DNA of 64,000 nucleotides from Schizochytrium sp. TIO01. Taxonomy: Eukaryota > Sar > Bigyra > Thraustochytrida > Thraustochytriidae. The notes below the pieces were generated by a model, which saw only the letters and a list, made by a program, of their open reading frames with translations, ran no database searches and was not told the origin of the DNA. The DNA lies in contig SMSO01000014.1 of assembly GCA_004764695.1 (NCBI GenBank), positions 6,500,029 to 6,564,028 on the forward strand. Direction: 5' to 3'. Position numbers and translations under genes: made by a program. Positions 1-64,000 of this stretch are shown here, piece by piece. Numbering within the stretch: the first letter of the stretch is position 1; each line of letters starts with the position of its first letter.

Positions 1-16
1 AGTAGCCTCCCCCCCC

Positions 17-3000
17 ATGAACTCGCACAATCATAATCCATCGGTGGCAAGCCGCTTTGATGCCTTGTGTCGGAATGTGCTTAAGGGCGTGGAAAAGATC
101 TTGCTAGACTCCGTCAATGGCCTTCGCCCCGGACAGAATAAGGGGTGGTGCATTGCACTACTTGTTATTCAGTCAGCCCTTGTCATTGTGACATGTTTGT
201 ATTGGCTTGTATCATTGTCACGGGGAACAGGTTTTTCGCCGAATAGTTTTGGCTGTGAGGGATCTAGTGACAACTTGGCGAAGCAAGCTTTCCCTGAGCT
301 TGGTTGCACCCCGCCAATAGATGTCGTCTATACGTGGGTCAATGGGTCTGATCCCGTGTGGCAGAGTAAACTCGACTATTATAAGGAGCTAGCAAAGGAA
401 AAGGAGCTTGCTGCCGCAGCTGCAAGCATGACCAGCTCAAATGAAAGTAGCTCAATTGGAGATTCAGAAGAGACTGAACCAGGTTCCTTAAAGGACCTGT
501 ATCAACAAATTGATGACCTCGAGAAAGACCTGAAGCATTTTCAAAATCTGCATGAGGAAATTACGGCAGGCCAATCTCCCGAAATCAACTCCAGCACAGA
601 TATGGCTAGTGGGGAAAGGCGAAGGTTATATGACTACGAATATCGTGACCCGTACGAGGACCATGATCATGGTAGAGAACGTGATATGGCAAGCCATCAC
701 AAGCACCAGGAGTCAGTGGATGACTATCTGCAAGCTAATTTGGCATACGACGAGATCTTACAGCAGGAATATATAAAACAAACTGCGAAAGCAAAGGAGG
801 GCGCATCAGATGGGGCAGCGCAGACTGGCGTGCCTGACGATGAGGAAGAGGCAGAAGGTGCTGGATTTACAAATGTAGAATGGGCATCTACTGCAAATCG
901 CTTTCGCGATAATGAGGAGCTCAGGTTTTCCCTTCGCTCACTCGATAAATATGCTCCATGGGTTCGACACATTTATATCGTGACAGATAATCAAGTCCCA
1001 TCCTGGCTTGATTTGAGCCACCCTCGTTTAACAGTAGTCCCTCACACAGACATTTTCCCCAATCGCTCGCATTTGCCAACCTTTAGTTCACCTGCTATTG
1101 AGTCGCATCTACACAGAATTCCGGGTCTTTCAAAGCAGTTTGTCTACTTCAATGACGATGTTATGCTTGGAGCACCAGTATGGCCCAGCGACTTTTATGA
1201 TCGTGCGCTTGGTCAACGTATCTTTCTTGCTTGGGGGCTTCCACAATGCCATGAAGGCTGTGTTGCTGCGTGGATTGGAGATGGCTTCTGCGACTCCGCA
1301 TGCAACGTTGAAGCTTGTGGCTTTGACGAAGGCGATTGCGCTGGAGAGAATTCTCGAATGCCGAATCATGGAGACGTAGAGCCAGACATGTTTGATTCAA
1401 TGAGCTCGAGTGATTTTGGACAAGACCGTTTCAATAGCTACCTGTTATCGCGTGAGGAATGCGTCGATGGCTGTCGTAAGGAGTATCTCTCTGACGGTTT
1501 TTGCGACCGAGAGTGTGCACACCCAGAGTGTGGCTGGGACGGTGTTGATTGCTTCAAAACAAATGGCCCTCCGTCTCGCGATATGCCATTTGTTATGGTA
1601 GATTCTATTGATCTCTCGCTAAATCACGTCGAACACTTAGAACTCCCCTTTGGTGTTCGTGCAGCCAGCATAGACTTATCTAACATAGAAGATGAGCCAA
1701 GACTCACAATCGAGTCTGCTCACACTGATTCGACTGGAATTGTTACCAAGGCAACTTTCCATCAACCCACAAAAACTCTAAATCTTGTCTTTGCTAATCC
1801 AGGTTCTACCCTTTTGCATCACCATGTATGGGGAGGCACGCCACTTGACGTTTATACTCATGGCGAAAACGTTTTAGAGTTTTTTTCAGAGGTCAGCTCC
1901 GACCAGTATGTGACTGGGGGCTGTTTGCCGAAACTAGGGTGCGAGCGGTTCGATACCTTGGAACTTGCCATGCAAGTCTGTCTTGCCCGTGGAGATCTTT
2001 GTGGAGGAATTACAAGTTCGAACCGTCATGCGCCGCCTGTAACCTATGAATTGCGTCATGGAAAAACATTGTCTCCCTCATATACATACGAGCAGTCCTG
2101 GATGCGAACAACTGATTTTGAGGGGAGTATCGCGGAAATTGACGGCAGCGAGGTTGTGGCCCCAGAACCAGTGGAAGTAACCTTGGTTATGTCCGATGGA
2201 TCAGTGTATAGATTTGACATTACTAGTGCGCTTCCATCTCAGCCAGCGAAGCCAGGGAATGACAAGGGGGACATGAAGCGCGCTGAACCTAATAAAGACA
2301 CAGATAAAGATTCAGAGAAAGCAGCAACCCCTGAGTTTCGACGAGTGCTAAGCTCGGATCACGGTCGTGCAGAATTCTTTTCCCGTCGACTTTCTGCAAC
2401 AACTCATGAGAATCGAACCTTTGAAAAGTCTGTCTTTGCAAAACAAGCTCACTTGAAGGAGCTGATGCTACAAAGAATCAATGCTTTCCGCGCGCGCGTC
2501 GAGTCTTTGACAAGCTCCGTTGAAACTGACACAAACTCTACAAGCACTTTCTCAACCTCGCCGCAGAGGAGATCATTGCTTGACACCTTTGCGAGCTCGT
2601 TGCTACATGTAAATCGTGTCTATAACGAGGCGTTTGGTAAAGAAGAACGCAAGGTTATCGCACACATGCCTCACTATCTTGATATTGAACAGATTGAAGC
2701 TATGGAATCTCGATTTGCGGAAGAATTTGAAAAAACGTCACAAAATAGATTCCGAAGCACTGATGACATGCAGTTTGCCTTTGCATACATGTACTGGATT
2801 GTACACCAAGGTGACCAACCATTATATCCCCCCAGGGAGTACTTTAATAAGGAGCTTGATACTGATGGAGATGGTGTTCTGTCACCAAACGAGCTCATTA
2901 CGCTAGCTGCTATGGCTGTTGGGAGTGATGCTGGCCATACCTCTACCCGCGAGATGCTGCTTGAAATGGTTCGGTGTGTTGACCCGACGATTCTGCAATC

Positions 3001-3616
3001 TGCTGAGCCCCCCGCACACGAAGAAGAGACATACGATGGGTCCTCAGATTTTGAGCCACGGGAGGAGAATCGTGACCATCTTGTACGCTTTACCTTTGAA
3101 CAGATCATGAATTGTGAGGTCACACGCGAAAGCTTGTTAAAAAAGACACCACGCAGGCCGACCCATCGAATTGTTGAGGAGGACGAAGCACCTGTAGCGT
3201 TTCAAATGATTGGGGATGACTTTAATGATGCAGCTGGCCAACTTGATTCGATTCGGGCGCGCAAGTCTAAATTTATTTGTGTCAATGACAACATGAATAA
3301 TCCGCCAATAGAGGTTCTTCAGGAATTGCGCAACTTCCAGCTAAACTTATTTCCTCACAAATCTCAATTTGAGCTTCCTCTAGATCGCCGAAATCGCTTT
3401 TTGTATCTCGATGAATATGAGTCGCACGTCGATTACTATCGTTGGTACTCCCGGGGGGTATTTCTACTTCTCTTTTGTGTTCTTTGCATTTTTATTGTCC
3501 CGAGTAGAGACAGTGGGGAGAGTGACGCAAATGGCGAGGCATCAGGTAGAGCTGGCGACACTGAGATTGAAATTGATGAGGAGCTTGCCCAGGAAATCCA
3601 ATCAAAGGAAGAATAG
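17..3616 (+). CDS. GNPTAB: N-acetylglucosamine-1-phosphotransferase alpha/beta precursor homologue (Stealth family)
   Basis: In animals GNPTAB transfers GlcNAc-1-phosphate from UDP-GlcNAc to mannose on lysosomal hydrolases in the Golgi, the first step of the mannose-6-phosphate tag. This 1199-residue frame shows the family's order. A transmembrane helix lies at about 43-67 and Stealth CR1 (IDVVYTWVNGSDPVW) at 101-115. A long low-complexity spacer is followed by CR2 from about 295 (RFRDNEELRFSLRSL). Two Notch/LNR modules lie near 411-441 and 482-512, each with six Cys. CR3 is near 900-930 (DDMQFAFAYMYW), an EF-hand loop near 948 (DTDGDGVLSPNE), CR4 near 1084 (FICVNDNM, then SQFELP) and a second membrane helix near 1147-1162. 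Length and order match animal GNPTAB (about 1250 residues), unlike short bacterial Stealth capsule enzymes. There is no stop in frame between base 1 and the ATG, so the N-terminus could extend beyond the window. Confidence 0.93.
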   Translation: MNSHNHNPSVASRFDALCRNVLKGVEKILLDSVNGLRPGQNKGWCIALLVIQSALVIVTCLYWLVSLSRGTGFSPNSFGCEGSSDNLAKQAFPELGCTPPIDVVYTWVNGSDPVWQSKLDYYKELAKEKELAAAAASMTSSNESSSIGDSEETEPGSLKDLYQQIDDLEKDLKHFQNLHEEITAGQSPEINSSTDMASGERRRLYDYEYRDPYEDHDHGRERDMASHHKHQESVDDYLQANLAYDEILQQEYIKQTAKAKEGASDGAAQTGVPDDEEEAEGAGFTNVEWASTANRFRDNEELRFSLRSLDKYAPWVRHIYIVTDNQVPSWLDLSHPRLTVVPHTDIFPNRSHLPTFSSPAIESHLHRIPGLSKQFVYFNDDVMLGAPVWPSDFYDRALGQRIFLAWGLPQCHEGCVAAWIGDGFCDSACNVEACGFDEGDCAGENSRMPNHGDVEPDMFDSMSSSDFGQDRFNSYLLSREECVDGCRKEYLSDGFCDRECAHPECGWDGVDCFKTNGPPSRDMPFVMVDSIDLSLNHVEHLELPFGVRAASIDLSNIEDEPRLTIESAHTDSTGIVTKATFHQPTKTLNLVFANPGSTLLHHHVWGGTPLDVYTHGENVLEFFSEVSSDQYVTGGCLPKLGCERFDTLELAMQVCLARGDLCGGITSSNRHAPPVTYELRHGKTLSPSYTYEQSWMRTTDFEGSIAEIDGSEVVAPEPVEVTLVMSDGSVYRFDITSALPSQPAKPGNDKGDMKRAEPNKDTDKDSEKAATPEFRRVLSSDHGRAEFFSRRLSATTHENRTFEKSVFAKQAHLKELMLQRINAFRARVESLTSSVETDTNSTSTFSTSPQRRSLLDTFASSLLHVNRVYNEAFGKEERKVIAHMPHYLDIEQIEAMESRFAEEFEKTSQNRFRSTDDMQFAFAYMYWIVHQGDQPLYPPREYFNKELDTDGDGVLSPNELITLAAMAVGSDAGHTSTREMLLEMVRCVDPTILQSAEPPAHEEETYDGSSDFEPREENRDHLVRFTFEQIMNCEVTRESLLKKTPRRPTHRIVEEDEAPVAFQMIGDDFNDAAGQLDSIRARKSKFICVNDNMNNPPIEVLQELRNFQLNLFPHKSQFELPLDRRNRFLYLDEYESHVDYYRWYSRGVFLLLFCVLCIFIVPSRDSGESDANGEASGRAGDTEIEIDEELAQEIQSKEE

Positions 3617-3957
3617 ACATCCATTCGCAATTTGTTTCTGCTCTTTACTAGTTATTTCGCAAGTAAAGGGCAGGTGTTTGTAATTGCGACTAAATTGAGT
3701 AATTAGAGTCGTATAGGCGCTAAATGCTTCTTAATTTAGAAGCCTCGTATTTGGTAGATTTAGAGGGAGAGTACCCCCGGGATACCTTGGGATCAAGGTA
3801 AGGATTGAACCAAATTACAGATATTCAAATGCGAACCATACATTTTTCTTTAACGATTTATTTTTAAATTTGATACTGCTATATAATCTGTTGCGTGACA
3901 TTACTTTTACGAGAACTTACGAGAATATAAAAAATACTCGAGCATACATACACTCAT
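3617..3957. other. Intergenic spacer between convergent genes
   Basis: This AT-rich spacer of 341 bases lies between the 3' ends of the GNPTAB homologue and the MaoC-like gene. No coding frame, RNA gene or repeat is evident. Confidence 0.6.
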
Positions 3958-4596
3958 TCAATTTTTGAGGTTATCGCTACGTCGCAAAAGCCGAGTGACT
4001 TCGTACTCCATTACAACAGTTCCATCCTGGTTCAGCACCTTTTGTGCAGTAGTGACAAACCCACGATCAGGTTTAGACTTGCTTGGGTTGACAGATTTAA
4101 CCTCGAGAAGTACTTGCAGCGTATCCCCCCCATAAACAGGGGCCTTCGCTTTGACATTGTCCATGCTCACAAGTGCCACAGCATAGCCTTCAAGAATTCC
4201 AGAACCCACAATTAGGGCGTCAGCAAGCGATGCTGTTAACAGTCCTGGAGCTAGGCGGCGACAATGGCCGCCGACTTCACGAAGATATTCCATGTCCCCA
4301 AAAAGATTTTCTGCGTCGTACCCTGTCATGTGTGTAAAGTTAATGATGTCAGCATCATTGACAGTGCGGCGCTTGGTCTCCAATTGCTGACCAACTTGCC
4401 ACGCCTCAAATGGCATCGCGTGATTCCCCGCGCATCGGATTCGAGGGGCGCTAGTTTGCGAAATGCAGAGGGCGGTGACCTTTTGTGTTTGTTTGGGTAG
4501 CGCGAAAAGGTGTTGTTGGAGCGTATTAAGTCTTCGCGCAGCGCTACCACTGCCTTGGTTCGACTGGGACGCATCGTCTCGCGAAGACAGCATCAT
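3958..4596 (-). CDS. MaoC-like hot-dog fold protein, probably inactive as a hydratase
   Basis: The 212-residue product carries a MaoC/R-specific enoyl-CoA hydratase-like hot-dog domain at about 62-205. Segments such as GLLTASLADALI and VYGGDTLQVLLEVKSV are typical. In active R-hydratases the catalytic Asp-His pair sits in a D-x-N-P-x-H motif, followed by a V/I-H-G turn. Here the equivalent stretch reads DAENLF (94-99) and the turn reads LAPG (115-118). The Asp is kept but both expected His are replaced, by Phe and Pro. It may bind an acyl thioester without hydrating it, or use other chemistry. The first 60 residues are Ser/Ala/Arg-rich and could be a weak organellar leader, though two early Asp argue against a classical one. 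The frame starts with a double ATG. Confidence 0.75.
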   Translation of the reverse strand: MMLSSRDDASQSNQGSGSAARRLNTLQQHLFALPKQTQKVTALCISQTSAPRIRCAGNHAMPFEAWQVGQQLETKRRTVNDADIINFTHMTGYDAENLFGDMEYLREVGGHCRRLAPGLLTASLADALIVGSGILEGYAVALVSMDNVKAKAPVYGGDTLQVLLEVKSVNPSKSKPDRGFVTTAQKVLNQDGTVVMEYEVTRLLRRSDNLKN

Positions 4597-5285
4597 GCTA
4601 CCTATGGAGCTCCTCTAGATCAGAAGTAAAGGACTGCGCTCAAGCACAGGTCTCCAAAGTACAGGCTAGCAAAGTAAGACTGCAACACAAGACGCTGAGA
4701 AGAAGGTCCCAGGAAAGCATTATGTTGCTTGTTGCTGTTGATCGGAAGAACACAAGTTTTCATTGAAAGGATACACAGTAAAGTACTGTGTTTGTCAGAC
4801 CGATAGTCTTTTCTGACCTTAGCAAGTTACTACTTCTTGCTCTAGGTATTTCTACTATTGATTGGGGTTATAATTTCTGGCTGACCTTGTTTGCGTTGAA
4901 TGAGAAGGTTGCTAACTGATACGGCGATTGCATTCGAATGCCAACTATTGATGGGTAAACAAATAGAATGTTTCATTTGAGTTGTGCTCTCTTAAAATGT
5001 AGCCATTGAAACTTGCAAATAAACGAGAAATGCGGAGGGTTTGCCGCAGATTCAATGTAGAATCGGCGATTAAGTAAGCAAACATCAATTTTAGAAACAG
5101 AGAAGTACATAAGGTAAGTTTATAATATCGCTGTTTGGATGTGTCCAAGTAATAGAGAGTAGGAATGCCTTGTGCAGCTGATGAAGGGTTTCGCTAGAAC
5201 CTTGTATTTCCACTCGCATCGTCGATGAAAACGTCGCAGAACTAGTTCTTTCAGGGCAAAAAGAGATTAGGAAGCTGGATTGAGC
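4597..5285. other. Intergenic spacer
   Basis: This 689-base AT-rich spacer holds the upstream region of the MaoC-like gene and the downstream region of the coiled-coil gene, both on the minus strand. No convincing gene or repeat is seen. Confidence 0.55.
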
Positions 5286-6692
5286 TTAGAACCGCATCCA
5301 CGCAGGTGCATCACTATCAGGGGCAAGTGCAGGATCCACAAGCTTGGGGACCTGAACGTTAGCTGCCATAACATTATGATTTACAGTTGCCTGGGAAGAC
5401 TGGTCTTCCTGGCGTCCATTCGTAGAGCCCATGGCGGCAGCCTTCGCCGTTGTAGAGGACTTATTCGGAGTAAATCCTCCGCGCTGAGGAACACGCATAC
5501 CAGGCAAAAGAACCGCCGGGTTTGCTGAGGAGTCAGGGTCTTCCTCATGATTGTTGTTGTTGTTAAGTGTGGCAGTATCATTGCATCCATTCGAATTGAT
5601 TCCGGTCGTATGCTTCATGTAGTCAAGTCGCTCACGAACAAGACGATACTTTTTGTTTAGGTTTTCGAGGCGCTCCGCAAGGTCGACGACCTCTTTTTCT
5701 TTGGTTACAAGTTTCTCCTGGGCAACTTCAGCCTTTTTCACGAGAAATCCGGCCTTTTTGTTGCTCGCCTTGAGCTGATCTGCAAGTCGTGTAGCCTTTG
5801 CCTCAGCAGCTGACACTGCCTCTTGCGAATCCTTCAGAAGTTTCTCCTGCTCACGGAGCTTGTCTGAGTGTACATGGATCCTCTTTTTGGTGCTTTCGAG
5901 GGCGGCCTCGCCTTCCTCGGAGCGATTCAAGAGCGTTCGGTTTGATTCGCGAAGCTGCTCATTCTCAGCCATTAACTTTCGCAATGCCTTTTGCATTTCT
6001 TCGCGCTCCTCCCGCATCTCTTCAACAGTACCTGCCAGCTGACTTTGCGCAGACTTAGAGGTTCGCGCAAACTCCTCGTTCTGCAAAGCAGCCTGTTGCT
6101 GAGAAGCAGCTACCTTGCGCAGATTGTCAACCTCTTCTTCAAGATGGTACACTTGGTTTTGAAGTGACATAGCCTTTTCGTTGTATGCCTGAAGTTCTTG
6201 AGCTCTCATCTGTTGCATATTCTGGAGTTGCCGTGAGAGCTGGGCAGCAGATCGCTCAGTGTCTCCAGAGGAGTTCTTCGCAAGCTTAACCTCGGCGTGG
6301 GCCTGCTCCAAAGCACTTTTGAGTTCTTTAATTTGATGCTCTGAGTTAGTTTGTTCTTGAAGATTATATTGGATAGCGGCTAGCTCGCGCTCCACTCGGG
6401 CCTTTTCGTGCAATAGTTCTTCGATTCGCGCTTCTGCTTTGCTGCATCGCTCGGACATGGTATCAAGAAGCTTATCCTTCATGCGCGACTCCTCAGAGAC
6501 AACATTCCGAAGGGCATCAAGTTCACCTTGTAGATGAGCTGCACGAACCGACGCTGCGGTGTCTGCAGCGTCAGGCACATGGGAGGAAGGCATGACTTTG
6601 TTTTTTTGGCGCCTCTTCGGCATAACATTCGCTGCAAAAAGACCATTGACCTTGGCCTCGCGGCCAATCCATGAAGAGCGGTCACCCATCAT
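5286..6692 (-). CDS. Long coiled-coil protein of unknown function
   Basis: The protein is about 468 residues when started at the first ATG (a double Met followed by GDRSSWIGREAK). The open frame extends 35 codons further upstream, but only from a TTG. After a basic segment (MPKRRQKNK), residues from about 55 to 370 are almost continuous heptad-type coiled coil rich in Glu, Lys, Gln and Ala. The C-terminal 100 residues are low-complexity (Asn run, Ser/Ala/Pro) and end in DAPAWMRF. The short aromatic-basic tail after a disordered stretch could be a docking motif. No enzymatic domain is visible. A centrosomal, basal-body or cytoskeletal scaffold is one possibility, but that is inference from composition only. 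Confidence 0.8.
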   Translation of the reverse strand: MMGDRSSWIGREAKVNGLFAANVMPKRRQKNKVMPSSHVPDAADTAASVRAAHLQGELDALRNVVSEESRMKDKLLDTMSERCSKAEARIEELLHEKARVERELAAIQYNLQEQTNSEHQIKELKSALEQAHAEVKLAKNSSGDTERSAAQLSRQLQNMQQMRAQELQAYNEKAMSLQNQVYHLEEEVDNLRKVAASQQQAALQNEEFARTSKSAQSQLAGTVEEMREEREEMQKALRKLMAENEQLRESNRTLLNRSEEGEAALESTKKRIHVHSDKLREQEKLLKDSQEAVSAAEAKATRLADQLKASNKKAGFLVKKAEVAQEKLVTKEKEVVDLAERLENLNKKYRLVRERLDYMKHTTGINSNGCNDTATLNNNNNHEEDPDSSANPAVLLPGMRVPQRGGFTPNKSSTTAKAAAMGSTNGRQEDQSSQATVNHNVMAANVQVPKLVDPALAPDSDAPAWMRF

Positions 6693-7751
6693 CGATTGAA
6701 CACGGGGAATGTACTGGTCAGCGTTTCGAAAAAGAAGGCACGGCGTCTTGGCTAAGCAAGACACGCGCACGCGCGGCTTGCAGGTAAACTTCAACAAGGT
6801 CTAATACAATATTGATTGCGCCGTTGGTGTGGCAATGTTTAGGTTTGCACCGTTTATTTGAGCGTACAATTCAGCTCTTCTGATGCTAGGACTAGCTAGA
6901 ACACGAGACGGCAGACCTTTGGTGCTGCCCGTGAAGAGTGAGTGCTGAGCGTCTTTACGATCGAGGCTTTGTGATAGCTGGCGTTGCCAATACTGTTGTT
7001 GATGTCACCGATGAGGGTGCGTACTTATCTTTAGCTAGGAGTACAAAACCTTGCTACAGATTCTTGACACCCCACCTTACAAAGACAATTTGGTGGCGTA
7101 CAAGGAAGCTCATGCCCCTGCCCTCTAGCGATTCTGCTAAGGTCTGGGCTAGTGCTTAATGTTGTAATAGGTTCTTCTCCGAGTCTCGCTTTCCCGTTCC
7201 CAAGCTCCTTTGCGTTCACCCCTATCTCGATCATCTTAGCGTAGCGCTACGTCTAGAGGTCTTCCTCGCCGAACAAGAACAGCTTATTTACATCGGGGTG
7301 CAATTCCCGTTACAATCAGCCAAGTTCTCGATTTTGCACACCGAAACGAACAAGTGATGCACCATTGTAATTCTTTTAACAGTTCGGTTTCCTTTTCAGC
7401 TAGACTGAAGCTGTGAATCAATTGCCAGAATGTGACGTGCCGGGTAAACTAGTAGGCTATATTTTGTGAACGGCTGAGCTCACTCGTACAAGACACGAGC
7501 TCTTTCTCCCGTCGTTTCACCGCTCTATAAACAGCGCGAGCGAGTATATTCGAAGGTGGAGAACTAGGTAGAGAGGCTCACTCACATGCGACCTGATATG
7601 ATGTGCTCACCTTTTCACAAAAGTAGGTACCCGCGCCAACCGATCAATGTTCTCAATTTAAGACAGCACTGTAGATTTTGATTCCTGCAGCTTCGCTCAT
7701 ACCCCAGATCCATAAGCTCCACAACTAATGAAGAACAATATGAGTTCGCTC

Positions 7752-7797
7752 TTTTTTTTTTAATTTTCTTCCTCTTTTTTTTTTTTTTTTTTTTTTT
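7752..7797. repeat. Poly-T tract
   Basis: A T-rich stretch ends in an uninterrupted run of 23 T (7775-7797) and is preceded by a run of 10 T. It is a simple sequence tract, or a poly-A tail-like remnant read on the other strand. Confidence 0.9.
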
Positions 7798-8867
7798 CAC
7801 TTACAAAGAACAACAGCTTTCTTTGGATAGACTTGAAATGGACCACCTGCTGTATATAGTATAAACATAGACAAATGGACTTCTGAAATCCAAATAAAGA
7901 GTTTCTCTTTTCTTTTCTCTTGTTAACCTATTTATTATTTGTAAAGTGTTGGAGCAAGTATTATGACGTTGCAAAAGCTTTCGGTTCATGTACCTTTAGA
8001 GATCAAAGACTGGTGAGACAGTCATAATACTTTTAAAGAAAATGCGATTAGCGCGAGTGACAATGAGTCAGCTGTCGATTTAAGTGCGTAGGCTCGCTTG
8101 CGTGCTACATCTCGTCGCTGGCAAAAACACGGTTACTGATTGTCTTGCCTCCTATAGCTTGGCGCGTATTTGTTGACCTGTCAGGTTTCTTCAGCGTGCC
8201 CCTTTTGCCAGAACCCTTAGGAATCTCTAGCCATAGTAGCACTGTTCGGTCCAACGGATATCTTTCGTGAATGCTGAAAAGCAGGGCAGATTGCCGACTG
8301 AAAGTGCGAGTAGAAGAGAGTTGAAAACAGCACGAAATCAATGGGTGGCATGGTAAACCAAGCCTCTCGTTTAGGTTTGGTATTGTGTTGAAGGAAGTGG
8401 AACTTCCGGCTTGTTAAAACACTTGTTTGTCGTCCATGGGGAATAGCTTTGTCGAAAGGAGCACCAGCATTGCTTGGCAGCTAGATGGAACATCTGAAAG
8501 TGTTGGCCATTTGGATTAGGAAGGTACGAGTAGCTCAGTAGCTGAGGTAGGGCCAGGAACTGTTATCTCACGCGAGTGGATTTTGGTTGCTTTGCCATCT
8601 GAGTTTTCTTGGAGACCTGAGCTAGCTTGCTTAGTCTGGTTTACTTGTTACTTTCCCACGTCTTACTCTCTTTTAGGGCAGTGGCGAACCTCACGTAGTT
8701 CAAGAAAAGTAACAACATGAAGACGCACGGGTTAGTGGACAGGAACCTGCATTAAAGCTAACCAAGAATCAATTATATACCAATAATAGTGACCAAAAAA
8801 ATATGCAAGGCATGGATAAGTTATTACTGCGCGGGGTGTGACCAAAATTTAACAATTATTGTGGACG

Positions 8868-8883
8868 TCTCTCTCTCTCTCTC
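8868..8883. repeat. CT dinucleotide run
   Basis: A short (CT)n microsatellite of 16 bases in non-coding DNA. Confidence 0.85.
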
Positions 8884-9850
8884 CATACGTACGTAGGTAC
8901 ATATGTATACACATGCATATAGTATAGATTAACAACATGTATTATTTTCACTTTTATTAGTTTTTATTAGTTTGATTAGTCTCTACTCTAAATTGTTTCT
9001 TTCTTTTCTTCCTTTCTTTTAAAGTGTAATGATCTGAATACTATCTGTTTAATTTTCTCGTTTCGATTGCATAGGTACCTGCTGAAGAGAACCTGGTAGA
9101 ATCAACCGACGGCTATGGCCCTATCAACTTCGCATATCTTCCGAAGTACACTCAGCTTGCCTGATCGCTGCCATCACGCGAACTCTTGGTGGCATGTCTC
9201 TCAAAGCTGCCGCTCTGACGGTATTCGTGCGGGGACATAGAAATCCGTTGCCTAGGTGTGCGAGAGTCCCCGCATTGTTAACCTTCAAACACCAGATACC
9301 ATAAGACCTGTGCACACCTTGTGGGGCGCGGACTGTACCAGAGTTGGACTTGCGACGCTTGTTCATCAATGTAAAAGAAGAGACTGGAAACCAAAGCGTG
9401 TGAGCGATGGATTTTTTAATGAAATAAATGAACTTTTAAGTTGGGAGAAAATAGAGACTAGTGGAAAGCGCATAAGATTACAGAAGTGCAGAAACAAGTT
9501 GTCCTGCCGTGTTCGCTGCGAGCGACGGCATACAAGTCTGCGCTCTGGCCCTGAAAGGCAGGCGTGCAGAGTTGTGACGCAGCAACGGAGCGTGCGGAGA
9601 GCTCTTCATGCGTCGGAGCTATCACTGATCAACTATTATCTGGCTTGTTTCGGTAGCAAAGCTGGTCGAGGTGCTTCAGCGTTGTTTGCGAGTTTCACGC
9701 GCTCAGACACAGTTAGCTGGCGACAGAGTTCGCTAGGCAGCTCACGCGCTCGCTTGCTCGCCATTTGTCCTGAAAAGCAGGTAGCGTAGTCGAACTAGCG
9801 CCTTTTGTACACAGTTTGATCATAAACCGTGTGCCATAGTGTTTGTTGTG

Positions 9851-9852
<2 letters not shown>

Positions 9853-9888
<36 letters not shown>
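9853..9888. repeat. TGC/CAG trinucleotide repeat, 12 units
   Basis: Twelve perfect TGC units lie about 310 bases upstream of the PLC-like start codon. On the minus strand they read as CAG/GCA/AGC and create an artificial poly-Ser frame. The repeat is probably in the 5' leader or promoter of the downstream gene. Confidence 0.92.
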
Positions 9889-10197
9889 GTAGTTCATTCT
9901 CAAAAGAGAGTGCTCCATTTTTTTCTTGTGCGGCGACCACGTTCAGGAGGGTCTCGACGATTTCGTTTAGGTTTGACAAGGGAGAGCAACAGGTAAACAC
10001 CCTCGAAGATCTCGTCAAGTTGAACATTATACTTTCCAGAAAGAAATCCCCTCGCAGTCGGGTACTAGTGCTTCGCGGTGCTGCATTCGCACAGAAGAAA
10101 TTACAGTGCGCGTCTCTGAAGTAGTAAGTCCCATTATTCAGGGCACAGCTCTTAGTGATCGCGTAGGCTGTAGCGAAGCTTAAGTTCGCCCCCAAGT

Positions 10198-12276
10198 ATG
10201 GGGGCGGGTGGTTCGACTGCGTCGCGAAAAGAGACCGATCTCGTGGTCCAGCGACAACCATACGAGACCAACACAAGTTATCGAATCCGTGTCAAATTCC
10301 AAACAGAAAAGCTACCCCGAGGAACATGGCAGCAAGACTTGGAGAATATGTTTGGGACGACAAGGCAGCACTTTTCTCTACAAACTATTGTAAGCAAATT
10401 TCACAGTGACCTTAATGTGAACTTATCCCCCAAAATGCTTCGTGAATTTTATGGCTTTCCAGAAGACAACATTTCTCTTAAAGACATTGCACGAGTCTAT
10501 ATGGATGTATCTTACAATCCTTCAATCGGTGCCATTTTTGCAGCATTAATTAAGGAGCGTGATCAATTGACAGAATTGATCTGGAATGAGTTTCAGACTG
10601 ATTTTCAAGGCACACCAGTAAGCCAGCTAGCAGATGTCACACAAGTTGTCCGTGATTATACAGACCTAGAGGGCCCTCCAGTTACTGCCGCACAGTTTGA
10701 AGACTTCCTTTTGAGCGAAGCCAATTCCGCTTTCGATCCTCGCCTCAATTCCCTAAGACGTTTTGATCGGCCTCTTTCAGAGTATTTTTTGCATGTGGCT
10801 AAAATCCAGGATTGCGATAACATGAGTGCCGAGGAGATGATCACTCGCTACGCAAGTTGCATACGCCGGGGTGCTCGTGTAATAGAGCTTGAATGTTGCG
10901 GTGGGGCTTCTGATGGGGAACCACGTGTGTTTGCTGACACAGTAGCAGAAGACGCGCCACGAGACGATTTACCGACGTTGAGAGACACTTTGTTGGCTAC
11001 TTTTACAGAGTGGAATGATTTTTTCAATAACCCACGTCGACCACCGATTAAGTGCATGGCAACACAGACAGAGATCAAAGCAATGCCTCTGCTTGTAGTA
11101 ATCACGGTTCAGACGTCTTGTGATGCAAAAGTACAGGTGCAGATCAAAGAAAATCTTCAGGAGGTTTTCGGAAGCAAAATAGAGAAAATTCCATTCAACG
11201 AGAATGGTTCTATTTGGTCTCCTGCTCAGCTTGACGGCCGTGTCATTGTTGTTCTCTCGCATTCAATGGTGGGAAGTCTCGATGGCGAGGGCAACCTCAC
11301 CCCAGGCCCGCCTCTTGAGAACGAATTGGTTGAGGTCGCACATCTACGTATGGTTACAGTGCATGAGATTCGACCCATTTTAGATCAGGCCAAATCCCGA
11401 AAAGATTTGCGAAGGCTTCTCCAGGGCTTAGTGCTGACATTAGCTTCTGTTGAACTTTGCGCACATATCATGGAGCTGTCTTCAATTACAGATATGCTTC
11501 TCATCCACGTTCAAACATCAAAACGAACAATTCTACAAAAGAAAGAAGGCAATCTACTACAGCGTGAAGATGACCAAGGTCGGGATCAGGATACACGTCA
11601 TGTCGTTCAGTTTAGCGAGCTCCGGCCTGGAGAAACCTGCAAGGTTGTAATGGAAGACGAGAATGTGCAAGAGATACAAAATGATGAGGTAGAGCCCTTG
11701 CGCGGTTGGAGATATGGCGCGCAAATTGTTCCTGTGAATGCTTACGGGCATGACGAAGCGTCTTTGCAAAATGCATCACTGTTTATTCAGCATGGTGGTT
11801 GCGGTTACGTCCCACGGATGCCCCGAGAGACATTTGCAGACACGAAGGGTTTCATTGATCTATATGATGATTTTTGTAACGAGTATGCACGTAGCTTGTT
11901 TGTTACCGTGCTATCAGCATGTCGCGTGCCACGCGATCAAGAGTTAACACAGCCATATTTGCGCATGTATTGTAACAACGGAACAGGTCTAAAGCAGGTA
12001 GCTATCACAAGCACCGTGGAGGACAATGGATATAACCTCATTTGGGAAGAGGACTTTGAGTTCAAGTTTCACATTAATGACCTCAATTCGGCAGCGTGCA
12101 TTTTGTTTGCTTTACACGATCGAAATCAGCTGGCCTTAGATACCTTTGCATGGGCGTCTATTCCTCTCTGGGGACTTCAGACTGGTTACCGCCGTGTTCA
12201 GATTTTTGACATGAATCATAAACCAGTCCCGGGAGCCATTTTATTTCTTCATTTTGATTGGGAGCCCGAGGAATGA
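10198..12276 (+). CDS. Catalytically dead phosphoinositide phospholipase C-like protein with N-myristoylation signal
   Basis: Active PI-PLCs cleave PIP2 to IP3 and diacylglycerol. This 692-residue protein has the PLC order: an N-terminal helical EF-hand-like region, X domain (about 188-355, starting FDRPLSEYFL), linker, Y domain (about 468-542, with WRYGAQIVPVN and GGCGYVPRMP) and a C-terminal C2 domain (about 565-690). By hand alignment with mammalian PLC-delta the active site is gone. The first catalytic His-Asn is Lys202-Ile203, the Asp of ELDCWDG is Glu232 (ELECCGG), the second His is about Ala246, the Ca-binding Glu is Gln305, and the phosphate-binding KxK lysines are missing. Only Glu230 remains. 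The N-terminus MGAGGST fits the N-myristoylation consensus (Gly2, Ser6), so the protein is probably membrane-anchored. No PH domain is visible. A scaffold or phosphoinositide-binding role, as in animal PRIP, is inference. Confidence 0.88.
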   Translation: MGAGGSTASRKETDLVVQRQPYETNTSYRIRVKFQTEKLPRGTWQQDLENMFGTTRQHFSLQTIVSKFHSDLNVNLSPKMLREFYGFPEDNISLKDIARVYMDVSYNPSIGAIFAALIKERDQLTELIWNEFQTDFQGTPVSQLADVTQVVRDYTDLEGPPVTAAQFEDFLLSEANSAFDPRLNSLRRFDRPLSEYFLHVAKIQDCDNMSAEEMITRYASCIRRGARVIELECCGGASDGEPRVFADTVAEDAPRDDLPTLRDTLLATFTEWNDFFNNPRRPPIKCMATQTEIKAMPLLVVITVQTSCDAKVQVQIKENLQEVFGSKIEKIPFNENGSIWSPAQLDGRVIVVLSHSMVGSLDGEGNLTPGPPLENELVEVAHLRMVTVHEIRPILDQAKSRKDLRRLLQGLVLTLASVELCAHIMELSSITDMLLIHVQTSKRTILQKKEGNLLQREDDQGRDQDTRHVVQFSELRPGETCKVVMEDENVQEIQNDEVEPLRGWRYGAQIVPVNAYGHDEASLQNASLFIQHGGCGYVPRMPRETFADTKGFIDLYDDFCNEYARSLFVTVLSACRVPRDQELTQPYLRMYCNNGTGLKQVAITSTVEDNGYNLIWEEDFEFKFHINDLNSAACILFALHDRNQLALDTFAWASIPLWGLQTGYRRVQIFDMNHKPVPGAILFLHFDWEPEE

Positions 12277-14327
12277 GGTAGTTAAACCGTTGTTGTTTTT
12301 TAATAGTGGGAAGTATTGTGCAATGATTTTTTTTCTTTACTTCGATCTGAGCTTCTTGTTATTACTTTTGTTTTCCCATCATTCCCAATTTGCCTTGATT
12401 GGGTCGCTCTGACTAATTAAGGCTAGTTACATTTTAAATTTACTTAGTATATTCTCCAAGATGATTGACCCGGGGATGTTCAAAGTCTTGCCAAACCTAG
12501 CGTATATCTGTTTGTATTTAGATTGATTTTAGGATCCACGGTTTCTTTCGCTAGTTTTATTCTTTCAAGTTATACCTGAATTTTTAAATGTTAGATGCTG
12601 AATGAAGACGGACTGCCTGAATCCATCTTTGATATTTTTCAATTTTAATCTTTCTAAATTTCAATTTTATTAAAGTGTATCGCACAGCGACGGTCAGCCA
12701 TTGTCTCTCTTGTTCCTGGAACAAGAGTCTTCAAGATACATACATATCCTAGTTCTCCAAAAGTCGATTTTAATGCAAGCGATACTTTTGAGCATAGATG
12801 CGCTATTGATCAATGGAAAACCTAGCTTCATGGTCCATGTGCAGTTGGATCCTCTGTGAATGGGGGTCACACGAAGGAATGGTTGCACATGATTAGTTCT
12901 TACTTATGACATAGAGCGTGACCCTTCCAAGATGACAGTGTAAACCAGCTAGCTTATTCTCAGATCATTCTACCAGCACATTGAAAGTGGCAAAACTACC
13001 CACTAGCTACCTACTAAATATAGCTGGAGTATATTTGCCCGAGGTTGCCTAGTTCATCACACCAGTTCCCGCATTCATCATGTCTCCATGTACTACTCAG
13101 CCAAATGAGTGCACCTACGACTACTAGTATGGTAAGTAGATAGTACCTAGTGTATATGGCACGTAAATGAAAAAAATAAAAACAAAATATTCGAAGAACA
13201 AAATGAGCATCACAGTACAGTTAGCCGCATTTCATTTCCAATGTGTCCCATCTTATGAACTTCCTTGCGCCATTCTCCAGATGCTTTTTTACTTCCCAAG
13301 TTACCACATTTCTTGCTTCATTATAGTATGCCCCCCCCAATAGTAACCCCGTCATTACCAAGGCGCCATTCCTTCCCCCATAACTCGTCAGAATCTCGTT
13401 ATCTCATATTCGAGTTAAGCTTCGCCTTCAAAATAGCCATACCAAACTAAAAAGTATTCCCAATAATTGATTATGGCGTAGTTTTCTTTCATCTGTGCCT
13501 TTATTTCTTTCTTCTCCTTCTTTTTCTTTTCCTGCTTTTCTGTTTCTCTTCAGAGTCAGTCTCATTATTCCCTTTTTTTTCTTTCTCTTTTTTTCATAGA
13601 GGGCCAAAAATCGAAAGGGGCCGCAACCAACCTAGGAGTTGCTGTTACACGTGTAATAGGGACCGGAAGCTGCGGCGAACGAGGTCCTTTTTTGCCTCTT
13701 TCCAGAAACACACATCCGCTGCGACTGCGGCGCTTTGCTGTACTTGTGGGGAAGTTTGTTCCACTTGCGAGGGTTATAAAACCTACTTCAGCGGCCTATA
13801 ACTCATTGTATACGTGGCGCGGAAAGGGCGCTATTTGTGCGGCGCTGCGAGCTCGGCCGTGTGTTTGAGAGTGGAATAAAATAAATCAAAGAAAGAAGTA
13901 AGGCATCCCCGCCAAGTGACTCGTGAAACTGTTCGACGAGACCCCGATTAGCTGTTCTTCGATGGTCGTGATCGATCGTTCTCAGACAGGATCGTGAACT
14001 CACCCAATAAAGCTATCGAAATGGATGTGCATAACAACAGAAATGACGATGTTAATAGAGAATCAACAAGGGCGACAAGAAGAGTGCTACTTATAGTGCA
14101 AAACAAGAATAACCTACTGTGAAGGCAGGGCGGTACTATGGGTTATAAATGAAACAAATCAGCAAAGTTGATAGAAATAATAGCACAGACTCGATTACTT
14201 AGTTTTTAGTTTTAAAAAGAGTCTAAAAGCAAAGCAAAGCAAAATCAAAGCAAAGCAAACCAAGGCAGACCCAAAGCCAGAACTCCTCGCGTCCCTTCGC
14301 GACCCCTCGCGACGCTCCCGAGCTCCA
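12277..14327. other. Intergenic spacer
   Basis: Two kilobases lie between two plus-strand genes. The first half is AT-rich with no frame of note. A pyrimidine-rich stretch lies near 13495-13600. The last 100 bases before the next ATG are rich in AAAGC words. No RNA gene or mobile element was recognised. Confidence 0.5.
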
Positions 14328-16688
14328 ATGACGGCCGACGCGGACCCCGAACCCTCGGCAAAGCGCCCTCGCGTGGATGCGGGTAGCGAAGCATCGAACC
14401 CCACTGAAAAGCTCTCCGTGGGCAGGCCAAGGTACAAGCCCGACGACCGCTCCTACAAGACAGAGGGAGGTGTAGTCGTCTCCCGCAAGGTCTTGGATAC
14501 TAGTGCGACCGTGGTGGAGGACGTTGAGAACCTCGTCGACGCCCTGGACTCGAAGCGAGGATGCATCTTTGAGTCTGCCTACGAATATCCAGGAAGGTAT
14601 GCCCGCTGGACAATGGGATTCTGCGACCCTCCCGTGTCTTTGGAGGGCTGGGGCCGTAAGTTTGCTCTCACAGCTCTCAACTCGCGCGGAAATGTCATCC
14701 TGCAAGCCCTGAGCCAGGCTGTGAAATCCTGCGAGGCAGTGGACCAAAGCTCTCTTGAGATCGAGGAGGCAAGCATCAAAGGAACGGTCAAGGAGCTTTC
14801 GAACGCAAGATTTAACGAAGAGGAGCGAAGCAAGCAAAACTCCATCTTCTCCATCGTGCGGAGCATTATTGCGAAGTGGAAAACTGAGACCGAAGTGGAC
14901 CCGCAGTTGGGATTGTACGGAGCATTTGGCTACGACCTTACGTTTCAGTTCGAGCCTGTGGAACTCAGACACAACCGTGACCCCGCCCAGAGAGACCTTG
15001 TGCTGTACCTTCCGGACTCGATCCTTGTTCATGACAAGCAAACCGCCAAGTCGTGGAGGCTTGAGTATGATTTTGAGGTGACCAAGGAAGACGGTTCCAA
15101 GATCTCCACAGAGGGACTCGCACGAGAGGGCAAGGTAGAGCCCTTCGTTCCCCAGACATCTGGAGAGGCCTCGAGGGATCACGAGCCTGGTGAGTACGCC
15201 AAGAGTGTCGAGAAAGCTCGGGAGGAATTCAAGGTTGGAAACCTCTTTGAAGTCGTCATCAGCCAGACCTTCCGTGAGCCCAGCAAAGCTAAGCCATCAG
15301 AGATTCTCCGTATGCTCCGTATCAAGAACCCTTCCCCGTACCTGTTCCAAATTAATCTTGGTTCTAACGAGTACCTTGTGGGCGCTTCTCCTGAGATGTT
15401 TGTCCGTGTGGAGAAGACATCCGATGGTATGCGTGTAGAGACATGCCCCATTTCAGGTACCATCCAGCGTGGTGAGAACGCTCTCGAAGATGCTGAGCAA
15501 ATTCGCCAGATTCTCTCTGACAAAAAGGAGGAGAGTGAGCTTACAATGTGCACAGATGTTGACCGCAATGACAAGTCTCGTATTTGCAGACAAGGTTCTG
15601 TTCAGGTCATTGGTCGCCGCCAGATCGAAAAATATTCCAAACTCATTCACACTGTGGATCACGTCGAGGGATACTTGCGTGACGGCTCCGATGGCGGCGA
15701 GGCCTTTGATGCTCTTGATGCGTTTCTGGTCCATACCTGGGCTGTCACTGTCACTGGTGCACCCAAAACTTGGGCTATCCAATTTCTTGAGCGCAATGAG
15801 CGCTCTCCTCGCTGCTGGTATGGTGGTGCTGTCGGCTTTGTAGGGTTCGACGGCAGCCTGAACACCGGTATGACTTTGCGAACAATTCGTCTCAAGGATG
15901 GTGTCTCTGAGGTGCGTGCCGGTGCCACTCTTCTCTATGACTCTGTCCCCGAGGCAGAGGAGCGTGAGACTGAACTGAAGGCATCTGCTTTCATTGAGGC
16001 TGTGCAGAACGCCCAAGCTTTTGCCAAGAGAAACACAAAGAACACGCCTCAGTCGCCCTCTGTTCAAGTTTCCACTGGCCCTACTGGTATCGGAAAGAAC
16101 GTGGTTCTCATTGATCACCAGGACTCTTTCGTGCACACATTGGCAAACTACATCCGCCAGATCGGAGCCAAGGTGTCCACTGTACGATTCGGCATTACAG
16201 AGGATGAGCTCATGGCTCTGAAGCCAGACCTTGTCGTCATGTCACCTGGACCCGGTAAGCCTTCTGACTTCAAGTGTGCCGAGACCCTTGCGATGCTAGA
16301 GAAGCTCCGCATCCCGGTCTTTGGCGTCTGCCTTGGTCTCCAGTCTATGATCGAGGCCTACGGAGGCAAACTCAGTATTCTTGACTACCCCATGCATGGA
16401 AAGCCCTCGAAGGTCAAACAGACTCATGAAGGCAAGTGGAATGTTTTTGAGGGCATCGAAGATGAGTTTACTGTGGCGAGGTATCATTCCCTTTATGCTG
16501 AGCGCGACTCTGTACTTGCCGCATCTAAATTTGACATCACCGCTCAGTTAGACGATGGAACCATTATGGCTGTGGAGCACAAGGAGCTCCCCCTCGCAGC
16601 TGTGCAGTTCCATCCTGAAAGTATTCTCACGCGCCCTGCTAATGGTCTTACAATGCTCCGCAACGCGCTTGAAAAACTCAAGTACTAA
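14328..16688 (+). CDS. Fused anthranilate synthase (TrpE-TrpG type, bacterial-like)
   Basis: Anthranilate synthase converts chorismate and glutamine to anthranilate, the first committed step of tryptophan synthesis. This 786-residue protein joins the TrpE chorismate-binding component to the TrpG glutaminase, the arrangement of alphaproteobacterial TrpE(G). After about 45 disordered residues the TrpE part runs to about residue 575. It carries EYPGRYARW (near 86), LGLYGAFGYDLTFQF, CPISGTIQRGEN, ELTMCTDVDRNDKSR and the HTWAVTVTGAPKTWA block. A linker leads to a class I amidotransferase from about 589, with nucleophile Cys668 (GVCLGLQSM) and His762-x-Glu764 (FHPES). All active residues appear intact. 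The N-terminus has PSAKRPRVD, basic but not a clear plastid or mitochondrial leader. Codons favour C or G at the third position more than the flanking DNA. Confidence 0.95.
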   Translation: MTADADPEPSAKRPRVDAGSEASNPTEKLSVGRPRYKPDDRSYKTEGGVVVSRKVLDTSATVVEDVENLVDALDSKRGCIFESAYEYPGRYARWTMGFCDPPVSLEGWGRKFALTALNSRGNVILQALSQAVKSCEAVDQSSLEIEEASIKGTVKELSNARFNEEERSKQNSIFSIVRSIIAKWKTETEVDPQLGLYGAFGYDLTFQFEPVELRHNRDPAQRDLVLYLPDSILVHDKQTAKSWRLEYDFEVTKEDGSKISTEGLAREGKVEPFVPQTSGEASRDHEPGEYAKSVEKAREEFKVGNLFEVVISQTFREPSKAKPSEILRMLRIKNPSPYLFQINLGSNEYLVGASPEMFVRVEKTSDGMRVETCPISGTIQRGENALEDAEQIRQILSDKKEESELTMCTDVDRNDKSRICRQGSVQVIGRRQIEKYSKLIHTVDHVEGYLRDGSDGGEAFDALDAFLVHTWAVTVTGAPKTWAIQFLERNERSPRCWYGGAVGFVGFDGSLNTGMTLRTIRLKDGVSEVRAGATLLYDSVPEAEERETELKASAFIEAVQNAQAFAKRNTKNTPQSPSVQVSTGPTGIGKNVVLIDHQDSFVHTLANYIRQIGAKVSTVRFGITEDELMALKPDLVVMSPGPGKPSDFKCAETLAMLEKLRIPVFGVCLGLQSMIEAYGGKLSILDYPMHGKPSKVKQTHEGKWNVFEGIEDEFTVARYHSLYAERDSVLAASKFDITAQLDDGTIMAVEHKELPLAAVQFHPESILTRPANGLTMLRNALEKLKY

Positions 16689-18384
16689 TTAAGTAATGTG
16701 CCACCTTTACTTCTTGCTAAACACCTTTTAATTTTCTTCCTTTCGTTTCCCTTCTTTTTACAGGTAGCATTTCCTTGAAACTATGCCAGATCCCCTGCAA
16801 CCCTTCGCTTGTCGTATATGTTCACCCCATCTCCCCTTTAAAAATCACCCTATTTGCTGTCCTTTCTTGCGATTGCTATAAACGAACACGAAGTTGTAGC
16901 CGCAAAGCTAAGTGGAACACGAAGATACCAACCTTGAATCTCCGTTTCTCGAGACTCTAGTGACGCAGTCCCTTCTACATTGCGCCTACCTGCCCAACTG
17001 CCCTTTTCCTTTCAGTTTGCCCATGCACTTATCGACCTGTTAAGAAGTGTACCTGAATTTCGCTTTGCAGTTCTGAGTGGCTGAAACTTCCGCAGTTAAA
17101 ATGTCATTGTCCTCGGGGACTGTTCAAGAGTATGAAACGGCCATTGTACCTCCATGCCCCCATTCTCCTCCATATTCCTTTTTGCCTTCGAACCCTTTTC
17201 AATATGAACATTCTACTAAATTAAATGTACTCTAGAGTTAGTTAAAGTTTCTCTCTATTCTTGCCTCATGTTACGGACATATGGGCTGTCTTAGCCGCTT
17301 GGTAGCCCGAACCAATGAAGCTATCTGCTTAGTACTGGTCGTCTGGCAGACGTTGGGCAGCATTCTCAACCGTCAGCTCGACGCGTGAATACTGCCGCAC
17401 GCGTGATTTGGAGAAGGAATTCATATCGAATGTATATTTTCTGAATGTCTTCTTCTCTGTAGTCTCTCCTTTGTTTTGCTCCTTCTTTGCTTCTTCCAAA
17501 CAAGGTCTTCAGAGATACTTTGAGGTGCTAGAATTGTCGGCAAAAGAGCTTCCGAATTCTGACATTAGATCAGAAGGTGAAAATAGCGGGAGTAGCAGCA
17601 AAGAATTATGTACAAGCATACTTCATGGGGTTTTAGACCCTGCTAGAATTTTATGGTCCTGGATGAACTCAGAGAACTTCCACCAATAGAACAGTTTTTT
17701 CTGAACTGCAGAATATATCTTAAGCTTGGAGGAAGAGTTTCTTCCAGGCAAAGCTCCGAATCAATACGAGGTGATTGATTGCACGAAAAGGAGCCTTGAA
17801 AAGCGCCAGAGGAAGGAGATAGATAGTTTCATGCTGCGATCCCTGCAACGATAACCAAGAAAATGTTAGGCAGGGCCGTCATGTATGCTTGTTACGACAG
17901 AGGCAATAACACTCCTGTCGGTGAGCGGAACATGTTTGACAAGTTTGGATAACGGTATACATACTATCCATCTTTACCACCAACCTGTTTGCATGAGTAC
18001 CATATTGTATTCATTCTTTGTGAGTGGCATGAGCTATGGACCATCCCGTCTAACCATGGGTGCACGGGGTTTCAAATGGTCGAGGTGGGTTGATGGTTTC
18101 ATGAAATCTCGATCATGACTGACCAGATGATACTTTTTTCTTTTTTCCTTCTCAAATGTAGCTCTCTACCGTATAATAGTAATTTTGGGCTAAAAACAAA
18201 ACAAAATAATTATAACTTTTCTATTTCTTTTTCTTTTCTTTTTTTTGACAGAATATGAAGACTATCAAATCGGGCCCCAGTCTTGAAATAATATAAGCTC
18301 GGTGTACTACCAATAGAACTATTGGAATCATTCTGCTTGGATTAAAGAAGAAGATGGCAGTCATGCAAATCCGAATATAGAAGA
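16689..18384. other. Intergenic spacer
   Basis: About 1.7 kb of mixed composition. A 93-codon frame at 17408-17689 opens with TTG, not ATG, and a 77-codon frame at 17885-18118 has no family resemblance. Neither is supported as a gene, though the former could be an exon fragment. A T/C-rich tract lies at about 18130-18250. Confidence 0.45.
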
Positions 18385-21300
18385 ATGTCATCAATAAAGA
18401 AGAATCTCATGCATCACCAAATGAGACTCCTCTACGTCAAGTTACTGTGGACGGCTAGCCTGAATGCTGCCTTAATCCAAGCCCAGCAAGTCTCGCTGAA
18501 GACTCAGCTAGTTCCTGATGCAAGTGCTTATTTCTCTAAGGCACCGGGCTGCATGGCTCTAGGCGAATACTCACATGAGCTTGATTTTATTAGAGAAGAA
18601 CCAGCAACAACTCCGCAAGAATGTTGGCAAGCTTGTGCAGATAGTTATGAATCCTCATATCTCCGTGGCGTATACTTTAAAACTAATTATGAAGGCGAGT
18701 ATGCTTATGCAGGTGCATCGGCATACTACTACGGTTATACTTGCTATAGTTCCTATGGATGCAAAAGTGAATATGACTGGTATAATGGAATCGGAACAGT
18801 GCGACCAAATTCATGGATCGAATTACGGGTGTTTCCTTGCTATGACATTTCTTTATATGACAATGATGGGAGTGAATCTAATATAAATGTACCTGCTTCG
18901 AATGAGTTTCAAAATGTGTTAGGTTCATCGTTAGAGCAAATGGATACGATAGAGATGTTCTGGTATCCTTCAGCTGGTTACATTTGTACTCTCGGCTCTA
19001 GTGCGCCCTCCAATTTTTTAGAAGCATGTGCCTCCTGGGAGTTCCATGAACAGGATGGGACATGCAGGTTGTATCAGGGCTCCACATCTTTAGGAAGTAT
19101 AGTTAACAATAACTTGGTGAATGGTACAATCGTATCTGGCGATCTGTCTTGTCAGAATGATTTTGATACTTCCTCAGTTCCCCGAAGGTTTGCCAGGTTT
19201 TACGAGGAACGAGGATGTCTTCAATATGGCGTGCGAGCACCAAACTACGATCTAGCAAAGTATAATGACATCCCTGATCCCCATGCATGTAGACGTCTCT
19301 GTCAGGAAAACTCAGAATGTGTTCTCATCAGATATATGACTAATCCAAGTGCTGCACCAAATTGTCTTCTCAAATCTGCTGGAGCGATGGCCAACTGGTT
19401 AACAGATTCTAGCGGGTATCTTGGGACTCGTGACTGCCATACATGCCTGGATGGGTTTTACATACAAAACCAAGGAGTCCCTGACAGATAGTTGTTATAT
19501 CTGCGATAGCGGATATTATTGCCCCCTCGGAAATCATATACCATGCCCAGGAGGAAGCTATTGTGTTGCTGAAGGTCTTACGGAGCCTATCCTTGCAGAC
19601 CAAGATAATCAATGTTCCTTGACCCAAAGTGGAGTTGCATGCCAGCATCAGGTATGTCGGGACAGTATACTTGGCCTCAAATTGCTTCAATTAGAGTATC
19701 AAACCCCAGATGCTTTTAATTTTACATTATACGAAGCTGGGGTGGAGTTTCTTGGAGTACAGCAAAATATAGAAGAGACTTTCACCGGCGAATTACAACT
19801 TTCGCACACATTTCAATATGCGCTAGCTATCAACTGGTATATGGCTCCACCTACATACGAAGCTAGATACGTCATTGATGGCCAGGAAATAGGGTGGTAT
19901 TTGTTGGATCCAAAATGAGGTAGGTATAGATTGCCTTAACATGGACCAACATTACATCACAACAGATCTGAATAACCTAGTCACGCAAATGCCTGTTGGA
20001 ACATCGTTTGACTTTTGCATAAATATTCTATGGATGTTCCATTGGAGACCCCAAGACTGGGAGTTGTCAGACTTTGGTTCTGAATCGCAGATGCCAGAAG
20101 TCAAAGTCTGCAAAAAAAATTTAACGATACACTTTCATAGCAAGATCAATTTTCTTATTACTACTGTAGATGGACACACTACGCAAGAGGAGGTTTCTGT
20201 TGTTTACAAGACCTATACACCAACAACAGGTTATACTTCACATACTTCTAATTCAAGTGATGCTGATGGTCGCATTTCACAAGAGATTTTTGATCATGGA
20301 GCTGACATGTACTTACAAATCTCACTGCAATCAGCATCGAAAGTTGGCGTTAACACTGACATTCGTGTTTGTCCACCCACGGCGTCATTCGATATTTGTA
20401 ATCACGAGACTGCAATTCCGTTCCCGTACGAAACGGTGCTCACCCACCTGCTTGCCACCCGAGTGCGCCTCGTGGATGTCTATAGCTTGACAATTGCCGG
20501 TACTATTGTTATGGCAGTCGATCAAACTTCTCCTGTCTCTGAACATTGGTGTGGCAAAGCCGAAGTAAAGGTCATAGCTCGAAGTGTTCGTACTGGTCTT
20601 ATATTCTCTCAATCTATTACAGATAGTGAGGGGGGCTTCACCCTCACTGTTCCACGTGATACCGATGTTAAACTGGAAGTAGAGTACGCAGACCATTTAT
20701 TTGAAGCGGCCTCTAGCAACGATACAGTAACAGCTGCACTTCTTGGGAGCGGCATTCAGGTTTCTACAAACCTAGATCAAATCATCATACATGATGTTAA
20801 GACACAGCAGCTTTCATTCTCTACATATATCACAGCGTGCCAGAATTTTCCGGACCAGGTGAAAATTACCCTCACCTATGAAGCTTGTGCTAATAAGCAT
20901 ATTGTTCTCACACCGTCTGAGATATATTCGGAGTGGGCATTGCCCGCAGCATCTTATACCTTCAGTATTGAATACCCCACACTACCACAAATGCGAGATG
21001 CCTTCGAGGCAACATACCCAAACAATACTTTGAGTCGATTCATTGATATGCGTGAGCACAACCAAACTATCGAAGTGATATACAACCCACAACCCAACAT
21101 TTCAATCACTACAACGAGTCAAGTAGGCGATAAGCAGGAACACAGTAGCACCACCTCATTGCTGTTCGATATCATGCTTGAAGGTTCAAGGAATGTGGAC
21201 TTTTACATTACAGCCTCACAACAATACGTGAACGAAAAATTAGAGGGTAGATATTTAGAATGGTGTTATTGCGTTCCTGAAGACAATAGAACGACAGCTA

Positions 21301-24300
21301 CCATGTTCAGTACACTGGCTTCTGATTACGCTCCTGAAGTTGGGCTTGTTTCATCTGTTTTGTGCTCTGACCAGATGCCATGCAGCCTTAACTTTAGCAC
21401 TGTACCCTCGTACAATACAACATCCGCATACTCTTTCATACAACATTCATTATATGTCGCCCCCCCACAGATATCGACAAATGAGACTTTTCCTACTTAC
21501 AAGGAACTGACTGATTACGTTAAAGAGGTTCGTATAAACGTACGGAATGACAGGTTCTGGCCTCAAGGTTTCAATACAACCCTTCGTGTATTAGTGTTGG
21601 GTTCGAATGCCCTTGACCTGAGTGAGTCTGTCTTACTCACAACTCCAGAGGTTCTACCATTGTTCTATCTCTATGCGCCACCTATTGTAGGGGTAGCAAA
21701 TACTGAAGAATTTGCACATGCTCACAGCAGGGCCACTTTGGAAGGCGCGTTTTTGATTCAAAGGACTATTAGTTCTGTACTTCCGTTTGTGCTTCGCGAT
21801 CGTGAGCAGGCGCCTACAATACAAGCATCTGCAACTTTTGAATCACTTTCTCTTGAGGTAGATATAAACGGGTTTAATATTACAACTTTGCAAGCAGATT
21901 TAGCAGTAGTCAATGATGAGGTCGTGTTACTCACTGATCCAGTGAATTTTACATTACAAACAACATCAGAGGGTGAAGATATGGTTCTTCTACTTGTGAG
22001 CAAAACTAGTATTATTTCAACTTCAACTCTGACTTATAACTACACAACAAATTCTCTGGAGACATCTTCATCAATATCATGGAACTCAAGAAACCACTCT
22101 GTTATTTTACGATCTCGAAGTGAGTGTGAATTACAAGTGAACAAACTTGAAACTCTCATGAACTTATATACGCGCCAGCCAGAACTCTTCGATGAAGACT
22201 CCTCGGAGAACTTAGGAGAGTTTATGATTCGTGCAAAGTACGAACAAGACGAATGGCTCAACCTCTTGGACCACTGGGATAGTGATAAACGTACTGCACG
22301 GCAGTATCCCTTACATATGACAAGAGAGACTGCTTCAGATAGTTCTCAAGAAAAAACCAGCTCCAGCCAACTAACGCTGAGTTCTGAAGATGAAATCTAC
22401 ATTGAAGACTCAGTCCTCATTTCCAGCGAAACAAGGTTTGCTGATTATGAGTCGTTGCTAAACCTGGGATATCAAAACATTAACCTTGCTCTGTCACCAG
22501 ACATCTCCGCACTGGGTTATTTCATTCCAAGATCAGGTCTAAATAGTTCGGACGAGAGAGAAGGTCTCGTTGAGGTTCTACGACGGAGATCAACAGTAGA
22601 CTTTGTCAACGCGAGTACCGATATAGCGTCACAGGTGTTGTTCAGGTCAGAGCTGTTTCTGCCTAATGGAGGAAACAATAACACGCTTTGTGTTGAGATT
22701 TTTCAGTCGCCTTACTCAGGCTCGCATGTTTATGACGTATGTGGTGGTCGTACAAGCTGTCCGCATATTTCAGGTACAGATGCAATTGAAGACTTTGAGA
22801 TTTATTTCAATGAGTCATCGGAAAGCCTTTTAGTTGAAGATTCAGGTGAAATTTCACTCTATATCGATGCAACTGCCATGTCATTAGAGAATTCTAGCAG
22901 CTTGGATTTGGTAATCTCATTGGATGTTGCTGAAAACAACTCCTCCGATATACGCTATGGGATAGTAACTGAAAGTTTCGACCGTCCTCTTGCGCTTTCA
23001 GTAGCATCAGGAACACGCGCCCTGATTTCTATCAATTATCAGCGTCTCGACCCTAATGTTCGATTTGCAAGGGCGCTCATGCGAGTTACTTCAGCTTGTG
23101 ACCCAAATATTGAGAAACAGTTGCAGATTGACCTAAATTGGGTATCTGTATGCCCATTGCTTGAATGGATGGGTAGCTTGTCAAATTATGATGCGAATTG
23201 GTTTGTGTCAACGTCAGCTCCTGTTCTGCAGATTGAGTATGTACAAAAAGTAACTGGGGGAATTCGCGATTTTGTGGAGTCTCAACAATCATTGTGGGGG
23301 GCAACTTATGATAGCACAAATGGTCGTGGCGAATGGATAAAGCTAAATGATATTGTCGCTAGTGAATCCACGTCGAAAATTGAAGTCTCTGGGGAGTCAC
23401 TTCTCACTAAATTCGGAGCTGGACAGGTTGTACTGGAACTTCGATCAAGCTGTATGAATGACGGAGAAGTTATCGGGGTAAGATACTCTGGTGAGCGAAT
23501 AGGTACGATTGATTTTGAAAGACCATCAGTTCTAACTTGGGCAGCTAGTAGTGGGTTTCGTAAGCCTGTACTGTCATTCCCAGTTGCGAAGTTTCGTTTC
23601 AACGAGCCGATAGACTGTTCAGCTCTGCAGCTGAGCGCTAGAGTATATAGTCTGGACGAAGACCGCTCACTGAATGCAGTGGTGTCCTGTTCATCACATT
23701 TGTACGAGATTGGCGTTGTTGTGTCTCTACCTCGTAACTCAAGTGATATGTTGTGGTGGAGTGAAGCTGACGCTCATATCGAGCTAATGGGGGTCCAGGA
23801 TCTTTGGGGGAACACCTGGCTTGAGAATAGTATAGTTTCCGATGGAACTAACATGACTAAAGGCCGTCGCTTGGAAGATGCTAGCATGACTCACGGAATC
23901 CGATTTCCCTCATTGGTGAATAGCGAGGGTGACGAACCTATTTTCGAGTGGGAAGTAGCTGACAGTTCGGATGTATTTGACATGGTGGAAGTGGCGATAC
24001 AAAAACATTTCTCCAGTAGCGGCGTCCAGTACACACAAATTTATGCCGAGCTAGACTTGCTAGACGAATACGATAGTTATGAAGCCCTCCCAAGGAATGA
24101 TACAAATAATACCGCTACGGATGACCGTCCAGGATCATCAGATGAGGGTGGAGAGGAGAACTCAGAAGACACTGACTACTCTGAAGATGCTGATGATGGC
24201 TCCCTGCCATCAGGATCGAAGGAGTCAACCCAGAGAAGTGCATATCAGCACAGCTGGCATTACGTTTTCAGTACTCTTTGGATTGATACTGGTAAGTGGG

Positions 24301-24609
24301 TTGATTTATGGATTAATATTGCGTCGTCGGAAGTTGCGCCTTGGTTTGAATCGAGTTGCCCCTATTCCGAAGCGAGCTGGGTTTGCAGAAGAGGGGCAAG
24401 CAAATACAGACCCAGCGAAAGAAAATGACGGGGGAAATGGCAAAAGAAAGATTACCGAGGATCGTGCTGCAGACCTTACAGCTGAGAAGATCGCTTCTAG
24501 CTCACATCAGAAAATGGTTAACATGGCATCTCGCTTCAAAGACGGGGTAAATGTTGTCCGTACCTCTGCAGCAATTCCGGCAAAGTTAATTTCAGGAAAG
24601 AAGAAATAA
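18385..24609 (+). CDS. Giant secreted/type I membrane protein with Cys-rich, GCC2/GCC3-like and carboxypeptidase-regulatory-like modules; three +1 frame breaks
   Basis: Three successive plus-strand frames plus a fourth overlapping one read as one protein of about 2070 residues. The first (18385-19491) begins with a signal peptide, best from the third Met (MRLLYVKLLWTASLNAALIQ). It has Cys-rich modules with PAN/apple-like spacing, such as ACRRLCQENSECVLIRY. The second (to 19918) continues a GCC2/GCC3 ephrin-receptor-like repeat: CHTC, then CYICDSGYYCPLG and CPGGSYC. The third, about 1500 codons, has many N-glycosylation sites and a regulatory-like beta domain (TDSEGGFTLTVPRDTDVKL). It ends in an acidic Ser-rich juxtamembrane stretch. 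The last frame gives a membrane helix (ITFSVLFGLILVSGLIYGLI) followed by RRRK and a short cytoplasmic tail ending SGKKK. Each junction needs a +1 shift. The protein is probably a surface receptor or adhesin with unknown ligand. Recoding, one missed intron, assembly insertions or recent decay could explain the breaks. Confidence 0.75.
19486..19492 (+). other. Frame break 1: +1 shift at AGA TAG T
   Basis: The upstream frame ends ...GVPDR then TAG. Skipping one base at this stop continues directly as SCYICDSGYYCPLG, completing the Cys-x-x-Cys repeat begun in the upstream frame. The overlap between the frames is only about 70 bases and leaves no room for a normal intron. There is no homopolymer at the site. 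Confidence 0.7.
19910..19918 (+). other. Frame break 2: +1 shift at CCA AAA TGA G
   Basis: The second frame ends ...YLLDPK then TGA. The +1 frame is open from here and continues EVGIDCLN into the 1495-codon frame, upstream of its first ATG. The site contains an A4 run, so a miscounted A is a simple alternative to recoding. No GT-AG pair of suitable length and phase was found around it. Confidence 0.7.
24140..24256 (+). other. Frame break 3 just before the membrane helix
   Basis: The acidic Ser-rich stretch reads well in one frame up to about 24245. The membrane helix starting at 24256 reads in the +1 frame. A possible GT-AG intron at 24148-24253 (106 bases, ending CACAG) would restore the phase but has a weak donor (GTGGAG) and would remove the acidic stretch. 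A single-base insertion is the other explanation. Confidence 0.6.
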
Positions 24610-24867
24610 TTAATATCTTCTCTTCGTATAAACACAAACGATACTAGGCTGCAATCTCCCTATACTGGAATTCTTTTCACGAACCTGCTCAACCCATAGC
24701 ATCACAAGTGAAGTCAGCCAAGCCTTTTAAACAAGTATATATATTTTAACAAAGTAAAAAAGTAGAACATTATCTATAGCTCTCATCCTTGTCCACATTC
24801 ATCAGGACCAGGTTTGTATTAAACAATCACAGGGCACACACGTTTGCAACTTATTCCCCTATCTCGC

Positions 24868-25752
24868 TCAGAACTTTCCATTCCGCTTTCTTGCTGAGTA
24901 CTTGGAGTCTCTGGCCACATCCTTGCCTTGTTTCCGCATGCGGTCTTTCTTCTGCATGACCCATTCCTTGCTCTTAATGTTAACATTTTCCCTACGGCTG
25001 CGTTTCTTGCCTCGGAACCCTCTTCTCTGCGACTCGAAGTCGACAGTATCCTTTTTACCAGGGTGAAAGACGCCCTCCTCCTCAGATCTTCCGCTAGGAA
25101 GGGCTTGGGCCTGTTCGCTTGCGGATGCACGTCCTGCAAAGAGCACAAGGTAGAACTTCTTAGCCTTGGCAGAGTTCGGGTAATCCACAACGACACCTCC
25201 AGTAAAACCAACAGCCATGGCTGCAGCTGTGATGAGTTCCATCTGCTGCGGTGTCTCGGGGTACAACTGCAGTACAGCTCTGGCGCCGCGACGCAGGGAA
25301 CTGTAGAGCTCCTGGAAAAAGCGCTTGAGCCTGAGTTTAGGGACGTGGTCTTTGTGGCTTGAGTAGCACAGCCATTGCACAGCAGAAATACTGATGGCGC
25401 CATCGAAGACACCCCCACGAAATCCTAGGCCTGTGCCCATGTCGCGCTGCAAAACATCACCGTCAAGGCCGTCATCAGCGATGCTAGTCGCTGCGATGTC
25501 AAGCATGTCCTTCGAAATATCGCATCCAATCCACATGTGTCCGTGTTCCTCCAAGACAGACCCACTCATGCCTGTGCCGCATCCAATATCTAAAATAAGG
25601 CCCTGTGCGCCGGAGGGAAGGTTGAGAAGCTCAAGAGCACGCTCGGAAATCTGGCTTTGAATTTGCATCATGCGCGTACTCCGAGCGTACTTGCTCGCCT
25701 CCTTCTCATTGTAGAAGAGCTCCGGGGGAGATACGTGCTCAGGCCGGCTCAT
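24868..25752 (-). CDS. BUD23: 18S rRNA (guanine-N7)-methyltransferase Bud23/WBSCR22
   Basis: Bud23 methylates one guanine of 18S rRNA at N7 with its activator Trm112 and is needed for 40S export. The 294-residue protein matches the family's usual length (about 275-285). It has a class I SAM-binding fold with motif I ILDIGCGTGMSGS (about 53-65), the acidic loop GCDISKDMLDIA and FDGAISISAVQWLC (about 117-130). A basic C-terminal domain includes EWVMQKKDRMRKQGK and ends DSKYSARKRNGKF, the diagnostic Bud23 tail. The start is the only ATG giving the conserved RPEHVSPPELFYNE N-terminus. It is a housekeeping gene on the opposite strand to its large neighbour, separated from it by about 260 bases. 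Confidence 0.96.
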   Translation of the reverse strand: MSRPEHVSPPELFYNEKEASKYARSTRMMQIQSQISERALELLNLPSGAQGLILDIGCGTGMSGSVLEEHGHMWIGCDISKDMLDIAATSIADDGLDGDVLQRDMGTGLGFRGGVFDGAISISAVQWLCYSSHKDHVPKLRLKRFFQELYSSLRRGARAVLQLYPETPQQMELITAAAMAVGFTGGVVVDYPNSAKAKKFYLVLFAGRASASEQAQALPSGRSEEEGVFHPGKKDTVDFESQRRGFRGKKRSRRENVNIKSKEWVMQKKDRMRKQGKDVARDSKYSARKRNGKF

Positions 25753-27168
25753 TGTGCAGAGATCAGTTCACGCAAGCGGTCAGAGTACGCGCGATCGCAC
25801 GCCACAGCTCGATCCAGTTGGCTTCGGGTTTGCTGTCTCGCCTATAGTCTTGCTTTCTTTGCTTTGGTCCACCGAGGACCAACTAAACTCCTCTGTCAGA
25901 ACCAGGAGCCGAAGTGCTATTAAGACTACGGTTTAGGGTAAGAGGCACACTCGCCTGGATGGTTTATACTTTCTATTGGCGAATGAGTGAACTAAGTTTT
26001 CTATGGCAATTGATCAGCACACCTACGAATCAAGAATCGAAGAAACAAAAGAACGCAATAAGCAAATGATGAAATCGACGCTTGTAAAAACGAGGGCATT
26101 CAATTCAGAAACGCAGTATGTGGCTTCGGAAAGGTTTGTAATTCAACGGGGCGACTTTGGGGCAAGTCGCAGTATCTCCACGGGTAGACCTGAGGAGGAA
26201 ATGGCTGGCCCGATTCGATGAATGAAAGTGACTGATTGGTGGGGAATTCATTATGTCATTGTATAGGGAATCAAATCAATCGCGATTGAATGAACTTGGG
26301 TTACATGAATTTGGAAAGCTGTATAGCTGAGACTGTTTGGAGAGAAAAAGTACCTGTTTGGAGGTATAGATTTTTAGGGTGTTTGCTCAGGCTGGCAGCT
26401 GGCCAATCGATCGTTGTTTTGTTCAGGATAACGCACTTTGGTTTGTCTTCGATTCGTTGTGTGTTAGCTAAGGGGAACATACTGCTTACTAGTATGCCAA
26501 AACCACCCGCATTTAGACCTGTTTAAAGTAGTTAGGCCATTTTAATAAGAATGCAAAGAAAAAGTCTTTTTGTCTTTTGTGGTTTGGAATAGAGGTAAGT
26601 TACTTACATAGGTAGTTAGTTACCTAGGCTAGTTAGACGTTCTCGACAAGAGGTTATCTAGCTTGTATAGGTTACATCGGCAGCGGCAAGCTAACACGGC
26701 AAGTCTTAAATGCACAAGACGAGCCTCGTCGAAGATCAGAAAATTAAATCGAAAACCTGGACGAAAGAGAGTAAGCAACAAGTGACGAAAAGAAAGATTT
26801 GGATAGGAGAGAGTTGAAAGGTCTCAAGTGGTCCTCATTTCGAAATGCATGCTGAAAAGGGGATAGAAATCAGTTCTTCAATACAACATAATAATGGTAT
26901 ATTACATCTTGGTCCAAGGCATTTGCTGCGAGGTGACACCGGGATATTAATGATGACTCGAAGAGGCAGGCCCATCCAAATGAGGGCGATGTGTTTGTAC
27001 AAATTTAATTTTATGTTTACAGTTTTTTAATGTTGTACAAGTTTCTACAGAGTTTACAGGTGATATATATAGGGATTTCATGTGTACAAAGCTCACCAAG
27101 CAATCGTTGCAGCGACCTTTCGCAAGCAACGCAGTGTCTATAACTAACTAGAGTGCGGTTTCAATAGT

Positions 27169-27775
27169 TTACGCATTCGCAAATAACCATGCCGTGGAGT
27201 CCGCCGAGGCCGCCGAGCGGCTTCCCGAAGAGTTCGCCGCAGATTCCTGTGCAGTTGGCAGCTGCTGCACTTTTTGAATGTCGCTCCCACGCAGCATGTT
27301 CACATCCTGCTTAGGCCCCATTGGGGTGGAGGCGTTGTGCAGCACGCTTGGTCGAGTAGGGGGCGGCGAGCTCGAGACGCAGTGTCTTGCAATGGACAGA
27401 CTCTGGACAGAGCGCAGCGACTCTGGGCCTCCTCCGCCAAGGAGGCCGCCTCGCCGCGAGCGCCGCAAACTCGCCTTCAAACGGGGACGAGAAGATCCCG
27501 GCATCCATAATGCAGAAAAGAGATATCTTTGTCAACGCTGTGAGAGCGAACACGCAGTTCAAGATGGGCCGACTTTGCTCAAGAACCTGCGGCTTCAACA
27601 GAGGGTGCGCAAACCCAAAGATCATCGAGTAGAATCCAGTATACAACCCAACCGCAATGTTTCTTCTTCTCGCTCTCCTCCTCCGCAAAGGCCCCTCGCT
27701 TCTCCCGCGTGTCGCTCTGCCGCTGCCTGACTCCTCGTGCCAAGATGATAAGGTTCTGCTTGGGCTTTTGGACAC
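27169..27775 (-). other. Possible coding fragment with a frame switch
   Basis: On the minus strand a frame opening with GTG at 27775 contains two hydrophobic segments (NIAVGLYTGFYSMIFGFAH and ILNCVFALTALTKISLF). A protein-like basic/Ser-rich stretch continues in another frame to a stop at 27169. The upstream edge looks like a splice acceptor (pyrimidine-rich, ending TTCACAG). It could be the exons of a small membrane protein, but no family is recognised and the plus strand is also open here. Confidence 0.25.
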
Positions 27776-29034
27776 CTGTGAACACGTTTGACGGACTCAG
27801 AACAGGGAAAAAGGACTAACAACGCATGGAACTCGAAAGAACTCGAAAGAAGCAGCACCAGAAGAACTCCGTGAAAGACGGACATCATCGACGAGAGCGC
27901 ATTTTCGGAACGGAGATGAACCAGCTGCAACGCTGAACAGAGACTGTCTTCTCCACCCTGCCAGAGCGCTTCTTCCATCGGTACTCTCCGAGTTCTGCCA
28001 ACTCCAAGTCGGACGCTGCTCAGAACTAGCGTGGGTACTTGCTAAGTGCATGTGTAGAAAACAACAACAGCAACAACAACAAAACTTATAAAATAAAAAA
28101 AGTAAAAATAAACTCAAGTGATGGTGGTAATCCATGCACCCATTCGGCACGCGCCATCAAGGAGGCGGCAGGACTCACGGTTTTGAGCAGATCTTCAGGC
28201 TCCACCATCGAAGGTCGAGCCCGTCTCTGTAGGCTAAATTCAAGAGTCTCCTGCACTTTGATCTTGATCTTGATTCTTGATCTCGAAGCATCTCGGAATT
28301 CCCAAGCAAGTCTTAACGCCCTTCCTATGGGAATCTGTAGAACCCTTAGAATCGGTGTTCTACAATCGTCTCCGTCGGTCATCTGCCCCAAACGAAACGC
28401 GCTTGGGGGCGCTTCATCTCCAGGTGGCAAGAGCCAAATTGATGCCTGAGCTGAAGATGCATGCCCTTATATTCCAACAGAATATATTGAATCAACTGCC
28501 GCCAAGTTCGAGAGCGTGAAGGTCTCAGCTTAAAAGCCGCTGCAGGGCCTGAGTCGGTTAGAAATCAGACAGAGCACGAGCGACGACGGGTCCGGCTCTC
28601 GGTAGCAAAGTACCGTTCCGTTCTATTTCGTTCTAGCTGGTTCTGTTCTACCGGTTTGAGTTCTTTTCGGAAGAACTGGGAAGAGTCGGGCGATGTGTTT
28701 CGTAACGTTCCTAAGGAGGTTGCGGTTTCACTTTGGTGGATGTCAGGCGTTTGTGGGAGAGGCTCAGCTGAGGCTGTACAGTTTCTGAGAGATTCTGAGG
28801 ACGAAGGCGCTTCTTCGTCGACTGAGTTTTATTTGATAAAGAGCAAGGTGCCTCGAACACATTATTGGACCTCGATGCGAAGAGATGGATACTTGTGCAA
28901 GCGTTGGAACTCCTTTTTTGACGGGGAGCATCGTCGAAAATTGAAGAAGGGCCTGGCGGCTCCTTAGAAGTTAGAAACGAAGAAAAAAAAGCATCTGAAA
29001 GCAGTGCTCCTAAGAGGTCTTCTTATTCTTGTCG

Positions 29035-29098
29035 TTGTTGTTGTTGTTGTTGCTGTTGTTGTTCTGCTTCTTCTTCTTCTTCTGCTTCTTCTGTTGGA
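29035..29098. repeat. GTT/TTC trinucleotide tract
   Basis: Imperfect (GTT)n followed by (TTC)n with single GCT interruptions. Confidence 0.85.
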
Positions 29099-29282
29099 GT
29101 AGTTTGATGCATTGGTGCACACCTGTGTAAATCCTGGCGCTCCCTCCCTTTAGAGGACACACCAACAGTACAACAGAACCTGAGAGGGAGAAACCGTGTG
29201 AAGCTTCGCCACTGTGGAGGAGTGTGGGAAGCTCGTGGCGAGTTCTTGAGGCCGATCTTGCGCTCTTGGCATATAATTCCCT

Positions 29283-29360
29283 CGATCGATCAATCAATCG
29301 ATCAATTAATCGATCAATTAATCGATCAATTAATCGATCAATTGATCGATCAGTCAGTCA
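29283..29360. repeat. ATCGATCAATTA tandem repeat
   Basis: A roughly 12-base unit ATCGATCAATTA is repeated several times, with degenerate ATCGATCA and CAGT copies at both ends. Each unit contains the palindrome ATCGAT or TGATCGATCA, so the whole tract can form hairpins. Confidence 0.85.
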
Positions 29361-29648
29361 GCCCATGGACCCCTCAATGAAAACACGGATTGCGGGTTTA
29401 GATTGCAGGGGTCTCTAGATTGAGTGCTGATCCGACGGCGACGAGCATCGATCGCAATGGCCACGAGAGAAGCTTACCGTCGGCCGTCGTAGAGAGGCGC
29501 ATTTCTTCGTTCTCGTTCGAGCCGAAGTCGTCTCTGATGGTGTCTGCAGCTTCTGAAGAACGTGCATACGTACGTATGTACGTAGGTGAGGCATTGAATG
29601 AGGCGATGGGCGCATGAAGAACATCGAAGTTGTCGAAGTTGATGTCTG

Positions 29649-29810
29649 AATTTAATGAGGTTCATGACTGAATGAAGTTCATGAATGAAGTTCATGAATG
29701 GACTTGATGAATGGACTTGATGAATGGACTTGATGAATGAAGTTCATGAATGAAGTTGATAGAAGAAGTTGATAAAAGAAGTTGATGAACGAATGAATGA
29801 ATCTGATGAA
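29649..29810. repeat. 13-base tandem repeat
   Basis: Alternating variants GAAGTTCATGAAT and GGACTTGATGAAT with a 13-base period, degrading toward both ends. Confidence 0.8.
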
Positions 29811-29938
29811 TCCTTGGCGGTGCTTGAGATCGAAGTCGAATCAAGCGCGTTTTCCATGTCCAGCTTTTCGAAGCGGAGCTGGAATCGCATTGAGCCGCAG
29901 CTGTTGTAGGTTGGTTCGTCTGTTCGTCTGTTCATGCA

Positions 29939-29969
29939 TTCCTTCATTCATTCATTCATTCATTCATTT
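29939..29969. repeat. ATTC tetranucleotide run
   Basis: Short (ATTC)n microsatellite of about seven units. Confidence 0.85.
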
Positions 29970-30060
29970 GTTCGATTGTTATTCATCGCTCCGAAGCCCG
30001 CCAAGCCGCTTCCAGTGCCGCTTCGAGCGCAGTTCTTCGTCGCAGTCCCGCCAGAACTAG

Positions 30061-30594
30061 CTAGCAAGCTGCGCCTCTGGGCTCGAAAGAAGGCCTGCGT
30101 CTCAGAGGAGGTCGCTTGGATCCCTCGCTCGCGAGCGTGACGTTCAAGTCCATCTCCAGGCCGCTCGCGCCGCTGAGGCCGAGCTGCAGAGCCTCCGCGC
30201 TCTCGCGTAAGCCCCAGCGCCGCCGCCGCCACGAGGAGAAGGACGACGAGGACGAGGACGAGGACGGCGACGAGGACTTCCCCGCCCGCGCCGCAGGAGA
30301 TGAGCGTCGCGGCGGCGGCTCGAGCTCGAGCTCGCGAGGCTCAGATTCGCAGGCCCTCGCGGCGTCAGCCTCACCCGTTCTCGCGCAGCGTCGAGAAGCG
30401 GGCCGGCGGGAACGCCTCGCGAAGAGAAGGCAGCGGGCTGGCTGGCGGTGCCGCTGCTGCTGCTGCTGCTGCTGCTGCTGCACGAGCAGCCCGCGGGCTA
30501 TGGGCCTTGAGCCAGTGCCGCCAGAGCCGCCGTCGCCGTCAGCGCCGCCGCGGTCGGTGGGCTTATTGGCGCCCTGGGCCTCACGAGGGAGCTA
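30061..30594 (-). other. Possible low-complexity exon (poly-Gln, poly-Ser)
   Basis: A minus-strand frame is open across this GC-rich block. It would encode a Gly-rich start, a Gln run from the CAG repeat, an Arg/Pro-rich stretch, a Ser run, and a tail ending RRRPSFEPRGAAC. It has no ATG. Its upstream edge after CCGGCCCTAG resembles a splice acceptor. The plus strand of the same block is also open, as expected for extreme GC, so coding is uncertain. Confidence 0.25.
30453..30481. repeat. CTG/CAG trinucleotide repeat, about 9.7 units
   Basis: A perfect run within a GC-rich block. It encodes Gln on the minus strand and Cys or Ala in plus-strand frames. Confidence 0.9.
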
Positions 30595-30849
30595 GGGCCG
30601 GATAGGGAATACGGTAGGGTGTTACGCAGGGACTAAGGTGGAGGGAGGCGAAGCGCAGGCGGCGAAGGGACTGCGATCAGCAAAACCGGAACTCGGAAAG
30701 TTGTTGAAGAAGCCGCGAGAAGAAGTTCTAGAGGAGATCTAGAGCCGCGAGAACGTATATCGATATACACATATATACACACACACACGAATTTACATTG
30801 ACAGAAGTTTGTTTGTCTGGGGAGTTGGATTGACTGCAAATTAGGGATT

Positions 30850-32025
30850 ATGGCGACCCAAGCACCTGAACGCGAACAGCGCAAGCGCGCGAGCTTCATG
30901 CACCCGCGTGTGTGGAGCGTGGCTGTGGTACTCTTTGCGGCGCTTGTCTTCAGCGCCCTCAGCGTAAGCGAGACCGAGGCGAACGTCCAGACCAAGGTCC
31001 AGGATGCCGCCGACTCGATTCAGGAGACTGGCAGCAAGCTGGCATCTGATGCTGACGTCAAGCTCAAGGAGGCTGCGGATGCTGCTTACGAGACCAAGGA
31101 GGACGCAGGAGACAAGCTGTCTGAGATCTACAACGACTTGAGCAACAAGTTTACCACGGACAATTCGTGGCGTGCCAAGTACGACCGTGCCTACGAGGCT
31201 ACCCGCGAGCAGCTCGAGAACGCCAACCTCGTCAAGTCCCGCGAGCAATCCGTGACTGACAAGCTCCGTAGCGCTTTGACCAGCATGGAATCCCGAGTTG
31301 ACGATGCCCGCAAGAAGTTCACAGACTCTTACGAGAAGCTTGTGAGCCCCTCTGTGGAGCAGATGCGCGAGAGTCTCCGTGAGTCCGCCGAAGATGTGCG
31401 CAAGCAGTACGACAGCGGTAAGATCTCCATGGAAGAGGCCGAAAAGCTTATCAAGGAGAAGGCTGACGAGGCTCGCTCCAAGATTGACTCAAGCCTTGAC
31501 AATTCTGACGCCAAGAGCACTCTTGACAAGGCCTACCGTGAAATGCACAAGGAGCTCCGCAGCGCTCACTCTGATTACGTCAGCATCTACGACTCTGTGT
31601 ACAACACTGCCGCTTCCGCTGGCAACGCTGTCAAGGACACTGCTCAGGGCGCTGTCGATGGAGCTAAGCGCGTTGTGGATGGTGCTGCCGACACCATCAA
31701 GGACATGCCTAACACTGTCAGCAACATGGGTGACAAGGCTTACCACGAGGCCCAAGCTGCTATGACTAACGACGAGGCCAAGCGTGTGTACCACAAGGCC
31801 CAAGCTGCTCGTGCTGATGCCTCCATGAGTGCCAACAAGATGAAGCGTGATGCCAAGGATGAGGGACGTGGTGTCTTTAACAGTGCCAAGGATGCAGTCC
31901 GCAACGTTGGCTCCACATGCAGCGATGCTGCCACCGGCGCGAAGACTCGCTTCGATGTGGCTTACAACTCTGCCAAGGACTACCTTGGTAGCGTCTTCGA
32001 CTCTGCCGCCCAGGCTATGCAGTAA
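30850..32025 (+). CDS. Secreted or membrane-anchored amphipathic-helix (LEA/apolipoprotein-like) protein
   Basis: The 391-residue protein starts with a basic n-region and one hydrophobic segment (about 21-38, VWSVAVVLFAALVFSALS). This is either a signal peptide or a signal anchor. The remainder is almost entirely Ala/Lys/Asp/Glu-rich predicted helix with 11-residue-like periodicity, for example VKDTAQGAVDGAKRVVDGAA. This resembles LEA group 3/4 proteins and exchangeable apolipoproteins. There is a single Cys near the C-terminus and no enzymatic domain. Codon use is extreme, with nearly all codons ending in C or G (AAG, GAG, GCC, GAC), which suggests very high expression. A role in coating membranes or lipid surfaces in the secretory pathway, or in stress protection, is inference. 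The 5' leader contains an AC run near 30772-30788. Confidence 0.85.
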   Translation: MATQAPEREQRKRASFMHPRVWSVAVVLFAALVFSALSVSETEANVQTKVQDAADSIQETGSKLASDADVKLKEAADAAYETKEDAGDKLSEIYNDLSNKFTTDNSWRAKYDRAYEATREQLENANLVKSREQSVTDKLRSALTSMESRVDDARKKFTDSYEKLVSPSVEQMRESLRESAEDVRKQYDSGKISMEEAEKLIKEKADEARSKIDSSLDNSDAKSTLDKAYREMHKELRSAHSDYVSIYDSVYNTAASAGNAVKDTAQGAVDGAKRVVDGAADTIKDMPNTVSNMGDKAYHEAQAAMTNDEAKRVYHKAQAARADASMSANKMKRDAKDEGRGVFNSAKDAVRNVGSTCSDAATGAKTRFDVAYNSAKDYLGSVFDSAAQAMQ

Positions 32026-32595
32026 GATGCTTGTAAGTGTAAGCCCTCCAACTCTTTCGACTTCCTTTTCTTTCTCTCTCTCTCTCTCTGTGGTAGTAGA
32101 CATGTTATAATAAGAAATTTGAATCTACAACTTTTGACGTTCAGATTCTTGCTTGCTTCCAGTTGTGTTTCTTCAATTGACTAATAGAACGCCATTATTT
32201 GGTCCTTGTCGATCAAATTTTGATTCTTCTTAATCATGAACCCTATAGTTATGATTGTAGATATGTGTTTTAAATTTTTAATGGTTCTTGAGAATTCTTG
32301 TCTAGACTTGTAGTAGAAAGAAGATCGCTCACTCAACCTGCTGGCTAAATTTATTGAGATAGAAACTGAAGCAAGCGAAAACGTGAAGACAAAGTAGGAC
32401 AATAAAATCTGTTTCCTTATTGATATAGTGAGCATTCTCATCTGCTTGAATGATAGCAGAAAAGGAAACTCTGTGCCAGTTCTGTTGATAACAACAAAAT
32501 GAATAGAGCTATATACGAAGCGGGTCCGAGTTGTGGTGAGAAAAGAGAGCGTGAGTCGATTCACCAACAGGCTGCATACGCTGTGACTGTCCTTT
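32026..32595. other. Convergent intergenic spacer
   Basis: AT-rich 570 bases between the amphipathic-helix gene (+) and the first dehydrogenase (-). A TC run lies near 32070-32090. No gene is seen. Confidence 0.55.
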
Positions 32596-33693
32596 TTAGA
32601 TACTGCTTGCCGCTGCAGAGTCCTTCAAGGTTGCAATGTCAATAACAAAGCGATAGCGCACATCAGATTCGTGCATGCGCTTATATGCTTCGTCAACGTA
32701 ATCTGCAGAAATTAACTCTGTCTGCGGGAGGACATTGTGCTCAGCGCAAAAATTGAGCATCTCCTGAGTCTCAGCAATGCCACCAATGATGCTGCCAGCC
32801 AGAGTTTTACGGCCACGAAGCAGAGAGAAAGATCTGAGGTCCAGGGGCTCTGGAACACCGCCGACGAGGATCATCTTGCCGTTGTTTCGCAAAAGGGCCA
32901 GGTAAGCTGCAAGGTCGTGCTTCGCAGAAACTGTGTCGAGAATGAAATCAAAGGTAGCAGTGGCATTCTTCATCTCCTCCTCATTCTTTACATCAACATA
33001 TTCGTGAGCTCCAAGTGCAAGAGCATCGTCCTTCTTAGCCGTGCCACGCGAGAGAACAGTTACGTGAGCTCCCATAGCGACACCAAACTTGACAGCCATG
33101 TGGCCAAGACCACCGAGACCCGCTACGGCATACCTCATACCCTTTTCGAGTCCAAAGTAACGGAGCGGAGAGTAAGTTGTAATACCAGCACACAGAAGCG
33201 GCGCAGCAGCAGCAAAGTCAAGACTGTCCGGCACGTGAAGAACGAAGGCCTCGTCACAAACGTAGCCAGTGGAGTAGCCACCGTAGGTCTTGCCACCAAT
33301 TTCTGGGTGGTGCTTGTACTTGTAGCGGCCGTTGTAGGTGAGAACACCGCCGTGCTCACAAAGCTGTTCGTAGCCGTCCTGGCAGCTCTCGCAGTCACGG
33401 CATGAGTCCACCAGGCAGCCAATGCCAGCCTTGTCGCCGACCTTGAACTTGGTCACTTCGCTGCCAACTGCGCGGATAATGCCAACGATTTCATGACCAG
33501 GGCACAGACCAGGTCCTTCAAAATCGCACGGTCCCCATTCCCCGCGGTACTTGTGCACATCACTGCCACAAATTCCGGCATACTTGATCTCAATATCCAC
33601 GTCCTTCGGGCCCAAGTCGCGGCGCTCGAACTCCTTCTTCACAAACGGCTTATGAAAGTCCTCCGCAAACAAACCAGTCTCAGTGTGCGGCAT
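32596..33693 (-). CDS. CAD-type zinc alcohol dehydrogenase, copy A
   Basis: This 365-residue enzyme belongs to the cinnamyl-alcohol-dehydrogenase/YahK/ADH6 branch of medium-chain dehydrogenases, which usually reduce aldehydes with NADPH. The catalytic zinc ligands are present (Cys in AGICGSDVH, His-Glu in CPGHEIVG, Cys in PLLCAGITTYSPL). So are four structural-zinc Cys (DSCRDCESCQDGYEQLC) and the Rossmann motif GLGGLGHMAVK. SRGTAKK after the second strand favours NADPH. It is the most divergent of the five minus-strand copies, with its own N-terminus (MPHTETGLFAEDFHKP) and a C-terminal SAAASSI extension. There is no targeting peptide or peroxisomal tail, so it is probably cytosolic. The physiological substrate cannot be read from sequence. 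Confidence 0.93.
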   Translation of the reverse strand: MPHTETGLFAEDFHKPFVKKEFERRDLGPKDVDIEIKYAGICGSDVHKYRGEWGPCDFEGPGLCPGHEIVGIIRAVGSEVTKFKVGDKAGIGCLVDSCRDCESCQDGYEQLCEHGGVLTYNGRYKYKHHPEIGGKTYGGYSTGYVCDEAFVLHVPDSLDFAAAAPLLCAGITTYSPLRYFGLEKGMRYAVAGLGGLGHMAVKFGVAMGAHVTVLSRGTAKKDDALALGAHEYVDVKNEEEMKNATATFDFILDTVSAKHDLAAYLALLRNNGKMILVGGVPEPLDLRSFSLLRGRKTLAGSIIGGIAETQEMLNFCAEHNVLPQTELISADYVDEAYKRMHESDVRYRFVIDIATLKDSAAASSI

Positions 33694-35932
33694 CTTGTCT
33701 CACTCGGCGAAGCCTCTCCTCTTCCTCTCGTTCTGGACCTTGACAATTTATCAGCTCTTCGCAATGTCTTCTTCGATCTCGCAAGTTGCGGGTCTGCTCG
33801 TAGCTTTGCCGAGGTCTCCCGGCGGCCATGATGTCGCAGTCTTAAGCAGTCTTATGGATTCCACTAACACCACACCATTCTCTGCTCCTGATAGTTACTA
33901 TGCCACCATTCCAACCAAATATGCAAATACGTGTGCAATCTTGAGAGCATAAAACTATGGCTGCCATGATGACAGCCTCGGCTTGCTAGCGCAACGGGAC
34001 TGCTTCAAAGGCTCATGGTCTGCCTCCGAACGATACATACTACGTTGAACCCTGCGTGGTGGCCAAGAACTCAAGGAAAGATATAGCTTAGAAAGAGTGG
34101 ATTGATTGAATGGAATCCCTTCCCGTGCACACACCGGACCTGGTGTCATTGCGGATCCAAGTGGACAATAAAAAAGACTGAAGATTCGTGATAGAGCGCG
34201 ATCAATATTTTGTTTTCTTTTTCTTCAACTTTAAACTTTTCATCTTCTTCTTTCTTTTTAAAATTAAATCGTTTTTATTATAACAAATTTGCCTAATAGT
34301 ACTAGTAGTAGAGTTTTAATGTAAAGTGATTTTATGTTTCATCAAATGTTTACGCAATTATCATGACCTACTACTATTCAGAAAGAATCAGCAAGCTTTC
34401 TTCAGATCGGCGTTTCGTCCCGGTTAAGTCGAGGCACAAAGCCTTCAAAAGGGCTTGGAGAAGGATAATCCAAAGATCTCACCGGAGCTGGCTGGCCCAA
34501 GAGCGCGGTTTTTCGAACTGCTTCATTTAATTTCCTGAATTTCTCTCTTCCTCCACGCAGTTTTATGTTGAAAGATGGTCCACAAGTGACCCGATTAAGA
34601 ATTCTCACTTTGCATTCCGCTCATGATGCTTCAAGTCAAGAGACGCATATGCACATAATCTCATCTTCTGCTGTATACGAAGGCCTTCGCCTCGCGCCTT
34701 CTGATAGATTGGAGGCCGATCAGGAGTGCGGATAAATGATGCCTTGGTAGCTTACGAAGGTCGTACATAGTATAAGAGAGTAGGAGCATCGCATGGTTCC
34801 CCGAACAATGCGGATGACTGAATTAACTCAAGTCTGAAAGATCACTCGGATCGAGAACGCCAAAAACGACAGTCCGAGTCTGGTATTGACGATATCACGA
34901 CAGTGCTTGTCCCACGAAAGCACCACACTCCTGAAAAACAAGAACCATATCCGATTTGATGACTATTTCAAGACTAAATTCATTGTTGATGGTACCTTCA
35001 CTTTGCCAGGAGTGGTGTTTATGAAGACTCTGAGAAGGAAAGTTCGTTCATCGATATCCCAAGGTTTCAATAGTGGTGGCCGGGTTTGAGATACAGAAGC
35101 TAGTGCCATCCTTGCTGGGATTGAGTTTGGGCGATGGAACAAAGAAAGTGAACTAAAGAAACTATAGTCTGATAGTTATTAAGCTGGGACTGCCAAGGGA
35201 GGCGAACAAAGGAAGTATTCTATGCTGATCATGCGTCTCGCTTGTTACCTAGGTAGGTAGGTACCTAGCCTAGTTAGCAAGTAGTACGGCGTTGGTGAGA
35301 AGAGAGCCTAATTGAGGTAAAAGTTCTACTTTTGGTGTCAGAGTCTTTCCTAACATTCGGTGTAGAACCATGGATTGAGTGGTTGCTTTGACTTGAGCTT
35401 TTTACCCAAGTTAAAAGATTTTAACTCAGTCTTTTGACTAGTGAGAGTGCTATAGAACCCAACGCCAAAACTTGGTGCTACTTTCTTGCGTGTTTTCTTT
35501 CTTTTCTGGAATATAGTATGTACTATATCCGAGCTCTGTGATAATCTAGTCAGTCCAGATGTATGTACAACCCTTTTCGGCACCAGCCTTCTTATTATGC
35601 CTTATTAATGAAGTTGTAACACAAGACTATATAAGTTGGTCTTTCAAGTTAATATGCTTCAACAAGTAGTTTGGCTTCATTAGATGTTGAACAATCTTGA
35701 CAGCATTTGCATTCCTTTGACCGGAGTGATATCCAGGAAAGGCAAACTTGGCTGTAAAATATGTAAATTGATAGCCTGACTGAAAACTTGTCAATGCCAG
35801 TATGGAATAAAAATCTTCGGTGTGTAAATCAATTTGGTTACTGAAAGGGAGCATCTATTTCAAGAGGAGTACCATTCAAATGAACGGAAATCAACTGACT
35901 TAGCTTTAAATTTTGAAGAAAGTTTAAGAATT
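33694..35932. other. Spacer between dehydrogenases A and B
   Basis: 2.2 kb, mostly AT-rich. A minus-strand frame at 34402-34608 (68 codons, opening with GTG) looks protein-like near its end but has no ATG or family. CACGACAG-like words occur near 34868-34906. The inverted repeat ACCTAGGTAGG...GGTACCTAG lies near 35248-35275. Confidence 0.45.
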
Positions 35933-37018
35933 TTAAATATCCTTGAGGGAAGCTATGTCAATGACAAAACGGTAGCGGACATCAGCGGACTCCATGCGCT
36001 TATATGCCTCACCAACGTAGTCAGCGTCGATGAGCTCGACATCAGGAATAACATCATGCTCAGCACAGAAGTCAAGCATCTCCTGGGTTTCAGCGATGCC
36101 TCCGATCATGCTACCACCTAACACCTTGCGGCCCATAATCAAGCTGAAGGTCATAAGATCAAGAGGAGCGGGCACGCCACCGACCACAATGAGCTTGCCG
36201 TTGTTGTGGAGGAGACCAAGGTATGCTGCAAGGTCGTGCTTGGCAGAAATAGTATCAAGAATAAAATCAAAAGAGTTGGCAGCACTCTTCATCTCCTTCT
36301 CGTCCTTCACATCAACGTAGTCATGAGCACCAAGCTTGAGAGCATCCTCCTTCTTGGCAGTGCCACGAGAGAGAACAGTCACATTAGCACCCATGGCGAT
36401 ACCAAACTTAACAGCCATGTGTCCAAGGCCACCAAGACCTGCCACAGCAAAGTTCATACCCTTCTTCAGGCCATAGTACGCGAGCGGAGAGTAGGTAGTG
36501 ATACCTGCGCAGAGAAGAGGAGCAGCAGCAGCAAAGTCGAGGTTGTCAGGGACGTGAAGAACAAAGTCCTCGTCACATACATAGCCGGTGGAGTATCCAC
36601 CAAAAGTCTTGGCGCCCTTCTCAGGGTGGTGGTCAAACTTGTAGTGATCGTTGTAAGTCTGTACCAGGCCCTTCTCATCCTCGCAGAGCTGCTCGTAGCC
36701 ATCCTTGCAGCTGGGGCACTTACGGCAAGAGTCAACCATGCAGCCAATGCCGGCCTTGTCGCCGACCTTGAACTTAGTCACATCGCTACCGACAGCACGG
36801 ACGATGCCGACGATCTCGTGGCCGGGGCACATGCCAGGGCCGCTGAAGTCGCTGCCACCCCATTCGTTCTTGGCTTGGTGGACATCACTGGCACAGATAC
36901 CAGCGTACTTGATATCGATATCGACGTCCTTGGGTCCAAGAGCGCGGCGCTCAAACTCCTTGATTTCGAACGGACCATTAGCCTCGCTCACAAAAAGGCC
37001 ATATTCCGTGTGCGGCAT
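35933..37018 (-). CDS. CAD-type zinc alcohol dehydrogenase, copy B
   Basis: 361 residues, started at the ATG giving MPHTEYGLFVSEANGP. An ATG or near-ATG further upstream would add 35 residues with no counterpart in the paralogues. All zinc ligands are present (CASDVH, GHE, LLCAG; structural DSCRKCPSCKDGYEQLC), as are GLGGLG and the NADPH-type SRGTAKK. From about 36130 to 36960 its DNA is almost base-for-base identical to copy C, with only scattered differences (for example an AGG/ATG change near 36666). Both ends of the gene are clearly different from C. This sharp boundary pattern indicates gene conversion or a very recent partial duplication. Confidence 0.93.
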   Translation of the reverse strand: MPHTEYGLFVSEANGPFEIKEFERRALGPKDVDIDIKYAGICASDVHQAKNEWGGSDFSGPGMCPGHEIVGIVRAVGSDVTKFKVGDKAGIGCMVDSCRKCPSCKDGYEQLCEDEKGLVQTYNDHYKFDHHPEKGAKTFGGYSTGYVCDEDFVLHVPDNLDFAAAAPLLCAGITTYSPLAYYGLKKGMNFAVAGLGGLGHMAVKFGIAMGANVTVLSRGTAKKEDALKLGAHDYVDVKDEKEMKSAANSFDFILDTISAKHDLAAYLGLLHNNGKLIVVGGVPAPLDLMTFSLIMGRKVLGGSMIGGIAETQEMLDFCAEHDVIPDVELIDADYVGEAYKRMESADVRYRFVIDIASLKDI

Positions 37019-39221
37019 CTTGGCAATTATTATTTTCTGTGAGATCTTACGCAACTTTGCTATTCTTGTTTTGGGTTTCGAGTTATTTGTTTGCTGATCT
37101 TGCCAGGCAACACGAGCCTTCAACTTTTGTAATACATGAAATCCCTGATTGAAACTATGCGTTTTTATTAGTCACTATTTTCTTGTCTCTACTAGGAACT
37201 ACGCCAGATAGTAGACTCTGGTGCCTGTCGCTGGGCGACTGTGAAACTTTAGTGCATCCTAATTCATGATATAAGTCAGTGGCATAATTTCAAGTGTAAT
37301 AAGGGCTTCTTCTTAGATCTGTATTTCTGACAGAGTATGAATACTTCGAAATCTGTGCACTAAGACTACTTACTTGCAAGTATTCTTACAGGTATTCTAT
37401 TTATGCATATTATAGATAATGCAATAGTACAAACAACTTAGGGGAGTTTTATGGTTCAGTTATTGACGCCGGACGTACTGTCACTCATTCGTCCGAACGG
37501 GAGAACAACTTGTAATAGCAGAATCTCGGATTGAGACAGGGTAAGTTGTAGGAGTGAGGAAACGACAATGGTCTACCTTAGGAACGCCAATCATTAGGTT
37601 TATCATCTTGACCTTTCCATTTGCATTATTATTGGAAACCTTTAATAAATACCATAAAGCTGAAAGTGCGGTGTCCATCACACCAAAAGGTCGTATTCAC
37701 AAATATAAAAGTTGAAATCATAAAACATGGGATCAAACACAGCGCTAGTATCATAATTGAAGAAGTCCTATAGATGCTATCCTTTAAATGGCAGAAATAT
37801 AACTTTATATGAGAAGAACACAGTACATAGAATATAGAAAGCATCTCAGGAGACGAGAATTACGATTGTCGTCACCTCGGTTTGTTTATTTTTTATTTTT
37901 TTTTCTCAACGCCGTACCATCGCACGTCACCACAAACGCAATCACTCTGGCTTAGCTTTTGAAGTTAATTAAACATGTCTAAGAAACGGCAGGGTGACTT
38001 GAAAAAGGAGATCCTGGCGTCGTTCTCTCATTAAAGATTCCTAACTTTTCACTAGGATGAAAGCAGTGAGTTATTGTTCTTGTGTATTAAATGAGGCTTA
38101 TCCGTGCTCTATCTAGAATATTAATTTTTTTAAAGAAAAAATCGTAACCACAGACGTTCAAAATCAGCGATGCTCATCTATATACGTCTTACATAGAGTT
38201 CTTTGGAAGCAGCAAAAATCTGTCGTACAACGTCATAAGACTTCTTACGCAAGACTACCAGTCTTACACCTTTTGTGTCGTGCGATGACAAAGTGAAGGG
38301 ACACTGACTAACTTTCCCTCATCCTTTACCCACTGAGAATGATAGTAGTCCCTCATAGTGCGATGGAAGGTGCGATAGAAGGTGCGATTTGTCGGACTAA
38401 GGCATTCCAATGCTGCAAAGTTCAGTTTGATTCAAATAGCTTGAGAATCGATACTATACGATGATTCTGCAATTGGAGAACTAGCTGATACTCGGGGAAT
38501 GGTGATGAAGTGAGAATAATCGTGGGACGAACAAAACCTTGAGTGCAGCGCTTCCAAGAAAGGTTTTTAGTCGAGCACTCGTAGGTTGAATGTAGAAGGT
38601 GCTTATCTTACATGGTCATAAAACATCACAGACGTTACTGTTTCTATATTCTACTTTCGTTTTCTTTTCTTTTTTTTTCAGTTTCAACTTCAAGAGGTTG
38701 TCACTCAATTTATGAACTTTCATTAAATGTTATTTGCATTTGGAACATGAGAAGCCTGTGCTTAGCTGTGGGTTCCCAACTTTGTCAGTGGGAAATTCTC
38801 TGATTTTCCATTTCGCTCTACAATCATGGATCGTTGATTCGCCTTGACGAGAATCAACATCAAGTAGATGCAAGCTTCCCTAAAAAATCAAATTGAAATG
38901 TTACTAAGTCTTACCTCTTGACACAGATGACAAACAAAAAATCGTATTGAAATGTCCTTTAGTTTAAAGCCCTAGTAGAATAATCCAAGCGTCCAAGCAA
39001 AGTACAGGAAGCTAAGCAACTTACGAAGGTTGTCGTATCTACTACTCTGTGAGTACTTAACAACGGGATCCATTCGTAGTGCGCCATTTGAAGCCTCAAG
39101 AATCATTTCTGGCAAGATCAATCTATACAAAAACGGAAACATTGGACAAAGAATATACTTCTTTAATAACTGTTTGCATGTAACTAGGCTACCGTGATAT
39201 TATAACTGGATCTACACATCA
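37019..39221. other. Spacer between dehydrogenases B and C
   Basis: 2.2 kb, AT-rich. Frames are short and unsupported. CGAC/GTCG-containing words (TGTCGTAC, TGTCGTGC) occur near 38220-38285, at about the same distance 3' of copy C as the CACGACA clusters lie 3' of copies D and E. Confidence 0.45.
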
Positions 39222-40304
39222 TTAGTTCTTGATGGAGGCAACATCGATGACAAAGCGGTAGCGGACATCAGCGGACTCCATGCGCTTGTATGCTTCATCA
39301 ACGTAGTCAGCATCGATGAGCTCAGTGTCAGGAATGACGTTGTGCTCCGCACAGAAGTCAAGCATCTCCTGAGTCTCGGCAATGCCACCAATAGGGCTTC
39401 CACCGATCATCTTGCGGCCCATAATCAAGCTGAAGGTCATAAGATCAAGAGGAGCGGGCACGCCACCGACCACAATGAGCTTGCCGTTGTTGTGGAGGAG
39501 ACCAAGGTATGCTGCAAGGTCGTGCTTGGCAGAAATAGTATCAAGAATAAAATCAAAAGAGTTGGCAGCACTCTTCATCTCCTTCTCGTCCTTCACATCA
39601 ACGTAGTCATGAGCACCAAGCTTGAGAGCATCCTCCTTCTTGGCAGTGCCACGAGAGAGAACAGTCACATTAGCACCCATGGCGATACCAAACTTAACAG
39701 CCATGTGTCCAAGGCCACCAAGACCTGCCACAGCAAAGTTCATACCCTTCTTCAGGCCATAGTACGCGAGCGGAGAGTAGGTAGTGATACCTGCGCAGAG
39801 AAGAGGAGCAGCAGCAGCAAAGTCGAGGTTGTCAGGGACGTGAAGAACAAAGTCCTCGTCACATACATAGCCGGTGGAGTATCCACCAAAAGTCTTGGCG
39901 CCCTTCTCAGGGTGGTGGTCAAACTTGTAGTGATCGTTGTAAGTCTGTACCATGCCCTTCTCATCCTCGCAGAGCTGCTCGTAGCCGTCCTTGCAGCTGG
40001 GGCACTTACGGCAAGAGTCAACCATGCAGCCAATGCCGGCCTTGTCGCCGACCTTGAACTTGGTCACATCGCTACCGACAGCACGGACGATGCCGACGAT
40101 CTCGTGGCCGGGGCACATGCCAGGGCCGCTGAAGTCGCTGCCACCCCACTCGTTCTTGACTTGGTGGACATCACTGGCACAGATACCAGCGTACTTGATA
40201 TCGATATCGACGTCCTTGGGTCCAAGAGCGCGGCGCTCGAACTCCTTCTTGACAAAGGGTGCACCAGCGCTCTCGGCGAAGAGACCTTGGACAGTACGGC
40301 TCAT
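39222..40304 (-). CDS. CAD-type zinc alcohol dehydrogenase, copy C
   Basis: 360 residues. The catalytic zinc ligands are Cys42, His67 and Cys170. The structural zinc ligands are Cys98, Cys101, Cys104 and Cys112. The Rossmann loop GLGGLG is at 194-199. Ser217-Arg218 and Lys222 favour NADPH. The N-terminus MSRTVQGLFAESAGAPF is shared with E and nearly with D. The central 830 bases match copy B almost exactly, while the 3' coding end (DADYVDEAYKRMESADVRYRFVID) matches copy E. The gene is therefore a mosaic within the array. It is complete and probably functional. Confidence 0.94.
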   Translation of the reverse strand: MSRTVQGLFAESAGAPFVKKEFERRALGPKDVDIDIKYAGICASDVHQVKNEWGGSDFSGPGMCPGHEIVGIVRAVGSDVTKFKVGDKAGIGCMVDSCRKCPSCKDGYEQLCEDEKGMVQTYNDHYKFDHHPEKGAKTFGGYSTGYVCDEDFVLHVPDNLDFAAAAPLLCAGITTYSPLAYYGLKKGMNFAVAGLGGLGHMAVKFGIAMGANVTVLSRGTAKKEDALKLGAHDYVDVKDEKEMKSAANSFDFILDTISAKHDLAAYLGLLHNNGKLIVVGGVPAPLDLMTFSLIMGRKMIGGSPIGGIAETQEMLDFCAEHNVIPDTELIDADYVDEAYKRMESADVRYRFVIDVASIKN

Positions 40305-40939
40305 CTTGCAGTATCTTTGGTGAAGTGCTTGGGTAACTCTGGGATTTCTTGAGTTTCGGGTTTGCTCACGTTTTGGATTGCTCGTATCTGTTTTGCTGCT
40401 GCTACTGTCTTCGCTGCCTCCTACCTACCCCTCCTCCTATTGGGCGTACAGGCTACTAAAGTCCTAGTAGCCGTGTCCAAGTCTGTCGTACATTTTCTGT
40501 TTTCCGTCAACTTCTGTGTCACACCGGCGCAGAGGTAAAGAGTCAGGGCGCGTTCGCACCCATTCGTTGGTGTCCTGCTCAACTCAAGTCCAGGAATGAT
40601 TGACCGATTGACACTTCATCTTCACTTGAAAAGCAAACGAAGCAGCAGAAGATATTGATTTTTTATTTATTTATTTTTCTGAAAAAAAATAAAAATTCTT
40701 CTAATTAATTTTTTTCTTTTAAATTGACCACCAGAGACTGCGTTTACACAGGCTAAGTAAGAGACCGCCTTTGCCAGTGCTGGACAGCCTCCCTCGCTGC
40801 CGTCCGTTCTTCTCAGCCTCCTCCTATATCAGCCAGCTGCAAGCTGTTCCCCCGGTGTCACAGACCTTCAGAGACTCCGTCTTTCTGCAGTCTGAAGTGC
40901 TGCAATCATGGCTATTCCCACAAACCTATGTGCTACCTC

Positions 40940-41100
40940 TGTGATCCAAAAGTCCCTCGCGACCCCCCTTACCGTTCGCTGAACTGCCGAAGCTTCTTTG
41001 TTCTCCTGTCGTCCTGCTGTAGGAGTGAGGCTAGGGTAAACAGTAGGTCAGGCGGTGGCGCGAAGGCGGAGAGCCGAGTGACCAAAGGCTGTGGGAACGC
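40940..41100. repeat. Upstream duplicated segment (copy C side)
   Basis: It contains ordered matches to 45880-46115 upstream of copy D: CAAA(A)GTCnCT, then TTTGTTCnnCTGTCGTCCTG, then GAGAGCCGAG. Both segments lie 0.6-1.1 kb 5' of their dehydrogenase start codons, so they are probably relics of the same tandem duplication. Confidence 0.55.
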
Positions 41101-42829
41101 CACATTTGAGGCTCACAGCGCATCGGATTTTGGCGGCATTGCGGTGCTTTGACTTTGCCGTTCGCTGTCGTGGAAATTGGCGGCGATCTTCAGGTGGGAT
41201 GGAGAAGGAGACGGAGAAGAAGGAGGCGCGTGGTCTTGGCGATCGAGGGCCTAAGAGGTCTTGAGGTCTTGGAGCTTGGCGAGCTGAAGCGAGAGGGTTG
41301 GTTGCTTGGTTGATTGGCTGCCTGGCTGGCTGACTGACTGGGTCGAAAATGTCGTCCGCACGACATTCGAGAAGCTCGGAAGGCCAAACTTGGGACGACA
41401 AAGAAGTACTCTAGACATGGATGGCTGGACTGACGGCTCGGCGGAACTGGCACGATCGCCCTCAGACGTTGAACGCGGATGCGTTGGGCGTCGGCGTTTC
41501 CGACGCTGACGTGCGACCGTCGAAACATGCCTGTCCAACGGAAAGGCGTCGAGGCCGATTGCGAAGTATGGATCTTCTTCTCTTGGGCCTGGAGAAAGCA
41601 GGAAAGGGGTTTCCCGTAATGGTTTTTGAACGACAGAAACCAACCCACGAAGTGTTATTGGAAGACACCTGAGTGTGATGACTTTGTGAAAGCGTTTTAG
41701 TGCTGATCAGCATGAACAACGCGACGCTCACCTGGACTACCACAGACCTATGGTACATTAGTCAACTGAGCGAGACTTTGATAGTTGTGAGCTCTACTCG
41801 GAATACATTGGATGTATCGACCTCTAGTAGTAAGCACCGGATGAATACCACTATCATGAGTCTGGGAAATTCTTCTTTGTATTGTCTGTTTGCGGCATAG
41901 TTTAAGATTGAGAAGCGCTGTTCTAATACAACGTTCCAGAACGAGCTTCAGCCTTCCAGAGCGAGGTCACCTAGTTCTCTGTTGAAACAGCTTAGCTCAG
42001 AGCAGCTAAACAACGCTGAACAGCCGAATGACTTTCAAGAATCTAGCTAGGAGAGACCGATGGAAACGGTCCTTGGGCTCACCATCAACCAATTCTCCTT
42101 TTGGAAAAAGAGTATGACAGGGGTGTTATGCATGAATGGACGAAGCCATGGCCCTAATTTCCAATCATCCAAAATTGAATACAATATAGTCAAACAGGAG
42201 TAAATCATTAAAATTACAAGAGGTTGCTAATTTTATGCTGTTCTTTATTTTATCGATTTCGCAAGAGGTGCCTATAATTTCCAAGGATTGAAAAGAGGTT
42301 AAATATGACCGCATTGTTTCTGCACCTAGTATACACTGTGACAGTAAGTTGAGTCGTATGCCTGAGTGTGGAAAGATGCTCAAATGATTCCGAGGATGTA
42401 CTATTGTATTGAATATGCAAATACTGATATATCATATATACACTCTGAGCCTGTTACCTTTCTTATGAACCTATTAGAACTAGATCCCCATACTAGAACT
42501 AGGTTCACCTACCGGAACTTAGTCTATCGAGATCTGCAGCTACCGAAAACCTTCTTTAGTTGACGAAAACTCAAAAGGATTCGCTGTATTTAAAGCAATA
42601 TATGTCTCTGTTGCTTATGTAGCACAGTTGCTCTAATTAGCAATACCCCTAGCAGTCTTAACTCCGGCAATAACCCTTCTAAAATCTCTCAGCAACCTGG
42701 ATGTAGCACTGTAATATGTAAGTCGAGAATATCATGGAAACCTATTGGGTGGCATTGACAAGATAGACCGGTTTTGCACTAGCCTTTATTTCAAGGATGC
42801 AGAACACCACGAGAAAATACCTATTTACA

Positions 42830-43260
42830 CTAATTGAAAGCCTGCATTCAACATAACAAAACTCTGCACGACAGCCTTGGCCTGCACGACAAAGGCCTCT
42901 TCTGACGTCAATTTGAATGACAGAGTACGACTAGCAACAGGTAGCAACAATTTCAGCCTGCACGACAATACAACTGAGAGGCAGTTTCAGAAACCGACCT
43001 CCCAGCTAGCTATAACTAGCTGCATAATGATGTACGACATTAGCTGCTAGCTGAAAGGATGATGCAAGAATCATGGAATTGTAACCGCAGAAAGCGAAAC
43101 GGAATATAACTAAAAAACGACAATCTAGTCCCGTTCATACATGGTGGTTATATATATACCTAGAGCTGGTGAAAGGACATGGCACAATCAAGTTGGAACC
43201 ACTGCGGATATGACACACAACTCTCAAGTGTATGACATAACTTGTTCACTCTACTGCTCA
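42830..43260. repeat. Downstream duplicated segment with CACGACA words (copy D side)
   Basis: Shares ordered blocks with 49290-49800: GCACGACAnnC repeats, TTTGAATGACAGAGTACGAC, a GTAACCGnAGnAAnCGAAAC block and a CATGGTnGGT block. It lies 0.7-1.1 kb 3' of copy D. The CACGACA word occurs at least three times here. Confidence 0.65.
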
Positions 43261-43958
43261 CTTTTCCAAACTGGAGCTCTCTGTATCTTCAAATCACATA
43301 GTTCTATGATCACATAGGTTCCGAGCTTTAATAAGGCGTCAATGTTCCCAAAAGTTTTAATTTTTGGGGGGATTTGATGTCAAAAATATGAGCACAGATG
43401 TACAAATGGAAGACTGCTATAAGATTGCTGAGATCTCCAATCGAAGGATCTAGTGGACAAGACATTGCTAGAGTTCTTGGTGTCCCTTTGTAAAACCCCA
43501 TCGGACATTAGGTTTACAGTAGAGTAAGAATAGGCAGTCAGTATGAAGGGTTCATGCAGTGAGATAGCCGATAAAAAGAAGATCAACTGAGCTTTAAGCA
43601 AATATCAAACCACTCGTTGGTGCAAATAATATCTCATTGATGGGCTTGGCTAGGCCAACACCCGAAGCTTGAAGAGCATAATGCAAAGTTTAAGTGAGAA
43701 ATACTCTTGCACTCTCTACTTGCCTTCCTCATCATCTTTCCAATCACCAAAGATTTATAACCACATCTTTGAACTTCGAATACTGATACTTCGTACCAGT
43801 AACTTTTTTAATATTTCACGTATTTCACGTATTTCATAACCCATGTATCACTAATTCCCTGCGCGTGGAGTTTAAGTGTTGATTGAAAATTCAAGATTTA
43901 TTGAAAAATTAGTTGTTGTAGAATATCGGTGCGTGGATTATCTTGAAAGGAGACATTT

Positions 43959-45038
43959 TCACTCCAGGGAAGCAATGTCAATGACAAAGCGGTAACGCAC
44001 ATCAGCAGTCTCCATGCGCTTAAAAGCTCCATCGACATAGTCCGCCTCGATGAGCTCGATATCAGGAATTACGTTGTGCTCTGCGCAGAATTCAAGCATC
44101 TCCTGGGTCTCGGCAATGCCACCATTTGGGCTTCCACCGATCATCTTGCGACCAAGAATTAAACTGAATGTCAAGAGCTCAAGAGGAGCGGGCACGCCTC
44201 CAAGCACAATAAGCTTGCCATTGTTGCGAAGGAGGCTCAAGTAGGAACCAAGATCGTGCTTGGCAGAAATGGTGTCAAGGATGAAATCAAAAGAGCTGAC
44301 AGCACTCTTCATCTCCTCCTCATCCTTAATGTCAATGTAGTCATGAGCACCAAGGTCAAGTGCATCCTCCTTCTTGGCAGTGCCACGAGAGAGAACAGTC
44401 ACATTAGCACCCATGGCAACACCAAACTTAACAGCCATGTGTCCAAGGCCACCAAGACCTGCCACAGCAAAGTTCATACCCTTCTTCAGGCCATAGTACG
44501 CGAGCGGAGAGTAGGTGGTGATACCTGCGCAGAGAAGAGGAGCAGCAGCAGCAAAGTCGAGGTTGTCAGGGACGTGGAGAACAAAGTCCTCGTCACATAC
44601 ATAGCCGGTGGAGTATCCACCAAAAGTCTTGGCGCCCTTCTCAGGGTGGTGGGCGTACTTGTAGTGATCGTTGTAAGTCTGTACCATGCCCTTCTTATCC
44701 TCGCAGAGCTGCTCGTAGCCGTCCTTGCAGCTGGGGCACTCACGGCAAGAGTCAATAATACAACCAATGCCGGCTTTGTCACCGACCTGAAACTTGGTCA
44801 CATCGCTACCGATAGCGCGGACAATGCCGACGATCTCGTGGCCAGGGCACATTCCAGGGCCGCTGAAGTCGCCGACACCCCATTCGTTCTTGACTTGGTG
44901 GACATCACTGGCACAGATACCAGCGTACTTGATATCAATATCGACGTCCTTAGGACCAAGAGCGCGGCGCTCGAATTCCTTGGTGACGAAGGGTTCACCA
45001 GCGCTCTCGACGAAGAGACCTTGGACAGTACGGCTCAT
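43959..45038 (-). CDS. CAD-type zinc alcohol dehydrogenase, copy D
   Basis: 359 residues with the complete zinc and cofactor set: CASDVH, GHE, DSCRECPSCKDGYEQLC, LLCAG, GLGGLG and SRGTAKK. It resembles copy C strongly in the middle (about 44370-44700). It differs in scattered positions elsewhere, such as YAHHPEKG in place of FDHHPEKG, IDIKDEEEMKSAVSS, and a C-terminus ending IASLE. It is therefore an older paralogue than the B/C/E group. The start context CAAGATG is shared with A, B and C. Confidence 0.93.
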   Translation of the reverse strand: MSRTVQGLFVESAGEPFVTKEFERRALGPKDVDIDIKYAGICASDVHQVKNEWGVGDFSGPGMCPGHEIVGIVRAIGSDVTKFQVGDKAGIGCIIDSCRECPSCKDGYEQLCEDKKGMVQTYNDHYKYAHHPEKGAKTFGGYSTGYVCDEDFVLHVPDNLDFAAAAPLLCAGITTYSPLAYYGLKKGMNFAVAGLGGLGHMAVKFGVAMGANVTVLSRGTAKKEDALDLGAHDYIDIKDEEEMKSAVSSFDFILDTISAKHDLGSYLSLLRNNGKLIVLGGVPAPLELLTFSLILGRKMIGGSPNGGIAETQEMLEFCAEHNVIPDIELIEADYVDGAFKRMETADVRYRFVIDIASLE

Positions 45039-45879
45039 CTTGTTATTTTTTAGTGTAGCACTTGAATTCTTTCGGGGGTTCTCGACTTGCGGATTTGCTT
45101 GCGTGTGAGTTCACTCGTGTTGACTCGAGTTTGCTTTAGCCGAATTAGTTGTTGCGGGATTGCTTTGCAAGCTTTTCTCAAGATGAACTTTCTAACCTTA
45201 CTATTTCTGCCAGTGTATGATATCCATTTCAGCCTGGATTCAAGACTTTGTTGCCCATCTTCGTTTAAGTGAAGATCTAAAATGGTATTTTGACCAAGAG
45301 ACTGTGAAGTCCAAGTACAAAGGTCAGATAAGTCTCTTGGAGAACAAAGAAAGTAAAGACACTGACAAAGAAAAAAAAGATGCGCGCGCGCTCAAGCTAA
45401 GACTGTCTCTGTCATGGAGTTACAATCCAACCAACCTAAAGTACCTTCTCCTTAGGAAAATCTGCATGTGTCTCACCGCAAGACTGGCTACTCTCGACTT
45501 TCCTTTTAATATAATAAACCAAGATTCCCTCTACAACACCAGTTTGTCCCGCTTCTGTGGTCCAAAGTCTCTTGCGACTATCTTGGAAGCGCTGGACCGT
45601 CGAAGGCTCTTTGTTCGTCGCAAAGAGCCATCAACAAATCCCAGCTTAGTTCCAGGGGAGGGAAACTAGAGTGCAGAACAAAAGGGGAAAACCTATGAAT
45701 GGGAATGGTTTGGGTGCGTGCGTACGTGCGTGCGTGAACAATCTATGGCGGCCTTTGTTCGAAAGTCTACAACTCCTTCTCATGAGCTAATGTTATCTAG
45801 GTCACCCATGCACCATAAGCTCGAGTTACTTATCGGTTAGTAGGTAGGCAGGCAGGTACATGCTGTGCTACCCATAGTT

Positions 45880-46115
45880 CAAAGTCTCTTGTGACCATTT
45901 CAGTAATAACCCGCCACTCCGTCTTCTTAGTATCTTTTTGTGCTGCGCAGAGGTATTCAACTCGAGAAGCAGTTGGGAGAATCAATCATTACAGATCTCG
46001 CCAAGTATACAAGTCTCTTTGTTCATCTGTCGTCCTGTTGCAGGCATCCTGGTAGGTAGGGTTTCTGTAGCGAAGCAATAGAAAAGGTGCTGGGACGAAG
46101 AACGAGAGCCGAGAA
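45880..46115. repeat. Upstream duplicated segment (copy D side)
   Basis: Partner of 40940-41100. The shared words are in the same order upstream of copy D, at similar distance from the start codon. Confidence 0.55.
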
Positions 46116-49100
46116 AGTTTATTGTTAAATGCTCTAAAGTGTCAGTAAATTGTCCAGTAGAACTGTATAAGTATTGTACCGACTAAAACAGCTTTTGATC
46201 TGGAAAAGTGCATAGATATCAGCACTTGAAGACTGCCACGAGAAGCTATTACGATTAGTTCCAGGATAGAGTACACTGCATACAGAGCTTCAGAACTTGA
46301 GGCTTCAGACAATGTTGGATATGGTACTATCTCGTAGTCTGAATTCCTGTGTGTGAGAAGATTGAATTGGACAAGAGTTAATGCCATTTCTATGAGGGTA
46401 TCTTTGGTGGTGGAGCGGAGGTGGTTTGAAGAAGATGTCCGCAAGATGACTGCGCCAGGTTTCACGACTGTACAGTCGTCAACTTTGGATACCTGTGTTG
46501 CAGAGTAAATCGCTCGGGGATATTGCTAGGATGGGCCGCTATAACGAATGTATTATTTGAAAAAACGTACTTAGTACTTTGTGTTTGCTTCCAGCAAACA
46601 CTGAGAAAGGTGGGCGCAGGTGTAAAGATATTGTGTTTGTAACTTCCTAAAGTAACACTTTAAAATGATGATGCGTGAACATAGAAACGTTCTATTGGAA
46701 TGCGCCGGATCCAACCTGAGCTCTGGAGAGATCAATAAAGTGCCAACAGAAACCATTATCTCGAAGAATTTTAGCTTTTACGCTCTTGGGCTCCTTTATT
46801 TCTGCGGCGCTTTGTTATAGCCTCTCATGAACCACTGGCTCATGAGAAGGGTGTCTTCCTAATAAAATATTTAACCAAATCTCTCTCTTTCTTATACTAC
46901 ATTCGCCTAGCTTCACACCACTTGCAGTTATTGCCACACCCGGCAACCTACAATACTAGCTCTATAATCTATATGAATATCGAAAAAATCTATCATATGC
47001 TTATGGATTACTAGATAAATACAGCACCACAAAGTCAGAATTCTGTGTTAGAATTCTGTGGGAGGGAAAGGCACTCGTCTATATCGAAGGTGCGTCGACA
47101 CGGAAGTTGTGTGTCTCAAGTTTCTAAGCAAAACGGGGCTAAAACACAGCTTTAGACTGACTTATACCGAACAAAGAACGTGTTTGTAGGATATGGAATT
47201 ACGATGAAGCATATCAAAGCAGTTACACAAGTCCAATTTGAAAATAACATGCATTGGATAACTTTATGCAAAGTAGACTGGATAATTCGGAATCCGAGAA
47301 ATCATTTACGTGTTAACTTTAAAATCAAGCACCGTGCTCATAATGTTATGTGAGCTGGACAACTTGAAGTGCAAAGGGGATGGAGGAAGAGAATAGGGGG
47401 GGATAAGGCCTGCCTCAGACAAATTACCGGTTATTCGTTGGGATAGTTACTCGGTAATTTGGAAATATGGATTGTGTGTGCATATGTAGTTTTGGACGTG
47501 AGATACTCGCGGAAATTTCAAATTTAATAATTTCAAGATTTTAAGATTTCTGAGATTCTTTATTCTTTTGACGTGAATTCTGCGGAAGCTAATAATCAAA
47601 CGGTCATGTATACGGGACATTACCAAGGTTCTTGACACCATCATAAGTCCTAAACTGTGAGGACTTATATGTGATAAAAACTTGGCTATCAGATACAAAG
47701 GCTAAGGGGAAATAAACTCAAGAGTGCACTTGTACTAGGCAATCGAAGGATTTCTGAGGGCAAACCTAAATTTATGGTTGAGGAATCAAATTAACCAATT
47801 CCTTTGGTTTTTGTATATGACAGGTGAAGGTTGTCGTAGTCTTCTAACTGAATATAAACAAGCCTACCGGGTTGTTTATCTCAAAACTTTGCATACAGCT
47901 AAGTCTATAAGTCTTTTTATACAATGTCTTCTTAAGCTCTGAAGTTTTATCATGTATGTGCTCCTTGCGCTCATCTTCCCAGTCAACCTCTATCTGATTA
48001 GGGATTAACTTTTAGCAAACTCGCACATATTCACTTCTTCTCACAATACCGTAATTATCTATGACACCGTTCACTGAGGCTCCTCTAAAGTAGACTAGTC
48101 CTGCTTTTTTGAAATGAATGATCATGGTATACACTCGTCTGCTATTACAAGTCATTTGGGCATAGCAATTTGCAAATTTCTACCAGGCTGAGCTATTAAA
48201 TGTGAAACTATAAATTTGCAGGATCTAGAGTATTATGAAAAAAAAAAAAACGTTATTGAGAAGAAAATTACCTTGATTCCATCTGCCAGCCAACATATTT
48301 TTCAAGTAGAAAAGGATAAAGCAACGTCCATGCCTAACCCTTTTCTTATAATCATTAATTGAAGGGTCATTTGAACACAAAACACTGCTCCAGGTCTTGG
48401 CGGACCATCAGATCGCAAAGTCGAAAATGCCAAAGTTTACTAAGCCTCTAGCGATTCATTCTGTCTATACATAGAAAATTATCAAGAGATTCAACCTCCA
48501 AAATACCAGCGTCCATACCACTCATTCCAATCCTCAATATATGCTCTTCTCTTCTCACCCCATTCGTCCAATAATGCAAATACCAATATAAAGTCGTCCA
48601 TTCGACAAAATATGCCCATACGTTCGATTGCCAATCAGATGCGAATCAGAATCACAAATGAAACATAGAGCGTCACCTCTTGCGAATACAAATACAAGCA
48701 TTATCCCAATATGTGCAACGGCTAAATTCGCGACCATGCCACAATGTGTGCGCTTCTTCTGTACGACCAATGCTCTCCACCATTCATAGAAGATCTGTAA
48801 ATCGGTTTGGGGTTCCCACAGATCGAACAATCCCACATTTTGATTCTTTGATTCTTTTCTTATTATTGTTATACATGTACCTCTTTCTACCGAAACACGC
48901 TTCTAACTACCCGTTTGTCTCAACCTTCACAAGGTAACGTACATAGCAAGTTATTCTAAAGTTTGAATTTAACTGTCAGGGTTTTTATTATTGTTTAACA
49001 GCTCGGTGTTTACGGAAGATAGCCAATCATGAAGACCAAGCTTTCTCTTCGCCTACTTGAGTGCTCACTCACGTAAAAGAGGTACAGAAACAACCTGTGA

Positions 49101-49289
49101 TTGGCGAAAGTTGGGGTTAAATGAAGTAGCTGAGCAATGCACCTGGTTACTTTGCTCCCTAACCTAACCACTGGTTAGGCTAGCAAAAGCATGAAAATTA
49201 AGAATATTACAGAACTTTGGGGTCTTAATACGACTAGGCCTTTGCTACAAATGTAAACTAGTACTCACGACAAAGTAGTACATCCTAAT

Positions 49290-49800
49290 CAAAGAACCTC
49301 CATTTGAAGAATCTGAACAACAACCTTCACGACAGCTCTACTATTCACGACAAATATATCTTCTGTCGTTCATTTGGATGACAGAGTACGACTAAGCTCA
49401 TAGAGAATAGTTAACCTCAATTATCCAACTTTTTCAGCATGCACGACAGTACTTAATACTGGAAAAGCGAAATTAAAAATGTTGAACTACCAATCATAGC
49501 ATCCAGCTACGTGACATATGCACGACAAAACTAAGACCGCCCCAATGGGTGTATGAATGATCGAGCTCTGTCGTGCTCAAATCAAGACGGTGTCGTAACC
49601 GTAGGAAACGAAACGAAAGACACCAGTGCAAACAAGGATAATCATCCCATTTACGCTTATGCATGGTAGGTACCTTCGTATGTGCTAAGTAAAAGGATGA
49701 ACAGCACATTTGCAGAACCCATTTTAGGTAAACTGCACACCTTTTCAGTGAACGACAGTCTGATCCCATCTAGCAAGCTGGGCTCTCTCTCTTCATAGAA
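49290..49800. repeat. Downstream duplicated segment with CACGACA words (copy E side)
   Basis: Partner of 42830-43260. CACGACA occurs near 49327, 49344, 49443 and 49519, TGTCGTGC (its complement) near 49570, and related GACAGAGTACGAC near 49380. It lies about 0.7-1.2 kb 3' of copy E, matching the position of its partner relative to copy D. Confidence 0.65.
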
Positions 49801-50475
49801 ATATGTACTACTACTATGTATGCAAGGATTTCATAATCTTGGCATCGATACAGCCATCACGGTTGTTCTAATCTGATATAGAATGACAAAATAATACTGT
49901 TCCTTTATGTACCCTAGGTACCTACGTCTTTATACGGGACACTAAGCAACTGGCCCCTTGCGCTTAAGAGGGTATCATGATGTTCTGTTCTGTAGTGTGC
50001 TGACTCTGGCAATGGTCGAGCAGAAGTACTAGAGGTATGCAATAGATGATTTGATGAAGAGGAACCATCTGAAGATAAAGTGTTAGATGTAAGCGAGCTG
50101 GAATAGAAAGTATCAAGTTTTGAAGCTGAAGTACCAAATGGTGGGAATCCCTCAGGAGTGTACGAGCAACACGAGCAGCGCCATGAGTTTGATCTTGAGC
50201 ATAGCGACTTCAAAGTCAACAAGGTTCTTTTAAAATAGTATGCAATGTTAATTTTCGTGTAGTAGATGAAACATTTGCAGCTTTCCTGTTGTATGGAAGA
50301 ATCTCTGGATGCTAATAATTGTTATCAATACTTACGAAAGTTAAATACAAGACCTCTTCTTTAAAGCGCCCAGCAAATCTTCAGACAATTCAATGTAAAT
50401 TCAAATCTCAAATGTCAATGCGAAACTAGTGATTAAGAAGCTTAAAATACGAGGTTAACCTAGAGGGAAATTTCT

Positions 50476-51556
50476 TTACTTAAGGGATGCAACGTCGATG
50501 ACAAAGCGGTAGCGGACATCAGCGGACTCCATGCGCTTGTATGCTTCATCAACGTAGTCAGCCTCGATGAGCTCAGTGTCAGGAATGACGTTGTGCTCCG
50601 CACAGAAGTCAAGCATCTCCTGAGTCTCGGCAATGCCACCAATACAGCTGCCAGCGAGCGTCTTGCGTCCAACAATCAAGCTGAAAGTGATAAGATCAAG
50701 AGGAGCGGGCACGCCACCGACCACAATGAGCTTGCCGTTGTTGTGAAGGAGACCAAGGTACGCTCCAAGGTCGTGCTTAGCAGAAATAGTATCAAGAATA
50801 AAATCAAAAGAGTTGGCAGCACTCTTCATCTCCTTCTCGTCCTTCACATCAACGTAGTCATGAGCACCAAGCTTGAGAGCATCCTCCTTCTTGGCAGTGC
50901 CACGAGAGAGAACAGTCACATTAGCACCCATGGCGATACCAAACTTAACAGCCATGTGTCCAAGGCCACCAAGACCTGCCACAGCAAAGTTCATACCCTT
51001 CTTCAGGCCATAGTACGCGAGCGGAGAGTAGGTAGTGATACCTGCGCAGAGAAGAGGAGCAGCAGCAGCAAAGTCGAGGTTGTCAGGGACGTGGAAGAAC
51101 AAAGTCCTCGTCACATACATAGCCGGTGGAGTATCCACCAAAAGTCTTGGCGCCCTTCTCAGGGTGGTGGTCAAACTTGTAGTGATCGTTGTAAGTCTGT
51201 ACCATGCCCTTCTCATCCTCGCAGAGCTGCTCGTAGCCGTCCTTGCAGCTGGGGCACTTACGGCAAGAGTCAACCATGCAGCCAATGCCGGCCTTGTCGC
51301 CGACCTTGAACTTGGTCACATCGCTACCGACAGCACGGACAATGCCGACGATCTCGTGGCCGGGGCACATTCCAGGGCCGCTGAAGTCGCTGCCACCCCA
51401 TTCGTTCTTGACTTGGTGGACATCACTGGCACAGATACCAGCGTACTTGATATCGATATCGACGTCCTTGGGTCCGAGAGCGCGGCGCTCGAACTCCTTC
51501 TTGACAAAGGGTGCACCAGCGCTCTCGGCGAAGAGACCTTGGACAGTGCGGCTCAT
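50476..51556 (-). pseudogene. CAD-type zinc alcohol dehydrogenase, copy E, broken by a one-base insertion
   Basis: Two overlapping minus-strand frames together cover a full paralogue of copy C. The first 157 codons run from MSRTVQGLFAESAGAPF to CDEDFVLPRP and a stop. The rest, from HVPDNLDF to VASLK, is in the next frame. Plus-strand GTGGAAGAAC near 51091-51100 has one base more than GTGAAGAAC in copies B and C or GTGGAGAAC in copy D. All zinc and cofactor motifs are otherwise intact, and there are no other stops. It is thus either a very recent pseudogene or a sequencing/assembly insertion. The 3' part matches copy C closely, except for a divergent patch (GRKTLAGSCIGGI). Confidence 0.85.
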
Positions 51557-54500
51557 TTTATACTGTTGCGCTCGGGAATTTACGAAAATATGGGATAGCT
51601 TTACCTTTTTTGGTTTTGCTTACTGGTTTTGGAGACCACATGCCTACTTCCCCGAAGGGATGCGTCGGGGTAGTATCGAGATTTCAAAAGTACTTTTTAA
51701 TCCTTTTCTAGAGGCCCAGCTTCAAGGTGTCCTGCATTAAACTGTCGTTTTACCTTCTTCCTGAAATTGATCGTCAATAGGTGCACTGCTATGATCTCTA
51801 ATAGGCTGAGAGGAACTCTCATGGAAGTGGTATCAACTCTGTTTCTACCTATGCGGCATGGCGTGTATCACACGAGAATGCTAAACTCAGATAGCTTGAT
51901 TGTTATCGATTAAACCCCCAAACGTTGCTTCGCGATCTTCAGCAACAGTGAGGGATTGACATAGATTAGTTCGTCCCTTTCCCCATTACAGGCACCTAGA
52001 TAGCGCCAATCAGCATCCTACCGACTTCTAGGCACTTACGTTTGATGTACATCAGATACGAATGGCAGCGTACTCAAAAGCAACTTTGAAATCTATAAGC
52101 ATGCGACCTTCAAGTTGGGCTGTAAAGATGTGTACTGTTGATTCACCCAACGCCATGACGATGATGATGATGATGAAGAGCAGCAATCTTGAGCTCTGAG
52201 GAGATAAGAACCAAGTGCATTGGCTCTGTACAACTGCACAAAGTCTTCGGGAAGACAGCGCCGGAGTGATGGGGTAAACCTGGATAACGATGGCTCTTCC
52301 TAGCCTTGCATTGCTTCTCACAGGGTCACTATCATGGTGCCAAAATGCCTAGTTTGGACTCCTCGCAACCTGGTTTGTATTACATTCTCTGATGGCGTAA
52401 TTTCATGGGAGAAAGGAGCCACCGTCTGCAGTACGCTGTATTATGGAGAGTAATATGCGCAATGAACGCTCTTCTCTCCTTCGCGCTTCAAGAAAAAAGT
52501 ACATTTCAACGACCCTTTCGCTTATCCGCTGCACCATGCCTTTTCGCGCGTAACTACTTGTGCATATTACTGCTAATAATCCCTCGCTTGACTATTTTCC
52601 ACTTTTGACAATGATGGGAGTCGAGACAACCTAAGTCATAGAACTTGAGCAGATCTATAGACAGAACGACTGAATCTACCGTTGTTTGCGGCCCAAGTAC
52701 CCGGATTTCCATAGGGTGTGCTCTGAGCGAGTAGCGAAACTTTGTTACCGACTGTTAGTCAGTCTGACTAGCATCATCACACGCTTGCCTTTCAAGCACT
52801 GGCATGAATGCGGGCGTTTTCAAGGCTTGCTCCTGCGGCGAATTCTGGCACTGGGCCTGGTCAGAGCACCAGCATCTTTCTGCAAGGCCGCTTCCTTCGA
52901 ACTTCTTACCCCCCCACTCTTTGAAAGCCCTCCTATAGACATGGCGCTAGTGCTAGTGCTGCCCCGGTTTCCTCGTCCAAGTACGGCTAGATACACTCAA
53001 CAGCTGCTGCAGCATTCTGGCGTGCGGATACGGCAACCTGGAGGAAATCTGCTCAACTGTTATGCGACGAAGCGCTTTCGTTCTAACCTTGAGCTGAGCG
53101 ATTGTCGTTCTTCGGGCTGAGTGTCTGCTCTGAAACGTGTGACTGAGGTGCAGAGGGGGTTCCCGGGCCAGCAGTCACTCTGCTTCCCTCGCGTTCTGTC
53201 AGTTCTTCGTCTTCGGAAAACGTAATGCAAAGAAGGGGAAAGATAGAGATCGATCCTCTTTCCTTCCTCTCAGAGGCGCCAAGGTCCGCGGAGACCGCAA
53301 ATTGCCTTTGCAAGCAATCTATTGCACACGTGGAGCCATTACGACTTCAGCGGAGGCAAGTAAGAAGGGAGACGTACGCTCGAACCTTTAGAGCGTTGCT
53401 GTGGAGCTCGTCTGCCTCGCCAGTCGTGCTTCAACGCTCCGCTCTGCGTCCACAACGTCCCTGGTCTACGCCCCTGTGGGCTGCAGCGGCGTGGTACGAC
53501 ATTCTGCAGTGCCGAGCCCGCACCGCAGGTACCTACGCGTGCTCTTTCGCAGTCCCTCGCAGACCTTGCTTGCAGCCTGGCAAGAGCGGGTATCCAATGG
53601 ATAGGCAGGCAGTCAGTCGGGAAGGTGCCTTGCCTACCTCCAACCCAGGAAGACGGACCTCGATATCCTCAGACCGCCGGTGTAGCAAATGCGCCCCTCA
53701 GAAGCAGCCGCCCCCCAGGGCCAGAGCGCAAGTTCAGGCCCTTGCGCCTCCTGCTGGATCTCTTTCTCCTTTTGCGGCCTTTCCCTGGATTAGCCCCGAC
53801 TTGCGAGCTATCTCGACCTCGACGCAGTCTGGATCCAATTCGACTCAAGCCGCCTCCCCCCAAATGTCAGGCCTCGGCGCCTTTGGTGCATCGCGGCAAA
53901 GGCCATTGAGCGACGACGGGTTTACAGCGAAGCGCGTCCTCCGCAGAATTACTCGCCCGAATGCACGCCAGAGAGGCACAGTGCAAGCCGCAGGGCGTCC
54001 AGCAGGCAACGAGGCCCTCGAAGCCATCAGTAAGCGAGGCTTGGCTTCGTGTGTATCGGCAGCAGCAACGTTTCGAAGCAAAGCTCAGAGCAGAGCATAC
54101 CTACCAATTTGCAAGGCGCTCTTGCACGACAGAAAGCAAGCTGCTTCCAGCAAACCCGGGAGTTGCTAGCATACTGCTAGGCTCGGCCGTAAGGCGGCGG
54201 CCACGGTCTCGTGAGACAATGGGCGAAAGAATGATTATTGCCTTGCATGGCGACTCGGCTCGAGGCTTTGGCGGATTGGAGAATGCTCGAGAATATTGAG
54301 GAATAGTAAATAGAAGTGGAGGATCTGTAGGTAGATTTGTCGTTTAGGATTGATGGGGTCTTGTGAAGTGGAGGTGGAGGTGGAGTTGGAATTGCGATAC
54401 TTATTAGCCTCAGGAGGACCGATGGTGCACTTGAGTTGAAGAACTACCTCGCTCAGCGGGCACTGAGCGGGCACTGAGCGTGGGTGAGGACGACAATTAT

Positions 54501-55642
54501 GGTTCCAGAGTCGACGTGGGTCTAGACGAGAACCTTTCCAGGCTGATGGTGATAAGCTAGAACATGAAGCACCCACCGATGGTATCTGAAGGACAATGTG
54601 CTTCAATTTGCCGCTTTGGTGCGGTGTATTATGCCATAAGTTTAAAAAGAAGAGACTTGAAAATCCAATGCGGTAGTACACACAATAAAGTTGAAGCTAG
54701 TGCACAAGCAATTTTGAGGTTGATTGTTCTAATTTACAGACAATAATCTGGGTTCTCAACTAGGGTTTTTCGTAGAACTTCATTTGCACCTCAGTGCTTC
54801 TATATTCTGACATGAATCAGCTTGAGATTTCACAATCAAACCAAAACAATCAATCGGAATTGCCTCTGACTAATTATAGTTAGTTTGTCTTAAGTTCTGT
54901 GGGGAGATAATATTAGCTAGTGAATCCTTGCAGGCATACGCTGAAAAGGCAGAACTCCCTTGAAGTAATCGCATATCGAGTGAAGAGATTCGAAAATAGA
55001 CTAATGCAGAGACTCGTTGTGTAAAGGAAACTGTTTGGGATCAGCAACTTTGTAAATATTTGCTTCAAGATGATCGTGTTTTTTTGTCTATAAAAGCTTG
55101 GCATTGGCAACTTCGTGGTCATTTGCTATTTCAGCTCGAAGGGGGGAGCTTGAAGCTGCATAATTTAATGAGCGGCTGTCATTTTGAAGTTTAAGATTTA
55201 TTGAAACACTCTTCGTATTATCGTTAATCTGATTGTCCGGGACGCTCCAACATAAAAATGTTAACATCAAAAGAGCGAATGAGTGAAGAAGTCCATGGGT
55301 TGAGATTAAGTGATTCTTGCTTTGTCACTCATTAGCGCTACATCAAACCTAGGGGCTGAAAGATATATTCCCTCTCCTCCTGTAAAATTATCCAAATTGA
55401 AAAGAATTTCACATGTTCGCTAGAGCGTGTGTGCGCAACTTTTGCAGTTGAAAGCGACTTGCACCCACCAAATTACCCACACTAGAGGATTTTTCTTTTT
55501 CTTAAAGATGGTGCTTCATTCAGGACTGCCACACTCTCGCTCAACCTAATGGCTCAAATTAATCGATCATGGAGGAGCAAAACCAAAACCAAAACTCGAA
55601 TCAACGCCAAATCGGATTCTCAAACGAGAACTGATATACTCT
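51557..55642. other. Spacer between dehydrogenases E and F, with a GC-rich island
   Basis: 4.1 kb. An island from about 52.7 to 54.2 kb is richer in GC and has long open stretches on the plus strand in all frames. The flanks are AT-rich with no frame of note. A GAT run lies near 52160-52178 and a GGAGGT run near 54365-54380. Confidence 0.45.
53225..54169 (+). CDS. Hypothetical Arg/Ser/Ala-rich protein, doubtful
   Basis: A 314-codon ATG-started frame inside a GC-rich island. It has no recognised domain and is rich in Arg, Ser, Ala, Gln and Pro. The last third looks less protein-like than the overlapping frame at about 53960-54299 (with SEAWLRVYRQQQRFEAKLR). The real product, if any, may therefore switch frame or be spliced. 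High GC alone can keep frames open, so the call is weak. Confidence 0.3.
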   Translation: MQRRGKIEIDPLSFLSEAPRSAETANCLCKQSIAHVEPLRLQRRQVRRETYARTFRALLWSSSASPVVLQRSALRPQRPWSTPLWAAAAWYDILQCRARTAGTYACSFAVPRRPCLQPGKSGYPMDRQAVSREGALPTSNPGRRTSISSDRRCSKCAPQKQPPPRARAQVQALAPPAGSLSPFAAFPWISPDLRAISTSTQSGSNSTQAASPQMSGLGAFGASRQRPLSDDGFTAKRVLRRITRPNARQRGTVQAAGRPAGNEALEAISKRGLASCVSAAATFRSKAQSRAYLPICKALLHDRKQAASSKPGSC

Positions 55643-56788
55643 ATGCACCTTTTCCGACACCACGACCACCATAAGCACCACCCCCACCATCACGAAGTAG
55701 AAGAAGATCCAATGCCCCGCATCGTTCAAGGCCTTTTTGTTGAAGAGGCTGATGGCCCCTTCATCAAGAAGGAATTTGAACGCCGTAGACTCGGAGATAA
55801 TGATGTTGATATCGATATCAAGTATGCTGGTGTCTGCGGATCCGACCTGGCCCAAGTGACTAACGAATGGACCAACAGTGATTATAGCGGCCCCGGTATG
55901 TGCCCTGGTCATGAGATTGTAGGCATTGTGCGCGCCGTCGGTCGTGATGTCACCAAGTTCCAGGTTGGTGACCGTGCTGGTATTGGTTGTATCGTAGACT
56001 CTTGCCGGGAGTGCGTGACCTGCCGCCGTGGTGATGAGCAGCTTTGCAAGAAGACGATGGTTGGTACCTACAATGATCACTACAGATTCAACCACACTTC
56101 CGAGGATGGTGCCCAAACCTTTGGTGGTTACTCCACTGGCATTGTCTGTCTTGAGGACTTTGTTGTTCATGTTCCCGAGAGCATTGACTTTGCTGCTGCG
56201 GCACCTCTTCTCTGCGCCGGTGTCACCACCTATGCCCCTCTTCGCCATTTTGGCCTGGAGGAAGGCATGAACTTTGCCGTAGCTGGCTTCGGAGGACTTG
56301 GCCACATGGCAGTCCAGTTTGCGGTTTCCATGGGCGCCAATGTCACTGTGCTTTCTCGTGGAACTTCCAAGCGCGAAGCTGCCATGGAACTCGGAGCACA
56401 TGACTTCGTCGATGTCACGGACGAGTCTGAAGTGGCGAGCGCTGCAGATTCCTTCGATTTCATCCTGTCGACGATTCCGTTCAAGTACAATCTTGGAATG
56501 TACATATCTCTTCTCCGTGAAGACGGAAAGCTGGTCAATGTTGGTATGGCATTTCCTCCAACTGACCTTTTTCTTCCTCAACTTATCATGGGCCGCAAGA
56601 CCGTCGCCGGTAGCGTTATTGGCAGCATTGCTGAGACCCAGGAGACTCTCGACTACTGCGCGGAGCACAACATCGTGCCTCAGGTTGAGGTCATCAGCGC
56701 TGACTACATCAACGAGGCGTACAAGCGTTTCAAGGAATCCGATGTGCGTTTCCGTTTTGTCATCGATACCGAGACTCTTGAAGAATAA
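55643..56788 (+). CDS. CAD-type zinc alcohol dehydrogenase, copy F, divergent, with His-rich leader
   Basis: 381 residues on the opposite strand to copies A-E. Catalytic (AGVCGSDLAQ, CPGHEIVG, PLLCAGVTTYAPL) and structural (DSCRECVTCRRGDEQLC) zinc ligands are present, with GFGGLGHMAVQ and SRGTSKRE. The core is clearly related to the array but far more diverged in DNA and in surface loops (STIPFKYNLGMYISLL for DTISAKHDLAAYLGLL). The first ATG adds a 23-residue leader with ten His. An internal ATG at 55712 would give MPRIVQGLFVEEADGPF, which aligns with the paralogues. The leader may be translated and bind metal, or be untranslated. Confidence 0.92.
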   Translation: MHLFRHHDHHKHHPHHHEVEEDPMPRIVQGLFVEEADGPFIKKEFERRRLGDNDVDIDIKYAGVCGSDLAQVTNEWTNSDYSGPGMCPGHEIVGIVRAVGRDVTKFQVGDRAGIGCIVDSCRECVTCRRGDEQLCKKTMVGTYNDHYRFNHTSEDGAQTFGGYSTGIVCLEDFVVHVPESIDFAAAAPLLCAGVTTYAPLRHFGLEEGMNFAVAGFGGLGHMAVQFAVSMGANVTVLSRGTSKREAAMELGAHDFVDVTDESEVASAADSFDFILSTIPFKYNLGMYISLLREDGKLVNVGMAFPPTDLFLPQLIMGRKTVAGSVIGSIAETQETLDYCAEHNIVPQVEVISADYINEAYKRFKESDVRFRFVIDTETLEE

Positions 56789-57688
56789 ATAGTGTGGCTA
56801 TCCCATCTTGAATCGTACGCGCCACGCCAAGAAACCTGCGGTTATTATTTCAAGTTCATTTTGCCTTGCGTTCTCAGCACAATTCATTAGCCAACTTTAA
56901 AATTATCATCATCTAGATTCTGTTTTTCCATTGCAGTTCTCCCCTGCACATCAATTCGTGCCTTGTGATTCGAGACATCCAAAACCAGTCACAAACCTAC
57001 AAAATGATTGCCAAGTATAACGCGATACAACCCAATCATTGTCTATTGAGTTATAGCCAACGGTTTCTTGGAGACTTTGATCGAAAGCGTGTCTTTAACT
57101 CCGTTGTACCTACTTTATCTTCCACTTTTCACTGTAGTCCCCCAGGAGTCCGAATGACCCAAACCTACAAATCTCGCCACCGTTGAAGTGGTCTATTTGG
57201 ATAAATAGGCCTTTTCCAGTTTCGTCCTGCCACTCGCTTCTCCTATACTATTACCCTTTCAAGTAGCCAGCCATCTACTACCTTGGTCCTAGAGGATACT
57301 AAGTACCTGCTAGGCAACCTGCTCTTTTATTATCATTTCGAAGAATCGTTTGTTAGGTTCATTTGTTTCATTGCAATAAGCATCACTGCCATGCTCAGTC
57401 TAATCTTGCTGGGTTATTGACGTTGGATGTTTCTAGACTTTGCACGGCAGGACCATTTGAGCCCAATAGTGCAACCTCTCTTGGCGAACGTTTGTAGTCC
57501 ATAGCGAAATTTCAATTGGCATTTTTACAAAAGATGACTAGCTGATCTGCTAGGAAGAACAATACTAGTATGTCGTTATGTAGAGGATAGGTAGATAGTA
57601 GTAGTAGAATAGGGATGAATGAAATGTTTTATGTTTATAATGATTTTATGATTTTATGATTTTTGGATGATTTGGACGATTCGATGAT
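56789..57688. other. Intergenic spacer
   Basis: 900 bases between two plus-strand genes. A TGATTTTATGATTTT-like degenerate repeat lies near 57637-57690, just before the AP-3 beta start codon. No gene seen. Confidence 0.55.
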
Positions 57689-60600
57689 TTGGATGAAACC
57701 AAATCGACCTCTCCTGTAGGCAGCGCACTCGCTCTCCATCACTTGGCAGGGACGATGCACCGCCCATCGATGGTGCTGAGCACAGGCGATAGCAGGTTCT
57801 TTGAGGAGTCTGTGAACGCTGGTCGCCTGCGTGGTCTGCTTGCGGGCAGGTCTCACAATGCCGCAAGCGGCGTGCAGGAGCGAACGCAAGCCATGAAATG
57901 GCTTCTCGCCATGGTCAGCAAGGGGCGCGACGTCAGCCAATTTTTCCCCGACGTGGTGAAAAATGTGGTTGTGCGTTCAGTGGAGCTCAAGAAGCTCGTT
58001 TACGTCTACCTTATGCACTACGCAGACCATGATGCCACATGCAGAGACCTCGCGCTGCTCTCCATTAACTCCTTTCAGAAGGACCTTGCAGATGGGAACC
58101 CACTTATTCGTGCACTGGCCTTACGAACAATGACTTCAATCAGAGTTCGAGATATTGTTCAACTGCAAATCATGGCTGTTCAAAAATGCGCAGGAGACAG
58201 CTCAGTTCATGTGCGGAAGGCGGCGGCCTACGCGTTGCCAAAGATCTTCAGCCTGGACAAGTCGACGGCAGATGAACTGATCACTTTGATTGTGAAACTG
58301 CTCGACGACCACTCAAACATGGTGGTGGGTAGCGCTGTGGCAGCATTTCAGGAGATTTGCCCGCAGCGGTTTGACCTAATTCACCCAAACTTTAGACGTT
58401 TGTGCACCATGCTGCCGGACATGGAAGAGTGGAGCCAGGTCATACTTATTTCAGTGCTCACAAAGTACTCGCGAGAATTCTTCTTTAGACCATCAGTACT
58501 ACTGGCACCAGCTGTAAGAGCGGGAACTGCAGTAGACGGAGCAAACGCAAAGGGAAGTCAATTTTCAAGCCATGCATACCATGGTGGAGGTTATGCCTCG
58601 AATGGAGCGCCGTTGATTTCATCAGCACCTTCAAAAGCACGGAAGCTCCCTACAGCTCGCGAATTGTCCACATTCTATGCGTCTGATGACGATACTGAAA
58701 AGGAAAAGCCTCTAAAGCTTGGCGAGGAAACTGAAGAAGAGCAACATCAGGAAGTCGAGAAGGCGTCTGCTGCTTCGGGGGGTGCAAATGGAGCAGATAA
58801 TTCTATTAGTGCGAGTAAAGAAACTGACGAGGACGTGGAGAGTGTACCAGTAGACCGTCCTCTAGAGCCAGATCATCGCCACATGCTCAAGACATGCATG
58901 CCCTTGCTACTGAGCCGGAATAGTGCTGTTGTTCTAGGAGCCGTCACGATGATGTGGTATTGTGGGAAACGTTCTGATGCAGCAATGGGCAAGATCGCTG
59001 CAGCTCTTGTTCGTCTCCTTAACTCTCCACGCGAAGTGCAATATATGGCACTTCAAGCTATCGTGCCTATTGCAAGCGATGCTCCTCAGTTTTTTCGCCC
59101 GTACCTGGAGTCGTTTTTTGTGAAAACAGCCTCGGACGCCTCATTTGTTCGGATTGCCAAGGTAGATGTGCTAACACTTCTCGCACATGAAGATAACGTC
59201 GACTCAATCCTCACAGAATTTGAAGTTTACCTGTCTCACCCAGACAAACGTTTTGCATGCAGTGTCATTCATGCCGTAGGTCGTTTGGTCAATGCCATGC
59301 CAAACCTTGCGGACCGCTGCCTTCGGGGCTTGGTTTCTCTAATGACATCCCCCGATGCATCTGTCGTCGGAGAAGCCGTTGTGGTCACACGTACTGTGCT
59401 TCAACAACACCCAGACCACTCGACCATGGTTCGACGTTTGGTGCGCATGTTGGATCAAACTAGTATTCCGTCTGCGCGCGCTTCAGTGGTGTGGATTGCT
59501 GCAGAGTTTGTGCACTTTGTGCCTGATATCGCCCCTGAAGTACTCCGCAAATTGGCGCTTTCGTTTGGAACGGAAGCACCAGCTGTCAAAGCTCAGATTG
59601 TAAACCTCGCTGTACGCTTGCACATGGCCTTTGAGACCCCTGAGAGATTTGATATTCAGAAGCATCTCGACGAGAAGACACTTGCGGCTGCTCGTGAAGC
59701 TGTTGGTAAGCTTCTTGAGTATATCTTGGAGCTCGCAAGGTTCGATTCTAGTTATGACTTACGTGACCGAGTTCGCCTGTTGCGATCTCTACTTAGTAAA
59801 GATAACTTCAAACCTTTGGCAACACAAGTATTGCTCGCAGCCAAACCCCCACCCAACGTTCAAATGATTGAATCCACAGTAGTGGTTGACCCTCAAGCCC
59901 GGTTTGCTTTTGATTCTCTCTCGCACTGTGTGGGCCACAGTGCACCAGGCTATCGGGCTCTCGTCGACTGGCCTGCCACGCGGTCAACGGATAACCTTCG
60001 CGAGCCCAAAGACACTTCTCGAGGTTACACTAGTGCCGCGTCTACGTCTGTCGCACCCCGGCAGTTTTACAACGAATCGAGTGACGATGAGAGTGGGAGT
60101 AGCGTTGCAAGTAATGGGCGCTCGCACCGATCCGGCTCTGTATCTTCCTCAAGGTCTTCGTCGTCATCTGGTTCTTCATCTTCAGGCTCTAGTTCAGGCT
60201 CTTCACGGTCGAGGTCTGGTAGCGAATCGTCATCGGGCTCTAGCTCTAGCTCATCAAGCGCTACGGAAGCGAACAGAGAGAACGGGTCTGCTAAACATGC
60301 CGAAGTTGACGATGTCTTGGCCATGTTCGATTCCTACGCACCGGGACAAAAACAAGCCACTACCAAGCCGATGGAACCTTTAGCACACGAGCCTGCTTCT
60401 ACGGCTTCTACATTAGGAACCAATTGGAGCCAGTTTGCAAATGATGCTGCGGCTGCTGACAATAGACCACGATACACCGTCCTTAGTGCAGTACATGGGG
60501 ACGGTCTTCGGGCCGAAGCGGTTTTTACGCGTGCTCCATCGACCTACAAGCAGAATATGAACGAGGTTTTACTTTATGTAACAAATTCTCGTTCGCAAGC

Positions 60601-61147
60601 GATGACTGGAATTCGAATTACTCACTTGCGGCTGAGTGATGACCAGGAACTCATTCCTTTTCCGGAAATCTCCACTCTCCCACCGGGCGCCACCGAGCAA
60701 GTAACTATCCATGCTGATTTTGGCGGTAAATCAAAAGCACCTCTCAAGTTTAGTATTTCTAATGATCGTGGTGCCTTCCCAGCAAGCCTTTCTGCACCAG
60801 GTGGCGAACTTCTGGTGCCTGCGCCAGAGCTTCTCGAGGAAGAAAAGTTCACTAAAATGCAAGCTCAACTTTCAGGAATGCACGAAGCAAAGCGCACTTA
60901 TAGCCCTGCTCAGGCTGAGTTGCTTGGTAACTTGACCTACGAAGACTTAGCGGCGAGGGTTTATCGTGCTGCAAATGTCGCCACGGCGTGCTTTGCAGAG
61001 GGCACTCTTGTAGCGGCAGGGCACAAGCTTGCACGGGATAAGGTTTCTGTGCTTATCTCTCTTGAGGCCGCTCAGATTAGAGTAGGATCTGATGATTTTC
61101 TTCTTGCAGCTACTCTTTGTGACGATTTGCTCAGTCAAATTTTTTAA
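57689..61147 (+). CDS. AP3B: AP-3 adaptor complex subunit beta
   Basis: AP-3 is the cargo adaptor for direct traffic from the Golgi or endosomes to lysosomes and vacuoles; beta is one of its two large subunits. The 1152-residue frame has the adaptin trunk of ARM/HEAT repeats from about residue 35 to 720. It begins FFEESVNAGRLRGLL and has ERTQAMKWLLAMVSKGRDVSQFFPDVVKNVV and LKKLVYVYLMHYAD, which are hallmark beta-adaptin segments. An acidic Lys/Glu insert lies near 325-395. A long Ser-rich hinge (about 797-861) separates trunk and ear and is typical of AP-3 beta rather than AP-1/2 beta. The C-terminal ear follows to 1152. No clathrin box was noticed. A second Met at residue 23 is an alternative start. 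Confidence 0.93.
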   Translation: MDETKSTSPVGSALALHHLAGTMHRPSMVLSTGDSRFFEESVNAGRLRGLLAGRSHNAASGVQERTQAMKWLLAMVSKGRDVSQFFPDVVKNVVVRSVELKKLVYVYLMHYADHDATCRDLALLSINSFQKDLADGNPLIRALALRTMTSIRVRDIVQLQIMAVQKCAGDSSVHVRKAAAYALPKIFSLDKSTADELITLIVKLLDDHSNMVVGSAVAAFQEICPQRFDLIHPNFRRLCTMLPDMEEWSQVILISVLTKYSREFFFRPSVLLAPAVRAGTAVDGANAKGSQFSSHAYHGGGYASNGAPLISSAPSKARKLPTARELSTFYASDDDTEKEKPLKLGEETEEEQHQEVEKASAASGGANGADNSISASKETDEDVESVPVDRPLEPDHRHMLKTCMPLLLSRNSAVVLGAVTMMWYCGKRSDAAMGKIAAALVRLLNSPREVQYMALQAIVPIASDAPQFFRPYLESFFVKTASDASFVRIAKVDVLTLLAHEDNVDSILTEFEVYLSHPDKRFACSVIHAVGRLVNAMPNLADRCLRGLVSLMTSPDASVVGEAVVVTRTVLQQHPDHSTMVRRLVRMLDQTSIPSARASVVWIAAEFVHFVPDIAPEVLRKLALSFGTEAPAVKAQIVNLAVRLHMAFETPERFDIQKHLDEKTLAAAREAVGKLLEYILELARFDSSYDLRDRVRLLRSLLSKDNFKPLATQVLLAAKPPPNVQMIESTVVVDPQARFAFDSLSHCVGHSAPGYRALVDWPATRSTDNLREPKDTSRGYTSAASTSVAPRQFYNESSDDESGSSVASNGRSHRSGSVSSSRSSSSSGSSSSGSSSGSSRSRSGSESSSGSSSSSSSATEANRENGSAKHAEVDDVLAMFDSYAPGQKQATTKPMEPLAHEPASTASTLGTNWSQFANDAAAADNRPRYTVLSAVHGDGLRAEAVFTRAPSTYKQNMNEVLLYVTNSRSQAMTGIRITHLRLSDDQELIPFPEISTLPPGATEQVTIHADFGGKSKAPLKFSISNDRGAFPASLSAPGGELLVPAPELLEEEKFTKMQAQLSGMHEAKRTYSPAQAELLGNLTYEDLAARVYRAANVATACFAEGTLVAAGHKLARDKVSVLISLEAAQIRVGSDDFLLAATLCDDLLSQIF

Positions 61148-62599
61148 GTCTTCTTTCATGCACTTATCTATTCTGAGATTCGCTACTGAAAAGTCTCTTC
61201 GAATACCATACATGGTGTAGTAATCATTGCAAGTGCGGTGGTACCCAAAATTAATCTAGTCTCCCCATCACATAAGAACTCCACTGAAATTGCGCCTGTG
61301 CTCCTTTACAGACACATATTTTCCAACAATGCTATAATTTCTCTTTTAGTTACTTATTTTGCAAAGGATTTGTAATTAGCATCTTGCTTGACCCTTGATC
61401 CGACCTAAAAGGTTTGCTCCGCGGTTTTGTTCAAGAAACCAGCTTGGTTAGCAGTTTGCACGTGCCAGCGCGATCGACACCGATCTCTCGGCGATCTACG
61501 TCTGTTGTAAATACCCAACTGCCATGCACCAAAAAAGGTTATGTCTCTTAACATTGTGTAACTTCTTTGGCGGGCAAAGCGTCACTTTCGTCTCATGTAC
61601 ACTATGTGCTGTTTCAGTTGGCGATGCCATTCGATAATTATTTTCTTTCCGCTGCACTTCCTTCTCATCTACAATTTCATCCGCCGCGACGGTCTTTCTT
61701 ACCTTACCCTCGCCAACCGACAGCAAGCCATACTTCGAGTCCGTGCACTTCTCAATTAATCTACAAGCCACAGCTGCATGGACGCCTGGCCTTTCGTCAT
61801 GCCTCTGTAGCTGGCCTCGTGTACCCACTACCTTCACTCAGTTCTGCGGAGCCTGTGATCGAATCGCTGTGAGCACCAATCACAAAAAAATAATTAGCTG
61901 CAGCCTCCAATAAAAAGTGAGAATAAAAAATCTCATGCAATGGTGAGGACTGGCATCATCAAATGCAATGAGTTTATTGGAAACTGGCCCAACGCCTTGA
62001 CGAGTATCTGGTCGAAGGAATTCGAGATTTAGTCGTCAGAAGCAAACCTTAAATATACAAGCAGAAATTATTCTAAACAGCACTTTGAACAGCAACCCAC
62101 AAAGATTCCAATACCAAAAACCAAAACACAAACGTCAGCAGTTTTGAGCCGCAGTTGCGATCTCCCAAGCTTTCCGCAGCAGAATCTCACAACCGAAGGA
62201 TACGGGTGTTGAAATAATCACTTGAAATGGCTCCTTCCTGAGAGAAAATGAACAAGCGTAAGTTTTGTTTTAACTTGAATATTGGAAAGAGCAGAAAGAA
62301 CAGAACAACCCAAAACAATTATCATTCAAGATTGAAAAAATCGAAAACAAAGCAATTAAGAAATACGCGCTCATACGTCGCAGTTCTGGCGGCAAAGAGA
62401 GAGGCGCCGGGCACCAACCGCAGTCTGCCAAGTGGCCTGCCTGCCGTGCGAGATCCTAGAGGAGGTCCTCGCGGCCGCAAAAACAAAAACAAAAAACTGC
62501 AGTCAGCTTGGCTTGAATCTCCCAGGTCAGATCGGCTTGCTTCACAGCTTCTAGTAAGCAGCACGGGAACACGAAGTTAAGTAACCTGCAGGAGCAACG
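61148..62599. other. Intergenic spacer
   Basis: 1.45 kb between two plus-strand genes. A 110-codon frame with ATG at 62248-62580 is Lys/Arg-rich with no domain and ends 20 bases before the next gene's start, so it is probably leader sequence. No RNA gene or repeat stands out. Confidence 0.45.
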
Positions 62600-63913
62600 A
62601 TGTCGCTCGCGCAATTCATGGCATCAATGATGGGCACCTCGTGCCCGTGTCTGGTGACATGGCTTCCCGTGGAGCAAGACCACCGCGGCAGCGATGACGA
62701 CGAGGAGGTCCGTGTGCGGCTCAAGAGTGACCAAGATGTGGTGAGCCAGAGCAGCATGGTACGCCAGGACGACGAACTTCGCGTGAGACCTGCCTCGGGA
62801 ATGTCTTCTAGGTCTGCAAGATCCCTAGCCTCCTCTTCATCTTCGTCATCGTCCAGTTCCCCGTCGCCCTCACCACCTCCTTTCACCGCGAGACGAAGCA
62901 GCCTCGAAATGCGTAGTTCACAGCAGGATTTGCAGCAGGATTCGATGAAGCAGGACTTCGCAAAACAAGAGTTCACAAAGCAGGACTCCTCAAAGCACGA
63001 TATTGCAAAACATGTCACAACGAAACAGGACTCCATGAAGCTTGATGTGCAACCGCTGCCGCAGAAGAATGTTGAGTCACAACCTGTGAATTCGGGGGAC
63101 GACGAGAATGCATTCGGAGCTGACGAGGATTTTGTGGAGGAGAGTTGGAGCGATGAGGACTTTGAGGATAATGGGGACTTTGGACATGAAGATGATGGGA
63201 ACAACAAATGTGAAAATGTCACAGATGCCCAAAACCTGCTCAAGAAGGATGATGAGAAAGAGACAGTTGAGGAGAGCTGGAGTGACGAGGACTTTGATGG
63301 TGATGGTGATGGTGACTTTGGACATGGAGATGTTGAGAACGAAAAACCTGAAAATAGCATGGCGATTCAAGACCTTCTCAAGAAGGATGACGACCTAGAG
63401 AACAAACAAACAAGTGTGGGGCTTGTCGGAGATCAAGTAGAAGCTGTGGAGGTGCCTGTGGTCCGCGCGCCGCCACCGGCGCCTATCCCAATGGCCATCA
63501 AATCCCTCGGACGCTCAAACTTGTCGCTTGCTCGGCAGCCCAGTGAGGAGCAGGATATCTTTGGCACATACAGCGACAACATCGAGCAGCAGATCGAGGA
63601 AGACGATAAGAAGGACCGTGACGCTGCTTTGGCCATGTTTGCAGAGCTTGGAATGGGCAGCGCCCCAGACACTAGCCGCCTCATTGCTCCCAAGGCCAAG
63701 CCTGCCCTTGTGCAGGCAGCACCAAAACCAAGCCAACTTCTTTCCGCAGCTCTTGACTTTGACTCACCTGCTGGCGCTGGCTGGGGTGACGACGATGAAG
63801 TCGCTAACGGTAAATCTGGAGGTTGGGGTGATGACAACGAGTTGGGGGATGATGATATTGATCTAGATGCTATGGATGAAGGCGACCTTGACCGCTACCT
63901 TGAAGACAACTAA
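62600..63913 (+). CDS. Acidic, repeat-containing protein of unknown function
   Basis: 437 residues, mostly predicted disordered and strongly acidic. Parts in order: a short hydrophobic, Cys-containing start (MSLAQFMASMMGTSCPC); a Ser run near 75-95; a KQD/KHD-type short repeat near 115-150 (KQDFAKQEFTKQDSSKHD); and a duplicated block carrying EESWSDEDF and DFGH, each copy followed by LLKKDD. A more ordered segment follows (ALAMFAELGMGSAPDTSRL), then a GWGDDDE/GWGDDNE pair and a C-terminus LDAMDEGDLDRYLEDN. Acidic Trp motifs of this kind often act as short binding peptides for adaptors, but no family is recognised. There are about 1.45 kb to the AP-3 beta gene and no evidence of shared function. 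Confidence 0.8.
   Translation: MSLAQFMASMMGTSCPCLVTWLPVEQDHRGSDDDEEVRVRLKSDQDVVSQSSMVRQDDELRVRPASGMSSRSARSLASSSSSSSSSSPSPSPPPFTARRSSLEMRSSQQDLQQDSMKQDFAKQEFTKQDSSKHDIAKHVTTKQDSMKLDVQPLPQKNVESQPVNSGDDENAFGADEDFVEESWSDEDFEDNGDFGHEDDGNNKCENVTDAQNLLKKDDEKETVEESWSDEDFDGDGDGDFGHGDVENEKPENSMAIQDLLKKDDDLENKQTSVGLVGDQVEAVEVPVVRAPPPAPIPMAIKSLGRSNLSLARQPSEEQDIFGTYSDNIEQQIEEDDKKDRDAALAMFAELGMGSAPDTSRLIAPKAKPALVQAAPKPSQLLSAALDFDSPAGAGWGDDDEVANGKSGGWGDDNELGDDDIDLDAMDEGDLDRYLEDN
63134..63397 (+). repeat. In-frame 132-base (44-codon) tandem duplication
   Basis: Two consecutive units inside the acidic gene, starting at about 63134 and 63266. Both encode VEESWSDEDF, then a Gly/Asp segment with DFGH, and end with a lysine-rich LLKKDD segment. 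Units differ by synonymous and conservative changes, so the duplication is not brand new. Confidence 0.8.
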
Positions 63914-64000
63914 TATCAAACAAACCAAATCGAAACGACAAAAATTAACCTGTCGCCTGCCTGTTGATAAACACATTGACGTTTGAATGATTGGTTATTT

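Follow-up and report, generated by a model that had tools for sequence, protein, structure and literature searches.

The 64,000-nucleotide window analyzed here (Schizochytrium sp. TIO01, contig SMSO01000014.1, positions 6,500,029 to 6,564,028) contains a gene at 10198..12276 (+) that the initial annotation had interpreted as encoding a myristoylated phospholipase C (PLC) homolog with a replaced active site. The question raised by this locus is whether its product is a pseudoenzyme with a role of its own, an enzyme with an altered active site or the remnant of a PLC in decay.

Reading frame and domain make-up

The gene comprises a single, intronless exon of 692 codons, open from an ATG that is the first of the frame and presents A at -3 and G at +4. 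At this base composition, the probability of such a frame remaining open by chance is about 6e-17, and codon statistics favor it over the other five frames. Its codon bias amounts to 0.10 bits per codon, versus 0.22-0.39 in four comparison genes that were also the training set of the measure, and this weaker bias would be compatible with either a low level of expression or a relaxation of constraint. A search of the 64-Mb assembly (37 contigs) returned the gene as a single copy (G000:C13:6510226-6512301), together with three other PLCs, one on contig C30 and two on C4. A TGC/GCT trinucleotide run lies upstream of the gene, at 9850-9890.

By homology, the predicted 692-aa protein is a member of the eukaryotic-type PI-PLC superfamily, with X, Y and C2 domains in this order. 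The initial annotation had considered all three domains recognizable, and this holds for the X domain (residues 189-351; 10762..11250 (+); PF00388) and the C2 domain (11893..12204 (+); PF00168), which score 35.5 and 26.6 bits against Pfam cut-offs of 23.1 and 22. The Y domain (PF00387) lies at the threshold (27.1 vs. 28.8 with hmmscan; 29.7 in the genome search), and its C-terminal half alone is recognizable (profile positions 64-110 of 114; W504 ... QIV ... GGCGY; 11674..11814 (+)). The X, Y and C2 domains of the three other PLCs score well above the Pfam cut-offs. A phmmer search against the PDB matched PLC-gamma (2e-18), PLC-epsilon (1.2e-13) and PLC-delta1 (7e-13), and a profile HMM derived from a set of six canonical PLCs aligned residues 60-243, 297-351 and 498-687, with 121 bits in all. 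These segments cover the EF-hand region, both parts of an X domain interrupted by a mid-domain insert, the end of the Y domain and the C2 domain.

The EF-hand region (residues 60-180; 10375..10737 (+)) is degenerate, and Pfam detects no calcium loop in it, while EF-hands are recognizable in two of the three paralogs. Residue mapping indicates that the C2 domain, which is also matched in the PDB, has lost part of its calcium ligands, with Gln585 at the position of D653 and Asn643 at that of D708. The linker between the X and Y domains contains 11 acidic and 7 basic residues, versus 23 and 5 in the C30 paralog, and such a near balance is expected if autoinhibition no longer matters. Pfam searches identified no PDZ domain, and no PH domain at E-values up to 10. 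The latter result bears out the contrast drawn in the initial annotation with PRIP, an animal PLC-like protein that has a PH domain and binds through it. Single-sequence AlphaFold2 prediction yielded no usable model (pLDDT of 33.7 for the whole protein and 31.8 for the barrel).

Residues at the active site

Active-site residues were mapped over ten MAFFT alignments, using as a yardstick PLC-delta1, zeta and gamma1 and the three PLCs of this genome in which the site is intact. In rat PLC-delta1, we take the catalytic residues to be H311 and H356, the calcium ligands to be N312, E341, D343 and E390, and the substrate contacts to be K438, K440, S522, R549 and Y551. The active-site His, Asn, Glu, Asp and Arg residues are intact in all three paralogs, which carry Arg or Lys at positions 438 and 440; one of them presents Phe at the position of Y551.

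In the window protein, the ten alignments agree on two sites. At the E341/D343 calcium-ligand site (10885..10893 (+)), Glu230 is kept and Glu232 replaces Asp, and the E390-N391-H392 site reads Gln305-Thr306-Ser307 (11110..11118 (+)). The equivalent of H356 is Ala246 (10933..10935 (+)), Arg262 or a gap, but never His. The K438/K440 site corresponds to Ser354/Ser356 (11257..11265 (+)) or to a gap. The region expected to harbor R549 and Y551 (11617..11658 (+)) lacks the R-I-Y-P-x-G-x-R motif, and the equivalents of these two residues are Met485/Asp487, Glu474/Arg476 or gaps, with Arg never at the first position nor Tyr at the second. The S522 position has no reliable placement.

The assignment of the H311-N312 site, located in the HVAKI segment (His199 ... 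Lys202-Ile203; 10792..10806 (+)), depends on the alignment. The ungapped comparison pairs these residues with Lys202/Ile203 and MAFFT places a gap, whereas the HMM alignment pairs His199 with H311 after a three-residue deletion and places Val200 where Asn is expected. It is hence uncertain whether the protein has lost the first catalytic His. As judged from these alignments, E341 is the sole active-site residue kept, H311 is uncertain and the rest are replaced. Apart from this uncertainty, the residues listed in the initial annotation (Lys202, Ile203, Glu232, Ala246 and Gln305) are correct, but the list passes over both the conserved E341 and the conservative change of D343 to Glu. Even if His199 does correspond to His311, the lack of a second His, of N312, of E390 and of the phosphate ligands makes normal PLC activity very unlikely, and the protein has very probably lost catalysis.

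The N terminus and described PLC homologs

The protein begins with MGAGGSTASRK (10198..10230 (+)), a candidate N-myristoylation signal. The PROSITE pattern PS00008 encompasses Met-Gly, an allowed residue at position 3 and Ser, Thr, Ala, Gly, Cys or Asn at position 6. The MGAGGST sequence conforms to this general consensus, and an N-myristoyltransferase (NMT) gene is present in the same genome. The initial annotation had proposed that this signal takes over membrane attachment from a PH domain, in a combination that might be undescribed. The anchor itself is plausible on these grounds, but it is not a novel substitute for a PH domain. Two of the intact paralogs share the MGxxxST pattern (MGCKHSTS in the C30 protein and MGVCCSTS in one of those on C4), the third, also on C4, lacks Gly2, and all four PLC proteins of this genome lack a PH domain. 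The paralogs therefore resemble the window protein in domain order, in the absence of a PH domain and, for two of them, in the N terminus, and differ from it in their intact catalytic residues and, for the C30 copy, in an acidic X-Y linker. Both Gly2 paralogs also present Cys within positions 3-5, a typical palmitoylation site. The window protein has no Cys near Gly2, and should consequently grip the membrane less firmly than they do.

There is also precedent for this anchor in the trypanosomes. N-myristoylation has been confirmed for the Trypanosoma cruzi PI-PLC (PMC3969225), and TbPI-PLC1 presents exactly the order myristoylation-EF-X-Y-C2 (PMC10051276). Like the window protein, both combine an N-myristoylation signal with an EF-X-Y-C2 order and no PH domain, but they are active enzymes with conserved X and Y domains (PMC10051276, PMC3969225). 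A second trypanosome protein, TbPI-PLC-like, is a PLC relative with an N-terminal myristoylation consensus that does not hydrolyze PIP2 and is needed for growth (PMC10051276). It resembles the window protein in its ancestry and N terminus, but it consists only of X and PDZ domains, without EF-hand, Y or C2 (PMC10051276), whereas the window protein possesses a C2 domain and half of a Y domain.

Among full-length homologs, the animal PRIP/PLC-L proteins can be likened to the window protein in being PLC-like without PLC activity, and PRIP is reported to work through its partners (PMC4058080). PRIP retains high homology to PLC-delta1 (PMC4058080) and is hence far less divergent. Arabidopsis AtPLC8 and AtPLC9 are similar in lacking a PH domain, in carrying Y-domain substitutions and in falling outside the main clade, although their described substitutions are confined to the Y domain (PMC4122161). 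PLC homologs have been described in stramenopiles, and PLC is absent in many oomycetes (PMC4820453, PMC9694693). Searches of the open-access literature yielded no description of a PLC pseudoenzyme in thraustochytrids, oomycetes or other stramenopiles, which is weak evidence of absence.

Proposed function and age of the gene

Taken together, these data lead us to favor, with a probability of roughly 0.6, a myristoyl-tethered PLC pseudoenzyme acting as a scaffold or regulator through protein contacts at the membrane; its inactivity, myristoylation, membrane location and scaffold role are all inferred. Such a protein would derive from an old lineage of N-myristoylated, PH-less PI-PLCs with an EF-X-Y-C2 architecture, and would have kept the domain order and the Gly2 anchor while losing PIP2 hydrolysis and, most likely, tight headgroup binding as well. 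It would probably be myristoylated co-translationally and reside on cytoplasmic membranes, with C2 contacts helping an attachment that should be weaker or reversible, since no palmitoylation site lies nearby. There it might regulate membrane signaling through protein-protein contacts, and could compete or pair with the three active-type PLCs. The precedents of TbPI-PLC-like and PRIP indicate that a protein of this kind can have a cellular role.

The initial annotation had instead proposed a phosphoinositide scaffold, which, in analogy with PRIP, would bind phosphoinositides or inositol phosphates. In favor of such binding are the PLC-type domain order, the presence of a C2 domain and an inositol phosphate pull-down of TbPI-PLC-like in a study cited by PMC10051276. 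The barrel residues that would grip the phosphates are replaced, and there is no sign of another lipid site, leaving the proposal unsupported. The PH domain through which PRIP binds is likewise absent. We thus consider it unlikely, and phosphoinositide scaffolding would be possible only if binding took place outside the canonical pocket.

Less probable still is an active enzyme whose altered site, built around His199 and Glu230/Glu232, serves another substrate or chemistry. The conserved E341, the conservative replacement of D343 by Glu and the HMM placement of His199 at His311 are compatible with this idea, but the absence of His at 356, the change of E390 to Gln, the loss of the lysines and of R549/Y551, and an unrecognizable first half of the Y domain all speak against it.

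Identity of the window protein to both the same-genome paralogs and animal PLCs is only 20-24%, compared with 40-50% over the shared core among the three paralogs, and pairwise scores are 18-70 bits against 334-488 bits among the latter. A 497-column tree groups the three paralogs in a clade with 99% ultrafast bootstrap and places the window protein outside it, with a branch length of 2.6 substitutions per site. This low identity and the long external branch indicate that it is not a fresh duplicate, and the claim is limited to its being old or very fast-evolving, given possible long-branch attraction. An origin as a recent duplicate of one of the paralogs is ruled out by the bit scores and the tree, subject to the same caveat. 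Five canonical PLCs share 92 invariant positions, of which the window protein keeps 36, mainly apparently structural ones that include W504, Q509 and the GGCG loop. Searches of viral and prokaryotic contigs returned no orthologs, which is unsurprising given that the gene is eukaryotic.

A duplicate of an active PLC decaying into a pseudogene, as the active-site loss, weak codon bias and long branch might suggest, is improbable for a single-copy gene that diverged early enough to lie outside a 99%-supported clade and yet, at about 20-24% identity to any relative, is free of stops and frameshifts over its 692 codons, where unconstrained DNA would have accumulated many stops.

If the myristoyl-tethered pseudoenzyme is real in cells, the separate origins of PLC pseudoenzymes would extend beyond animals, plants and trypanosomes, and anchoring by myristate would be able to outlive catalysis, even though the known precedent for each part of the design limits the surprise. 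More tentatively, the window protein may represent a conserved labyrinthulomycete clade of full-length, myristoylated PLC pseudoenzymes that hold a signaling complex together or restrain the active PLCs, as a stramenopile counterpart of PRIP with an independent origin from a PH-less PLC. Its genomic setting comprises three PLCs with intact sites, NMT and a protein with IP3-receptor-type domains. The latter corresponds to a 3179-codon frame with RYDR_ITPR matches on the same contig (L024, L025; G000:C13:5281262-5283853), a candidate IP3-receptor-type channel. A PfaA-type polyunsaturated fatty acid synthase is also encoded in this genome, in keeping with a thraustochytrid-like organism.

Elsewhere in the window, a gene at 17-3616 (+) encodes a Stealth-type phosphotransferase with CR1-CR4 regions and Notch-like LNR repeats, resembling GlcNAc-1-phosphotransferase. 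The frame at 14328-16688 (+) encodes a fusion of chorismate-binding and glutamine amidotransferase domains, of the anthranilate or aminodeoxychorismate synthase type. An open frame of 1495 aa at 19941-24428 (+) has no Pfam match. Five genes of the zinc-type alcohol dehydrogenase family (ADH_N and ADH_zinc_N), four on the reverse strand (32596-33693, 35933-37018, 39222-40304 and 43959-45038) and one on the forward strand (55643-56788), apparently constitute a local duplication array.
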